Source of the DNA: Bdellovibrio sp.
GTDB taxonomy: Bacteria; Myxococcota; SpSt-1050
Assembly (NCBI GenBank): GCA_020725805.1
Contig: DYEF01000050.1
Span: forward strand, 1-50,933
Direction of reading: 5' to 3'
Length of the DNA: 50,933 bases
Below are positions 1 through 50,933 of this stretch, piece by piece. Positions within the stretch are counted from its first letter, which is position 1; each line of letters starts with the position of its first letter. The translations under genes and the position numbers were made by a program. The notes under the pieces were generated by a model that did no database searches, had not been told where the DNA came from, and saw only the letters and a program-made list of their open reading frames with translations.

Positions 1-86
1 ACAAAGGAAAAAGACTTTGCAAAACAAAATCAGGGATAGTAAAAGAATATAGTGAGGCAGTTATATGAAAATCAATGAAGCCGAAA

Positions 87-150
87 AATGTAACATTTTA
101 ATTTTGCAGAAATGTAACATTTTGACGTTGCAGTTACACACCCATATTGT
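87..150 (+). promoter_or_regulatory. Promoter with tandem palindromic operator-like repeats
   Basis: AAATGTAACATTT is a perfect inverted repeat around a central A. Its core AATGTAACATTTT occurs twice, at 87-99 and 111-123, exactly 24 bases apart. The second copy overlaps a sigma70-like -35 box, TTGACG at 122-127, followed after 17 bases by TATTGT at 145-150. Operators placed over a -35 box usually bind a dimeric repressor. The regulator is not identifiable. The gene at 229 is the likely target, with a leader of about 70 bases. Confidence 0.4.
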
Positions 151-228
151 ATGTATTTATTAACTAAATTTTTGTTGAATTTTCTGTATTATTAAATAAT
201 ATTCCGGCATAGAACTCAGAGACTCAAT

Positions 229-879
229 ATGATATTCATGGATTATCGGGAAGAGTTAATATCACATAGGGACAAAGTGCTGGTCCTGCTGAATAGTCCC
301 TCATATTCAGAGATAAAAGAAAAGTTCATACAATTGTGTGATGTTCTTTTGTCCGGTAAGTTTTCTGATAAAGAGATATATCAGGCAGAGGCAGATATTG
401 TCTCCCTTCTTGTCAATAAAAGCTTTGTAAACATAAACAGATATTATCCAGACAGAAAAACGCTTGAGATTAAAGCCATCTCCGGTCTGAATCATATCGT
501 AGAGACAATGATGAAAATGGGTAACATAGGGATTACAGGTAAGAATCTCTCGCTGAATGATAAATTCGTCGAATTATCTCTGCTGCAAGGGAGGCTGATG
601 ATGATTCCCGGGGGATTAGAGGAAGCAGCTCTAAAGGGTTTTCCCGAGCCACTAGTTATATTCATAGATGAAATGTTTGGCCCGTTACTATGTTATGCAG
701 GCGGGTTTGTTTTTAGAGATAATCTTGTTGGCAATCTGGTCATTATAACGAGAAACATAAAAATTGACGAGGAGAAGGAGAATATTATAAATCACTTTTT
801 ACCGGCCTTTGCAATTATTGAGATGCTCTGCAGGAATACAGATACGGTATCCGAAGAAACACCTAATAACCAAATCTGA
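229..879 (+). CDS. Hypothetical GAF-like domain protein
   Basis: This is a 216-residue soluble protein with no signal peptide or membrane segment. The N-terminal 60 residues look helical. Residues 65-200 alternate strands and helices in the manner of a GAF sensor domain, with a turn rich in Pro and Gly near residue 125 and a final hydrophobic strand and helix. No catalytic output domain is attached, so it might be a stand-alone ligand-binding or signalling subunit. A second in-frame ATG lies at 238 and neither start has a good ribosome binding site, so the start is uncertain. It stands alone, behind the palindrome-bearing promoter at 87-150, and its 3' neighbour is on the opposite strand. The GAF assignment is tentative; I do not recognise a named family. 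Confidence 0.6.
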   Translation: MIFMDYREELISHRDKVLVLLNSPSYSEIKEKFIQLCDVLLSGKFSDKEIYQAEADIVSLLVNKSFVNINRYYPDRKTLEIKAISGLNHIVETMMKMGNIGITGKNLSLNDKFVELSLLQGRLMMIPGGLEEAALKGFPEPLVIFIDEMFGPLLCYAGGFVFRDNLVGNLVIITRNIKIDEEKENIINHFLPAFAIIEMLCRNTDTVSEETPNNQI

Positions 880-1003
880 CTTTTATAGTAATAATATAAT
901 ACATAATTTCATACTACGAACTATTTGTGGATTACTGCGGCAAAAACCATAATATATAATGCCCTTGGCCATATTAATATTGCTTAAATATTAAACACAC
1001 CTT

Positions 1004-1023
1004 GAATTACGACGAATTACGAC
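1004..1023. repeat. Two perfect tandem copies of a 10-base unit
   Basis: GAATTACGAC is repeated head to tail at 1004-1013 and 1014-1023, in the 290-base gap between the GAF-like gene and the phosphate transporter. The rest of this gap (880-1169) is A+T-rich and shows no convincing gene, terminator or RNA structure. Confidence 0.5.
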
Positions 1024-1169
1024 CTGCCGGCATTTTCCGGATTGTAAAAGACCAACCGCACAAATAATCACTAAAAAGATATAACTGGCACCGGATATTT
1101 CCAATAAAATCAATGAGTTAAAACGCAACTGATACCCGGAACCGCTTATTGAAGTAAACTGATGAGATC

Positions 1170-2156
1170 TTAGAAAAGATACTGATAAAGTGCAAAGAGG
1201 AGCGCAGAACTGATTGTCGTAAAAGGTATGGTTATTATCCAGGCAATAAATATCCTTCCTGCAAGCCCCCACTTGACCGCTGTAACCCTCTGAATCGTAC
1301 CGACACCCATAATACTTCCTGCGATTGTGTGAGTCGTACTGATCGGGACGCCCAGAACCGATGCCAGTATTATTGAGAGTCCTGCTGATGTCTCGGCCGA
1401 GAATCCGGAGATCGGTTTGAGTTTGGTGACCTTATGCCCCATTGTCTCGATCACCTTCCAGCCACCCATATATGTTCCGATACCAATCGTCAGATATGAA
1501 GCAATTGCTACCCAGTACGGAACATAGAATTTATCTCCCAGAAGTCCACCCGAATATAATGCAATTGCTATTATGCCCATTGTTTTCTGGGCATCGTTGC
1601 CGCCGTGAGAAAGGCTAAATAGTGAGGCTGAGAGAAGCTGCAGTTTTCTGAAAATAAAATCAACCTTAAACGGAGACTTTTCCCGCACAAACAGATAAGA
1701 GATTATCATAAGCATATATCCGAGAACAAATCCAAGAAGCGGAGACAGGAAAATGAATAATACGATTTTGATTATTCCGGAACTATTAAGCGCTGTCATT
1801 CCGCCTTTGACAAGGGCAGGACCAATAAGACCACCTACAAGGGAATGTGAGGCTGATATCGGTATCCCCAGAAATGTTGTAAGCCAGAGCCAGAATGAGG
1901 AACTTATCAATCCTACTGCTATCATCGGAAGAGTAACTATATTCGGGTCAACAACTCCCTTGCCTATCGTATTGGCCACCTTGAGTTCGAAGACAAAAAG
2001 TGCGGCAAAATTGAAGAAGGCCGCCATAAGGACCGCCTGTTTCGGTTTGAGGACCTTTGTTGAGACAATGGTAGCTATTGAATTTGCGGCATCATTCATT
2101 CCATTTAGGAGGTCAAAGAGTAGAGCCATTATCACAATTATGATTATCAGAGTCAT
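1170..2156 (-). CDS. pit: PiT-family inorganic phosphate transporter
   Basis: This polytopic inner-membrane protein should import inorganic phosphate, typically with a cation, as known for the PiT (PHO4) family. It carries both halves of the family's duplicated signature: GMNDAANSIA near the N-terminus and SHGGNDAQK in the middle, each followed by Ser/Thr-His motifs (PISASHS and PISTTHT). About ten hydrophobic segments are visible. The frame is open to a Met at 2195, but the ATG ending at 2156 is preceded by AAGGA about 10 bases upstream, so I prefer it (328 residues). No PhoU-like DUF47 gene, a frequent PiT partner, is next to it. A weak promoter, TTTACA (2228-2223) with TAAGAA (2205-2200) on the minus strand, could drive it. 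The gene stands alone. Confidence 0.92.
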   Translation of the reverse strand: MTLIIIIVIMALLFDLLNGMNDAANSIATIVSTKVLKPKQAVLMAAFFNFAALFVFELKVANTIGKGVVDPNIVTLPMIAVGLISSSFWLWLTTFLGIPISASHSLVGGLIGPALVKGGMTALNSSGIIKIVLFIFLSPLLGFVLGYMLMIISYLFVREKSPFKVDFIFRKLQLLSASLFSLSHGGNDAQKTMGIIAIALYSGGLLGDKFYVPYWVAIASYLTIGIGTYMGGWKVIETMGHKVTKLKPISGFSAETSAGLSIILASVLGVPISTTHTIAGSIMGVGTIQRVTAVKWGLAGRIFIAWIITIPFTTISSALLFALYQYLF

Positions 2157-2297
2157 ATCTACTGAGTCCTTAACAATATATTCGCCAAAAGGCAATGCAT
2201 TCTTAACAATTTAATAATAGGATGTAAATATAAATTTTTATTTGAAAAATATTTTTTATCTGATACATTAAGTCAGGTTTTCCTGCGGAGAGGAAAG

Positions 2298-2777
2298 ATG
2301 ATTATCGGAATTATTTCAGATTCGCACGACAATGTACCAGCAATAAGAAAGGCTATCGCTTTTCTTAACGAAAAAAAAGTCAATATGGTTATTCATGCCG
2401 GAGATTATGTGGCACCGTTCGCGGTCAGATTGTTCAAGGAGCTGGACTGCCCTTGGATAGGAGTATTCGGAAACTGCGACGGCGAAAAGAAGGGACTCAC
2501 ACTTGTCTCCGAGAGCAGAATCCAGGAGCCTCCCTATGAACTGAATCTCGGAGGTAAAAGCGTATATATAACACACGATATCAACATTGCTTCCGAAGAC
2601 GGAGTTATTCCGGGGCGTGATATAGTAATCTGCGGACATACTCATCAGGCATCTGTCAGCAGAAAAGAGAACCAGCTCTATATTAACCCCGGTGAACTCT
2701 GCGGATACGTTTACGGCAAATCCACACTTGCAATTCTGGATACGGAAAAAATGGACGCTGAAATTGTGGAGATTTAA
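2298..2777 (+). CDS. YfcE/MJ0936-type metallophosphoesterase
   Basis: This 159-residue cytoplasmic phosphodiesterase has the calcineurin-like dimetal site complete: Asp8 and His10 (SDSHDN), Asp36 (HAGDY), Asn59 (GNCD), His93 (THD), and His114 and His116 (GHTH). Length and motif order match the YfcE/MJ0936 family, which hydrolyses phosphodiesters in vitro and whose physiological substrate is usually unknown. A GAGAGGAAAG ribosome binding site supports the ATG. It is the first gene of a run in one direction with the 5'-nucleotidase (25-base gap), an OB-fold-like lipoprotein and a HAD phosphatase. That context suggests nucleotide or phosphate-ester turnover. Confidence 0.88.
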   Translation: MIIGIISDSHDNVPAIRKAIAFLNEKKVNMVIHAGDYVAPFAVRLFKELDCPWIGVFGNCDGEKKGLTLVSESRIQEPPYELNLGGKSVYITHDINIASEDGVIPGRDIVICGHTHQASVSRKENQLYINPGELCGYVYGKSTLAILDTEKMDAEIVEI

Positions 2778-2802
2778 TACAGCGAGGTATATCAGAATAT
2801 TT

Positions 2803-4782
2803 ATGACGGATATTTTCTGTACTGCTATTGTAAGAAAGTCGGCTTATTTATGCCTTTTTTCTTTTATCTTTATTTCTATAATGACTTCCTGTAGTGTCAA
2901 GGAAAGGGAACCATATAACCTGAAGGGACAGGACATAAGACTAACAATACTTCACACAAGTGATATTCATTCGAGATTATTCCCATACAAGTATATACCT
3001 CTTACTACAGACGAGGATTTAGGACTTGACCCTGAGAAGGGACCGTTCGGAGGTTTCGCAAGGATTTCCCACATCGTAAAGAGGGAGAGGGAGAAGGCCC
3101 AGAGGGCCGTATATCTGGACTCGGGCGACATCTTTCAGGGTGCACCCGTATTCAACCTCTTCAAGGGAGAAGTGGAATTTGAACTCCTGAGCGAACTCAA
3201 ACCTGCCGCTATGGTAATAGGAAATCACGAGTTTGACCTCGGTGTAAAGAATCTTCAGACCCAGTATGTGAATTACGGATTCTTCCCCCTGCTCGCCGCA
3301 AATTATATATTCGATATAGGCGTCCAGCAGAAGAGCGAACTCGGAAGATATGTATCACCATATACAATTGTCGATGTAGAGGGGCTTAAGCTCGGAATAA
3401 TCGGAATGGGCGATATTGACTCAATGTACTCAATCGGCGAGGGCGGCAACTCAAGCGGAATTACGCCTGTGGATACATACACAGCCCTCACAAGGTATGT
3501 AAATGAAATAAAGGATAGGGTGGACCTCGTAATAGTCCTTTCACATATGGGACTCAGTCACGACGTCAAGATAGTGCAGGGTTATGAGACCTGGCTCAAA
3601 GAAGGAGAGAAACCACCCGAAGGCTGGGTGAGACTCGAGGACAAGAATCCAATCCAGTACGAAGACCCGAATACCCCGCTTAAAGAAGAATCCGATAATC
3701 CCGACCTCGAGCACAAGGACGGATGGGTCAAGTATAAAGTTCCGGGCGTCAGAAATATCGACCTCATTTTAGGAGGTCACCTGCATATAGTTACTGACCC
3801 GCCGAAAGTCCTGAAGGATGTGGATGGCAGGGATGTAATTATCTGTCACGACGGTGCCTTTGCAAAATTCGTCGGGAGGCTCGATATCATTGTAAGAGAC
3901 GGCGAAATAAAGGATTACATTCATCAGATCTTCCCTGTCGACAGCACTGTCCCCGAAGATGCCGAGATCGTAAAGAAGCTCGAACCGTATAAAATAAAGC
4001 TCTACGACGAGATGCAGATTACAAGACCTGTGGCCTTCTCTCTCTCCAAGATCAGAAGATTTAATGCCAACGGAGGCGACTCACAACTCGGTAACCTCGT
4101 CGCAGATGCAATGAGAGTCAGAAAGAGGGTCGAGGCAGAGTTTGCAATTACCAATTCGCTCGGTATCAGAACTGATTTTGAACAGGGGCTGATTAATATC
4201 GAAGACCTCTACAACGTATTCCCCTTTGAAAATACCGTTACCATAATGTATCTCTCGGGGGCCGAGGTGCAGGAGACTCTGGACTATATATCAAGAAGGA
4301 GCGCAGACCGCGGATGCAAGACACAAGCTCAGGTCTCAGGTATATCCTTCGTAATGAACTGCACCAAGAAGAAGGCAGAAAACGTCGGTATCGGAGGTTC
4401 GGGACTTCTTTGTAATGCAGACGGGGATTGTGAAAAGGGAGAATTCTGTGCAGTTGACAAGAGATGCAGAAAACCCCTTGACCCCTCATCCAGTTACAAA
4501 CTCGCAACCAATGATTATATTGCAGGAGGAGGTTCGGGATTTCTGATGCTCAAAAGGAATACCACGAAATACAACACAAAGGTCTCATTGAGGGATACAC
4601 TCAAGGACTATATCCAGACCTTCTCTGTATGTACGGATGATGATTTCAACAGTCTGGACCCGAATACCGCAAAGACACTCAGGGAATCCTACGAGGAACT
4701 TAAAAGTATATACAAACAGGTCCCCTGTATAAACTTCAGCAAATTGTCCGAAGGCGAGAGAATAAAGGTCAAAAATGAATAG
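2803..4782 (+). CDS. 5'-nucleotidase/metallophosphatase lipoprotein
   Basis: This is a secreted lipoprotein related to UshA-type 5'-nucleotidases, which release phosphate from nucleotides outside the inner membrane. The frame is open from 2692, inside the preceding gene, but the ATG at 2803 gives a proper signal peptide ending at lipobox Cys30 (IMTSC). The N-terminal catalytic domain has HTSDIH (Asp54, His56), DSGD (Asp109), GNHEFD (Asn141, His142), LSHMG and GGHLH. The C-terminal substrate domain has GDSQLGNLVADAMR, FPFENTV and the NDYIAGGGSGF loop. Just before that loop sits a Cys-rich insert of roughly 30 residues with paired cysteines, absent from the classic enzymes as I know them. It overlaps the next lipoprotein gene by 8 bases, which implies translational coupling. 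Function is solid; the exact substrate is unknown. Confidence 0.88.
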   Translation: MTDIFCTAIVRKSAYLCLFSFIFISIMTSCSVKEREPYNLKGQDIRLTILHTSDIHSRLFPYKYIPLTTDEDLGLDPEKGPFGGFARISHIVKREREKAQRAVYLDSGDIFQGAPVFNLFKGEVEFELLSELKPAAMVIGNHEFDLGVKNLQTQYVNYGFFPLLAANYIFDIGVQQKSELGRYVSPYTIVDVEGLKLGIIGMGDIDSMYSIGEGGNSSGITPVDTYTALTRYVNEIKDRVDLVIVLSHMGLSHDVKIVQGYETWLKEGEKPPEGWVRLEDKNPIQYEDPNTPLKEESDNPDLEHKDGWVKYKVPGVRNIDLILGGHLHIVTDPPKVLKDVDGRDVIICHDGAFAKFVGRLDIIVRDGEIKDYIHQIFPVDSTVPEDAEIVKKLEPYKIKLYDEMQITRPVAFSLSKIRRFNANGGDSQLGNLVADAMRVRKRVEAEFAITNSLGIRTDFEQGLINIEDLYNVFPFENTVTIMYLSGAEVQETLDYISRRSADRGCKTQAQVSGISFVMNCTKKKAENVGIGGSGLLCNADGDCEKGEFCAVDKRCRKPLDPSSSYKLATNDYIAGGGSGFLMLKRNTTKYNTKVSLRDTLKDYIQTFSVCTDDDFNSLDPNTAKTLRESYEELKSIYKQVPCINFSKLSEGERIKVKNE

Positions 4783-5962
4783 GTTTTACCATTATATTTT
4801 TATTTCGGTATTTCTGGTTTTTATATTTGGCTGCTCGACCGAGAAAATCGGCATCGACAGCGGTCTGCAGTCATTCCAGTTAAAGATTCTGTCACCTGAG
4901 AATCTCGGGTCAGAGAGCGAACTCCTGCCGGCAGATACAAACAGGATTGTATTCCAGGCAAAGGCCCTTGGCAGCAAAGGGCAGGACCCCTTCATAATTA
5001 CCAAAGGGATATCTCTATACCTCAATTTCGGAGGGAAGAGTAATTTTATTAAGACCATCAACATAACTGACGGTCTTTCGAACGAGGAGACAATCGAACT
5101 TTCCGGCGTATACGGGAAGGCACATCTGATGGTAGTGGACGATACGGGTGACGAACCAAGTTATGCCACAGGTTCTTCAGATGAGATCTATTTTAGGAAT
5201 CCTTCCATTTCCGATATCCAGAACAGCACAGCTGAAGAACCGCCTTTCGGAAGCAGTATGACAGGTTACAGGGTAAATATCAGAGGACAGAAGAACAATA
5301 TAGGCAGGATGGTTATAACAGCTGTTACCAATTCGGGTTTCTATGTTACGGACCTCGCCTCCCAGACAACACCTCCCCCATCACTCTTTGTGTACAATTT
5401 TTCGAGACCTTACGGGGTTTACAGATATCAGATGATCTGTCAGCTGACCGGAGGTATTCAGGAACATCTTGGCGATACCCAGATAACATTCCCTGACTGG
5501 ATTTCGTACGACGACTGCAAGACCTCGGATTCGCTTCTCTGCAAAATCTGTGTGGACGAGCTTAAAGATTATGAAAAGAAGAACATAATCGAACCATACC
5601 AGCTAAAGACAGAGACGACGTACGACAAAATACTGATGGAATCACTGGAATCCTCTCTTGTGGAGATAAAGAATGCAACAATTATGAATATGTTCGAATC
5701 GGCCTATGACAGAAGTACATACACGGATTACGGACAGTATAAGGTAAGGCTTAATGACGTAACGGCCTCTGCCACATTCCTTGTAATATCAAGAGACAAC
5801 GTATCCGATTTCGACCCGGCACAATATATCGGGAAGAGCTTCTCCTATGTCAGAGGAATACTTACCGAACTCAATTTCGGAAGCAAAAACTCAATGTGGA
5901 TAATAAACGTAAGGGACAAATATGATATCTGCATAGAGGATTATTGCCCTAAAAAGAACTGA
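4775..5962 (+). CDS. Lipoprotein with two OB-fold-like regions
   Basis: This is a 395-residue lipoprotein: a hydrophobic signal ends at Cys20 (FIFGC). After a beta-rich N-terminal 120 residues, residues about 165-240 follow the pattern G-x-V...GFYV-x-D...LFVYNF...TQI. This resembles the OB-fold found in extracellular nucleases of the ExeM type. A second such region lies near residues 295-390 (YGQYKVRLND, AQYIGKSFSYVRGIL). I see no nuclease catalytic motif. The start overlaps the 5'-nucleotidase gene by 8 bases with an AAGGT upstream. The pairing suggests a nucleic-acid-binding or substrate-capture partner that feeds the nucleotidase at the cell surface. The OB reading is inference; the lipoprotein call is firm. 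Confidence 0.75.
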   Translation: MNRFYHYIFISVFLVFIFGCSTEKIGIDSGLQSFQLKILSPENLGSESELLPADTNRIVFQAKALGSKGQDPFIITKGISLYLNFGGKSNFIKTINITDGLSNEETIELSGVYGKAHLMVVDDTGDEPSYATGSSDEIYFRNPSISDIQNSTAEEPPFGSSMTGYRVNIRGQKNNIGRMVITAVTNSGFYVTDLASQTTPPPSLFVYNFSRPYGVYRYQMICQLTGGIQEHLGDTQITFPDWISYDDCKTSDSLLCKICVDELKDYEKKNIIEPYQLKTETTYDKILMESLESSLVEIKNATIMNMFESAYDRSTYTDYGQYKVRLNDVTASATFLVISRDNVSDFDPAQYIGKSFSYVRGILTELNFGSKNSMWIINVRDKYDICIEDYCPKKN

Positions 5963-5997
5963 TAAAGGCTTCTTCTCTGATTAAAGAGGTAGGTACC

Positions 5998-6657
5998 GTG
6001 AAAAATTTATCAGCACAGAAGACAAAAGGAGTTATCTTTGATTTTGACGGAGTTATTGCAGACAGCGAACCTTTCTGGGATAGTGCCGACAGAATTATAG
6101 TAGAGCAGGAAGGGAAGAGATTCATTCCCGAAGTCAAAAATATCATAATGGGTCTTGCACCTTCGCTTTCCATAGCAGAGATATGCAGAATTCATAGAAT
6201 AGAAACATCACCGGAGGTACTGCTGAAAAAGAGAGAGAACCTGATGAAGAAATTCTATGACAATATAATAGAACCCGTTCCGGGTGCCTGTGAGATACTC
6301 GAATATCTCTTCGGAAAGGGAGTAAAACTCGCTCTTGCAAGCTCCACCCCGAAGAGGCTGTTTGAAAAGGCATTAAAGAGATTCGGCATAGATAGGTTTT
6401 TCGATGTTATTGTTACATCAGACGATATAAGAAAATCAAAACCTGATCCGGAGATTTTTATAAGGGCCAGAAAACTCCTCGGACTTAATGCAAAGGAACT
6501 CATCATAGTCGAAGATTCGCGCTCCGGGGTCGAGGCCGCAATTGCATCCGGCATCAAAGTCTTCTGGCTGAAAAATATCTCCGCAAATATCAAAGGTCTG
6601 CATCCGGATTATATCATTAATTCTCTGTCGGATCTGAGACTTTATTTCGAGAGATAA
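5998..6657 (+). CDS. HAD-superfamily hydrolase, beta-phosphoglucomutase-like
   Basis: This 219-residue cytoplasmic HAD phosphatase has all four motifs: DFDGV (nucleophile Asp15, acid Asp17), ASST (Ser/Thr motif II), KPDPEIF (Lys motif III) and VEDSRSGVEAA (motif IV). The helical cap after motif I places it with the beta-phosphoglucomutase/phosphatase subgroup. The substrate could be a sugar phosphate or a nucleotide; the 5'-nucleotidase neighbourhood favours salvage but does not prove it. The start is GTG, 8 bases after AGAGG. It lies 35 bases downstream of the OB-like lipoprotein and ends the operon. The next gene runs the other way, with only about 17 bases between the stop codons. Confidence 0.85.
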   Translation: MKNLSAQKTKGVIFDFDGVIADSEPFWDSADRIIVEQEGKRFIPEVKNIIMGLAPSLSIAEICRIHRIETSPEVLLKKRENLMKKFYDNIIEPVPGACEILEYLFGKGVKLALASSTPKRLFEKALKRFGIDRFFDVIVTSDDIRKSKPDPEIFIRARKLLGLNAKELIIVEDSRSGVEAAIASGIKVFWLKNISANIKGLHPDYIINSLSDLRLYFER

Positions 6658-6674
6658 TAAGAAGAAAAGACTTT

Positions 6675-7535
6675 CTATAACTTTTTCAGTACCGTAAATC
6701 TGGGCCTGCCCGAATAGTCCCTCCCCAGAAAAACCACCCCGAACCTGTCTCTCAGGATATCCTCCCTCAATCCGAACTCTTCTGAATGTTCGAAGACAAG
6801 AAGCCCCTTATCTCTTAGATATCTATGTGACTCTTCAATCAGTCTAAGTATTATCTCATTCCCGTCTCTTCCTCCGTCGAGTGCTATTCTGGGCTCAAAC
6901 TCGGTTATATCAGGCGACAGGGATTTCAGAAGTTCTGTTCTTATATATGGAGGATTGCTCACAATCAGGTCATAACCTGAATCCCGGACATTTTCGAACA
7001 GAGATGATCTTATCGCAAAATATTTTTTATCCGGACACAGTATTTTGAGATTTCTTTCTGCCACGGCAAGTGCCTCTTGCGATATATCCGACACAAAAAT
7101 CTCCCTTACAGACGAATTCCTCAAAACAGAGACAGCAATACAGCCTGAACCTGTACCCACATCAATCAATCTGCTCTCTTCATTCAGTCCGGCATTACTG
7201 AGTATCCATTCTACCATACATTCCGTCTCCGGTCTTGGGATGAGCACATTCCTGTCAACATAGAACTGAAGCGAAAAAAATTCCTTTCTGCCGAGTATAT
7301 ATGCGACGGGTTCTCTCTTCTGCCTCCGCTTTATAAGTGCCAGAAATCTCTCCTTTTCGTCCTGATTCATTGGCCTGTCATAATTTATATATAACTGGAC
7401 GCGGCTCAGTCCCAAAACCTCGGAGAGCAGAAGTTCGGAATCGAGTCTGGATGATTCAATGCCGGCAGTCCTGAGCTCCGAGGCCGCCCACATAAGGGCA
7501 GATAGAACAGTACCTTTTTTTATCTGACCGCTCAT
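6675..7535 (-). CDS. prmC: Release-factor glutamine methyltransferase
   Basis: PrmC (HemK) methylates the glutamine of the GGQ motif in release factors RF1 and RF2 using S-adenosylmethionine. At 286 residues it has the usual length. A helical N-terminal domain precedes the SAM-binding loop [10 protein letters not shown] (125-134), and the signature NPPY lies at 194-197. The ATG overlaps the prfA stop by 4 bases, so both are translationally coupled. This order, substrate gene then modifying enzyme, is widespread in bacteria and supports the assignment. Confidence 0.95.
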
Positions 7536-8599
7536 TCCCCGCCTTTTTTCAGTGCCTCTGCCTGATAATATGTCCTGAGTGCAATTACCAGTTCGTCAAT
7601 ATCCCCGTCGAGAATCATATCCAGTTTATGGGATGTAAAACCTATTCTGTGGTCGGTTACCCTGTTCTGCGGAAAATTATATGTCCTTATCTTTTCTGCC
7701 CGCTCACCGCTCCCTACCTGACTCCTTCTGGCATTTGCTATCTCCTTCTCCTGCGCCTCCCTCTCCATCTCGAAGAGTCTCGCTCTCAGAATCTTTAAGG
7801 CCCTCGCCTTGTTCTTCTGCTGTGACCTCTCGTCCTGACAGCTGACCACTATACCCGTCGGTTTGTGGACTACCCTTACGGCCGAGTCAGTTGTATTGAC
7901 ACCCTGCCCTCCCGGACCGGAGGCCCTGCAGACCTCGATCTCGAGGTCTTTCTCGTCTATCTTCACGTCTATTTCGTCCGCCTCGGGCAGGACTGCAACC
8001 GTCGCAGTCGAGGTATGGATTCTGCCCGACGCCTCGGTTACCGGAACTCTCTGGACCCTGTGAACACCGCTCTCATACTTGAGATTGGAATAGACATTGT
8101 TGCCGGATATCATTGCTATTACTTCCTTGATACCCTTGAGCCCGGTGGTATTCATCGAGAGAACCTCGACCTTCCATTTTTTGGAGTCCGCATATTTGGA
8201 ATACATCCTGAACAGGTCTCCGGCAAAGAGCGAAGCCTCCTCCCCGCCTGTACCTGCACGTATTTCGAGTATAATATTCTTTTCATCGTTCGGGTCCTTG
8301 GGGAGAAGCAGTACCTTTATCTCCTCATTGAGTCTTTCCAGCTCCGATGTAATCTTTTCGACCTCCTGTCTGGCGAGTTCCTTAATATCTGTCTCCTGTG
8401 AAGAGAGCATCTCCTTAGCCTCTTCAAGCTCTTTTGTCTTACCCTGAAGCAGTCGGAACTTCTCCACTATGGGTTCAAGCTGTGCCCTCTCCTTTGCAAT
8501 CTTCTCGAATTCCGGCCTGTTGGCTATGACGGCCGGCTCTGTCATCCTTGCTGACAACTCATCGAATCTCTTTTCAATCTCCAGTAGTTTATCGTACAT
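7532..8599 (-). CDS. prfA: Peptide chain release factor 1
   Basis: RF1 recognises UAA and UAG stop codons and triggers peptide release. The GGQ catalytic motif lies at residues 230-232 ([10 protein letters not shown]). The codon-recognition motif is PVT at 186-188, a PxT form typical of RF1 and not the SPF of RF2. Length (355 residues) is standard. The open frame extends to a TTG at 8605, but ATG at 8599 sits about 7 bases after a GAGG and matches the usual N-terminus, so I chose it. It lies 56 bases downstream of the DUF1385 gene and overlaps prmC. Confidence 0.96.
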
Positions 8600-8655
8600 A
8601 CACAATACCTCGTTTGTGGTTATCTGCCCTCAGATTTACGTCTGCCCTGATACCG

Positions 8656-9666
8656 CTAATGGCCACCGGCGGTCTGCTGAATGCCGAGATATCTCGTCCT
8701 GAAGTCCTCCAGATTATCGAAAGTGAGGACTCTTGTATCGTTTTGCGGATTCTCCTCCTCCTTAAGCACTGCAAGAATCGAGATGATAGCCACTTCCAGC
8801 ATATCATCGGAAGGCGGCTGTGTAGTTATTCTCTGTAAAAGAAGTCCCGGATAGATTAATCCCTTCAGAAGAGGATTGTTCTGATATCTCGAAGAAAACT
8901 TCAGCAATTCATATGAAATACCGGCAACGGGAAACATAAGAAAGATTTTTATTATGACCATAACAGCGTTGTTGAGCCATTTATTGACCATTAATTCAGG
9001 CACGAAAGGGAAGATTACAGCAAAGACCAGAATCGAGACCAGTATTACAATCAGGAGAAAAGACGTCCCGCATCTCGGATGAAATGTAAGATATTTTCTC
9101 GCATTATCGACAGAGAGTTCCTCACCCTTCTCATAGACGAATATGGATTTGTGCTCTGCACCGTGATACATAAAGACCCTTCTCACATCCTTCATCAGGG
9201 AAATCAGGTAGAGATACAGAAGGAATATCCCCATTTTTATAATGCCGTCTACAATATGAAACAGAATACTCGAGACATCGAGTTCCCGTCCCGCAATCTT
9301 CGAGAAGAGAATCGTTAGATAGTGCGGAAGTGCCACAAAGAGCAGAAGTCCGAAGCCGAAGGCTACTATCATTGTAAAGATTATGGCAATATCCGATTCC
9401 TTTTTGCCCTTATCCTCTTCCGGCATACTGACTTTCGCAGAGAAATTCAGGGCTGAAATTCCATTAAAGAGGGTCTCGAGCAATACTACCGAACCTCTCA
9501 TAAAAGGAACCCTCAGAAATTTCCACCTCTCCCAGAGAGAGACCCATCTCCTGACCGATAGTTCTATCTTATTATCCGGCCTTCTGACGGCGATGGCAAA
9601 AGCCCTCGGGCTTCTCATCATTACACCTTCAATTACCGCCTGTCCGCCGACGTTCAGTCTGTTCAT
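8656..9666 (-). CDS. DUF1385 (YqhQ-like) membrane protein
   Basis: This 336-residue integral membrane protein begins with the family's GGQAVIEGVMMR segment and carries the conserved YHGAEHK motif between hydrophobic helices. I count four to five membrane segments, with a soluble tail. The family's biochemical role is not established. It is commonly encoded beside prfA and prmC, as here. AAGGTA precedes the ATG. The metallophosphatase lipoprotein gene ends 7 bases before its start, so the four minus-strand genes probably form one transcript. Confidence 0.9.
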   Translation of the reverse strand: MNRLNVGGQAVIEGVMMRSPRAFAIAVRRPDNKIELSVRRWVSLWERWKFLRVPFMRGSVVLLETLFNGISALNFSAKVSMPEEDKGKKESDIAIIFTMIVAFGFGLLLFVALPHYLTILFSKIAGRELDVSSILFHIVDGIIKMGIFLLYLYLISLMKDVRRVFMYHGAEHKSIFVYEKGEELSVDNARKYLTFHPRCGTSFLLIVILVSILVFAVIFPFVPELMVNKWLNNAVMVIIKIFLMFPVAGISYELLKFSSRYQNNPLLKGLIYPGLLLQRITTQPPSDDMLEVAIISILAVLKEEENPQNDTRVLTFDNLEDFRTRYLGIQQTAGGH

Positions 9667-9673
9667 AAATACC

Positions 9674-10774
9674 TTACCTCTTTATCTTTGCCTCTGCCTC
9701 TTTTACAATCTTCTCGATCTCCTTATCATCCTCAAAGGCAGTATCCATCGCAACCACCCTGTTGAAATAATAAGGTGGCTTGAAATTCATCTCCGTATCT
9801 TTCTTTAATTCTGCTATCTGCTCCTTTAGCATCTTTATCCTGACAAGTGTGGTCGAATCATTTTTGAAAAACTCCTCCGGGTCCTTATCCTTTGCAGGAG
9901 CTATCACCCTCTTAAGTTCCTTTTCGAACTTTGCAATCGTTGCCTTATTCTCCACGCTCTGGGTAGCATCCTTCATATTCTTTGCACTAAGCGAACCGAT
10001 AAAACCTATGTGGCCAACGGCCTGACCCCTCCGGTAACCGTAAACCGTAAGTACATTCCCGTCTTTTCTCGGTGAACTCATCCAGCCGCCATCGTGAGAG
10101 CCAATGAGAAGATTAAGTCCTGAATCAGCCATATCCTTCAGAAAGTTGACATCCGTACTGTATCCCATATGTGAGAGCAGGATATTGAACTCACACCCCG
10201 ATTTTCCGAATTCCTTCAGTATCTCCTTTGCAATAGATACAGGTTCGAGTACCTCATAATCATCACTCTTGTATAAATCCTGTGAAATCAGCGAGAAGAC
10301 GCATATCTTTCTTCCGTATCTGCTGTCAGTAAATGTCCTGTCAAATGCCGTCTCCTTCGTCCCCTTCTTTACCAGATTCGAAAGGACGGTTCTGAATTTC
10401 TGCTTCTTAGTCTTTGTCTTTATAAAATCAACACCCAGAATCAGATCCACTTCACCCGGGACGAAGACATCCAGTCCCGTCTTGCTGAACACATCGATAT
10501 ACATATCAACTTTGGGAATCTCTGCATTGGCCTGCTCAGGACTGATGCCGGGTCTGAAGAATGCATCACCTATCTCGAAATAATAGACCCCGTTGTGCTC
10601 TTTTCTGACCTCTTTTATAAAAGACGCCTTTCTCGGAAGTCCGCCGGTCGGATGTCCCGGACAACCGCAGTGGGAGGTCTCCCCCCACATATCGGAGGAG
10701 TATATAATATTCAGTTCATTGCTTCTGGTACAACCGGAAAGAATCAAAAAGATTAACAGATATGTAATCCTCAT
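9674..10774 (-). CDS. 5'-nucleotidase-like metallophosphatase lipoprotein
   Basis: This 366-residue lipoprotein has a short signal ending at Cys15 (LILSGC). It resembles UshA-type metallophosphatases but is a divergent branch. An N-terminal CGCPGHPTGGL segment follows the first strand, where UshA has the DxH loop. IGD, LLSHMG and GSHDGG are recognisable, whereas the classic GNHE is replaced by GEVD, so the metal site may be altered. The C-terminal third (from about residue 265) is helical and charged, not the usual 5'-nucleotidase C-domain. Two start codons lie 6 bases apart; ATG at 10774 has GAGG at the right distance. It heads the DUF1385-prfA-prmC run. Catalytic activity is uncertain. Confidence 0.78.
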   Translation of the reverse strand: MRITYLLIFLILSGCTRSNELNIIYSSDMWGETSHCGCPGHPTGGLPRKASFIKEVRKEHNGVYYFEIGDAFFRPGISPEQANAEIPKVDMYIDVFSKTGLDVFVPGEVDLILGVDFIKTKTKKQKFRTVLSNLVKKGTKETAFDRTFTDSRYGRKICVFSLISQDLYKSDDYEVLEPVSIAKEILKEFGKSGCEFNILLSHMGYSTDVNFLKDMADSGLNLLIGSHDGGWMSSPRKDGNVLTVYGYRRGQAVGHIGFIGSLSAKNMKDATQSVENKATIAKFEKELKRVIAPAKDKDPEEFFKNDSTTLVRIKMLKEQIAELKKDTEMNFKPPYYFNRVVAMDTAFEDDKEIEKIVKEAEAKIKR

Positions 10775-10857
10775 CTTCATCCTCAGAAAAGGTGAGGATA
10801 GAATTTAATATCAATTTCAGCATATTTCAAGACAAAAGATTTGTTTTACCTTATTAT

Positions 10858-10886
10858 TTGACTTTTGGGGCTTGTTGTAATAGATA
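10858..10886 (+). promoter_or_regulatory. Candidate promoter for the zinc-motif miniprotein
   Basis: TTGACT at 10858-10863 is followed after 17 bases by TAGATA at 10881-10886. The -35 is good and the -10 is weak. It would give a leader of about 35 bases before the GTG at 10928. Confidence 0.3.
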
Positions 10887-10927
10887 GATTCTCCCTTTTG
10901 GGAATTTTTACCACAGGAGGTTTAGCT

Positions 10928-11164
10928 GTGACGAGAGAAGAGAAGAAATGCAAGGTCAAGGGTTGCAAACGCCCCTACAGAGCAAAGGGTTACTGTTCGA
11001 CACACTACAAGAGCTGGAGAAGGGGTGAACTCCCCAAGAAGAGATTCAGCTGGTGCATCAAGCCGGAATGCAAGAACAAGGCTGTTTATGGCAAGGTCTG
11101 TGCCGACCACTACAAGGGGATAAAGAAGAAGGCCGGGGATAACGCCACAGCACAGCAGGCATAA
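10928..11164 (+). CDS. Small protein with two tandem zinc-binding-like motifs
   Basis: This is a 78-residue basic protein. Two copies of C-x4-C-x9-C-x2-H are visible: CKVKGC...CSTH and CIKPEC...CADH, each typical of a structural zinc site. An almost invariant-looking KRPYRAKGYCSTHY stretch recalls small proteins annotated as 'vegetative protein' in myxobacteria; that link is from memory. The frame is open upstream to 10865, but the GTG at 10928 follows AGGAGG by 7 bases and gives a hydrophilic N-terminus, so it is the better start. It may bind nucleic acid. rocD starts 49 bases downstream with its own ribosome binding site. Confidence 0.8.
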   Translation: MTREEKKCKVKGCKRPYRAKGYCSTHYKSWRRGELPKKRFSWCIKPECKNKAVYGKVCADHYKGIKKKAGDNATAQQA

Positions 11165-11213
11165 AAGGCTTTCTTAAGATAAACCTTTTTAAGTCACATA
11201 AAGGAGACAGAAG

Positions 11214-12422
11214 ATGACAGGCAGAGAGATTATGGATATAACCGAGGAATATGGTGCCCATAATTATCACCCTCTTCCGGTGGTTCTGACCAAGGGCAAA
11301 GGTATATGGGTATGGGACAGCGAGGGGAAGAAATATATCGATATGCTGAGCTGTTATTCGGCGCTCAACCACGGACACAGACACCCTAAACTCATAAAGG
11401 CTGTAAAAGAGCAGATGAACAAACTTACCCTGACTTCAAGGGCTTTCTATAATGAACAGCTCGGCCCGTTCTGCAAGGAGCTCGCCCACTTTTGCAATAT
11501 GGAGATGGTGCTGCCGATGAACTCGGGCGCAGAGGCAGTCGAGACTGCCGTCAAGATAGCCCGCAAGTGGGGATATATAAAGAAGGGTGTAAAACACTAT
11601 AATGCAGAAATCATTGTCTGCGAAAATAATTTCCACGGCAGGACAGTTACAATAATATCATTTTCAACCGAACCGCTCTACAGGGATGAGTTCGGACCGT
11701 TTACTCCGGGTTTCAAGGTAATCCCGTTCGGTGATGCCGATGCACTCGAAAAGGCGATAACTCCCAATACTGTTGCCTTCCTTGTTGAACCCATTCAGGG
11801 AGAGGCAGGAATAAATGTCCCTCCGGATGGTTTTCTGAAGAAGGCCTACGAGATATGTAAAAAGAACAACGTACTTCTGATGTTCGACGAAATCCAGACA
11901 GGACTCGGAAGGACCGGCAAGCCCTTTGCCCATCAGTATGAGGAAGGTGTAAAACCTGATGTCCTGATACTCGGCAAGGCTCTGGGCGGTGGTATGTACC
12001 CTGTCTCGGCAGTCGTATCGAACAAAGAGGTCCTTGGTCTCTTTACGTGGGGAGAACACGGCTCAACATTCGGAGGAAATCCTCTGGCAGCATATATCGC
12101 AAGAGTTGCCCTCAAGGTACTGATTGAGGAGAGGCTCACCGAAAATTCCTATGAAATCGGCAATTATTTTATGGAGCAGCTGAGAAAGATTAAATCCCGC
12201 CATATTAAAGAGGTTAGAGGTAAGGGGCTTCTTATCGGACTCGAACTCCACAAAGAGGCCGGCGGGGCAAGAAGATTCTGTGAGGCACTGATGAACGAGG
12301 GACTCCTCTGCAAAGAGACTCACGACCACGTAATCCGCTTTGCACCTCCGCTCAACATCAGGAAGAAGGACATCAACTTTGCAGTCAAAAAGATAAAGAA
12401 GGTATTTAAGGAACTGGATTGA
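11214..12422 (+). CDS. rocD: Ornithine aminotransferase
   Basis: This 402-residue PLP-dependent class III aminotransferase converts ornithine and 2-oxoglutarate to glutamate semialdehyde and glutamate, linking arginine and proline metabolism. Seen directly: the N-terminal YGAHNYHPLP typical of ornithine aminotransferases, NSGAEAVE, NFHGRT, the FDEIQTGLGRTG segment with the pyridine-nitrogen-binding Asp, and the PLP lysine in LGKALGGG. STFGGNPLA is also conserved. Length equals the family norm. AGGAG lies upstream of the ATG. Acetylornithine aminotransferase is the main alternative, but the N-terminal signature favours RocD. Confidence 0.92.
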   Translation: MTGREIMDITEEYGAHNYHPLPVVLTKGKGIWVWDSEGKKYIDMLSCYSALNHGHRHPKLIKAVKEQMNKLTLTSRAFYNEQLGPFCKELAHFCNMEMVLPMNSGAEAVETAVKIARKWGYIKKGVKHYNAEIIVCENNFHGRTVTIISFSTEPLYRDEFGPFTPGFKVIPFGDADALEKAITPNTVAFLVEPIQGEAGINVPPDGFLKKAYEICKKNNVLLMFDEIQTGLGRTGKPFAHQYEEGVKPDVLILGKALGGGMYPVSAVVSNKEVLGLFTWGEHGSTFGGNPLAAYIARVALKVLIEERLTENSYEIGNYFMEQLRKIKSRHIKEVRGKGLLIGLELHKEAGGARRFCEALMNEGLLCKETHDHVIRFAPPLNIRKKDINFAVKKIKKVFKELD

Positions 12423-12690
12423 TTCCTTAATAGCTGACTGAATTTAGCAGAGTTAAGTAAAAAGTTCATTCCCTAATATTTCTTTGCAATCTTATTTTTG
12501 AAATTTCTTATCTCTGACTTAAACCGGTATCACTGTTCTTTTATCCCCCCCAAGTGGTATAAACCCGATAATAACTCCAAATAATTACATAAAATCAATA
12601 TGTTACAACACATTATACCTGGCACCTCTCTTACAGTCCGTATAAGGCAGACCCTTTAAAGATTCCGATTTTAATATTCTCCATATTTTC
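12423..12690. other. Non-coding gap between rocD and malic enzyme
   Basis: The 381 bases between rocD and the malic enzyme gene (12423-12803) contain no open frame with a credible start. This part is A+T-rich, with no strong hairpin and no recognisable riboswitch. The right-hand end holds the promoter described separately. Confidence 0.6.
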
Positions 12691-12720
12691 TTGACACTCT
12701 CTTTTAATAGCCTTAAGAAT
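12691..12720 (+). promoter_or_regulatory. Sigma70-like promoter for malic enzyme
   Basis: A perfect -35 TTGACA at 12691-12696 is followed after 18 bases by AAGAAT at 12715-12720. The predicted leader is about 77 bases, ending in AAGGAGG 7 bases before the ATG at 12804. Confidence 0.5.
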
Positions 12721-12803
12721 TTTAGCCGATGTGCAGTACGGCTTACATCTTTTTTATCAGAAATATTTTTTATCTTCGGGGGGAGTTTTAAGGAGGAAAA
12801 TTT

Positions 12804-14258
12804 ATGAAGAAGATTGACTTCTCGCTCAAGAATCTTCAGTCACTGTTCCCGAAAGAGTTTACCAAGGAGCAGATTTCAAAGGCTCAGACAATCTTTCTGA
12901 AAGAACTGGCCTTTACCCTGCACAAATTCTACAGAGGGAAGATAATGACCGTTCCCAAGGCCGGTATCTACGGCTTCAACTGGTTCAATATCTGGTACAC
13001 ACCCGGAGTATCGGTTGTATCCACTTCGATAAGGGACAATAACGATTTCTCCTTCGAACTCTCGAACAGGGGGAATCTCGTCGCTGTGGTTTCGGACTCC
13101 ACAAGAGTTCTTGGTGACGGGAATGTTACACCGTCAGGCGGCCTTGGCGTAATGGAGGGAAAGGCATTTCTGATGAAATATCTGGGCGGTGTAGATGCCG
13201 TTGCACTCTGTATTGACAGCAGGGATGAGAACGGAGTACACAATCCGCAAAAGATAATAGATTTTGTCAAGATGGCAGAACCGAGTTTCGGCGCTGTCAA
13301 TCTGGAAGATATCTCCCAGCCACAGTGTTATAAGGTTCTGGACACACTCAGAGAGGAGTGCCAGATACCTGTTTGGCACGATGACGCACAGGGGACCGGT
13401 TCCGTTACACTTGCAGGACTTATCAATGCGCTAAAAATTGTCAGGAAGAAGATAGACAAGGTAAAGATTGTATTTTACGGCGCAGGTGCATCTAATACCA
13501 CCATTGCCCGTCTTATCATAAAGGCCGGCGGCAATCCGGAAAATATGGTCCTCTTCGATACAAAGGGAGCACTCCACAAAAACAGGGCAGATATAAAGAA
13601 CGACCCGGCCTTCTACAGAAAATGGGAACTCTGTGAGCAGACCAATCCGCAGTGTATAGACGGGATTGAGGATGCCATGGAGAATGCAGACGTTCTGATA
13701 AGTCTCAGCAAGCCCGGCCCGGACACCGTAAAACAGGACTGGATCAGAAAGATGGCGGATAAGGCCATTGTATTTGTATGTGCCAATCCGGTACCCGAGA
13801 TTTATCCGTATGCGGCAAAAGAGGCAGGTGCATATATTGTGGCGACAGGCAGGGGAGACTTCCCCAATCAGGTAAATAATTCACTCGGATTCCCCGGGAT
13901 ACTCAAAGGTGCGCTGCTCGTCAGGTCCAGAAAGATTACCGACGAAATGGCAATCACTGCTGCATATTCCGTGGCAAAGTTTGCAGAGAAAAAGGGAATC
14001 AATCCCGAGAGGATAATGCCGACGATGGACGAGACAGAAGTATTTGCATACGAGGCGGCAGATGTTGCTATGGAGGCAATAAAAAACGGTGTAGCAAGAA
14101 TTAAAATTTCGAGGGACGAGGCATTCAGGACCACACTTAAGGATATAAAAGAGGCAAGGTCGGTTGTAAAGAACCTGATGGAGAAGGGATTTATAAAAAA
14201 GCCTCCGCAGAAGATGCTGGAAGAGGCCCTGCAAAAGGCAATAGAAAAAGTAAAATAG
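12804..14258 (+). CDS. Malic enzyme, NAD(P)-dependent
   Basis: This 484-residue cytoplasmic enzyme decarboxylates malate to pyruvate, reducing NAD or NADP. The malic domain shows the Tyr-containing YTPGVS region, SDSTRVLGDGN and the catalytic-lysine region EGKAFLMK. Metal-binding NLEDI and HDDAQGTG follow. The Rossmann domain starts at FYGAGASN, and ANPVPEI and FPNQVNN are recognisable. It is shorter than the MaeB fusion proteins and lacks a phosphotransacetylase domain. After the enzyme core, the last ~60 residues are helical and Lys/Glu-rich. AAGGAGG and an upstream promoter mark it as a single-gene unit. Cofactor preference cannot be read with confidence. Confidence 0.92.
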   Translation: MKKIDFSLKNLQSLFPKEFTKEQISKAQTIFLKELAFTLHKFYRGKIMTVPKAGIYGFNWFNIWYTPGVSVVSTSIRDNNDFSFELSNRGNLVAVVSDSTRVLGDGNVTPSGGLGVMEGKAFLMKYLGGVDAVALCIDSRDENGVHNPQKIIDFVKMAEPSFGAVNLEDISQPQCYKVLDTLREECQIPVWHDDAQGTGSVTLAGLINALKIVRKKIDKVKIVFYGAGASNTTIARLIIKAGGNPENMVLFDTKGALHKNRADIKNDPAFYRKWELCEQTNPQCIDGIEDAMENADVLISLSKPGPDTVKQDWIRKMADKAIVFVCANPVPEIYPYAAKEAGAYIVATGRGDFPNQVNNSLGFPGILKGALLVRSRKITDEMAITAAYSVAKFAEKKGINPERIMPTMDETEVFAYEAADVAMEAIKNGVARIKISRDEAFRTTLKDIKEARSVVKNLMEKGFIKKPPQKMLEEALQKAIEKVK

Positions 14259-14476
14259 GATAATAGCAGAATCCGGACCGAAATAAAAAAGCTGATAGGA
14301 TAAGCCTCAATCAGGAGCTGAATTGTAACCTCTAAATTTTACGAGTATTTATTTCTGACGGAAAATAATCAGCTCAATCTCTCTTCTGTTCCGACAATCA
14401 GTTTCATCCTGACAGGCACCCTGTATCCGGGCCTGACCGTAAATATCCGGGAGCAGCAACAGATAACGGCAATTAC

Positions 14477-14893
14477 CTACGGAATTGCCTTTGACGATGT
14501 AAATGATATATCTCCGTGCTTTACCCCCTTGAGCGAAATCAGCTTATCAGCGAGGGTATTGATCTCATCTGCCTTCCCCTTAACCGCAATGATTTCCAGA
14601 CAGTTGTCGTGGTCGAGATGAATGTGCTGTGTCGAGACGATGAACTTCTGATAATCGTGCTGGATGTCAGTCATTTTTGCGAGGAGTTCTCGTTTGTGGT
14701 GATTGTAGAGAAGAATTATTGCCCCTGCAATATTGCCTCCTGTCTCCCACGTCGTGTGAATCAGCTCCTTGCGGATAAGGTCGGCAATAGCCTTAGAACG
14801 GTTCGTATACTTCCTCCTCCTGATAAGCATATCGAACTTATCTATCAGGGATTTCTCGAGAGAGACACCAAAACGATAAATAATATCATCCAT
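14477..14893 (-). CDS. nikR: Nickel-responsive regulator NikR
   Basis: NikR is a ribbon-helix-helix repressor that binds DNA when its C-terminal ACT-like domain holds nickel. The 138-residue protein has the N-terminal RHH fold and the four nickel ligands spaced exactly as in the E. coli protein: His79, His90, His92 and Cys98 (E. coli His76, His87, His89, Cys95). AGGAGG precedes the ATG. It is the second gene of a minus-strand operon, 11 bases after the esterase-like lipoprotein, and the promoter region of that operon carries NikR-like dyads (17007-17034). No nickel transporter or nickel enzyme lies in the window. Confidence 0.95.
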   Translation of the reverse strand: MDDIIYRFGVSLEKSLIDKFDMLIRRRKYTNRSKAIADLIRKELIHTTWETGGNIAGAIILLYNHHKRELLAKMTDIQHDYQKFIVSTQHIHLDHDNCLEIIAVKGKADEINTLADKLISLKGVKHGDISFTSSKAIP

Positions 14894-14904
14894 AAAAAGC
14901 CCTC

Positions 14905-16965
14905 CTATTCTTCGAGGACCGCCCTTCCCTTGTAGGCAAGGTTATAGAAGAATGTCTTATACATCTCTATAGCCCTTGTATCGTAGAAGACCGGGAAGTG
15001 TCCCTGATCCTTGAACTGGACAAGGACACCTGTGGAAGACCCGGTTTTATCTTCTGTCTTTACATTATCAGGTAAACTGCTTTTATCAACCGCCTTAACC
15101 CCGTATTTTTCAAAGAACTCCCTGCTCCTGTATATCTCGCCGTAAGGGTTGACACCAATAGACATTGCAAGAACCTCTATTGCATCCGGAGGTGTATACG
15201 GGTCTATAGTCCCTTCTGTCATAAAAATATGTTTCGGTCTGCAGATACTCTCCTTACATACAGGATTTTTAATAAGCAGTCTGCCGTAATTGGCAGGGTC
15301 CGTCGGGTCCGCTATTATCTGAAGGATATTAAGTACAGGATGGAAGAGGTCAATATCATAGTCTCCCTCTTCGAGCGAAAGGAGTGTCCTTGCGACCTCC
15401 GGGATATCTATAGGTTCCGTCTTCTGATAGACCGAGATAATGAATCTTCCTCCGCCCTCGGAAAAGAGAGCCGCCTTTACATCCGGTTCAACACCTGCAA
15501 AGAGCGGACCTGTGAGCCCTCCCTGAGAGTGTCCGAAAAAGTATATTTTATCTTTATTGAATTTTATCTCCTTGCCGTTACAGCTGATTTCGGGAGCAAT
15601 TCTGTTTTTCATAAATATCTGCATCAGAACTACTGTATCAATGGCGGACTGCCTGAAATTGTCTCTCGTCGCCAGCATATTGTTTATATTGAAGGTCTTC
15701 ATCTCCACGTTCCAGTTACCTGTGTTTCTTGCACCATGAAGAGGCTGGTCGAATGAGACGGTTGCTATACCCTTTCCGGCCAGATTCTCTCCTATATCTT
15801 CATAGACAAATGATTTGTAGTCCCCGCCGGTCCCGTGGGCATAGAGCACGAGAGGGAAACCTTCTGAAGGCATCTCTGTATTCGGAAGGGTAAGATAGAA
15901 TCTGACATCCTCTCTCCACTGAATTACAGGATTACCCTTTTCGTCAAACTCGAACATTCCCGAGTCAGGATTGTCATACGGCGGAGCCCCCTTCTGGAAC
16001 TGGTATGTCTGAAATATACCTGTTATCCCGCAATATGCAGAAAGTTTTATATCCTTCTTTATCTCCCTAAATCCGAATTCGCCGTTTGTTACGACATAAT
16101 CACGAATCTTTATCAGATCCTTTACCGGGTCCGACGTGGTAAATACCGTCATTACCGCTATGTTATCCTTACTGACACCAACTGTTTTTAGATATTCATA
16201 AACAGGCTCATAGAGTTTTCTTGCCTTCTCGAGCCTGACATCTAAGAGTTCCGATTCGGACTTTGTAGATTCAAACTCCTTCAGACTCCCGAGAGGTTTT
16301 CCGTCCGCACCCTTTATTCCTCTCGTAAGAACCAGTGCATATCTGTTTTTGGGCCTCAGGACAAAACCGTTTTCCGGCGTAATAACGAGAGTATTGGAAC
16401 TTATATATTTATCTCCCTTTTCGACGAATCTCAAAAGTAGCGGAATTCTCTCACCCCTGTACTGATTCTCGGTAACATTGATAAGAAAGAGCGGTGAGTC
16501 CTTCTCTGTCGTTTTCAATGTGTCCTGCGGGAGGGAGGCTTCGTCAAGTTTGCCGTCAAACTTGATATACATTGCACCCTGAGTGGAGAATCCTGTAAAG
16601 TTGTATTTTGCGGTTTCGAGATATATATTCAGCAAATCAATGTTTTTCGGATTCGGAAAACCATCTATATTGAGAGTGCCATCCGAATTTATCAGCAGAT
16701 CGGACGGAAAGGGGAAGAAGTAGAAATTCTGGGGTTTCTTATCTTCGGGAATCCTGAAGTAGGCCTTTGTGCCCGGCACCTCTGAAATATCATTACCTGT
16801 ACCGGTATCCTGATATGCATCTTTTATCTCTGCAGTATCCGAAAGAGATACGGCATCCTCTCCTGATATATCTGCAACCTCATCACTGCAGTGTGTAAGG
16901 ATTACAAAAAGACATAACAGCACGGCGGAAAGAGATAAAGAGATAAATCTACTTCTGTAATTCAT
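14905..16965 (-). CDS. Alpha/beta-hydrolase-like lipoprotein
   Basis: This 686-residue lipoprotein has its signal ending at Cys26 (VILTHC), followed by an Asp/Ser-rich linker. Residues about 70-300 form a beta-rich, Ig-like module beginning with an FPFPSDLL motif that I associate with large secreted esterases of Myxococcota. The hydrolase domain has the oxyanion segment YAHGTGG (375-381), the nucleophile elbow GHSQGG (478-483, Ser480), and a likely catalytic His in DQGHFPV near the C-terminus. Substrate is unknown. AAGGA precedes the ATG. It shares a transcript with nikR downstream, so its expression is probably nickel-responsive through the operator array at 17007-17043. Confidence 0.8.
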   Translation of the reverse strand: MNYRSRFISLSLSAVLLCLFVILTHCSDEVADISGEDAVSLSDTAEIKDAYQDTGTGNDISEVPGTKAYFRIPEDKKPQNFYFFPFPSDLLINSDGTLNIDGFPNPKNIDLLNIYLETAKYNFTGFSTQGAMYIKFDGKLDEASLPQDTLKTTEKDSPLFLINVTENQYRGERIPLLLRFVEKGDKYISSNTLVITPENGFVLRPKNRYALVLTRGIKGADGKPLGSLKEFESTKSESELLDVRLEKARKLYEPVYEYLKTVGVSKDNIAVMTVFTTSDPVKDLIKIRDYVVTNGEFGFREIKKDIKLSAYCGITGIFQTYQFQKGAPPYDNPDSGMFEFDEKGNPVIQWREDVRFYLTLPNTEMPSEGFPLVLYAHGTGGDYKSFVYEDIGENLAGKGIATVSFDQPLHGARNTGNWNVEMKTFNINNMLATRDNFRQSAIDTVVLMQIFMKNRIAPEISCNGKEIKFNKDKIYFFGHSQGGLTGPLFAGVEPDVKAALFSEGGGRFIISVYQKTEPIDIPEVARTLLSLEEGDYDIDLFHPVLNILQIIADPTDPANYGRLLIKNPVCKESICRPKHIFMTEGTIDPYTPPDAIEVLAMSIGVNPYGEIYRSREFFEKYGVKAVDKSSLPDNVKTEDKTGSSTGVLVQFKDQGHFPVFYDTRAIEMYKTFFYNLAYKGRAVLEE

Positions 16966-17000
16966 TTATATTTCCTTGTAAAGATTGGTAAAATATATGT

Positions 17001-17043
17001 ATTATATATGTAATCGGCATAAAAATATTACATAGTATGTAAT
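17001..17043 (-). promoter_or_regulatory. NikR-like dyads on the promoter of the lipoprotein-nikR operon
   Basis: TATGTAAT (17007-17014), 12 bases, then ATTACATA (17027-17034) make an inverted repeat 28 bases long, the same overall length as known NikR sites (E. coli GTATGA-N16-TCATAC). A third half-site, TATGTAAT at 17036-17043, pairs with ATTACATA to form a 17-base palindrome. On the minus strand a perfect TATAAT (17006-17001) directly abuts the dyad, which then covers the -35 and spacer. Binding here would block transcription of the operon at 16965, giving nickel-dependent autoregulation. The assignment of NikR is inference. Confidence 0.5.
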
Positions 17044-17115
17044 GGGTTATTCATTGTTCCGGTCATCCCGGGAATAAATATTACATAAAACAGGTTTTTT
17101 TGCAATACATAATAT

Positions 17116-17159
17116 TTGACGGGGAGATTTTCCGATGGCTGTAATATCTGATATATTAC
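17116..17159 (+). promoter_or_regulatory. Promoter with overlapping palindrome for the plus-strand lipoprotein operon
   Basis: TTGACG at 17116-17121 and TGTAAT at 17140-17145 are separated by 18 bases. A palindrome, GTAATAT (17141-17147), 5 bases, ATATTAC (17153-17159), overlaps the -10 box, and a further ATTACATA lies at 17080-17087. It resembles the half-sites of the divergent promoter, so both directions may answer to the same regulator. The leader to the ATG at 17245 would be about 93 bases. Confidence 0.45.
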
Positions 17160-17244
17160 CCGGCTGTAATCTGTCTGTTTTCCTACATCCTTATGACAAG
17201 AATTTTCTTTAAAACGCAAAAAAACCATATTAGTATAAGGATTT

Positions 17245-18018
17245 ATGAGGTATTACACTACGGTATTCAGCCTGCTTATATCTGTATTTGCCTGCATCAC
17301 AAGTGACAGCGGCGGCGGGGCATCCGCATACGAGGCTTTTGTGGCAAATGTGGACAGGATAATCGTGGACAGCGAGATAAATATTTCCCAGCCCGTGCGG
17401 ATAGGAATAGATGGTTATTTCGATGACGATTGCTCCGAACTCGCGCGGATCAATGCCGAAAAATCAGATTCACCCAACAATATCGAACTGACAGTTTACG
17501 GAAAACGCAAACTAAATGCAAAATGCAACAGTAAAAAAGTAATATATTTTGGCTCCATCACGATTACCGGCCTTACAGAGGGGAGATACAGAATCAGAAT
17601 AAACAGGGACGATAATCTCATTAAGTATTTTTCCGTAGTCAGGGCAAACACAAATGATACCGGCTCCGGTCCGGATACAGGTTCAGGGTGTACCGACGAG
17701 GTAGCCCCGCTCAGTATGGCAGATATAACGACTGACGGATTCAATTCGGCCAGAAACCAGAAGATACCTTTCGGGACACCAATTACACTGATTGTCAAAG
17801 GGAGTATATCCGGCGAATGCAGAAGTTTTAAGGAATTCAGATATGACAAACTCGGCAATAATCTCTACGTGGATGTCATTGCCGAGTACTGCCCCGCAAA
17901 CTGCAATGAAACTTACAGAGATTACAGCGAGACCTATGTCATTACGGGTCTTGCCAGAGGGAAATATACACTTTATGTGAATAACTCCGTTGAAATATCA
18001 TTCGAAATAACAGATTAG
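17245..18018 (+). CDS. Lipoprotein with two tandem beta domains
   Basis: This is a 257-residue lipoprotein with its signal ending at Cys17 (ISVFAC) and a Ser/Gly-rich tether. Two domains of about 100 residues follow. Each has a central Cys pair, a hydrophobic strand and the closing pattern ITGL-x2-G-x-Y. They are separated by a Gly/Ser/Asp/Thr linker (DTGSGPDTGSG). I do not recognise the family. The domains look like surface beta-sandwiches, probably each with one disulfide. AAGGA precedes the ATG. The acyltransferase gene begins 6 bases after the stop, so the two are co-transcribed from the promoter at 17116. Confidence 0.75.
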   Translation: MRYYTTVFSLLISVFACITSDSGGGASAYEAFVANVDRIIVDSEINISQPVRIGIDGYFDDDCSELARINAEKSDSPNNIELTVYGKRKLNAKCNSKKVIYFGSITITGLTEGRYRIRINRDDNLIKYFSVVRANTNDTGSGPDTGSGCTDEVAPLSMADITTDGFNSARNQKIPFGTPITLIVKGSISGECRSFKEFRYDKLGNNLYVDVIAEYCPANCNETYRDYSETYVITGLARGKYTLYVNNSVEISFEITD

Positions 18019-18024
18019 AGGCCA

Positions 18025-18756
18025 ATGTATCCTTTTATAAGAGGCTATGAGAACAGACTGGACAGATTCGATATAAGATTCATTGCCCGGAATATCTTTC
18101 TGGCAGGGATAATGAAACTCTATTTCAGGTACGAGGTCTTCGGATTCGAGAACATCCCTAAAGAAGGCCCCGGCATAATCGTTATGAACCACGGAATTCT
18201 GCCTCTGGACGGTTTTCTGCTCGGGATGGAGATACTCACGAGACTCTCGAGACTCCCCAGAGGACTGACCGACCATATAATATTCAATGTCCCGTTTTTA
18301 CGGGAATTTTTTCTCTCTGCGGGAATTGTGGACGGCAACAGGGAAAACGCTATGAGAATCCTTTATAAAGGCGGATTGCTGATGGTAATGCCCGGCGGTG
18401 CAAGGGAAGGTATAAAGAAGCCCGAAGATAAATACAGGATAAACTGGGAGGGGAGAACCGGATTTATCAGAATTGCCCAGATGAGCGGTGCACCGGTCAT
18501 TCTCTCCTTCTGCTACGGAATCGACGATATATACGAATGGATTCTGCACAAAACGGGAAGAAAGACAGAAGATATCGGGGTGCCTCTTCTGATGGGACTG
18601 GGAATCCTTCCTATACCTGTCAAATTAACACAGGTGGTTTCAGAGCCTGTTTATATCCAGAAATCGGAAGATGCAGAAAAAGTACAGAAAAAACTGCTCA
18701 GAAAGATGAACATACTATACAAAAAGGCAAGGGATTTAAGCCTCAGAAGAAAATAG
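18025..18756 (+). CDS. Lysophospholipid acyltransferase-like protein
   Basis: This 243-residue protein belongs to the PlsC/LPLAT fold and probably transfers acyl groups to a lipid hydroxyl at the membrane. The catalytic motif reads NHGILPLD, that is H-x5-D, unlike the H-x4-D of PlsC but like TMEM68/MGAT-type enzymes. The second motif, MPGGAREG, also fits that branch (PGGxRE). No clear transmembrane helix is visible beyond amphipathic N-terminal segments. AGAGG lies 5 bases before the ATG. It is translationally close to the upstream lipoprotein, which could point to envelope lipid modification, but that is speculation. Confidence 0.82.
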   Translation: MYPFIRGYENRLDRFDIRFIARNIFLAGIMKLYFRYEVFGFENIPKEGPGIIVMNHGILPLDGFLLGMEILTRLSRLPRGLTDHIIFNVPFLREFFLSAGIVDGNRENAMRILYKGGLLMVMPGGAREGIKKPEDKYRINWEGRTGFIRIAQMSGAPVILSFCYGIDDIYEWILHKTGRKTEDIGVPLLMGLGILPIPVKLTQVVSEPVYIQKSEDAEKVQKKLLRKMNILYKKARDLSLRRK

Positions 18757-18833
18757 ATTCTTTTAAACGATAAACCGCCGAGATTTATCAGGGATAATAA
18801 AAAATACAGACAACCAAAACCGGTTTTAAAAAT

Positions 18834-18862
18834 TTGACTTTAAGACCAATTCTTAATAGTAT
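18834..18862 (+). promoter_or_regulatory. Promoter for the phosphoesterase-guaA operon
   Basis: TTGACT at 18834-18839, 17 bases, TAGTAT at 18857-18862. Transcription would start near 18869, about 19 bases before the TTG start codon at 18888, leaving room for the GGGAGGTG ribosome binding site. Confidence 0.45.
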
Positions 18863-18887
18863 TCCGAAAATATCCGGGAGGTGCAAT

Positions 18888-20018
18888 TTGAGAAAATCAC
18901 TAATATTCCTGATAATCCTGACAACCGCATTATTACTCGCAACAATTGGTCTTGCCAAGACAAAACAGGAGAAGAAGGATACCCCGAAACAGGAAGAGAA
19001 GAAGGGAGACCCGCCCCCGGCGGTAAATAAAACGGACGACCTGATACCACCATGGGAACTCTCACCCGAAGAATTCCCGGCATGGGAGGATTTTACAGAG
19101 AAATATTCGCTGTATTGTATGGCACCGTTCGGAAAAAAGATCAAAAAGCCTCACGAAATCCAGATTCAGGATAAGAAATTCATATTCGAAGGTTCAACGG
19201 CAAGGATAGAATCGAAGGCAAAACCGGGACGCGAGATCAGGTTTGGTGTGCTCTCCGGCATAAAGGACTGGCATCAGGACACACAGGCAAATCTGAGATT
19301 CTTCATATCCGAATGGAAGAAGGAACAGGTTGAAGGTATAATTATGGGCGGTGACCTTGCATACGAGGAGGACGACCTTTCAAATATAATGAAACTCTTT
19401 GCTGAGACCAATCTCCCCCTCTATGTCGTGGTCGGAAACAATGATTCCAGATCCGAATTCAACAGGGTTATAAGAAAACTCAGCAAGGTGCACAACAATA
19501 TCATCAATATGGATATGATAAGAATACTGCACGGTGACGGATTCGATATGATAAGCCTGCCGGGGTATTATGATAAAAAATATACGAGAGGTTCATCGTC
19601 CTGCACATACAAACCGGAGGATGCACAGGAGCTTGTAAAGGAGAGCGAAACTCTGCAGGAGCCTGTAATACTCATTACACATGGTCCTATGAAACTGGAA
19701 GGTAAGGATGCAATCGATTATGCGTGGGAGGCCGGCAACGTGGGTGATGAGCACCTGACAGATGCCCTAAAAGAGGCAAAGAATATCAAATTCGGAATTA
19801 TGGGACATATCCTCGAGGCCGGTGGCAAGGCAAATACAATCGACGGAAAACTTATCAAACAGGGCGTATATTCGGACACACTCTTTCTGAATCCCGGGCC
19901 TGCACAGTCCCTCGGCTGGAAGATGCTGGACGGAAAGACAAGTTACGGAATGGCTGCCACCTTCTACCTGAAAGGTAAAAAGGGCAAATACAGGATTATC
20001 GTTGCACCAAAGGAGTAA
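18888..20018 (+). CDS. Exported calcineurin-like metallophosphoesterase
   Basis: This 376-residue protein has a Sec signal peptide (hydrophobic core followed by GLA-KT) and a charged, Lys/Glu/Pro-rich linker. The metallophosphoesterase core spans about residues 115-350, with GGDLAYE, GNND, ITHGP and GHI in order. The first metal-binding DxH is degenerate (IKDWH). It resembles YfcE/YmdB-like phosphoesterases placed in the periplasm. The open frame extends upstream to 18834, but the TTG at 18888 sits just after GGGAGGTG and gives a clean signal peptide. It is the first gene of an operon with DUF6485, a zinc-ribbon membrane protein and guaA. Confidence 0.78.
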   Translation: MRKSLIFLIILTTALLLATIGLAKTKQEKKDTPKQEEKKGDPPPAVNKTDDLIPPWELSPEEFPAWEDFTEKYSLYCMAPFGKKIKKPHEIQIQDKKFIFEGSTARIESKAKPGREIRFGVLSGIKDWHQDTQANLRFFISEWKKEQVEGIIMGGDLAYEEDDLSNIMKLFAETNLPLYVVVGNNDSRSEFNRVIRKLSKVHNNIINMDMIRILHGDGFDMISLPGYYDKKYTRGSSSCTYKPEDAQELVKESETLQEPVILITHGPMKLEGKDAIDYAWEAGNVGDEHLTDALKEAKNIKFGIMGHILEAGGKANTIDGKLIKQGVYSDTLFLNPGPAQSLGWKMLDGKTSYGMAATFYLKGKKGKYRIIVAPKE

Positions 20019-20022
20019 AAGA

Positions 20023-20229
20023 ATGGAGTGTCTCGTAGAAAAAAACCTTAAAAACTGCACCTGTACATACGAACCCTGTCCGCGGAAAGGTAAATGCTGC
20101 GAATGTATTATCTACCACAGAAAGAACAACGAACTGCCCGGCTGTTTCTTTCCGAGGAGCGCAGAGGCAACATATAACAGGTCTGTATCCTACTACGTTT
20201 CGGTAATGCAAAAAGGAGGAAAGATTTGA
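20023..20229 (+). CDS. DUF6485 cysteine-rich small protein
   Basis: This 68-residue protein has seven cysteines in the pattern C-x13-C-x-C...C...CC-x-C, then CFF near residue 45. The pattern CTCTYEPCPRKGKCCEC with a following YH and LPGCFFP matches the small DUF6485 family as I recall it. It may bind a metal or an iron-sulfur cluster; its function is unknown. The ATG at 20023 follows AGGAG. The TGA stop overlaps the TTG start of the next gene, so they are coupled. Confidence 0.8.
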   Translation: MECLVEKNLKNCTCTYEPCPRKGKCCECIIYHRKNNELPGCFFPRSAEATYNRSVSYYVSVMQKGGKI

Positions 20230-21002
20230 AAAAGTGTCCCCAGTGCGGCGCATCAGTAGATGACATTGCGATATTCTGTGACAACTGTGACGCTGTTCTT
20301 GACACACAGGCACTTCTCGAGGAGGAGAAGCCCAAAAAAGTTCCCGCTCCGCCACCACCTGTCAGGCAGAATGTAAGACCCCAGATGCCGGTAAAGAACG
20401 AACCTGTAAAGTCCCAGCCGGTATCTGTCAAGAGAGAACCACCAAAAAAACAGGAACCCCCTCCATTTGTACCGAAATCTTCACCAAAACAGATTCCACC
20501 CAAAGATACGGCAGAGGTTCAGCTGAGAGAGACCTTCGACGAGATGCTCAATGCATTCAGGAATATGGGGACAGGTCAGAAATCCGGGCTTATATGTGCC
20601 CTGCTCTCGTTTATTTTTGCCTTCTTTCCGTGGGTCTCTGTCCCGCAGGAAGGGTCTGTCCCGGGTCTCGATGTAGGCGGATTTTATCTGATTTTCATTG
20701 CAATTGCATATTTTACATATATCGTTCTCGACTTTTCAGGCAATCAGTATATCCTGAGGTTCGAACAATACAAAATACTTATACTTATATCACTCGGGTT
20801 TTTAGGTATACTGCTATGTACTTACAGAATCATCTTCCCGTATGACATTGAAGAGAGCACCACCGTACTGAAAGACATCGGCCTCAAACTCGATATCCAC
20901 AGAAAATCGGGGCTCTTTTTGTCTGCTGCCTCTTCAGTCGGGATGTTCATCTCCCCGCTTCTTGGCGGTTTTGTAAAAAAGGGCGGAATTTATGAAGTTT
21001 GA
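20226..21002 (+). CDS. Zinc-ribbon membrane protein
   Basis: This 258-residue protein begins with a zinc ribbon, CPQCG...CDNCD, within the first 25 residues. A Pro/Lys-rich linker of roughly 75 residues follows (residues 35-105). Four hydrophobic segments then span the membrane from about residue 118 to the C-terminus. The TTG start overlaps the upstream stop (TTGA) and follows AAAGGAGG. The gene end overlaps guaA by 11 bases. A cytoplasmic zinc ribbon tethered to a small membrane domain is common among uncharacterised bacterial proteins; I cannot name a function. Confidence 0.8.
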   Translation: MKKCPQCGASVDDIAIFCDNCDAVLDTQALLEEEKPKKVPAPPPPVRQNVRPQMPVKNEPVKSQPVSVKREPPKKQEPPPFVPKSSPKQIPPKDTAEVQLRETFDEMLNAFRNMGTGQKSGLICALLSFIFAFFPWVSVPQEGSVPGLDVGGFYLIFIAIAYFTYIVLDFSGNQYILRFEQYKILILISLGFLGILLCTYRIIFPYDIEESTTVLKDIGLKLDIHRKSGLFLSAASSVGMFISPLLGGFVKKGGIYEV

Positions 21003-22812
21003 TAAAATCGGAGTAATAGATTTTGGCGGTCAGTATGCACATCTCATCGCCACCAAGGTAAGAAGACTAAACGTCTATTCCGAAATAAGACAGCCGGACG
21101 ACCCTATCGAAAAATTTACCGGATACAAAGGCATTATCATATCGGGAAGTCCGTCACTCTCGTCATTTGGAGAGGACTCCGAATACAACAAAAGGATATA
21201 CGAACTGGATATCCCGATTCTGGGATTCTGTTTCGGACATCAGGAGATAGCAAAGCATTACGGCGGAAGAGTAATCAACGGCGGGAGAGAGTGGGGAGAG
21301 ACAAAATTCAGGATATTGAAGAAGGGACACCCGCTCTTTGAAGGTCTTTCTGAGGTAGAATCTGTCTTTATGAGTCATTTCGACTCAGTGGATGCGGTCG
21401 GCGAAAGTTTCGAGGAATACGGGATATCATACCTCGCAGAAGGTAAGGAGATTCACAGATTTGCGGCAATCGGTTCGGATAAATACAAAAGATACGGCTT
21501 CCAGTTTCATCCGGAGGTAGACGACACAGTCAACGGTGACAAAATGATTGCAAATTTCGTGTTCAATATCTGCCGCTGCACTCCCAACTGGACGATGGAC
21601 GAATTCATTAAACAGCAGATGGAGAAAATCAGGTATCAGGTAAAGGATAAATCGGTCTTTTTACTCGTATCGGGCGGCGTGGATTCGACGGTGGCCGCTG
21701 TCCTTCTGAAGGAGATTCTGGGGGCAGAAAGGCTGAGACTTCTGCACATTGATAACGGGCTTATGAGAAAGGGCGAATCCAGAAAGGTTCTGGAGAGACT
21801 TAAAAGACTGGGATTTGAGCAGAATCTCTTCTTTAAGGACGCCTCGAATATATTCATTGATGCCTTAAAGGAGGTCTACGAACCCGAGAAAAAACGCAGA
21901 ATCATAGGCGATACCTTCATCGATGTCTTTACAAAGGAGGCAGAGAGACTCGATATCAGCAGTTACCTGCTCGGACAGGGGACTATTTACCCTGATACAA
22001 TCGAGACCGGAGGGACAAAGAGAGCCGATACGATCAAGACTCATCACAACCGCGTACCTGTTATCCAGAAGATGATAGAAGAAGGCAGAATAGTCGAGCC
22101 ACTTTCGGAACTTTACAAGGTAGAGGTAAGAGAGATAGGACTCAGACTCGGGATTGACGAAGACCTCATAAACAGGCATCCGTTCCCCGGCCCCGGTTTG
22201 GGAGTAAGAGTTCTCTGCAATGACGGAAGAGACGATTTATCGGATATGGCCGGCATAGAGAAGAACGTCACAGAATTTCTGTCACCTTTTAATACAGACG
22301 CAATTGTACTTCCGGTGAAATCGGTCGGTGTCAAGGCAGACCTGAGGTCATACGAGAGGCCTGTACTCTTTAATTCCGGATACAGTGAAAAGATATTTGA
22401 GATTGCATCAGATTTGCTCGCAAAGATTAAGGGCATAAACAGATGTGTTGTAAATATTTCACCGTACAAAATCAGGACTGCAAAACCGCTTAAGGCATAT
22501 ATAACAAAAAAACGGCTCGACCTGTTAAGGGAGATTGATGATATCGTAAACAGTATCCTGCATCACAGAGGCGTATATAACAAAATCTGGCAATGTCCCG
22601 TTGTAATAGTACCGGTCAGTCTGAACGAACGGGGAGAAGAGATGGTGGTCATAAGACCTGTCCTGTCAGAGAGGGCAATGACTGCAAAGGCGGCATTTTT
22701 ACCCGGCGAAGTTATAAAGGACATAAGTGAAGCCATATTGAAATTTAAGGAAATCTCCGGAGTTGCCATAGATATTACCAGCAAACCTCCCGGAACTATC
22801 GAATGGGAGTAA
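20992..22812 (+). CDS. guaA: GMP synthase, long form with duplicated dimerisation region
   Basis: GMP synthase aminates XMP to GMP using glutamine and ATP. The class I glutaminase domain has its triad at Cys80 (GFCFGHQ), His173 and Glu175 (FHPEV). The ATP pyrophosphatase P-loop is SGGVDST (227-233), and HPFPGPGLGVRVL is conserved. The protein ends DITSKPPGTIEWE, the typical carboxy terminus. At 606 residues it is about 80 longer than E. coli GuaA. The extra length comes from a second copy of the dimerisation module (residues ~430-490 versus 525-606), as in eukaryotic GMP synthases. It overlaps the upstream zinc-ribbon gene by 11 bases and ends the operon. Confidence 0.95.
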   Translation: MKFDKIGVIDFGGQYAHLIATKVRRLNVYSEIRQPDDPIEKFTGYKGIIISGSPSLSSFGEDSEYNKRIYELDIPILGFCFGHQEIAKHYGGRVINGGREWGETKFRILKKGHPLFEGLSEVESVFMSHFDSVDAVGESFEEYGISYLAEGKEIHRFAAIGSDKYKRYGFQFHPEVDDTVNGDKMIANFVFNICRCTPNWTMDEFIKQQMEKIRYQVKDKSVFLLVSGGVDSTVAAVLLKEILGAERLRLLHIDNGLMRKGESRKVLERLKRLGFEQNLFFKDASNIFIDALKEVYEPEKKRRIIGDTFIDVFTKEAERLDISSYLLGQGTIYPDTIETGGTKRADTIKTHHNRVPVIQKMIEEGRIVEPLSELYKVEVREIGLRLGIDEDLINRHPFPGPGLGVRVLCNDGRDDLSDMAGIEKNVTEFLSPFNTDAIVLPVKSVGVKADLRSYERPVLFNSGYSEKIFEIASDLLAKIKGINRCVVNISPYKIRTAKPLKAYITKKRLDLLREIDDIVNSILHHRGVYNKIWQCPVVIVPVSLNERGEEMVVIRPVLSERAMTAKAAFLPGEVIKDISEAILKFKEISGVAIDITSKPPGTIEWE

Positions 22813-22837
22813 TTTTCGTTATGAAACTGCAAAATTC

Positions 22838-22866
22838 TTGATTTATTTTTATAATGTTATATTAAT
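22838..22866 (+). promoter_or_regulatory. Candidate promoter for the small Ala/Pro lipoprotein
   Basis: TTGATT at 22838-22843 and ATTAAT at 22861-22866 are 17 bases apart. A perfect TATAAT also occurs at 22850-22855 but lacks a -35 partner. Either would produce a short leader ending in AAGGAGGT. Confidence 0.35.
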
Positions 22867-22889
22867 ATACCTAACAAGGAGGTAGTTAG

Positions 22890-23090
22890 ATGAAGAAACT
22901 CATCGCACTCGTAATCGTATTGGTACTCTTTATTGCATGTGCATCTCAGAAGGCAGCTGCACCGGCAGCCCCTGAGACGCCAAAAGTAGAGACACCGGCA
23001 GCCCCTGCGGCACCGGCAACACCGGCCGCACCGGCAGCTCCTGCTACACCGGCAGCTCCTGCTACACCGGAGGCACCGGCAGGAAAGTAA
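22890..23090 (+). CDS. Small Ala/Pro-rich repeat lipoprotein
   Basis: This 66-residue lipoprotein has its signal ending at Cys17 (LFIAC). The remaining ~49 residues are a low-complexity array of Pro-Ala-Ala-Pro-Ala-Thr-like units ending PAGK. Such a chain should be an extended, flexible tether on the outer or inner membrane and is unlikely to have enzymatic activity. The AAGGAGGT ribosome binding site, own promoter and perfect terminator at 23104 suggest an abundant, independently expressed protein. The coding repeats share a CACCGGCAGC-like DNA core and may vary in copy number. Confidence 0.85.
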   Translation: MKKLIALVIVLVLFIACASQKAAAPAAPETPKVETPAAPAAPATPAAPAAPATPAAPATPEAPAGK

Positions 23091-23103
23091 GGATTTTTCT
23101 TGT

Positions 23104-23141
23104 AAAAACAGCGTCAGAATAACAACTGACGCTGTTTTTTT
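23104..23141 (+). terminator. Intrinsic terminator after the small lipoprotein gene
   Basis: A perfect stem, AAACAGCGTCAG (23106-23117) pairing with CTGACGCTGTTT (23126-23137), encloses an 8-base loop and runs into a T tract. It follows the small lipoprotein stop by about 15 bases. Confidence 0.9.
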
Positions 23142-23414
23142 ATTCTTCTATTTATTCAATTCCTGTAAGTTCTCAGAATATAAGATAAAAAAATATTCAA
23201 ACTCTATCAGATGAGCTTACTACTGTAAGTGTATCTTTTTGAAATATCCTGATTATTTAGATTTCTTCCTGACACATTATTCACGACTGTCAAACTTTAT
23301 TCAAAAATATCAAAGAATTAAAACGTAACCGGAATTGAGACAGAGCATATTCAAAATATACCTTAAAAAATTCATGATCAGAAAGACATCGGTAAATCTA
23401 TTTAATCTCAAAAG
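23142..23414. other. Non-coding A+T-rich gap
   Basis: Between the terminator and the end of the HIT gene on the other strand I see no credible gene, no hairpin of note and no repeated motif. Confidence 0.5.
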
Positions 23415-23837
23415 CTATTTCAAGGATTCTATTACCGGATAAAATGTCTGAATCAGGTCAGATCTTTCAGCCCTTTTCCTTTCGATATTCATCACAAATA
23501 ATCTCTGGCCGAGGTATCTCGGGATTATATGAATATGCAGATGAAAGACCTCCTGTCCGGCTGCCTTCTCGTTCGTCTGATGTATATTTATTCCATCCGG
23601 TTTCAGAACCCTCTTTATCACTTTTGCAACTTTCGCTGTGGTTTTGAACAGATGCGCTGCATATTCCTCGTCCAGTTCATATATATTCGTAAAATGTCTC
23701 TTTGGAATCACAAGTGCGTGCCCCTGCATCAGCGGAAAGAGGTCAGCAAAGGCCATTGTAAATTCATCTTCATAGATGACAACGGCATCTCTTTCCTTCT
23801 TTGCTATCTGACAGAAGATACAATCATCTGTATTCAT
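23415..23837 (-). CDS. HIT-family nucleotide hydrolase
   Basis: This 140-residue histidine-triad protein has the triad HLHIHI at residues 99-104 (His99, His101, His103) and an N-terminal CIFC pair that may bind zinc, as in many Hint-type proteins. The family cleaves adenosine phosphoramidates and dinucleotide polyphosphates. Length is typical. GGAGGTC precedes the ATG. It is a single gene transcribed away from the mannosyltransferase operon, with a divergent region of about 120 bases. Exact substrate is not determined. Confidence 0.93.
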   Translation of the reverse strand: MNTDDCIFCQIAKKERDAVVIYEDEFTMAFADLFPLMQGHALVIPKRHFTNIYELDEEYAAHLFKTTAKVAKVIKRVLKPDGINIHQTNEKAAGQEVFHLHIHIIPRYLGQRLFVMNIERKRAERSDLIQTFYPVIESLK

Positions 23838-23959
23838 AACGACCTCCGGAATACGTTACATATAATATCCGATGACACCAAATTCAATTATTTAAATGCC
23901 TCAAATCAATCAAAACCTTCTTGATTATAAACAATTGTTATGCAATAAAAACAGAAGTT

Positions 23960-25114
23960 ATGGATAATACAGATAACATTTCGCTCAAAAAGGCTTTTTT
24001 AAAGATACTGCTTATCTTTCTTGTCTGGAGGGGTGCGCTCTTTCTCTTTGACTTTATCGGGATGAGTTATACTTTTGAGAGAACAAATAACTCAAACAAG
24101 GACTATCAGGCATATCCTCAGAAAGAACGATATTTCTTAGATGGCTGGTTCAGATGGGATTCCGGCTGGTATAAGAGAATCGCAGAAAGGGGATATTACA
24201 TCGAAGGTCATCAGAGCGATGTGGCATTCTTTCCGCTCTTTCCGTATCTCTCGAGATATCTGGGCTATATAGTCGGCTCACATTTTCTGGCAGGGTTTCT
24301 CATCTCGAATTTCTCTACACTCTTTGCAATATTCTTTATGTATCTGATTGCCCTCTCAATGACGGACGAAGAACGTGCAAAAAGGGCAGTTATTCTGCTT
24401 CTCTTATTCCCGGCATCCTTCTTTTTGTCCGCCTACTACACAGAGGGCCTCTTTCTGCTGACCATTACCGGCAGTACTTATTTCTTTTTAAGAAAGAATT
24501 ACTTTCTGTCCGGAATCTTCGGAATGGCAGCAATGCTCACCCGCTCGACCGGAATAATCCTTTTCATTGCATTCGGGTTGTATCTCTTTTACCAGCTTAT
24601 CAGAAAGAGAGAGAAATTCTCCTTTTCAATGTTATTCCTTCTGCTCATCCCTTCCGGGCTGATTGTCTTTATGCTTATGCTCAAATTCCAGGTCGGTGAC
24701 CCGTTTGCATTTTCAAAATTTCAGGCTGGATGGGGAAGGCATTTCGTCTTTCCTCTCTTTACACCTTTTATAGAACTTTACAGGGTAAACTGGTCTTTCC
24801 CCCGCGATGATGTCAATATACAGAAATTTATGGAGGCTGTAACCTCGCTCTTCTTTCTGGTCATTGCATTAATAATGATATTAAAAAAATACCACCCTGT
24901 ACTCTCAATGCTCGTCCTGTTCGGAGTCCTGATGCCGCTTTCAACCGGAAAGGTAATGTCGATGATAAGATTTGCGACTGTCCTCTTTCCGGCATTCTAC
25001 TATTTATCCGACCTCTGTGAAGACCGGAGAATCGAAAGATTCATTATTTTTATGTTTGCCTTCTTCCTTGCAATTTTCAATCTGAGATTTCTTAACTGGT
25101 TCTGGGCAGGATAA
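23960..25114 (+). CDS. PIG-V-like membrane mannosyltransferase
   Basis: This is a 384-residue polytopic membrane protein with about ten hydrophobic segments. A first extracytoplasmic loop carries RWDSGWY, and FFPLFPY follows, as in the GPI mannosyltransferase II (PIG-V) fold and its bacterial relatives. These use polyprenyl-phosphate sugars to glycosylate substrates outside the membrane. The frame is open to a TTG at 23921. The ATG at 23960 is my choice, though its ribosome binding site is weak. The next gene starts 4 bases after the stop. It opens a four-gene operon with a radical SAM protein and two exported proteins, one of which could be its acceptor. Confidence 0.82.
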   Translation: MDNTDNISLKKAFLKILLIFLVWRGALFLFDFIGMSYTFERTNNSNKDYQAYPQKERYFLDGWFRWDSGWYKRIAERGYYIEGHQSDVAFFPLFPYLSRYLGYIVGSHFLAGFLISNFSTLFAIFFMYLIALSMTDEERAKRAVILLLLFPASFFLSAYYTEGLFLLTITGSTYFFLRKNYFLSGIFGMAAMLTRSTGIILFIAFGLYLFYQLIRKREKFSFSMLFLLLIPSGLIVFMLMLKFQVGDPFAFSKFQAGWGRHFVFPLFTPFIELYRVNWSFPRDDVNIQKFMEAVTSLFFLVIALIMILKKYHPVLSMLVLFGVLMPLSTGKVMSMIRFATVLFPAFYYLSDLCEDRRIERFIIFMFAFFLAIFNLRFLNWFWAG

Positions 25115-25118
25115 TACA

Positions 25119-26690
25119 ATGCATTTCGTAATCAGATTCGAACCACCGGAGATAATAAATGTTAACTATAATTTTCATTCGCGTATCAGACCCGTTATGC
25201 CGGATGCGGAATTAAAGGAAGGAGACACTGTCATATTCAGAGGAGAGGAACCCCTGACAAGATCCGAATTCTATGAGATTGCCAACCGACTCGCCCCGAA
25301 AGGCATCGATATAATTTTCGAGACGCTGGGTCTTACATTCAATAACCCCGATAACCTGCCCTACATCTTCTCGAGATACAGGGTCAAAGAGATTCTTATA
25401 AAAATCTTCAGCCTGAATTTCCCCGTCAATGACAAATTCTTCTCATACATTGGTACGAGTATGAAGACCCTTCTGGGACTTGACAATTTACTCAACACAG
25501 GTTTTCAGAATGTCAGCATACTGACCTATATCAATCAGGATAAATTTCTCAACAGAATCAAATCCGTCTACGACTACAAAAACGAAAAGAAACTGAAGAA
25601 TCTGTATATAGAGCTTGATAGAGGTCTCCCGATAGAGAGAAGAACCGCCATATTAAAAGACCTGCTGGAGAAATTCGGGGAGGCAGAGGATATAATTGTC
25701 AGGAATAATGATTTCGATATAAGACTCAATGATATAAATGCCGGCAAAACCGAAATCAAATCAGACCCGGAAAGCGGCACACTGAATCTGGTACTGAGAA
25801 ATTTCTGCACTAACAACTGCACTTTCTGTACTACCCGGATTGTCCAGAGGGCGTATAATGCCCCCCTCCCTTTCGATTCGAAAGAGAGAGTGATAAAGGA
25901 TATCGGGCCGCATATAAAAAAACTGAAAAGGAAAAACCTGTTTGAAATCGTTGCCGTAGAGCCGCTCGAACACCCGCATATTCTGGAGATTCTCTCAGAA
26001 ATCAACGAATACGGATTTAGGAATATCAGGCTTCTGACACACGCAAGAGGACTGAAGGATAAGGACCTGCTGGAAAGGCTAAAAGGCCTTAATGTCAGGG
26101 AAATCATAATTCCGGTTACCTTTTACTCACCTGAATCAGCGGCAAAAAATGTAGGAGACCCTGAGGCATTTAATGACCTGAAGAGTGCCCTGAAAAACAT
26201 ATCGGGCGAAAAGCATATATCATTTACTTTCAACATTATTATTTCAAAACAGAATTATGAGGATATAGAAAAGATAGCCCAATTTCTGCGTTCCCACAAT
26301 ATTACGAATTTCAATATAAATCTGGCTCTCCCCTCAATCGAGGATAAAAGGTATTATCTGCCTTACGCCGTAAGTTTCACGGACCTGATGAAATCCGTTA
26401 AAAAGATCAAAGATACAGAACTCAAAAACAAAACAGTTCTTTCTCTTGCCTATATTATACCACCCTGCGTGATTGCCGGATATTTTGAAGAGGATATTAT
26501 AAAAAAGATAAAGGCAGAACACTCCAAAATCACCAAAAAGTCATTGTCTTCAAAACGGGATTTTTCCAGACATAAATCAACCGTCCCCTGCAAAAAGGCA
26601 GAACAATGCAGATACCGGGACTTTTGTGCCGGAGTCAACAATGTATATACAGAGACCTTCGGGGATAATGAATTCAGGCCTCTGATATGA
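25119..26690 (+). CDS. Radical SAM protein with a degenerate first domain
   Basis: This 523-residue protein contains a radical SAM cluster motif unusually far inside the chain: C-x3-C-x2-C at Cys230, Cys234 and Cys237. The 229 residues before it contain no cysteine, yet repeat the order of elements of the second half: GEEP versus VEP after a strand, a helix, then strand-rich (beta/alpha) segments. This looks like a duplicated TIM-like barrel whose first copy lost its cluster. Cysteines at 450, 491, 497 and 503 form a SPASM-like C-terminal cluster region. Its stop overlaps the next start (ATGA). Substrate is unknown; peptide or lipid modification at the envelope is possible from context. Confidence 0.8.
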   Translation: MHFVIRFEPPEIINVNYNFHSRIRPVMPDAELKEGDTVIFRGEEPLTRSEFYEIANRLAPKGIDIIFETLGLTFNNPDNLPYIFSRYRVKEILIKIFSLNFPVNDKFFSYIGTSMKTLLGLDNLLNTGFQNVSILTYINQDKFLNRIKSVYDYKNEKKLKNLYIELDRGLPIERRTAILKDLLEKFGEAEDIIVRNNDFDIRLNDINAGKTEIKSDPESGTLNLVLRNFCTNNCTFCTTRIVQRAYNAPLPFDSKERVIKDIGPHIKKLKRKNLFEIVAVEPLEHPHILEILSEINEYGFRNIRLLTHARGLKDKDLLERLKGLNVREIIIPVTFYSPESAAKNVGDPEAFNDLKSALKNISGEKHISFTFNIIISKQNYEDIEKIAQFLRSHNITNFNINLALPSIEDKRYYLPYAVSFTDLMKSVKKIKDTELKNKTVLSLAYIIPPCVIAGYFEEDIIKKIKAEHSKITKKSLSSKRDFSRHKSTVPCKKAEQCRYRDFCAGVNNVYTETFGDNEFRPLI

Positions 26691-27610
26691 AGAGAATATC
26701 ATTATTTTTATTTTTTATCCTGAGCTGTACAAAAACTGACTACTATAGTGATATAAAAAAAGACTGCGACCATAAAAGGGCAAAGGAATATTTCGAAAGG
26801 TTCAGCAGCAAAGGCGACCCCAATATATTTACCGTTATCGATGCAATGGCTGACTGCAGATCCGAAGAGATGGAAAGATTTCTGTCCGAAGAATATGCAA
26901 AATCATCTGAAAATATCAAAGGACATATCTATAAGAAACTTACCCGGAATAAGAGCAGAATATTTCTCGATACGGTACTGGGCATCCTTATTAACAAAAT
27001 CCAGACGAACCAGGATTACAGCACAGAACTCAACTATATCAGGGAGACAGACCCGTCATTTACTGAAAAGAGATACAACGAATATCAACTGAAACTTGAA
27101 AATGCCAGAAAAAACAAAAATCTGACCGCCATCGAGATCTATTCTGACAACATCAGAGCGCTTTCAAAGGTATTAAATATCAACAGTGAAGATACAAAGC
27201 TCAAGGAAGATATCGCAGCAATCAGGTCAGAGAAAGAGAGAGAAGATTTATATCAGAAATTTCTCGATGCCACAATGAATCAGGAGATGGGACGGGCATA
27301 TAATATTTTCAAAAAACTATCAGCAAACAAACACATAAGATTCAACGACAAAACAGCAAAACTGGAAGAGATACTCAGGCAGATATCCGATACCGAAGAA
27401 AAATTCTATGAGACAGCCCACAGACAGGATATGCTGATGATTGAGATAGAAAAGGAAAAAAGGGCCAAAAACGAAAATAGAGTAAAGAAGATGCAGGAAA
27501 AACTCCAGTCAGTCAAATCCGATATGGTCTTTAAGAAAAGGGCTCTTGACAGAGCGGCAAAGAAACTCGAAATCGTCAGGGAATTATTCGAAGAGGTCAG
27601 GATAAAGTGA
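26687..27610 (+). CDS. Helical/coiled-coil lipoprotein
   Basis: This is a 307-residue lipoprotein; the very short signal ends at Cys14 (FILSC). The mature part is almost entirely helical and charged. It has a TPR-like middle and a heptad-rich segment near residues 225-300 (KEKRAKNENRVKKMQEK), suggesting a coiled coil. No catalytic motif is seen and I do not recognise the family. Its start overlaps the radical SAM stop, and its own stop overlaps the next GTG start, each by 4 bases. Expression is therefore strictly coupled with both neighbours. It could be a scaffold or periplasmic partner. Confidence 0.75.
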   Translation: MKRISLFLFFILSCTKTDYYSDIKKDCDHKRAKEYFERFSSKGDPNIFTVIDAMADCRSEEMERFLSEEYAKSSENIKGHIYKKLTRNKSRIFLDTVLGILINKIQTNQDYSTELNYIRETDPSFTEKRYNEYQLKLENARKNKNLTAIEIYSDNIRALSKVLNINSEDTKLKEDIAAIRSEKEREDLYQKFLDATMNQEMGRAYNIFKKLSANKHIRFNDKTAKLEEILRQISDTEEKFYETAHRQDMLMIEIEKEKRAKNENRVKKMQEKLQSVKSDMVFKKRALDRAAKKLEIVRELFEEVRIK

Positions 27611-28188
27611 AAAAAACTCTCATTGTCCTTATCTTTTTAACATTTGTTCTGGTCTCGTCCGTCTTTATTTTCGACAAGTATTATATGCCCCTCTCCTGTA
27701 TTCTTTCTGACCTTAGCAGCTGTATTCAAAAGGCATCAGAATCGCAGAGTGCTGGTCTCATCAAACGTGTATGTGATAAATTACAAGAGGATAAATGTAT
27801 TGAACTTCTGGGGATATTGCACTCCAGAGCGATGGACAATCTCATCCCACCAGTCAGCAATGAATATTGTAACCGCAGCGAATCTGCCTTCTGTGCATTT
27901 TCATCAATCGCATACAGCATATCGGGAGACCGGAAAAATGCCCATATATTTGCCCAAAAGGGTTGTGAACTCAATGAAGGAGTCAGTTGTGCCATACTTG
28001 CCGGAATAGAACTTGATGAAGACAAATCAGAAGAGGCACTCAGGACTTCCCTCAAAGGTTGTCTTCTGAACTCTGCCGCTGCCTGTGCGATAGCCGGAAC
28101 CATTATGATTGAAAAAGGGGAAGAGAAAGAGGGAATGCAGTTTATCGACAGGTGTTGTCAACTTGGTGGAGAAGATTGCTGTGAATAG
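27607..28188 (+). CDS. Membrane-anchored Cys-rich helical repeat protein
   Basis: A 193-residue protein with an N-terminal hydrophobic anchor (residues 4-22) and a Cys-rich exported domain. Six C-x7-C pairs are present: 31/39, 56/64, 88/96, 120/128, 152/160 and 184/192. The last five recur every 32 residues exactly. Disulfide-bridged helix pairs with C-x7-C are the hallmark of Hcp/Sel1-like repeats, although those usually repeat at about 36 residues. The start is GTG, overlapping the upstream TGA. It ends the four-gene operon. Function is unknown; it might be a binding scaffold or the substrate of the operon's radical SAM or glycosyltransferase. Confidence 0.8.
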   Translation: MKKTLIVLIFLTFVLVSSVFIFDKYYMPLSCILSDLSSCIQKASESQSAGLIKRVCDKLQEDKCIELLGILHSRAMDNLIPPVSNEYCNRSESAFCAFSSIAYSISGDRKNAHIFAQKGCELNEGVSCAILAGIELDEDKSEEALRTSLKGCLLNSAAACAIAGTIMIEKGEEKEGMQFIDRCCQLGGEDCCE

Positions 28189-28207
28189 AACCTGCTCAAA
28201 ATGATGC

Positions 28208-28235
28208 TTGACATTACATATTTCAATGCTAAATT
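28208..28235 (+). promoter_or_regulatory. Extended -10 promoter
   Basis: A perfect TTGACA at 28208-28213, 16 bases, then TAAATT at 28230-28235 preceded by TG (extended -10). Transcription should begin near 28242, about 15 bases upstream of the ATG at 28257, just before CGGAGG. Confidence 0.6.
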
Positions 28236-28256
28236 GTAAAATTAACGGAGGTGTTT

Positions 28257-28877
28257 ATGAAATCAAAATACTCTATCTTAGGTATTGGTATTTTACTCTC
28301 TTTTATAAGCTTTACGCTCAATGCAGAAGATGTAAAGACAATAAAAGCCAATAGAGTCATTCAAAATGAAAAGATTGGCACTGTTAGTCAGACAACTATT
28401 GATAAACAGGAAGAAGATACTCTAAAAAGCAAGTTTTTTGCCGGCGGAAACTATGATATATCCTCAGGACCAAAATTGAGTTTAGGTTATTATTTTCACA
28501 AACACTTTGGTGCAGAGCTCGATTTCGGCTTCTATATAAATAACAGGAGAGATGAATATGCAGACCTTGGAGTTACTAAACTAAATAATTATCTATTTAA
28601 TCCATCGATTAGACTAAACATACCGGTTCATTACTCCAAGTGGTCCGTACTTTTAGTCTCTGTTTATAGTGGAATCCTTATTCACAAACCCGAGAGAGAA
28701 GATATGGGCATCGGGAACAGAACAGGTATTGCCCTCTCAGATGAAATATTTCTCTTAAAAGATAGGGCTACTTCACTACGTCTATCTGGCGGTGTTGAGT
28801 ATTTTACCTACAAGTCCGCTCAAGAGGGGAGCGGTTTTGATACCAATTTTGGCATAGGCTTTAATTATTATTTTTAA
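28257..28877 (+). CDS. Outer-membrane beta-barrel-like protein
   Basis: This 206-residue exported protein has a Sec signal ending near LNA-ED. A polar segment of about 35 residues follows, then alternating-residue amphipathic strands (LSLGYYFHKHFGAELDFGF, FNPSIRLNIPV, SLRLSGGVEYFTY). It ends in a C-terminal Phe (FNYYF), the pattern of small OmpW/OmpA-type barrels. GGAGGTG sits 5 bases before the ATG; the GTG at 28251 lies inside that site and is less likely. It has its own strong promoter and is 20 bases upstream of the large PKD lipoprotein, so the two probably share a transcript. Confidence 0.8.
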   Translation: MKSKYSILGIGILLSFISFTLNAEDVKTIKANRVIQNEKIGTVSQTTIDKQEEDTLKSKFFAGGNYDISSGPKLSLGYYFHKHFGAELDFGFYINNRRDEYADLGVTKLNNYLFNPSIRLNIPVHYSKWSVLLVSVYSGILIHKPEREDMGIGNRTGIALSDEIFLLKDRATSLRLSGGVEYFTYKSAQEGSGFDTNFGIGFNYYF

Positions 28878-28897
28878 TTTTTTAGGAGGAGAAAATT

Positions 28898-31800
28898 ATG
28901 AAAAGGTCAGTAGTTTTTATTTTGTTCGCACTTGTATCTATCTATGCAATTTCCTGTTCAGAGGAAGAAAAATTCTTCCCGGAGATAATTATCTCTGCAC
29001 CTGAGAGTGCCCGCATAAATACACCTGTATTGTTTGACGCATCACAATCAAAGGACAAAGACGGTATTATTGACGAGACCACATTTTCATTTGACTTCGG
29101 TGACGGGAGTGAAAAAGTGAGTGGTGTTTCAAAGGCGACACATACATTTACAAAGGCAGGAGATTATAAAATAACAGTAAAGGTCTCTGATAACGACAAA
29201 AATGAATCCATAAAAAGTATAATGATAAGCATTAAAAACAATCTTTCACCGGTCGCCGCCTTCACCTCGCCAGAAAAGGGGAGAATCAACACAGAGATTA
29301 AATTCGATGCGACATCATCATCCGACCCCGATGGAAGTATTGCAGATTATTCATTCGATTTTGGTGATTCAAGTGAAAAAGTGAATGGCAAGGCCATTGT
29401 TTATCACAAATATACAACAGCAGGTGTATATGATATTACACTTGAGGTTACAGACAATGAAGGTGCAAAGTCAAAAATTATTCACCAGATAGAAATTGTT
29501 GATAATCTCCCCCCGGTCGCCGCCTTCACCTCACCCTCAACATCTACAGAAGGAGAGATTATTACCGTTGACGCAACATCATCATATGACCCAGACGGAA
29601 ACATTGCAGAATATACACTTGATTTCGGCGATGGAAGCAATACATCAAAGACAGCCGTATCCAATCATATCTACACGAAGGCAGGAGAATATACTATCAA
29701 ACTAACTGTAAAAGACAATGAAGGAAAGGAATCAATCGCAGAAAAGATTATCACAGTGAATTCTCTGGCATCTCAAAGCATTCCTCCTAAGGCAGCCTTT
29801 ACTGCCCCCAGCACTGGTATTGTTAATTTTCCGGTTGTTTTCGACGGCTCAGCATCAGAATCAGGTTCGGGAAAGATTACTGAATACAAGTGGAATTTCG
29901 GAGACGGAAGTGCAGAGGTTAAAGGGATGGAAAGCCTTGTTAATCATACATTTTCATCAAAAGGAGTCTATACTGTATCTCTAACAGTTACATCTACACT
30001 AAAAGACGGAGCCACTACTCTCTCTGATACAATTTCAAAACAAATCACCATTGGCGAAGATGGAATAGCTGTTACTAAGATTGAACCCAATACAGGAACG
30101 TCTCTGGGTGGTACCGAGGTACTCATTACAGGAGTAAATTTCCCCAATGACGGAAGCATTAATGTATTATTTGATGGAAATGCAGGTATAGCGATTAATG
30201 TCCTTGATTCAACGAGAATTAAAGTGATTACGTCTCCAAACAATCCGGGCACAGTTGATGTTCTGATTACAAGCAGCAGAGGAAATGTATTGCTAAATGA
30301 CGGTTTTACCTTCTTTGGTTCTGACAACTATGCCACCACTGAATTCTGCCCAAAACTCCTCGTATCAGGAGGGACCTCACTTGGAATTAAGAGTTCAGAC
30401 GATGATGTCAATTATAATGTAAAACTCCCATTTGACTTTGAGTTTTTTGGAAAAAGATATGCAAAGGATTCAACACTCTATATAAGTACAAACGGATGGC
30501 TCTCATTCACAAATACATCTGCCCTGTTTAATCACTCGGCTATTCCATCAGCAAATAACCCCGCAACACTTATTGCCCCGATGTTTATGGATCTGGAGCC
30601 CGGGACAGAGGGACAGATTTATACTCAGACTTCAGGCACAGAGCCAAACAGGATATTTACGATTGCATTTAGAAAATTCACATCAAATCCCGGTCCGGGT
30701 GATGAATACAACTTTGAGGTCTCATTATACGAATCATCAAATGATATAAAATTTCAGTACCTCAATAATTATGACGACAACTATACAGATGGTTCTTTAG
30801 CCTTAATCGGTATTCAGGACATAAGTGTCGGTGGAACTCAGGCAAGTAGAAATTCATCTATCAGAGGGCTTGCACCCGGTGGAAGAGTCTATGTATTTAA
30901 GTACAACAGGCCCAATTATACCCTTCAGACCGATACAACTCTGACTATCTATAATCACAATCCAGACAATAACGGAGACATTGGAATTCAGGGTTCTATT
31001 ACAATAGATTTTACCAAGGAATTGAATTCAAATTCCATTACAAATAATATTACTATGACAGATTTGACCACAAGTAATAATGTCTCAATTAATCTCAATC
31101 TCTCATCTGATAAAAGGAGAATAACAATTACTCCCCAGAATCCTCTCGTGGTGGACAGAAAATACAGGATAAATATTCTCACCGGACTTACAGGCATCAA
31201 CAACTCCACATTCTCATTTGATCCAACAAAGGTCTCCTGCGGGCAGGTGAGTAATCCAACTACATATTCATTTGAAGTAACAGCAAGGGCAGGACTTGCT
31301 CAGACATTTAACCTCGGTATTGGTTCGAACCCGATGCAGATAAAACATCTCAAGAACTCAGAGTTCGCTTATGTGGTCAAGACAAACGGAAACAGAATGG
31401 AGTCCATTGAAACGAATGGAATGTATAGTCATTCAAGCATACAATTGCAGGACTGTACCACCCCGTCTTTTCTTGCTTTGAGCACCAATGATACTATCGG
31501 CTATGTATCCTGTCAGAACAACAGAGTTGCAGTTGTCAGCATTGACCCGAATAATTTTTATCAGATTGATACAAATGGTGCAGCCCCGGGTACTCAGTCA
31601 ATAAATGTCGGAAATCAGCCTGCCGGTATCGCTATCAGAAATACAAACGATAGGGTTTATCTGGCAAACTATAACGGAGATTCTGTCACAGTAATCAATA
31701 CGTCAACCTATGGTACCGTAACAACTGTAAATGTAGGGAATAATCCTATTGGTGTTACCATAAATAATCAAAAGAACCTTTTATATGTTGCAAACAGTGG

Positions 31801-32233
31801 AGATGATTCCGTTTCGATAATAGATATTCTAAGTGGTTCAGCAACAGAAAACAATGTAACTAATACTATAAACTTATCTAACTGCAACAACCCTTCTCAA
31901 ATTGCCGTAACTCCTGATGGTTCAAAGTATCTGGTTACATGTTCAGGTAATAATAGAGTAGCAATTGTTAATGCAAACAATAACACACAGATTACCAATG
32001 TAAATGTCGGAAATAATCCAGTGGGATTAGATATTACTTACGATGGAAAACTTGCTTATGTTGCTAATTTCAACGGAGATTCTGTAACAATAATCAATAT
32101 TGAATCAGGTACAGTATCACAGACAGTTTCGACAGGAGGAAACACAGACCCCTACTTTCTTACATTTATACCAAATACCTATACCGCACTTGTTACTCTC
32201 TACAACACAGACCAGATAGGAGTTATCAAGTAA
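28898..32233 (+). CDS. Giant PKD/IPT/beta-propeller surface lipoprotein
   Basis: This is an 1111-residue lipoprotein with signal ending at Cys20 (YAISC). Domains in order: four PKD repeats (about 28-390) with FDFGDGS-type motifs; one IPT/TIG domain (about 391-475); a nidogen-like region (about 480-670, STNGWLSFTN, APMFMDLEPG); an SbsA-like Ig domain (about 675-800); and a C-terminal YVTN/NHL-type beta-propeller (about 805-1111) with VGNNPVG-like blades at roughly 40-residue spacing. Such architectures are adhesive or ligand-binding. AGGAGG precedes the ATG. It is the second gene after the small barrel protein and is closed by a terminator at 32261. Binding partner unknown. Confidence 0.88.
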   Translation: MKRSVVFILFALVSIYAISCSEEEKFFPEIIISAPESARINTPVLFDASQSKDKDGIIDETTFSFDFGDGSEKVSGVSKATHTFTKAGDYKITVKVSDNDKNESIKSIMISIKNNLSPVAAFTSPEKGRINTEIKFDATSSSDPDGSIADYSFDFGDSSEKVNGKAIVYHKYTTAGVYDITLEVTDNEGAKSKIIHQIEIVDNLPPVAAFTSPSTSTEGEIITVDATSSYDPDGNIAEYTLDFGDGSNTSKTAVSNHIYTKAGEYTIKLTVKDNEGKESIAEKIITVNSLASQSIPPKAAFTAPSTGIVNFPVVFDGSASESGSGKITEYKWNFGDGSAEVKGMESLVNHTFSSKGVYTVSLTVTSTLKDGATTLSDTISKQITIGEDGIAVTKIEPNTGTSLGGTEVLITGVNFPNDGSINVLFDGNAGIAINVLDSTRIKVITSPNNPGTVDVLITSSRGNVLLNDGFTFFGSDNYATTEFCPKLLVSGGTSLGIKSSDDDVNYNVKLPFDFEFFGKRYAKDSTLYISTNGWLSFTNTSALFNHSAIPSANNPATLIAPMFMDLEPGTEGQIYTQTSGTEPNRIFTIAFRKFTSNPGPGDEYNFEVSLYESSNDIKFQYLNNYDDNYTDGSLALIGIQDISVGGTQASRNSSIRGLAPGGRVYVFKYNRPNYTLQTDTTLTIYNHNPDNNGDIGIQGSITIDFTKELNSNSITNNITMTDLTTSNNVSINLNLSSDKRRITITPQNPLVVDRKYRINILTGLTGINNSTFSFDPTKVSCGQVSNPTTYSFEVTARAGLAQTFNLGIGSNPMQIKHLKNSEFAYVVKTNGNRMESIETNGMYSHSSIQLQDCTTPSFLALSTNDTIGYVSCQNNRVAVVSIDPNNFYQIDTNGAAPGTQSINVGNQPAGIAIRNTNDRVYLANYNGDSVTVINTSTYGTVTTVNVGNNPIGVTINNQKNLLYVANSGDDSVSIIDILSGSATENNVTNTINLSNCNNPSQIAVTPDGSKYLVTCSGNNRVAIVNANNNTQITNVNVGNNPVGLDITYDGKLAYVANFNGDSVTIINIESGTVSQTVSTGGNTDPYFLTFIPNTYTALVTLYNTDQIGVIK

Positions 32234-32260
32234 TCAAAGTTTCCTGACAAGAAACATTAT

Positions 32261-32290
32261 AAGGCGTCAGTACCTCTGACGCCTTTTTTT
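32261..32290 (+). terminator. Intrinsic terminator after the PKD lipoprotein
   Basis: AAGGCGTCAG (32261-32270), loop TACCT, CTGACGCCTT, then a T tract. The stem is perfect over 10 base pairs. Its core GCGTCAG/CTGACGC is the same as in the terminator at 23104. Confidence 0.9.
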
Positions 32291-32300
32291 TACCGATTTT

Positions 32301-32328
32301 TTGACAGACTCAAAATCTGAATTATAAA
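32301..32328 (+). promoter_or_regulatory. Strong promoter abutting the PBP start codon
   Basis: TTGACA at 32301-32306, 16 bases, TATAAA at 32323-32328. The expected transcription start (32334-32336) coincides with the ATG at 32336, and no ribosome binding site is present. This suggests a leaderless mRNA. Confidence 0.6.
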
Positions 32329-32335
32329 GTATAGT

Positions 32336-33682
32336 ATGAGGGACTCAGTCATTAAAATTGTCAGACGCAGAACCAATAGCGGAATAAAGATATTCAGATT
32401 CTACCTGACGTTTATTGCCTTTGTGGTCTCTGTCCTGTTTATATGGGGACTCACAAATGTAAAAAGAGATCTGAGCATCAATGAAAAACTTATTGAGAGA
32501 TTCGAATACAACAATCTGAATGATTACCTCTCTTCGAAGGATGCAATCTGTGGACTCGACATTTCGGATTACAGGATAGAATTATCGGGCATCTTTGAAT
32601 CGAACGGAGAATACTATTATAAATACAAAGACGGGAAGACCGCAAAACTTACGCTCGACAGGAATATTCAGGAAATTCTGAAGAAAAGACTCTCTGCATA
32701 CAATCTCCCCTTTGCGGCAGCCGTAATAATGGACGCACAGAGCGGGAAGATTACAGGATTATATGAAGTCAGGGACCCAAGCAGCAGTTACTCCATTCTC
32801 AAGGCTTACAGGACGGCATCTGTATTCAAGGTCATTACAATGGAGACACTTCTGTCAACCGGCAGAATCAACCCATCCGATGAGATGTGCTACCACGGCG
32901 GGAAGAGGAGATTGAACAGAAATCTTCTGATAGAAAATCCGAAAAAAGACTACAGATGTATGGAAATTAATAAGGCACTCGGATATTCGGCAAATGTCAT
33001 ATTTGCCAGACTTGCCTACAGGTATCTCGACAGAGAGCTGCTCAACGAGCATACCTCCCTGTTTGGTTTCGGAGAAGAACTCCCCGTAGAATTTGATACG
33101 GAAACCAGCAGTATCAATACCCCCCTGCAAAGGGAGGAACTTGCATATACCGCCGCAGGTTTCGGTGAAACATATATCAGTCCGGTACACGGCGCTGTCA
33201 TAGCCTCCATAGTCGCCAACAGAGGTATTTACATCAAGCCAACGATAATAGAAGAGATTACGGACAATGAAGAAAACATACTCTACTCCCACACAACCTC
33301 GGAAATCAGAAGGGTTATGAGCGGAGACGTGGCAGATAAACTATCAGAAATGATGAGCTACACTGTAAAGGAAGGGACTGCCCATAAATTCTTTGCCAAG
33401 AGAAGACCGGTCGATTTCATTTCAGAAGTTCCTGTGGCCGGTAAGACAGGCTCTCTTGCAGAAAAGGAAGGCAATTACACAGAATACAACTGGTTTGTAG
33501 GCTTTGCCCCGAAGAAGAATCCCAGATACGTGATATCGGTACTCACCATTAATTCCGAGAGTATTTCTGCGCGGGCCGTCGTCTACGCAAGAAGAATCCT
33601 TGATGACCTCTTTGGTGGTAACAAATCAGGCAAATCCGTTGCAAAGATAAAGACAAAAAAACAATATCTGAGCAAAAGATAA
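32336..33682 (+). CDS. Penicillin-binding protein, transpeptidase domain
   Basis: This 448-residue membrane-anchored transpeptidase cross-links peptidoglycan stem peptides on the outer face of the inner membrane. One transmembrane helix lies at about residues 20-40. The three active-site motifs are intact: S162-V-F-K165, S218-A-N220 and K370-T-G372. It has no glycosyltransferase domain and only a short N-terminal region, so it is smaller than FtsI. The carboxy tail is Lys-rich. The start codon is placed directly at the predicted transcription start. It is a single-gene unit between a terminator and the convergent tsaD operon, with 14 bases separating the stops. Which cell-wall process it serves is not evident. 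Confidence 0.9.
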   Translation: MRDSVIKIVRRRTNSGIKIFRFYLTFIAFVVSVLFIWGLTNVKRDLSINEKLIERFEYNNLNDYLSSKDAICGLDISDYRIELSGIFESNGEYYYKYKDGKTAKLTLDRNIQEILKKRLSAYNLPFAAAVIMDAQSGKITGLYEVRDPSSSYSILKAYRTASVFKVITMETLLSTGRINPSDEMCYHGGKRRLNRNLLIENPKKDYRCMEINKALGYSANVIFARLAYRYLDRELLNEHTSLFGFGEELPVEFDTETSSINTPLQREELAYTAAGFGETYISPVHGAVIASIVANRGIYIKPTIIEEITDNEENILYSHTTSEIRRVMSGDVADKLSEMMSYTVKEGTAHKFFAKRRPVDFISEVPVAGKTGSLAEKEGNYTEYNWFVGFAPKKNPRYVISVLTINSESISARAVVYARRILDDLFGGNKSGKSVAKIKTKKQYLSKR

Positions 33683-33696
33683 AGCTCTGACCGTCT

Positions 33697-34692
33697 TTAT
33701 AATTCACCGTAAGGACTGGCAGAAAGGGAGAAGAGGTCGTCAAAGGAGTTTTCAGTAACTCTCCTCACAGAGGCAGAGGCAATCATTGCAGCATTATCGG
33801 TACAGTATTGTTTATCGGGAAAGAATATCTCGAGACCGTGCCCTGCACAGGAATCCGAAAAATATTTCCGTATATAACTGTTGAAGGCAACTCCGCCGGA
33901 TAAGAGTATTCTCTCTATACCGGTCAGACGGGACGCATACAGGGCCTTGTCAAAGAGTGTTCTGGCAACCGCGAGCTGAAATGATGCAGCAAGATTGCAT
34001 CTGTCGGTCTCATTGTTCACAGGATTTTTTCTTATATAGTCAATTACAAAGGTCTTCAGACCCGAAAAACTCACATCCGCCCTGTCCGGCATTACGACCG
34101 GAAATTTTACAGCATTTTCATCGCCCTTTCTTGCGTGCTTTTCTATTTCGGGACCTCCCGGATATCCAAACCCTAAAACCCTTGCTACTTTATCAAATGC
34201 CTCACCGGCGGCATCATCAAGAGTGGTACCGACCTGAGAATATTCTCCCCATCTTTTTACTTCGTAAATATTCGTATGTCCTCCCGAGACCACCATACCG
34301 ATAAACGGCGGTACGAGTTTATCTCCCGAAAGTCTTATGGCTGCCAGATGCCCCTCGATATGATTTACTCCGATTATCTTTTTGCCGGTTGCAAATGCAA
34401 GCCCGTTTGCAAATGTCACACCCACGAGAAGCGAACCCATAAGACCCGGCCTCGTTGTTACGGCAATAACTCCTATATCAGATAGAGAGAGACCCGATTT
34501 CGAGATTGCCTCCTTTACTACCGGATAGATTTTGAGTATGTGGTTTCTAGAGGCTATCTCAGGAACCACTCCGCCATACTGGGAATGAATCTCAACCTGT
34601 GATGCAACCACATTCGAATATACATTAAAAGATGTATCTATTACAGCAGCACTGGTCTCGTCGCAGGATGTCTCAATTCCGAGTATATACAT
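33697..34692 (-). CDS. tsaD: tRNA N6-threonylcarbamoyladenosine transferase
   Basis: TsaD transfers the threonylcarbamoyl group to A37 of ANN-decoding tRNAs, with TsaB, TsaE and TsaC. The 331-residue protein has the ASKHA-fold ATP site (ETSCDETSAA), the metal ligands His111 and His115 (NHIEGH), SGGHT, and LSGGVAFNSYIR near the C-terminus. Length is normal. GTG at 34695 and ATG at 34692 are both possible starts and overlap the stop of the GH57 gene, so the two are coupled. It is the last gene of a four-gene operon; its partners tsaB and tsaE are not in the window. Confidence 0.96.
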   Translation of the reverse strand: MYILGIETSCDETSAAVIDTSFNVYSNVVASQVEIHSQYGGVVPEIASRNHILKIYPVVKEAISKSGLSLSDIGVIAVTTRPGLMGSLLVGVTFANGLAFATGKKIIGVNHIEGHLAAIRLSGDKLVPPFIGMVVSGGHTNIYEVKRWGEYSQVGTTLDDAAGEAFDKVARVLGFGYPGGPEIEKHARKGDENAVKFPVVMPDRADVSFSGLKTFVIDYIRKNPVNNETDRCNLAASFQLAVARTLFDKALYASRLTGIERILLSGGVAFNSYIRKYFSDSCAGHGLEIFFPDKQYCTDNAAMIASASVRRVTENSFDDLFSLSASPYGEL

Positions 34693-36278
34693 CACTTGAA
34701 ATATTCTACATTTATATCCGGAAAGATATTGTCTCTATCTTCAACAGAACTCAGCCATTCTAGATTCACAGAGTGTGATTTTACCTCATTGTAGATTCTC
34801 GTAAACCTGAGTATATGGTCGCTGAATCTCTTATGGGCATACCCTACCGCTGTCCCGGTTTTCATTATAAAAGCCCAGTCACTGCTCTGAGCAAGCAACA
34901 ATTCCCGTGCAGCCTGTCTGATTGCCCTGTTTTCGATATCATTGTGCCCGTAATAGTGATTGGCAAGTTCGTTCATTCTCTTCTCTGCCATATGAAGGTG
35001 AGGATATATCCACGAATTGGAACCCTCGACCCATACCTCATAATATCCCTTGTTTCCCCAGCTGGAACGCGCCGGATTTACTATCTGCTGTGTCGGATAC
35101 TGTCTCAGATATTCCGAAAGCGTCATTGTCCTGAAGACCTTCTGGTCATAGCAGGATTTTCTGAAGAAGTAGTTTAAAAAATCCGGTCCCTCGAACCACC
35201 AGTGTCCGAAGAGTTCGGCATCATAGGGGGCAAGAATAATCGGCTTTATGCCAAGTCTGGAGTTCAGGTATTCAACCTGTTTCTCCCTGTTGAACATAAA
35301 GTTGCCGGCGTGGATAGCCGCCTTGTTGAGTGCCGCATCCCTGTTATAAGGCTGTTTATGTTTGGTCTTGCCGGTTATTCTGTAATATTTTACTCCGGTG
35401 AACACCCTTATCCCGTCCGGGTGAATATACGGTTTGATATAATCATAATCGAGGTCAAAACCTACATCCCTGTAAAACTCCCTGTAGTCAAAGTCACCCG
35501 GATAACCCTCATCCGCGCTCCAGACCTGTTTTGAAGACTCGGGGTCCCTGCCGTAAGCCGCCACTCCGTAAGGAGTAAATACAGGCGTATAGACACCGTA
35601 TACCGGAGTAGGTTTGCCGTACAGGAGCCCGTGTGTATCAAGAATGAAATATCTTATCTCCGCCTCGAAGAGAAATCTCTCCACACCATTGAAATATGCA
35701 CACTCCGGCAGCCAGATACCTTTCGGGTCCCTTCCGAAACATTTTCTGTGATAATCCCTTGCCGTCATTATCTGACCCCTTATAGCCCAGGGATGGTCCT
35801 CCATAAGCGGAAGAAAACCGTGTGTGGCTCCTACCGTGAGAATTTCGAGATATCCGGCATCCTGCAGTTTCCTGAACTGTGCTATGAGGTCTTTGCCGTA
35901 CTTCTCCTCAAAGAGATATCTCAGATGCTGAAACCTCGTATGATAAAACCAGGCCAGATTATTGAAGTCAGTCTGATGTTTTGTCCTTTCTATCTCCCTG
36001 CCTGTAAGGTCGATAAGTCTGTAGAGATGTTTCAGATATCTGTTTCGCAAAAGTTCATCGTTCATCATAGAGGCAAGGGAAGGAGATATTGTGAGATTAA
36101 GCCTGAAATTTACCCTGTCTTCGGCAAGTCTCTCGAAGATATCAAGAAGCGGCAGATACGTCTCGGATATAGCTTCGTAAAACCAGTCCTCCTCCAAAAA
36201 TTCCTCATATTCCGGATGCCTTACAAACGGAAGATGTGCATGTAAAAGTATTGCTACATACCCTTTTTCGTCAAACAC
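34692..36278 (-). CDS. GH57 family branching-enzyme-like protein (DUF1957 type)
   Basis: This 528-residue cytoplasmic glycoside hydrolase family 57 protein probably forms alpha-1,6 branches in glycogen-like glucans. The catalytic nucleophile is seen as Glu192 in WLPECAY and the acid/base Asp353 in YDAELFGHWWFEG. The N-terminal LLHAHLPFVRHPEYEEFLEE is typical of the family. The start is GTG with AGAGGT 8 bases upstream, lying within the end of the DUF4912 gene region (5-base gap). Pairing with DUF4912 is recurrent in bacteria as I recall. No glycogen synthase or phosphorylase lies in the window. Confidence 0.92.
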   Translation of the reverse strand: MFDEKGYVAILLHAHLPFVRHPEYEEFLEEDWFYEAISETYLPLLDIFERLAEDRVNFRLNLTISPSLASMMNDELLRNRYLKHLYRLIDLTGREIERTKHQTDFNNLAWFYHTRFQHLRYLFEEKYGKDLIAQFRKLQDAGYLEILTVGATHGFLPLMEDHPWAIRGQIMTARDYHRKCFGRDPKGIWLPECAYFNGVERFLFEAEIRYFILDTHGLLYGKPTPVYGVYTPVFTPYGVAAYGRDPESSKQVWSADEGYPGDFDYREFYRDVGFDLDYDYIKPYIHPDGIRVFTGVKYYRITGKTKHKQPYNRDAALNKAAIHAGNFMFNREKQVEYLNSRLGIKPIILAPYDAELFGHWWFEGPDFLNYFFRKSCYDQKVFRTMTLSEYLRQYPTQQIVNPARSSWGNKGYYEVWVEGSNSWIYPHLHMAEKRMNELANHYYGHNDIENRAIRQAARELLLAQSSDWAFIMKTGTAVGYAHKRFSDHILRFTRIYNEVKSHSVNLEWLSSVEDRDNIFPDINVEYFK

Positions 36279-36283
36279 AGTTT

Positions 36284-37435
36284 TTACCTCTCTTTTATCA
36301 GATTATCCGAAGAGAGATTCCATTTCAGTGACCTTCTCAGTCTCTCCAGAATCTCTTCGGAGCCCTTGAGATATCTTCTAATTCCTTCCCCGTCTGGTCC
36401 CCAGAGTTCTTCGATAAGAACCGCGCCCTCGGGGAGCGGAGATACATACGGGAACGGGAGTTCACTCCCCTCCTCCTGAAGTTTCGAAAGCAGATAGGCC
36501 AGTTCGGAGATATCCCTGAGCCTTGGCCCCAGAATCTCCCTGATTCTCACAAGAGGAATATCGAATGGTATCGTTACAAATCTCACCTCTCCCTGAGACG
36601 TTGAGGCTGCGGGCATCCTTACTGTCTTTGAACGTAGTATCGGAAGGAATCCGTGTCTGCTCTTTACGACAATCTCCACAATAAAATCCTTTTCCGGTGC
36701 ATCCACAAATGCATACCAGTTCTTCGTCCCGTACGGAATCTCATATAATAGATATCGATTGGCATTTCCGCCATCATAAATAATATTTGTCACATCACTG
36801 ATCTTGATATAGAGCCTGTTGTCGACACTCTGTGTAAGGTAATGTCTGACGGTATCCTTTGAAAGGTCCCAGTAGCAGAAAATCCATTCGGGGTCTCTCG
36901 GAACGACATAGATAATATCGGCATCATAAGTCTCGGGAAGTGTGCCCAGAGCCTCCTCGACGAACTTTCTTCTGGACATATCTCCCATATCGTACTTCGA
37001 ATGTTCAACATCCCCTGTACCGTGGACAGGTTTCTCGGAGACCTGTTCCAGTATTATGCGCGCCTCAGGTTCCTTCTTCTCCCTTACCTTTACAAGCGGG
37101 GATCTTTTCAGAACACCGACGCTTTTTTTTATGCCTTTTGAGACAGATTTGACCTTCTGTGCAACCTTTCTGGTCTTCTCCAGCTGTTTTCTGGCAGCCT
37201 TTTTGGTCTCTTCGATACCCTTCTTTGCACTCTCTTTGGATTTCTCAATCTGTTTTCTGGCGGCCTCCTTTGCATCACCGGCCTTTCCGGAAAGGTCGCT
37301 GATAATTCTGGCAAGCTGAACCTTTGTCATATTCTTCTTAACTTCTGCCTTCAGCTTCTCTGCAAGCTTCAGCAATTCTTCCTTCGATTTGCTAAGTAAA
37401 TTCTTCTTCTCATCTCTTTCCTTACCACGAGGCAT
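36284..37435 (-). CDS. DUF4912 protein with Rho-N-like and Lys/Ala-rich N-terminus
   Basis: This protein of about 383 residues has three parts. Residues 10-45 resemble a SAP/Rho N-terminal helix-extension-helix (SKEELLKLAEKL). Residues 50-110 form a Lys/Ala/Glu helix with two 22-residue units starting EAARKQIEK and KAARKQLEK, histone H1- or LEA-like. The DUF4912 domain follows, with LPETYDAD, VPRDPEWIFCYWDL and a beta-rich body. The domain may bind carbohydrate or act with the neighbouring GH57 enzyme; its function is not established. TTG at 37441 and ATGs at 37438 and 37435 are possible starts. The last has AGGAGG at 7 bases. Confidence 0.85.
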   Translation of the reverse strand: MPRGKERDEKKNLLSKSKEELLKLAEKLKAEVKKNMTKVQLARIISDLSGKAGDAKEAARKQIEKSKESAKKGIEETKKAARKQLEKTRKVAQKVKSVSKGIKKSVGVLKRSPLVKVREKKEPEARIILEQVSEKPVHGTGDVEHSKYDMGDMSRRKFVEEALGTLPETYDADIIYVVPRDPEWIFCYWDLSKDTVRHYLTQSVDNRLYIKISDVTNIIYDGGNANRYLLYEIPYGTKNWYAFVDAPEKDFIVEIVVKSRHGFLPILRSKTVRMPAASTSQGEVRFVTIPFDIPLVRIREILGPRLRDISELAYLLSKLQEEGSELPFPYVSPLPEGAVLIEELWGPDGEGIRRYLKGSEEILERLRRSLKWNLSSDNLIKER

Positions 37436-37500
37436 CATCAAACCTCCTTAACAGAGGGTGAAATATTAAGTCTCAAACTCATCTGAGTCAACTCAAAAAT

Positions 37501-37878
37501 TCAGGCCGGTATATCCGCCCTTTTTTCATCCCTTATCAGAGCCAGTATGGAGTGGTGAGGTATTATCAGGTACTTCCTGCCCTGAAAATCTATCTCCACA
37601 GATGATTCCTTTACGAATATCGCATAATCTCCTTCCTGCGCCTGAAGAGGGATATACTTTACATCCTTTAATTTAACACCGCTTGGCAGTTCATAAACAG
37701 AGCCGGGGTCATAGACCGCATAGCCGGGTCCGGTTTTGATTACCTTGCCCGACAGGACCTTCTCCCTTTCCTTAACCGTCGGCGGGAGATAAAGCCCGCC
37801 ATCCGTTTTCAGATTCTCCTCATCCGGCTCAATAAGAACCTTGTCGCCTACAACAATAATATTTTTCTTCACATCCAT
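37501..37878 (-). CDS. GroES-family co-chaperone, stand-alone
   Basis: This 125-residue protein of the Cpn10 fold is longer than classic GroES (about 97). It contains the GroES strand pattern DKVLIEPDE, GGLYLPP, SGKVIKTGPG, and GDYAIF with the late V/I-rich strands. The GroEL-contact tripeptide, IVL in E. coli, reads LYL here. No groEL gene lies beside it. The ATG has no ribosome binding site and lies only 2-3 bases past the predicted transcription start, which again suggests a leaderless transcript. It heads an operon with DUF4912, GH57 and tsaD. It may serve a dedicated or distant chaperonin. Confidence 0.85.
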   Translation of the reverse strand: MDVKKNIIVVGDKVLIEPDEENLKTDGGLYLPPTVKEREKVLSGKVIKTGPGYAVYDPGSVYELPSGVKLKDVKYIPLQAQEGDYAIFVKESSVEIDFQGRKYLIIPHHSILALIRDEKRADIPA

Positions 37879-37887
37879 AACGCATCA

Positions 37888-37915
37888 AATATATAGTCTG
37901 TTTTCAAAATTGCAA
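37888..37915 (-). promoter_or_regulatory. Promoter abutting the GroES-like gene
   Basis: On the minus strand, TTGCAA (37915-37910), 16 bases, then TATATT (37893-37888). The expected start at about 37881-37880 is 2-3 bases before the ATG, leaving no room for a ribosome binding site. Confidence 0.45.
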
Positions 37916-38022
37916 TAAGAATATTTTAAGGTTACTGTTTAGCAAATGTTTCGGTCCGGTTATAATTCATAAAACATGTTTTAAGACAGCGGACAAAACT
38001 GATACTAAGTTTCATTTTCTTC

Positions 38023-38051
38023 TTGCATTGTCTTTTTTTCGTTTCTATATA
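38023..38051 (+). promoter_or_regulatory. Candidate promoter for the TIM-barrel-like lipoprotein
   Basis: TTGCAT at 38023-38028, 17 bases, TATATA at 38046-38051. It would leave a leader of about 15 bases containing AAGGAGG before the ATG at 38072. Confidence 0.4.
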
Positions 38052-38071
38052 TTTACCCCAAGGAGGTTTCT

Positions 38072-39487
38072 ATGAAAAAGCTGTTCCTGTTACTTTCAGT
38101 ACTGGGCATTTTACTTTACAACTGCTCTGATGAGTCAGGGAATACGAACGGTATTATCTCTGACCTCTCTTCTGATATCAAAGATATTCTGTCATCAGAT
38201 GCCCCTAATGATGCCGGTTTTGAAGTCGCAGCCGATGATGTCTATATTCCGGACACAACTATTACAGATACCGGCAGCAAAGGCATTTTTGAAGACGTAA
38301 CTTCTTATGATATTTCTCCATCTGATACGGGCGATGCTCCTGAAAACACTGCCGATATAACCGGCATTTCAGACATATATGAAGATACATCAGGTGATAT
38401 AAATCTTTCAGATACACAAGATATCAGCTCGAGTATAAAGATAATCTTTCCGGACACCTATGAATGCGAGAACCCCTGCACATTCAGAGTCGAAGCATCC
38501 AGTAAGATAGTAAAGGTAAGATACCTTGCAGAGGACAAATGGGAGATAGGAAAGAGTGAAAGCAGAAATACCGGATTCGAGATTCAGTACAGATTTTCGA
38601 CTCTGGGTAAGAGAATAATCTATGCCTACGGCTATGATTCGAAGGATGAAAATGCATCTCCCGTCTGTTCGGACCATAAAGAATTTCTAATAAAGGAACC
38701 GTCCGGCAACAAATTCGGAGTCTGGCTCTGGTATATAGACGGAACAGGTATGACTCACTCTGAACTCGCACAAAGACTCTCTGCACTCGGAGTAAAGAGA
38801 ATCTACGTAAAGGTTGCAGACGGACCGGCTGACTGTGTCTTTAACTGGCCCGAAGGTTGTGATATGGACATACCAAGGACATACAAGCAGAACGGAATTG
38901 AATGCTGGGCGTGGTCGTATAATTATCCGGGGAACGAAATGAATCAGGCAGACGCACTCTATAATGCAGCATATGTAGGATACGACGGATATGTGCTGGA
39001 TATCGAGAAGGAATTCGATTCCAGAACCACAGAACTGGAAAACCTGCTCAAGGAATTTATGAATGCGAAAGCAGATGCAGTGTCAAACGGATTCATCAGC
39101 AATACCTGGCCGGTATATGTAACAACATGGGGAAATCCGAAAGACCACAATATGCACGTTGAGATAATCGACAAATATGCAGACGGGCATATGCCGCAGA
39201 CATACCTTGAGGTCTGGGGAGAGTCCTATATGAACGACCCGGCAAAGTGGATAAAGACAGGAACATGCGAATACAGGGAACTCGGGGCAAAAAAGCCGGT
39301 TCACCATATAGTTTCGACAGAATACAATAAAATAACGTCAGACCAGATAAACACCTTCTTCAAGTGGAGCGGGAGAGAATCCTCGGTGTGGAGAGTACCG
39401 GGTACAGAGACTCCGCTATCAATCTGGCAAACGTGGGAAAAGGTTGACTGGAAAATGAGTGATTTTGAGGTAATCACCTGCCCGTAG
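38072..39487 (+). CDS. Lipoprotein with TIM-barrel-like, possible glycosidase domain
   Basis: This is a 471-residue lipoprotein with signal ending at Cys18 (LLYNC). An Asp/Ser/Thr-rich spacer of about 100 residues follows, typical of outer-surface lipoproteins. A beta domain with one Cys pair (residues ~120-210) precedes a barrel-like domain (~213-460) with alternating strands and helices: FGVWLWY, RIYVKVADG, ECWAWSYN and GYVLDIEKEF. The D310-I-E312 in that last strand recalls the DxE catalytic pair of GH25-type hydrolases, but the rest of the family signature is not certain. AAGGAGG precedes the ATG. It is a single gene, facing the ADH operon. Confidence 0.75.
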   Translation: MKKLFLLLSVLGILLYNCSDESGNTNGIISDLSSDIKDILSSDAPNDAGFEVAADDVYIPDTTITDTGSKGIFEDVTSYDISPSDTGDAPENTADITGISDIYEDTSGDINLSDTQDISSSIKIIFPDTYECENPCTFRVEASSKIVKVRYLAEDKWEIGKSESRNTGFEIQYRFSTLGKRIIYAYGYDSKDENASPVCSDHKEFLIKEPSGNKFGVWLWYIDGTGMTHSELAQRLSALGVKRIYVKVADGPADCVFNWPEGCDMDIPRTYKQNGIECWAWSYNYPGNEMNQADALYNAAYVGYDGYVLDIEKEFDSRTTELENLLKEFMNAKADAVSNGFISNTWPVYVTTWGNPKDHNMHVEIIDKYADGHMPQTYLEVWGESYMNDPAKWIKTGTCEYRELGAKKPVHHIVSTEYNKITSDQINTFFKWSGRESSVWRVPGTETPLSIWQTWEKVDWKMSDFEVITCP

Positions 39488-39527
39488 GTTTTGGATATTT
39501 GTACAAAATGCTCAAAAAAAACAGGTA

Positions 39528-40688
39528 TCAGTATGCCGCTTTCAGGACCTGTAAGATCTCGGACGGGTCTGTAACGGGTCTGCCGTTGTAGACTATCGCA
39601 CCGTCTGTGAGTGCGATCTCGGCACACTCCAAAAGCTCATTTTCGGGCACATTGACGTCTCTCAGCCTCGTAGGTAGACCACACATCTTTGCCAGTTCAA
39701 AGACCTTCTCTGACGCCTTTTCGCCAAGCTCAGTCTCGCTCAGATTATCTCTTATCCCAAGCGCCTCTGCAATCATTGCCTGCTGTTCAGAGACAACTTC
39801 ATTGTTGAATCTCATTACATAGGGGAGGACGATCGAATTGGCGAGTCCGTGATGAATCCTGTATCTGGCACCTATTGTGTGGGCAATTGCGTGGGCAAGT
39901 CCGACCTGCGCGTTCGAGAACGCTATACCTGCAATATTCGATGCCAGCAGTAAAATGCCTTTAGGAATAAGATTGTCGCTCTTCGTTGCTTCAACTATGC
40001 TCTTATTTACGAGTCTTATTGCGTGAAGTCCGAGTGCATCTGCGAGTGGTTGTCTCTGGGGCGATGTTATCGCCTCAATGGCATGTGTCAGAGCATCCAT
40101 CCCGGTAGCGGCAACAAGTTTCGGCGGAAGTGTCCGAATCAGTTCGGGATCCAGAATCGCAACATCGGGAATAATATTGTAATCTCCGAATAAGAGTTTC
40201 CTGTGATTATCCCAGTCTTTAACCACAGCGACATAGGTCACTTCAGAGCCGGTTCCGCATGTGGTAGGGATTGCAATATGAGGGGTCTGCTTACGGGTAA
40301 GCATCTGAAAACCTTCATAATTACGGATACTGCCACCCTCTTTCAGCAGAATTGCTATTCCTTTCGCGGTATCTATAGCAGAACCTCCGCCAAGCGACAC
40401 TACGGAATCAGCCCCCAGAGACCTTCCTATCTCTGCCCCTTTATCTATTATATGCAGACCGCTGTCGGGGAGTGCCTCATCATACACTCCTACACAATTC
40501 TCACCAAGATAACCTTTTATCTTCCTGACAAGGTCAGTATTCGCACTCAAATCCCTGTCTGTCACCAGTAATGCCCTGCTGCAACCAAGTGCGTTCAACT
40601 CTACCGCTACATCCTTTGAAATACCGGCTCCGTAAATTACCTTTGTGGGGGCAAAATGAATAAAATTCAAATCCTCGGTATATCCCAT
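39528..40688 (-). CDS. Iron-containing alcohol dehydrogenase
   Basis: This group III alcohol dehydrogenase of 386 residues oxidises or reduces an alcohol/aldehyde pair with NAD(P). Visible are the GGGSAIDTAKG nucleotide loop, the IPTTCGTGSEVT segment, and the metal site GMDALTHAIEA with HAIAHTIG and HHGLAN. Substrate cannot be inferred. The open frame reaches a GTG at 40700, but ATG 40688 is preceded by GAGG at 6 bases and clears the upstream gene, so I use it. The SCP2-domain gene ends 8 bases upstream, so they form one operon with the beta-grasp-like gene. Confidence 0.93.
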   Translation of the reverse strand: MGYTEDLNFIHFAPTKVIYGAGISKDVAVELNALGCSRALLVTDRDLSANTDLVRKIKGYLGENCVGVYDEALPDSGLHIIDKGAEIGRSLGADSVVSLGGGSAIDTAKGIAILLKEGGSIRNYEGFQMLTRKQTPHIAIPTTCGTGSEVTYVAVVKDWDNHRKLLFGDYNIIPDVAILDPELIRTLPPKLVAATGMDALTHAIEAITSPQRQPLADALGLHAIRLVNKSIVEATKSDNLIPKGILLLASNIAGIAFSNAQVGLAHAIAHTIGARYRIHHGLANSIVLPYVMRFNNEVVSEQQAMIAEALGIRDNLSETELGEKASEKVFELAKMCGLPTRLRDVNVPENELLECAEIALTDGAIVYNGRPVTDPSEILQVLKAAY

Positions 40689-40696
40689 CTTCTTCC

Positions 40697-41116
40697 TCAC
40701 TCATCCAGAAATTTGGTATCAATCGTGTTCGTGGCCTTCACAAGTTCCTGTGCTGCCTTTACAAATCTGACAATGGTCGGGAGATTTCCCTTTAGTTTGA
40801 GCTTTCCCTGCATCATCCCCTTGATAGGCTCGAGTTCTCCCTTTATCACAGACTTCCATCTCTCATACTCACCTGTAATACAGAACGGTGCCTTGTTGGC
40901 TTCTTCGGGTGTTACTATCTTTGCATCCCTGCACACACCCTTCTCAAGGTCAAGCCATATCCCGATATCCTTATCAAGCACGGGCGGCTTCGCCTTGCAG
41001 ATCAGGGCAATAACTCCGTAAGTCCAGTCCTTGCCTGCAACCTTATAATCTGCGCTCGCATTGATTGCATCTTTGTACTTGGCGACCCATTCTTCTGATG
41101 GAAACGGTACCGGCAT
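40697..41116 (-). CDS. SCP2 sterol-binding-domain protein
   Basis: This is a 139-residue soluble protein. The fold pattern with an amphipathic N-terminal helix, a central five-stranded sheet (IGIWLDLEKG, FCITGEYERW) and the C-terminal LKLKGNLPTIVRFVKAAQELV segment matches the SCP2 lipid-transfer domain. Bacterial members bind hydrophobic ligands such as acyl-CoA; the ligand here is unknown. GAGGAGG precedes the ATG. It lies between a small beta-grasp-like gene (14-base gap) and the iron ADH gene (8-base gap). The grouping suggests handling of a hydrophobic aldehyde or alcohol. Confidence 0.85.
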   Translation of the reverse strand: MPVPFPSEEWVAKYKDAINASADYKVAGKDWTYGVIALICKAKPPVLDKDIGIWLDLEKGVCRDAKIVTPEEANKAPFCITGEYERWKSVIKGELEPIKGMMQGKLKLKGNLPTIVRFVKAAQELVKATNTIDTKFLDE

Positions 41117-41130
41117 AAAAAACCTCCTCT

Positions 41131-41343
41131 TTAATTGTCCTTTTTCAAAAACACAAATAATAAATCATTATCTCTTATCACATCATCCTTATTCCGAATC
41201 CTTCTGTTATTCAGAAAACAGATATAATCTTCAGATTTTCTGCCCGAAAGAACCTGACCGATATCAATACCGGTCATATCACTCTCGCTATCGGCAACAA
41301 TTCTATTCCTGCCTTCTGACTTATAATAAAGAATCTTTCCCAT
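41131..41343 (-). CDS. Small beta-grasp (ThiS/MoaD-like) protein without GG tail
   Basis: This is a 70-residue protein. The second half, with a strand, NNRRIRNKDDVIRDNDLLFVF and a closing strand, follows the ThiS/MoaD ubiquitin-like pattern in which the loop reads DxxLxDGDxV. The usual carboxy-terminal Gly-Gly, needed for sulfur carriage, is absent: it ends KKDN. It might therefore be a structural or regulatory derivative. The ATG has no convincing ribosome binding site, so coding status is less secure than for its neighbours, though the spacing to the SCP2 gene (14 bases) supports it. Confidence 0.55.
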   Translation of the reverse strand: MGKILYYKSEGRNRIVADSESDMTGIDIGQVLSGRKSEDYICFLNNRRIRNKDDVIRDNDLLFVFLKKDN

Positions 41344-41434
41344 TGGTAGAGCAAGGATACATTAATATTTCCGTCAATTCAAGACCAAAATCATTTTGTA
41401 AGTGACAAAGAGAGGTAATCTGTCCGCATACCGG

Positions 41435-43060
41435 TCAGATACCTGCTCTTGAATTTACGAGTTCCTCGACGGCTGATATTGTCTTTCTGATTGTAATCGT
41501 CACCGAGGAAAGAGGAATCTCCCTCTCTCTGCCTGTATCGAGGTTTTTATAGAGAAATTCAATGGTATCTCTGTAAAACTGCTCCATATCGGCAAAACAC
41601 CTCTTAGATATACAGACAGAATTTTCAGGTTCACCCGATTTATTCAGGTCGTTAATAGTCCTGAATGCAAATTCCCTCAATCGGATCAGCACCTGATGTG
41701 CCGGTTCATCTTCACTCTCCTCAATCTCCCTCATATTACCGGATATATCCTTTATATTCTTTGCAGCTGAAATTACCGACCTGAGCTTTTCCATATATAG
41801 CGAAAGTGCCGACGTCTCGGTCTCTGTCAGATTGTGCTCCTGAATCTTCTTGTAAAATATCGTCATTTCGTCTGCAAGCAGCTTCAGCCTGTTATATTTC
41901 TCCGTCAGGTCAGGTTCGGCCTTAAATATCTTCTTCCACAAATTGTTACTGCTCCTGTCCTTGTCTCCCGCAATGCCAAGACAGTCCATAATAAATTCCG
42001 TTACGAGTCCGTAAATCTCTTTCAGGTCCTCCCTTAAGGCGCTTATTGCTATGTCCGGAACATCAGAACTCACATTACTGATATGCCTTGCAAATCCCCT
42101 GTTCTCAGAATCTTTAAAAAACATTTTTAACAGACTCCCGAATCTCTCCAGAAACGGATAAAAGAGTATTATTCCTATCAGATTTATCAGGGTATTAATC
42201 AGTACGAGGTCCATCAGCATATCATCAATCAGAAATTTATGGGTAAAGAATACAAGCTGCCTGATTAAGAGAAAAGAGACTCCGCCTGCAACTAAATTGA
42301 AGAGTACATTTGCGGCAGCAAGTCTCTTCTTGTCTGCGTTACCCCCTATTGATGCCAGAACTATTGTGGATGTAGTCCCTATATTTGCCCCGATAATCAG
42401 AGAGACCGACTGGTATACATCAACTATGCCCGAATTGAAGAGGCTCAGAACCATAACTATTGTAGCTGAACTTGACTGAATTATTGCAGTAATAACGACA
42501 CCGATCAGCAGAAAGACAAAGAGACCAAGGTCGGCATATTTCTTAATATCTATCTGTCCCGAGAGCGATTCAACGGAATATTTCATAAAATCCAGACCCA
42601 GAAACAAAAGACCGAATCCCATAAGAAATAGGCCGGAATTGCTGAGAACAGGTCTTTTCTTAATCATCAGATAGCTGAGAATCCCGATTGCAAGAAACGG
42701 GAATGAAAGTTCACTGATGCTGACCTTAAAACCGATTGTGGCGACAAGCCAGGCCGTAGCAGTCGTTCCCAGATTTGCACCGAGCAGAACACCCAGCGAA
42801 TTCTGAAATGTAATCATTCGCACACCCAGAAGGGCAAGGACCAGAAGATTGACAAGTGAACTGCTCTGAAGGACAGCCGTAACAAGTGCGCCCGTCAGGA
42901 TACCCTTATACTTTTTGTTTGTGAAATTCTGCAGCATCCTCCTGAAGGATTTACCGGCCAGACCCTCGAGCCCTTTTTCGAGATTGTGCATACCGAACAG
43001 AAAGAGACCGAGCCCTGCCAGAAACATAAAGGGGTCAAAATCATTATTACTACTGAACAT
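41435..43060 (-). CDS. Na/Pi cotransporter with PhoU-like domain
   Basis: This 541-residue protein of the NptA/PNaS family imports phosphate with sodium. The two inverted repeats each hold a QSSS motif (VLQSSSLVN and IIQSSSATIV) and a GANxGTT motif (GANLGTT and GANIGTT). About eight to nine membrane segments occupy residues 10-310. The remaining 220 residues are helical and resemble PhoU, a regulatory domain often fused to this family. GAGGTAA precedes the ATG. It is a single gene, divergent from the large exported protein at 43254. It gives the organism a second phosphate importer besides PiT. Confidence 0.93.
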   Translation of the reverse strand: MFSSNNDFDPFMFLAGLGLFLFGMHNLEKGLEGLAGKSFRRMLQNFTNKKYKGILTGALVTAVLQSSSLVNLLVLALLGVRMITFQNSLGVLLGANLGTTATAWLVATIGFKVSISELSFPFLAIGILSYLMIKKRPVLSNSGLFLMGFGLLFLGLDFMKYSVESLSGQIDIKKYADLGLFVFLLIGVVITAIIQSSSATIVMVLSLFNSGIVDVYQSVSLIIGANIGTTSTIVLASIGGNADKKRLAAANVLFNLVAGGVSFLLIRQLVFFTHKFLIDDMLMDLVLINTLINLIGIILFYPFLERFGSLLKMFFKDSENRGFARHISNVSSDVPDIAISALREDLKEIYGLVTEFIMDCLGIAGDKDRSSNNLWKKIFKAEPDLTEKYNRLKLLADEMTIFYKKIQEHNLTETETSALSLYMEKLRSVISAAKNIKDISGNMREIEESEDEPAHQVLIRLREFAFRTINDLNKSGEPENSVCISKRCFADMEQFYRDTIEFLYKNLDTGREREIPLSSVTITIRKTISAVEELVNSRAGI

Positions 43061-43196
43061 AAATTACCTCAGGGTCGGGAAAAACAGAAACCCCGCAACT
43101 CCCTTTCAATTTATATAACAACTACCCGTAAAAATAAACCAAATTTGGAAAAACCGGAATAAGCAGAACAGGTGATATATGTCACTTAAAATTGAT

Positions 43197-43225
43197 TTGA
43201 CGAATCCTCTGTTATGCATTAGCAT
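43197..43225 (+). promoter_or_regulatory. Candidate promoter for the 1293-residue exported protein
   Basis: TTGACG at 43197-43202, 17 bases, TAGCAT at 43220-43225. The leader would be about 22 bases and ends with AGGAGG. Confidence 0.4.
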
Positions 43226-43253
43226 CATAAAATACCTGCAACAGGAGGTTTAA

Positions 43254-46200
43254 ATGAAAAAAGTATTATTTTTCCTATGTCTTACTGCAATATTAGTATC
43301 TTTTGCAACAGAATCACATGCAGAGCTGAATTACACTGTTGTTGATTCTGACCCGAATATGCCGGGAATAGCCATCAACAGCTACAGCAATCAGCTGGTC
43401 AGGGATTCACAGGGGAATATCTACGTGGCATACGGTATCTCCACAAATCAATCAACCCACTGGTACTGTTTTGTCAGAAAATCAACCGACAACGGAGCAA
43501 GCTGGGAGAATGCAGTACGAATCGAAAATCAGCCTGATTCCTCAAGTGTCACCTCAATCGCTGTTGATTCGAAAGACAATCTCTTTATCGGATATACCTT
43601 CAATGTCGGCTCATTCTTCACAAAGAGTACGGACGGCGGAAAGACATGGAGCTCTTCTGTCCCGATACTCGACGGAGGCTGGGGAACATGGGACTGGATG
43701 CCATCGCTCTCAGTTGATTCAAAAGATATAATTCACGCCGGATTTCACGCTCAGTATGGCTGGCAGGTACCTCCTTCGAATATCTTCTATGCGTTCTCAA
43801 CCGACCAGATGACATTCTCCCAGCCGGAGAATATTTCAAAACTGCCGCAGGAATCACAATATGGTAACGGAATAGGCCCTGCAAATGTTCAGACAGGCAA
43901 GAACGATGAAATATTCATAATGAGCGGACAAAATGTCACCGGAGATACAGACGGGTATTCGGTACTGTTGCATTACAGCAATTCAATATGGCTCGATCAA
44001 ATAGTGCTGAATGATACCAATGTGTTTGGCGCAGGCGGGGATTTCGTAATCGATTCGAACGGAATTCTGCATATCTTTATCGCACAGATTGATCCTCTGA
44101 CAGGGAACAGACAGATTGTTTACAAAAGATATGACCCTGTCAAAAAGGAGTTAGCGACACAGAAAACGCTTACCTCAGCAGATGAAAACGTTGGCAATAT
44201 CACAGCCGGCATATATCAGAATGACCTGATTCTCGTTGCCTATGATATCTACGATAAAACTTCCGCTAAATACAACGGCGTATATCTTAAGAAATCCGAT
44301 GATTTATTCAACAAGACCTATGCCGTTTCCGAGACGGTCGGGGCAAGGAGCCCGAATCTCAGAAGTTATTTCAACAATATGTACGATAAGGATAAGCAGG
44401 ATATTATCTGGGTAGAACCTGACACACTGGCCGGTGGCGAAATGCTTGTTTATTATGAACTCTCAAACGGAATAAAAACGACAGGAAAAGCTAAGATTGA
44501 TGTATTTGTTCCATATTTTATGAACCCGGGACAGGAGGCATCATTCGTTGTAAGATACAGCAATCTCAGGGAAGAGGACATAACAAATGCAGCGATTGTT
44601 ATAGATGTACCATCAGACCTGCTCTATCTGAACAGTTCAGGCGGAGGAATATACAAGGACAGGGAAGGAAGTCCTCAGGTCTTCTGGAAACTCGGCACAC
44701 TCAAGAGCGGCAGCAAGGGTTCACAATTTGCAAAGTTCTATATTCCTTGGGGAATGCCGGAGGTAAAGGGGAAGATAGTGGCAAACCTCATCGGAGATAA
44801 CATATTTTCAAATTACGATACCAAAAAATATTATGACTACGAATCAAGAGATATCACTTCACAGTCAGACCTTTCTGCATCAGATATTGATTCGGTCCTG
44901 AAGTCCGACAAGGAACTAAATGACCTTTTAAACTATTCAGTCAGTCTCGGTTACATCTGGCACAAGGTCGGGCAGAAGATTACACTCAGCAACCAGAAGA
45001 CAATTACAACGCTCTTTCTTATGGACCCGAAAGACTATTCACCGCTTATGATTAAGAGAATATCCGGTCTTCCGGTCTTTGCCGAACAGACACAGGGGAC
45101 AAAATACACCAGGTTCGATATAAACGGTGGTTATACTACAAATTCCGCAACTGACGAATTTATAGCATTTGGCAAGTGGGCCGAGAGCCACAGTCTTACG
45201 GAGGCAAGGTGTCAGCTGAACTGTACAATCAATAAAGTACCGGGCTGGATCGGAGAGGCTGCAAGCAAGACTTACAATATGGCATCCACAGGAATCAACT
45301 GCATATCCTGTGCAAGATCCAAAGGGAAAGAGGTCGGAGACTGCATCAACTGCATGAATGCATACAAGGAAATACCCGGAGTAAGCTATGCTGTCGATGT
45401 CGGACAGTGTCTGAAGGACTGTCTTGAGAATCCCAATCTACATATCTGTACAGAGGACAAGAAGGAATGCAACTGGAGCATTCTCGGATATTACTTTTAC
45501 GGTGCCGATACGGTATTTACGACTCTCTGCAACAAGACAACAGGCACATATGCAATTGCATCATACCGGACATACTGTACCGGTAATACCAAATGTGTAA
45601 ACGGCGAGTGTGTCGAAAAGGATGATGACCTCTGTAAAAAGAGCTCAATAATTGCCCCCGCTCAGGAGTTCGGGGTATGCAAGCTCGATGATTTTGAAAT
45701 CGTCCCTGCACACGACCCGAATGCAATTTCAGTCAGCCCTGACGGAGATATTCTGCCGGATGAGACACTTACATATACAATCGAATACGAAAATACCGGA
45801 AGCGGGATAGCCTACGATGTATTCATCATCAATCAGCTGGACGAAAATCTGGATGAGAACACACTGCAAATCAATGATAACGGCAAATTCGTCTCAAGCT
45901 CCAGACTCCTGATGTGGCAAGTCGGCCAGCTTGAACCGGCGCAGAAGGGCTCTGTATCTTACAGTGTAAAACCAAAACAGGGACTGGAACTCGGGACAGT
46001 CATCAGTAATTTTGCAGAGGTTCATTTCCCGTCTGCCGGAGAGGTCACTCCCACGAATATTGTGGCAAGCAAGATCAGCAATCTCTCTGCAGATAATATA
46101 AATATCGAAGCAGGTCCCGGAGAGAAGAAAGATATAAAACTCAGCGCCCGCGGTATAGAGGGAGCAGACTTCAGAATTCTAACTTATCCCAGATTCGGCA

Positions 46201-47135
46201 AATTCAAGATCAATATGCCGTCAGTAGAATATACAGCACCCGATAATTTTACCGGAGTGGACAGATTTACCTATATTGCATCGAAAGGGTCAAACCAGAG
46301 CAGTCCTGCGACAGTTACCATCAGCATAAAGGGAGAGGATAAGACTCCTCCGTCAGTAATAAAAACGTATCCTGAAAATGACGCCAAAAGGATCAGATTC
46401 AGTGCGGTCTCATCTGATGACGGAACTTTTCTCCCCGAGATATGGATTCAGTTTGACGAGGATATCAATAGTGAAAGCGTCCAGACATACAATGTATATG
46501 TAAGGGAAGGCGGAACTATGGTAATATCATCCAAGGTTTTTTATGACCCGACGACAAGGAGAATTATTGTAAGACCACTCTCGGTGCTGAACCCCGCTAC
46601 GGAGTATACAGTAACCGCCTCATATATATACGACATGAATATGAATCTTATGGAAGGTGAGTATATTTTCAAATTTAAGACCGTTTCAAACAGAGAACTT
46701 GACTTGGCCCTGAGTGACAATGGAGATACACTCGATTTCGGAAAAGTAATGCTGAATAGTAAAACAGAGAATAAGACCATATCTCTTACCAGCATGGGTC
46801 TTTCAGCGGTAAATATAACGGAGGTAAAACTTGAGCAGAGCGGAAGTGAATTCAGTATCATCGAGGACAAGTGCTCGCAGAAGCTTCTTCAGGAGACCGA
46901 AAACTGCCATATTTCGCTGGAATTTGTGCCGAAGACCAAAGGGAACAAGAGTGCAAAACTTACAATCAAATCGGATGATGATATAAATCCGGAATTAACC
47001 GTATCTATTAAGGGCGAAGGGGTCGAGGCATCTGTAAATGATGGCGGGACAGATTCAGGTACCGCACAGGACGGCGGGAGTACAAGTACCGAGGCTAAGG
47101 ATAACGGAGGTTGCGGCTGCAGTTATCTCGAATAG
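43254..47135 (+). CDS. Large multidomain exported protein with BNR-like propeller and GGCGC tail
   Basis: This 1293-residue protein has a Sec signal (SHA-EL). Residues ~25-400 form a sialidase-like propeller with Asp-box-like motifs (STDNGASW, STDGGKTW); no sialidase catalytic set is obvious. DUF11-like domains lie at ~420-520 and ~840-940, flanking a Cys-rich region (~660-820). A cadherin-like module, an SbsA-like Ig domain (~1020-1140) and an ASH-type domain (~1145-1255) follow. The end is a Gly/Asp/Ser/Thr linker and NGGCGCSYLE. The GGCGC resembles the start of the MYXO-CTERM sorting signal, but no hydrophobic helix follows. AGGAGG precedes the ATG. Confidence 0.85.
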   Translation: MKKVLFFLCLTAILVSFATESHAELNYTVVDSDPNMPGIAINSYSNQLVRDSQGNIYVAYGISTNQSTHWYCFVRKSTDNGASWENAVRIENQPDSSSVTSIAVDSKDNLFIGYTFNVGSFFTKSTDGGKTWSSSVPILDGGWGTWDWMPSLSVDSKDIIHAGFHAQYGWQVPPSNIFYAFSTDQMTFSQPENISKLPQESQYGNGIGPANVQTGKNDEIFIMSGQNVTGDTDGYSVLLHYSNSIWLDQIVLNDTNVFGAGGDFVIDSNGILHIFIAQIDPLTGNRQIVYKRYDPVKKELATQKTLTSADENVGNITAGIYQNDLILVAYDIYDKTSAKYNGVYLKKSDDLFNKTYAVSETVGARSPNLRSYFNNMYDKDKQDIIWVEPDTLAGGEMLVYYELSNGIKTTGKAKIDVFVPYFMNPGQEASFVVRYSNLREEDITNAAIVIDVPSDLLYLNSSGGGIYKDREGSPQVFWKLGTLKSGSKGSQFAKFYIPWGMPEVKGKIVANLIGDNIFSNYDTKKYYDYESRDITSQSDLSASDIDSVLKSDKELNDLLNYSVSLGYIWHKVGQKITLSNQKTITTLFLMDPKDYSPLMIKRISGLPVFAEQTQGTKYTRFDINGGYTTNSATDEFIAFGKWAESHSLTEARCQLNCTINKVPGWIGEAASKTYNMASTGINCISCARSKGKEVGDCINCMNAYKEIPGVSYAVDVGQCLKDCLENPNLHICTEDKKECNWSILGYYFYGADTVFTTLCNKTTGTYAIASYRTYCTGNTKCVNGECVEKDDDLCKKSSIIAPAQEFGVCKLDDFEIVPAHDPNAISVSPDGDILPDETLTYTIEYENTGSGIAYDVFIINQLDENLDENTLQINDNGKFVSSSRLLMWQVGQLEPAQKGSVSYSVKPKQGLELGTVISNFAEVHFPSAGEVTPTNIVASKISNLSADNINIEAGPGEKKDIKLSARGIEGADFRILTYPRFGKFKINMPSVEYTAPDNFTGVDRFTYIASKGSNQSSPATVTISIKGEDKTPPSVIKTYPENDAKRIRFSAVSSDDGTFLPEIWIQFDEDINSESVQTYNVYVREGGTMVISSKVFYDPTTRRIIVRPLSVLNPATEYTVTASYIYDMNMNLMEGEYIFKFKTVSNRELDLALSDNGDTLDFGKVMLNSKTENKTISLTSMGLSAVNITEVKLEQSGSEFSIIEDKCSQKLLQETENCHISLEFVPKTKGNKSAKLTIKSDDDINPELTVSIKGEGVEASVNDGGTDSGTAQDGGSTSTEAKDNGGCGCSYLE

Positions 47136-47251
47136 TCCGGTCTGAACAGGAAGATTCTTTCTGAAATGTTCTGTTTGCTGTTTTAAGAAGGTTTTGCTGC
47201 CTGTAAAAATGCTGAAGAGAAGAAAGTGAAGCTCTTTATTCCGGACATTGC

Positions 47252-48877
47252 TCAGAGATTCTCTTTTTTGTAAAGTCTTTTTCTGTAATCATTTGCAAAT
47301 CTGTGTGCCTCATCTCTGAGTAATATCAGAAATCTCCCTTCTTCTGTATTTTCATCGAGTTTGGTATAATTTTTCGAGCCCGGCCTGAAGATCCGGTTAA
47401 ATCCCGCAACTCTCTCTTTTGCGATTGCAAGGATATCTATATTTTTTGCAGGCCTGAATTCAGAGATGGCTTTCAATACGACATTTAATTGTCCGCGTCC
47501 GCCGTCTATGAGAATGAGGTCCGGATACTCCTCTTCCGCATGTGCCATCCGCCTCGAGATGACTTCATATAAAGCCAGATAATCATCACCTTCTGTATTG
47601 CCTTCGATTCTGTATCTTCTGTATTCGTCCTTATACAATTCGCCGTTTTTCGCCACAACCTTGGAGCCAACAGTATACATTCCGCCTATATGCGATATAT
47701 CATAGCATTCAATCCTTAACGGAAGATTACTCAATCCAAACCGGTTTTTAATCCGGTGAACCAGAGAATTCCTGTTTAAATAATCCTGCATCCTGAATTC
47801 GGCATTCTTCCCTGCAAGTGCCAGAAGATTTGCCCTGAAGCCGCTTACAGCAGTCCTGATATTTGTCTTCCTGCCTGCCGTAGAGAGTATATTTCCGAGT
47901 TCTCCGCTCCCCGGAAAATCAGCAGGAATCAGAATCTCCTGAGGTATATCCTCTGAGTGCAGATATAATTTTGCCAGCACATCCTCAAAAACCTCGGCAT
48001 CATCCTGATATACATCCTCGAACAGAAATGACCTTTCGGAGAATATCCTGCCATCCCTGAACTTAAAGAGAAAGAGTGCAATATGATTTCCGGCCCTTTT
48101 GAGCCCGAACACATCCATATCCGGAGCATTTACATTGACGATATTCTGTACATCAGACCTGCTGCTCACAACATTGATAATATCTCTGATTCCGGCGGCC
48201 TCTTCATATTTAAGTTCTTCCGAAAGTCTCTGCATCTCCTGTCTCAGCTCCCGGATAATCTCCTTATCCCGTCCCGAAAGTATCTTTATACAGCGCTCGA
48301 TCGCATTTCTGTACCTTGTTCTGAGTTCTTCACTCTTATTTACACAGGGTGCATCACACCGCTTTATCTGATACTGAATGCAGGGTCTCTTACGTTGTCT
48401 GAATTCAGTCTCCTTGCAGGTGCGAATCCTGAAAGTAATCCTGAGCAGCTTAACCAGTTCTCTTATGTCAAGACTTCTTACAAATGGCCCGAAATAGACC
48501 GCGCCGTCCTTCTTCTGACTCCTCACTATCTCAATTCGCGGATACTCATTACCTCTGTCAATTCTCACAGAGATATAGTTTTTATCGTCTCGTAGCCTGA
48601 CATTGTATTTTGGCTTTATCTTCTTAATAAGTTCATTTTCTAAAAGCAGTGCCTCCCGCTCATTTGTGGTAATGATTATTTCAATATCATCCACATCTCT
48701 TCCCAGAAGCTGAATAAAATACCTGTTGTCGGACGAGGGAGGGAGATACTGCATAACCCTGTTTTTCAGCGATTTTGCCTTCCCCACATAGAGCGGTTTG
48801 CCGGCCTTATCCTTCATTATATATACGCCACATTCATCCGGGAATGAGAGAATCTTTTCTTTCAGCTCAAGTATCAT
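47252..48877 (-). CDS. uvrC: Excinuclease ABC subunit C, lacking the HhH domain
   Basis: UvrC makes both incisions in nucleotide excision repair. The GIY-YIG nuclease domain (FPDECGVYIMKDKAGKPLYVGKAKSL region), the Cys-rich region (CIQYQIKRCDAPC), the UVR helix pair that binds UvrB, and the RNase H-like domain (ECYDISHIGG, ILIDGGRGQL) are all present. At 541 residues it is about 70 shorter than E. coli UvrC. The chain stops after RDEAHRFANDYRKRL, so the C-terminal helix-hairpin-helix domain is missing. I found no remnant downstream in any frame. Its start overlaps the upstream barrel-like gene by 4 bases. Confidence 0.95.
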   Translation of the reverse strand: MILELKEKILSFPDECGVYIMKDKAGKPLYVGKAKSLKNRVMQYLPPSSDNRYFIQLLGRDVDDIEIIITTNEREALLLENELIKKIKPKYNVRLRDDKNYISVRIDRGNEYPRIEIVRSQKKDGAVYFGPFVRSLDIRELVKLLRITFRIRTCKETEFRQRKRPCIQYQIKRCDAPCVNKSEELRTRYRNAIERCIKILSGRDKEIIRELRQEMQRLSEELKYEEAAGIRDIINVVSSRSDVQNIVNVNAPDMDVFGLKRAGNHIALFLFKFRDGRIFSERSFLFEDVYQDDAEVFEDVLAKLYLHSEDIPQEILIPADFPGSGELGNILSTAGRKTNIRTAVSGFRANLLALAGKNAEFRMQDYLNRNSLVHRIKNRFGLSNLPLRIECYDISHIGGMYTVGSKVVAKNGELYKDEYRRYRIEGNTEGDDYLALYEVISRRMAHAEEEYPDLILIDGGRGQLNVVLKAISEFRPAKNIDILAIAKERVAGFNRIFRPGSKNYTKLDENTEEGRFLILLRDEAHRFANDYRKRLYKKENL

Positions 48878-49359
48878 ATCCTTATGATGACCGAAAAGAG
48901 ACCGAGGCTTTCGATATAAAATCTGTCATAAATATTGAACCTCGTATCAATACCGAGAAGAAACGAGAGATTACTGAAGATATCGAATATGACCCCCTGA
49001 GATGTCCTGAGTGCCGTTTCAAAATTATTCTTTATACCAAAATCCGGTCCGGCAGTCAGATAGAACTTTATCCTCGAAAATTCATTTATGAGCAGCACAA
49101 ATTCAGGAAAAAGAAATACCCTTTCAAAGTCCTTGTCGAATGAGAGGTTCATATTCAGAATCTTATCATCATCCAGTCCGTAACCGAGTGCGGCCTTCAG
49201 GTACAGCGCAGAAGAATCCGCCCTGCCTTCCCTATATAAAATTCCCTTCTCAATTCCCTGATAAATCAGCAGACGGTCATAATAATCAGTCGCCGAAGAA
49301 AAAGACTCACGTGGCAAAAAGATAAATAATAACAGGAATAAACAGGTTATCTGTTTCAT
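48874..49359 (-). CDS. Small exported beta-strand-rich protein
   Basis: This is a 161-residue protein with a Sec signal (PRESFSSA) and alternating amphipathic strands (ALYLKAALGYGL, KILNMNLSF, IKFYLTAGPDFG, YIESLGLFSVIIRI). It looks like a small outer-membrane barrel or half-barrel. I do not recognise a family. Its stop overlaps the uvrC start (ATGA), an odd pairing of an envelope protein with a repair enzyme. The propeller gene ends 6 bases before its start, so all three minus-strand genes may be co-transcribed. Confidence 0.72.
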   Translation of the reverse strand: MKQITCLFLLLFIFLPRESFSSATDYYDRLLIYQGIEKGILYREGRADSSALYLKAALGYGLDDDKILNMNLSFDKDFERVFLFPEFVLLINEFSRIKFYLTAGPDFGIKNNFETALRTSQGVIFDIFSNLSFLLGIDTRFNIYDRFYIESLGLFSVIIRI

Positions 49360-49365
49360 AAATAC

Positions 49366-50933
49366 TCAGGGTCTTGCCCAGTTGACCTTGAAGGAAGATA
49401 AAACCGGTGTCTGATTCGAATCCGATGTGGTAAGCCTGAACTGAATCTCAAGCCATCTGTTATCAGGTACCTGATTCTGAATATTTGCAGGGGAGGTATC
49501 ATAGTACTGGGTCCACGGGGCATTCTGGAGGTCTCCCTGTGTCGCCGCACTCCTTACCCGGACGAGTATATTTGTCGCAGGTGGATTTTCTATCCCTGTC
49601 CATTCAACAGAATACCATCTGGCCTTGCTATATCCGCTGTCGAACTGAACAGAGAATGTACCGTCAGGATTTGTGTACATACCTGCCTGTAACCCTGTCA
49701 TATCGGAATAGGTATAAGGATTCGTCCCTATATAGAAGAAGTCAATCTGATTATTTGCCGGATTTATTCTCGCCGCATTATTACTCAGATGATTCACCAC
49801 CCAGACCATTCCGTCAGAATCTATAGCAGTACCTATCGGATGAATTCCGCTAGCACCCAGATCTATCGGAACATAATTGTGCGTCTTTACGTCGATTTTT
49901 GCGACATAATGATTATAAATATCCCCGTTTTTATCGTGGGAGATTGCCACATAGGCATACCCGTCATTGGAGACAGCAACACCTCTCGGTAAACCTTCGT
50001 TCAGGTCTACCTTCGACCAGGCCTGTGAATTCGCATTGAATCTGAATACCGATGCACAGGCATACCCTCCTACCCAGATATTTCTGTCTCCGTCAACAGT
50101 AATACCGTACGTATTAAAACAGCCAAAATCAGGTGGCGGCACATAATGCTGCACCTCATAAGTGTTTACGTTTATCGACGTGACAGATTGCTCTGTCCAG
50201 TTGAAGGAATTTACCCAGTTTGAATTACAGGCTACCCATATATATCCCTGTTTGTCTCCGGCCGCCCCGTAAGGTCTGCAACCTATATTCACTATCGTTA
50301 TCAGTTTGCACCTCGGGAAATCCGGAGAGGCCTCTACCTCTTTGCCGGAAAACACATACATCTGTGAATTGTACCATGAGCCGGCCCAGACATTTCCGTT
50401 CTTATCGATACTGACGGCCCTCACAATACCCGGCACATCCCCTCTGCAAATCAGAGAACCGTCCAGCGCCAGATGAACAAGATTCGACCTGTTGGTATCC
50501 GAATAAGGTTCGCTCTGGTCCCAACCCCTGTTGCCTACCCATACCGAACCGTCCGAGAGCACAACGGCAGTTCTGGACGGGCTTGTACCGTATGAAGGAA
50601 CGTCGAGTTCCTTGACTCCGGTCTTCGTATTCAGTCTGACGACCTTATTCTCACCGGTATTGGCAATCCATATATAAGGCGTTTCTATTGTCTTGGAATC
50701 CAGACATATATTACCGGGACCGCAATTCGGGTTTATTGGATTCGTATTCTGGCTGGTCCCGTTAAAATTACCATTACTGAGTTCCTTATCAGTATCATAA
50801 TCCTTCGTATAGCAGGAGTCGTCACACTTCCCGCAGGCATTTATATTCTCATCCGTCAGACCGTTACAGTCATTGTCCTTATTATCTCCGCATACCTCCT
50901 TTACAGGCAGCACCTCCCCCTCACACCCTCCCC
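49366..50933 (-). CDS. MopE-like/beta-propeller protein, 5' end outside the window
   Basis: The frame stays open to the end of the window, so the N-terminus is missing; the GTG at 50913 is inside a longer reading frame and is not a credible start. At least 522 residues are visible. The first part has the motif CGDNKDNDCNGLTDE with flanking cysteines, the Asp/Asn/Cys-rich 'putative metal-binding' module common in Myxococcota (MopE-like, probably calcium). A six- or seven-bladed propeller follows, with blades like GYIWVAC, RNIWVGG and GMVWVVN, resembling NHL repeats or virginiamycin B lyase. The last ~100 residues form a beta domain (WTQYYDTSP...VNWARP). It is probably a secreted surface protein; substrate unknown. 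Confidence 0.82.
   Translation of the reverse strand, partial: GGCEGEVLPVKEVCGDNKDNDCNGLTDENINACGKCDDSCYTKDYDTDKELSNGNFNGTSQNTNPINPNCGPGNICLDSKTIETPYIWIANTGENKVVRLNTKTGVKELDVPSYGTSPSRTAVVLSDGSVWVGNRGWDQSEPYSDTNRSNLVHLALDGSLICRGDVPGIVRAVSIDKNGNVWAGSWYNSQMYVFSGKEVEASPDFPRCKLITIVNIGCRPYGAAGDKQGYIWVACNSNWVNSFNWTEQSVTSINVNTYEVQHYVPPPDFGCFNTYGITVDGDRNIWVGGYACASVFRFNANSQAWSKVDLNEGLPRGVAVSNDGYAYVAISHDKNGDIYNHYVAKIDVKTHNYVPIDLGASGIHPIGTAIDSDGMVWVVNHLSNNAARINPANNQIDFFYIGTNPYTYSDMTGLQAGMYTNPDGTFSVQFDSGYSKARWYSVEWTGIENPPATNILVRVRSAATQGDLQNAPWTQYYDTSPANIQNQVPDNRWLEIQFRLTTSDSNQTPVLSSFKVNWARP

Follow-up and report, generated by a model that had tools for sequence, protein, structure and literature searches.

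A compact four-gene unit encoding a GT-C glycosyltransferase, a tandem radical SAM protein and two helical exported proteins that is, as far as can be seen, restricted to one genus

The stretch of DNA analysed here (the window) covers positions 1 to 50,933 of contig DYEF01000050.1 from Bdellovibrio sp. (assembly GCA_020725805.1). It contains four genes that run in one direction and follow one another at +4, −4 (ATGA) and −4 (GTGA) bases, so that the compact arrangement originally predicted is borne out by the ORF coordinates (Table 1). The same four genes occur in the same order, spaced by +2, −4 and −4 bases, in the sole congeneric genome at hand (the congener, G001; MAG SKW273 ‘Deltaproteobacteria bacterium’, JAOAFA010000104.1). 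The proteins of genes 1 to 4 are 82, 55, 57 and 60% identical between the two genomes, whereas third codon positions are 34–44% identical. This combination of conserved proteins and low third-position identity shows that all four genes are real.

Table 1. Positions of the four genes and of the features that flank them in the window
Feature	Position	Strand	Description
29-bp conserved block	23921..23948	+	TTGATTATA-N3-AATTGTTATG-N-AATAA, directly 5′ of gene 1
Gene 1	23960 (ATG)..25114	+	384-aa multi-pass GT-C-type glycosyltransferase (PIG-V / PMT_2 / ALG10-like)
Gene 2	25119..26690	+	523-aa tandem radical SAM protein
Gene 3	26687..27610	+	307-aa protein, predicted all-helical, secreted or lipid-anchored, long coiled coil at C-terminal end
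Gene 4	27607 (GTG)..28188	+	193-aa protein, predicted membrane-anchored Hcp-like disulfide solenoid
Promoter-like site after gene 4	28208..28235	+	TTGACA-16-TAAATT, 10/12; consensus match only; outside the four-gene unit
OMP (outer-membrane barrel) gene	28251-28877		After gene 4
PKD/TIG/beta-propeller gene	28898-32233		Lipoprotein-like product; after OMP gene

The surroundings of the unit differ between the two genomes. On the 5′ side the neighbour is a divergent HIT gene in the window and a different radical SAM gene in the congener, and the upstream region cannot be aligned apart from a 29-bp block, of which 25 positions are the same at the equivalent place in the congener. The alignment score of this block was reached by none of 2000 shuffles, and the block has a single match in the window when up to three mismatches are allowed. 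A TTG at 23921 would give a longer gene 1 ORF that overlaps the block. Read as codons, however, eight of nine third positions in the block are identical, as against 34–44% in the coding parts, which argues that the block is non-coding and that gene 1 starts at the ATG; the longer ORF was dismissed on these grounds, and the block is a probable promoter or leader. Plus-strand promoter matches inside the operon (25092 and 26473) are weak, and the whole region yields 31 matches where 30 are expected by chance.

On the 3′ side, gene 4 of the congener is followed directly by a penicillin-binding protein (PBP) gene. The sequence before this gene is nearly identical in both genomes (TTTTTTGACAGA...AAAATCTGAATTATAAA), and the conserved PBP promoter comes directly after gene 4 in the congener; in the window it is separated from gene 4 by the two genes of the OMP/PKD pair and a strong terminator (32261–32285). 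An extension of the operon to the OMP and PKD/propeller genes was dismissed, because neither gene follows gene 4 in the congener, in which no barrel gene was found, and the pair stands separately, in the same order, in two further copies (C287 and C252) in an order-level relative (G002). To judge by this occurrence, the pair is an independent module unrelated to the four-gene unit, and the promoter-like site that precedes it would serve the pair. The four genes have stayed one compact unit in both genomes of the genus while both edges changed, and the unit is well bounded at both ends. Since genes further downstream (PBP, TsaD, GH57 and DUF4912) are also syntenic in window and congener, adjacency by itself argues only modestly for a joint function. 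Elsewhere in the window, a 1293-aa protein with DUF7619, Big_5 and HYDIN-type Ig domains (43254–47135) is probably a large surface protein.

Gene 1 scores at or above the curated cut-offs of three Pfam families, PF13231 (30.2 bits, cut-off 26.1), PF04188 (27.2 bits, cut-off 22.4) and PF04922 (27.1 bits), and contains the RWDSGWYKRIAERGY motif. Homology thus shows it to be a GT-C glycosyltransferase and upholds the PIG-V-like transferase of the original prediction. GT-C enzymes of this kind use a polyprenyl-phosphate sugar donor on the outer face of the inner membrane, and gene 1 should by analogy do likewise. Of 193 genomes of the phylum, 98 have homologs of gene 1, the best outside the genus (434 bits) being in G002. 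This relative carries two copies, neither on the contig that holds its gene 2 homolog and both with other neighbours, and the partners of gene 1 in the window are unlike those in the other genomes examined. Gene 1 also evolves far more slowly than genes 2–4 and occurs widely without them, so that it may be merely co-transcribed.

The other three genes are rare. Relatives of gene 3 were found in two of 193 genomes of the phylum, those of gene 4 in two of 195, and those of gene 2 (E ≤ 1e-25) in five of 195. When the genome contigs were scanned with gene 2 as a single-protein query there was no match; an alignment of gene 2 retrieved the congener and the order-level relative only. The complete set is present in both genomes of the genus and dissolves outside it within the phylum, so that the conserved neighbourhood that had been looked for holds at the level of the genus and fails elsewhere. 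As far as can be seen, the four-gene combination is restricted to the genus.

Two matches to the radical SAM domain (PF04055) indicate that gene 2 is a tandem protein, as had been claimed, but its halves are not equivalent. The C-terminal half (about residues 215–523) gives a strong match (70.4 bits) and carries the CxxxCxxC motif (C230/C234/C237) together with C450, C491, C497 and C503, which account for the seven cysteines of the protein, all common to the congener. The N-terminal half (about residues 1–205) contains no cysteine, falls below the cut-off (18 bits, E = 0.0035) and retains a GEEP segment in the place where active radical SAM enzymes have GGEP. The homolog in G002 has CxxxCxxC in both halves, its N-terminal half keeping CNNRCRVC and scoring 41 bits to the radical SAM model. 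In the light of this comparison we read the N-terminal half of gene 2 as a decayed radical SAM domain that has lost its cluster. The C-terminal half, where alone the motif and the radical SAM fold coincide, is probably the catalytic one.

The further cysteines of gene 2 had been described as SPASM-like. Four auxiliary cysteines are indeed present and would be enough for one extra cluster at most, but the seven-cysteine SPASM motif, which provides for two auxiliary clusters, is absent. Gene 2 resembles the radical SAM/SPASM peptide maturases in having further cysteines C-terminal to a radical SAM core; it differs from them in the number of these cysteines, in its dead N-terminal duplicate and in an operon without a precursor peptide. 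An antiviral assignment (PADLOC) was rejected, since it amounted to a generic viperin match (4e-5).

The best partial NCBIfam matches of the C-terminal half are to W_rSAM_matur, HxsC4, AhbD and HxsC, all far below cut-off. Although residues 226–521 align with positions 20–334 of the 335-position HxsC4 profile, the scores of 38.3 and 42.4 bits are far from the curated cut-offs of HxsC (TIGR03977, 267.9) and HxsC4 (NF038332, 500). Outside the order, gene 2 is most closely related to ~800-aa double radical SAM proteins in two further genomes (G014 and G044), and in a tree the C-terminal halves of gene 2, of its G002 homolog and of these tandem proteins form one clade (100/99). The relative in G014, which has the same architecture as gene 2, lies on the same 20-kb stretch as a genuine Hxs cluster with HxsB (516 bits, cut-off 370), HxsD (54.6 bits, cut-off 50), HxsA as an HxS-repeat peptide at L010 15563–15670, and an HxsC-like protein fused to a methyltransferase-like domain; HxsB was not detected in G044, a genome only 70% complete. 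In the window there is no HxS-repeat ORF, and HxsA, HxsB and HxsD do not accompany gene 2. The G002 homolog adjoins a beta-propeller lipoprotein, not Hxs genes; a link between that lipoprotein and the PKD/propeller protein of the window was dismissed as a common domain. By descent, then, gene 2 is kin of the radical SAM proteins of Hxs clusters, but the curated test does not make it an HxsC.

The window genome (G000), the congener and G002 each encode HxsB, over its cut-off, and an HxsA4 peptide, on contigs other than those of the operon or the gene 2 homolog. The peptide exceeds its cut-off in G000 and G002, and the congener copy was read directly. In the window genome the locus (L069, G000:C42, 5853–9667, minus strand) consists of HxsB, HxsA4, which has 18 HxS motifs and ends in GSW, and a 648-aa tandem radical SAM protein. 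The congener locus (L070) has the same layout, and CxxxCxxC is intact in both halves of the radical SAM protein in both genomes. The relatives of gene 2 and this co-presence suggest a possible working link between gene 2 and HxsA4. For His-Xaa-Ser systems, maturases have been predicted and a literature search found no product (PMC9062424).

The Hxs loci of other genomes show further variety. An HxsC-like radical SAM domain is fused to an apparent class I SAM methyltransferase domain (VLDVGCG / VLDIGCG) at L071 10216–12009 (+) and L010 13625–15481 (+), the methyltransferase-like domain replacing the second radical SAM domain of the G000 and G001 proteins. Large fusions of a B12-binding-type radical SAM N-terminal half (Sden_1168-like) with an HxsC-like C-terminal half are encoded on the minus strand at L010 11307–13583 and L011 15927–18170, where they adjoin the ~800-aa double radical SAM protein. 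Hxs genes also adjoin nitrogenase-like genes at L071 (G002:C59) 8253–18465 and L010 (G014:C95) 2356–18143. Those of G002 were checked and are NifH/CfbC-like (266 bits to nifH, below cut-off) and BchN/B-like, and those near the double radical SAM genes of G014 and G044 were recognized by eye only; an association between Hxs and nitrogenase-like genes is possible.

Genes 3 and 4 had been described as two exported proteins of unknown family, a description that holds for gene 3 alone. Gene 3 has no Pfam or NCBIfam match. Its model (pLDDT 87) is all helical, with helices at residues 221–259 and 263–292, and a fold search gave no match at E ≤ 0.001 among 140 weak hits; its sequence matches in the PDB, to synthases and designed proteins, seem to reflect chance similarity of helices. 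The predicted coiled coil is present as a terminal segment of ~85 residues, and the whole protein is 57% identical in the congener. The lipobox is weak (ILSC) and less canonical in the congener, and the claim that gene 3 encodes a lipoprotein is only plausible.

The 14 cysteines of gene 4 all fall into seven C-x7-C pairs, and all 14 are conserved in the congener. Eight pairs of cysteines are exactly 32 residues apart, and five of the C-x7-C pairs are spaced by exactly 32 residues. None of 20,000 shuffles reached seven C-x7-C pairs or eight exact 32-residue pairs, which substantiates the repeat first noticed in the sequence. Searched against the whole PDB, a two-sequence profile of gene 4 matched only HcpC (1OUV, 1.8e-8) and HcpB (1KLX, 2.4e-6) of Helicobacter. 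The AlphaFold2 model (pLDDT 84) consists of an N-terminal membrane helix followed by a regular solenoid of helix pairs, with a helix every 16 residues, as expected of a helix-turn-helix repeat protein of the Hcp/Sel1-like kind. Its fold matches are to TPR proteins and HcpC, with a probability of 1.0 and low TM-scores (0.27–0.55).

In the model each C-x7-C, C120/C128 among them, links the end of a helix to the beginning of the helix that follows. The Hcp disulfides likewise fasten each repeat, at its end, to the beginning of its successor (PMC3851747), and the same staple is found in Csep1P (PMC12904459). The positions of the seven pairs in gene 4 agree with this stapling, and VKOR and DsbA proteins are encoded in the window genome. 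The cysteines are best read, from sequence and model, as structural disulfides that bridge neighbouring helices rather than as a target of the radical SAM protein. Because inter-helix disulfides would account for them, a radical-SAM-modified Cys-rich protein is not an economical reading.

Gene 4 differs from HcpB and HcpC in several respects. Its repeat is 32 residues long rather than 36–38, the protein carries a membrane anchor at its N-terminus and not a clear cleaved signal, and it shares an operon with a radical SAM protein and a GT-C enzyme. Searches against Pfam up to E = 10 gave no match for gene 4, Sel1 (PF08238) included, and for the congener copy only TPR_8 (0.001); a Sel1 search of the genome found nothing at this locus. 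Gene 4 is accordingly filed as Hcp-like and not as a member of Sel1.

To our knowledge, no described system combines a GT-C enzyme, a tandem radical SAM protein, a helical exported protein and an Hcp-like solenoid. The original statement that nothing known is matched applies less well to the radical SAM protein, which has kin next to nitrogenase-like genes and, in one case, in an Hxs cluster; the idea of an envelope-directed operon of this mixture is supported. We tentatively favour the explanation that the four genes form a genus-restricted envelope unit, in which an accessory radical SAM protein of the Hxs type would be expressed together with a periplasmic glycosyltransferase and two helical adaptors of the periplasm. 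The four genes would be co-transcribed and act at the cell envelope. Gene 2 would be a cytosolic accessory maturase related to the radical SAM proteins of Hxs clusters, its dead N-terminal half perhaps serving in substrate docking or dimerisation, and its target would be a peptide or lipid precursor encoded outside the operon, with the HxsA4 of the same genome as first candidate. Gene 1 would transfer a polyprenyl-phosphate-linked sugar on the periplasmic side, and the exported products of genes 3 and 4 may hold or recognize the product there, the solenoid being stapled by disulfides whose formation VKOR and DsbA could aid.

Several lines of evidence point to this envelope unit. The operon is intact in the congener, where it shares the upstream block, and the position of the PBP promoter and the independence of the OMP/PKD pair set its downstream limit. 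Genes 2–4 diverge at one rate, and the HcpC/HcpB match, the oxidative folding proteins, the clade of tandem radical SAM proteins and the Hxs genes of G000, G001 and G002 are consistent with the roles proposed. Against it count the presence of the operon in only two genomes, the conserved synteny further downstream, the slow evolution and wide occurrence of gene 1, and the beta-propeller lipoprotein, in place of Hxs genes, beside the G002 homolog of gene 2.

Co-transcription without joint function is nearly as likely: a core glycosyltransferase gene would be followed by three fast-evolving, lineage-specific passengers with unrelated jobs. The slow evolution and wide occurrence of gene 1 fit this reading, as do the different contigs and neighbours of the G002 homologs of genes 1 and 2 and the conservation of housekeeping synteny downstream. 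However, translational coupling has been kept despite broken upstream synteny and an insertion or loss right behind gene 4, and three of the four products seem to be destined for the envelope.

It is unlikely that gene 2 acts instead on a small molecule or a lipid-linked sugar for gene 1, to yield a modified envelope glycan or glycolipid with genes 3 and 4 as periplasmic assembly factors. Genes 1 and 2 are adjacent, and gene 2 is weakly similar to cytosylglucuronate decarboxylase and tetraether lipid synthase, but such similarities (E about 2e-4) are shared by radical SAM cores in general and the operon has no further genes for making sugars or lipids. We consider equally improbable a scenario in which an escaped Hxs-type tandem radical SAM protein lost its N-terminal cluster and was recruited, with the GT-C enzyme, the coiled-coil protein and the 32-residue solenoid, into a dedicated system whose product would be a modified peptide, glycosylated and displayed in the envelope.

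Modification of Cys-rich peptides is common among radical SAM enzymes that carry extra clusters, and the original prediction had gene 2 introducing radical modifications (such as thioethers) into the exported gene 4 protein of the same operon, gene 1 glycosylating it and the product being displayed at the surface; with every cysteine at an Hcp disulfide position, HcpB and HcpC as the only PDB matches, oxidative folding proteins in the genome and a folded, TM-anchored solenoid in place of a small leader-core peptide, this is very doubtful.

A solenoid with an exact 32-residue repeat, stapled entirely by cysteines, would make an unusually short, rigid scaffold of repeats. The double radical SAM lineage, with one member in an Hxs cluster and another that has lost half its chemistry and moved to an envelope operon, represents a defined enzyme that can be tested against HxsA and envelope substrates.
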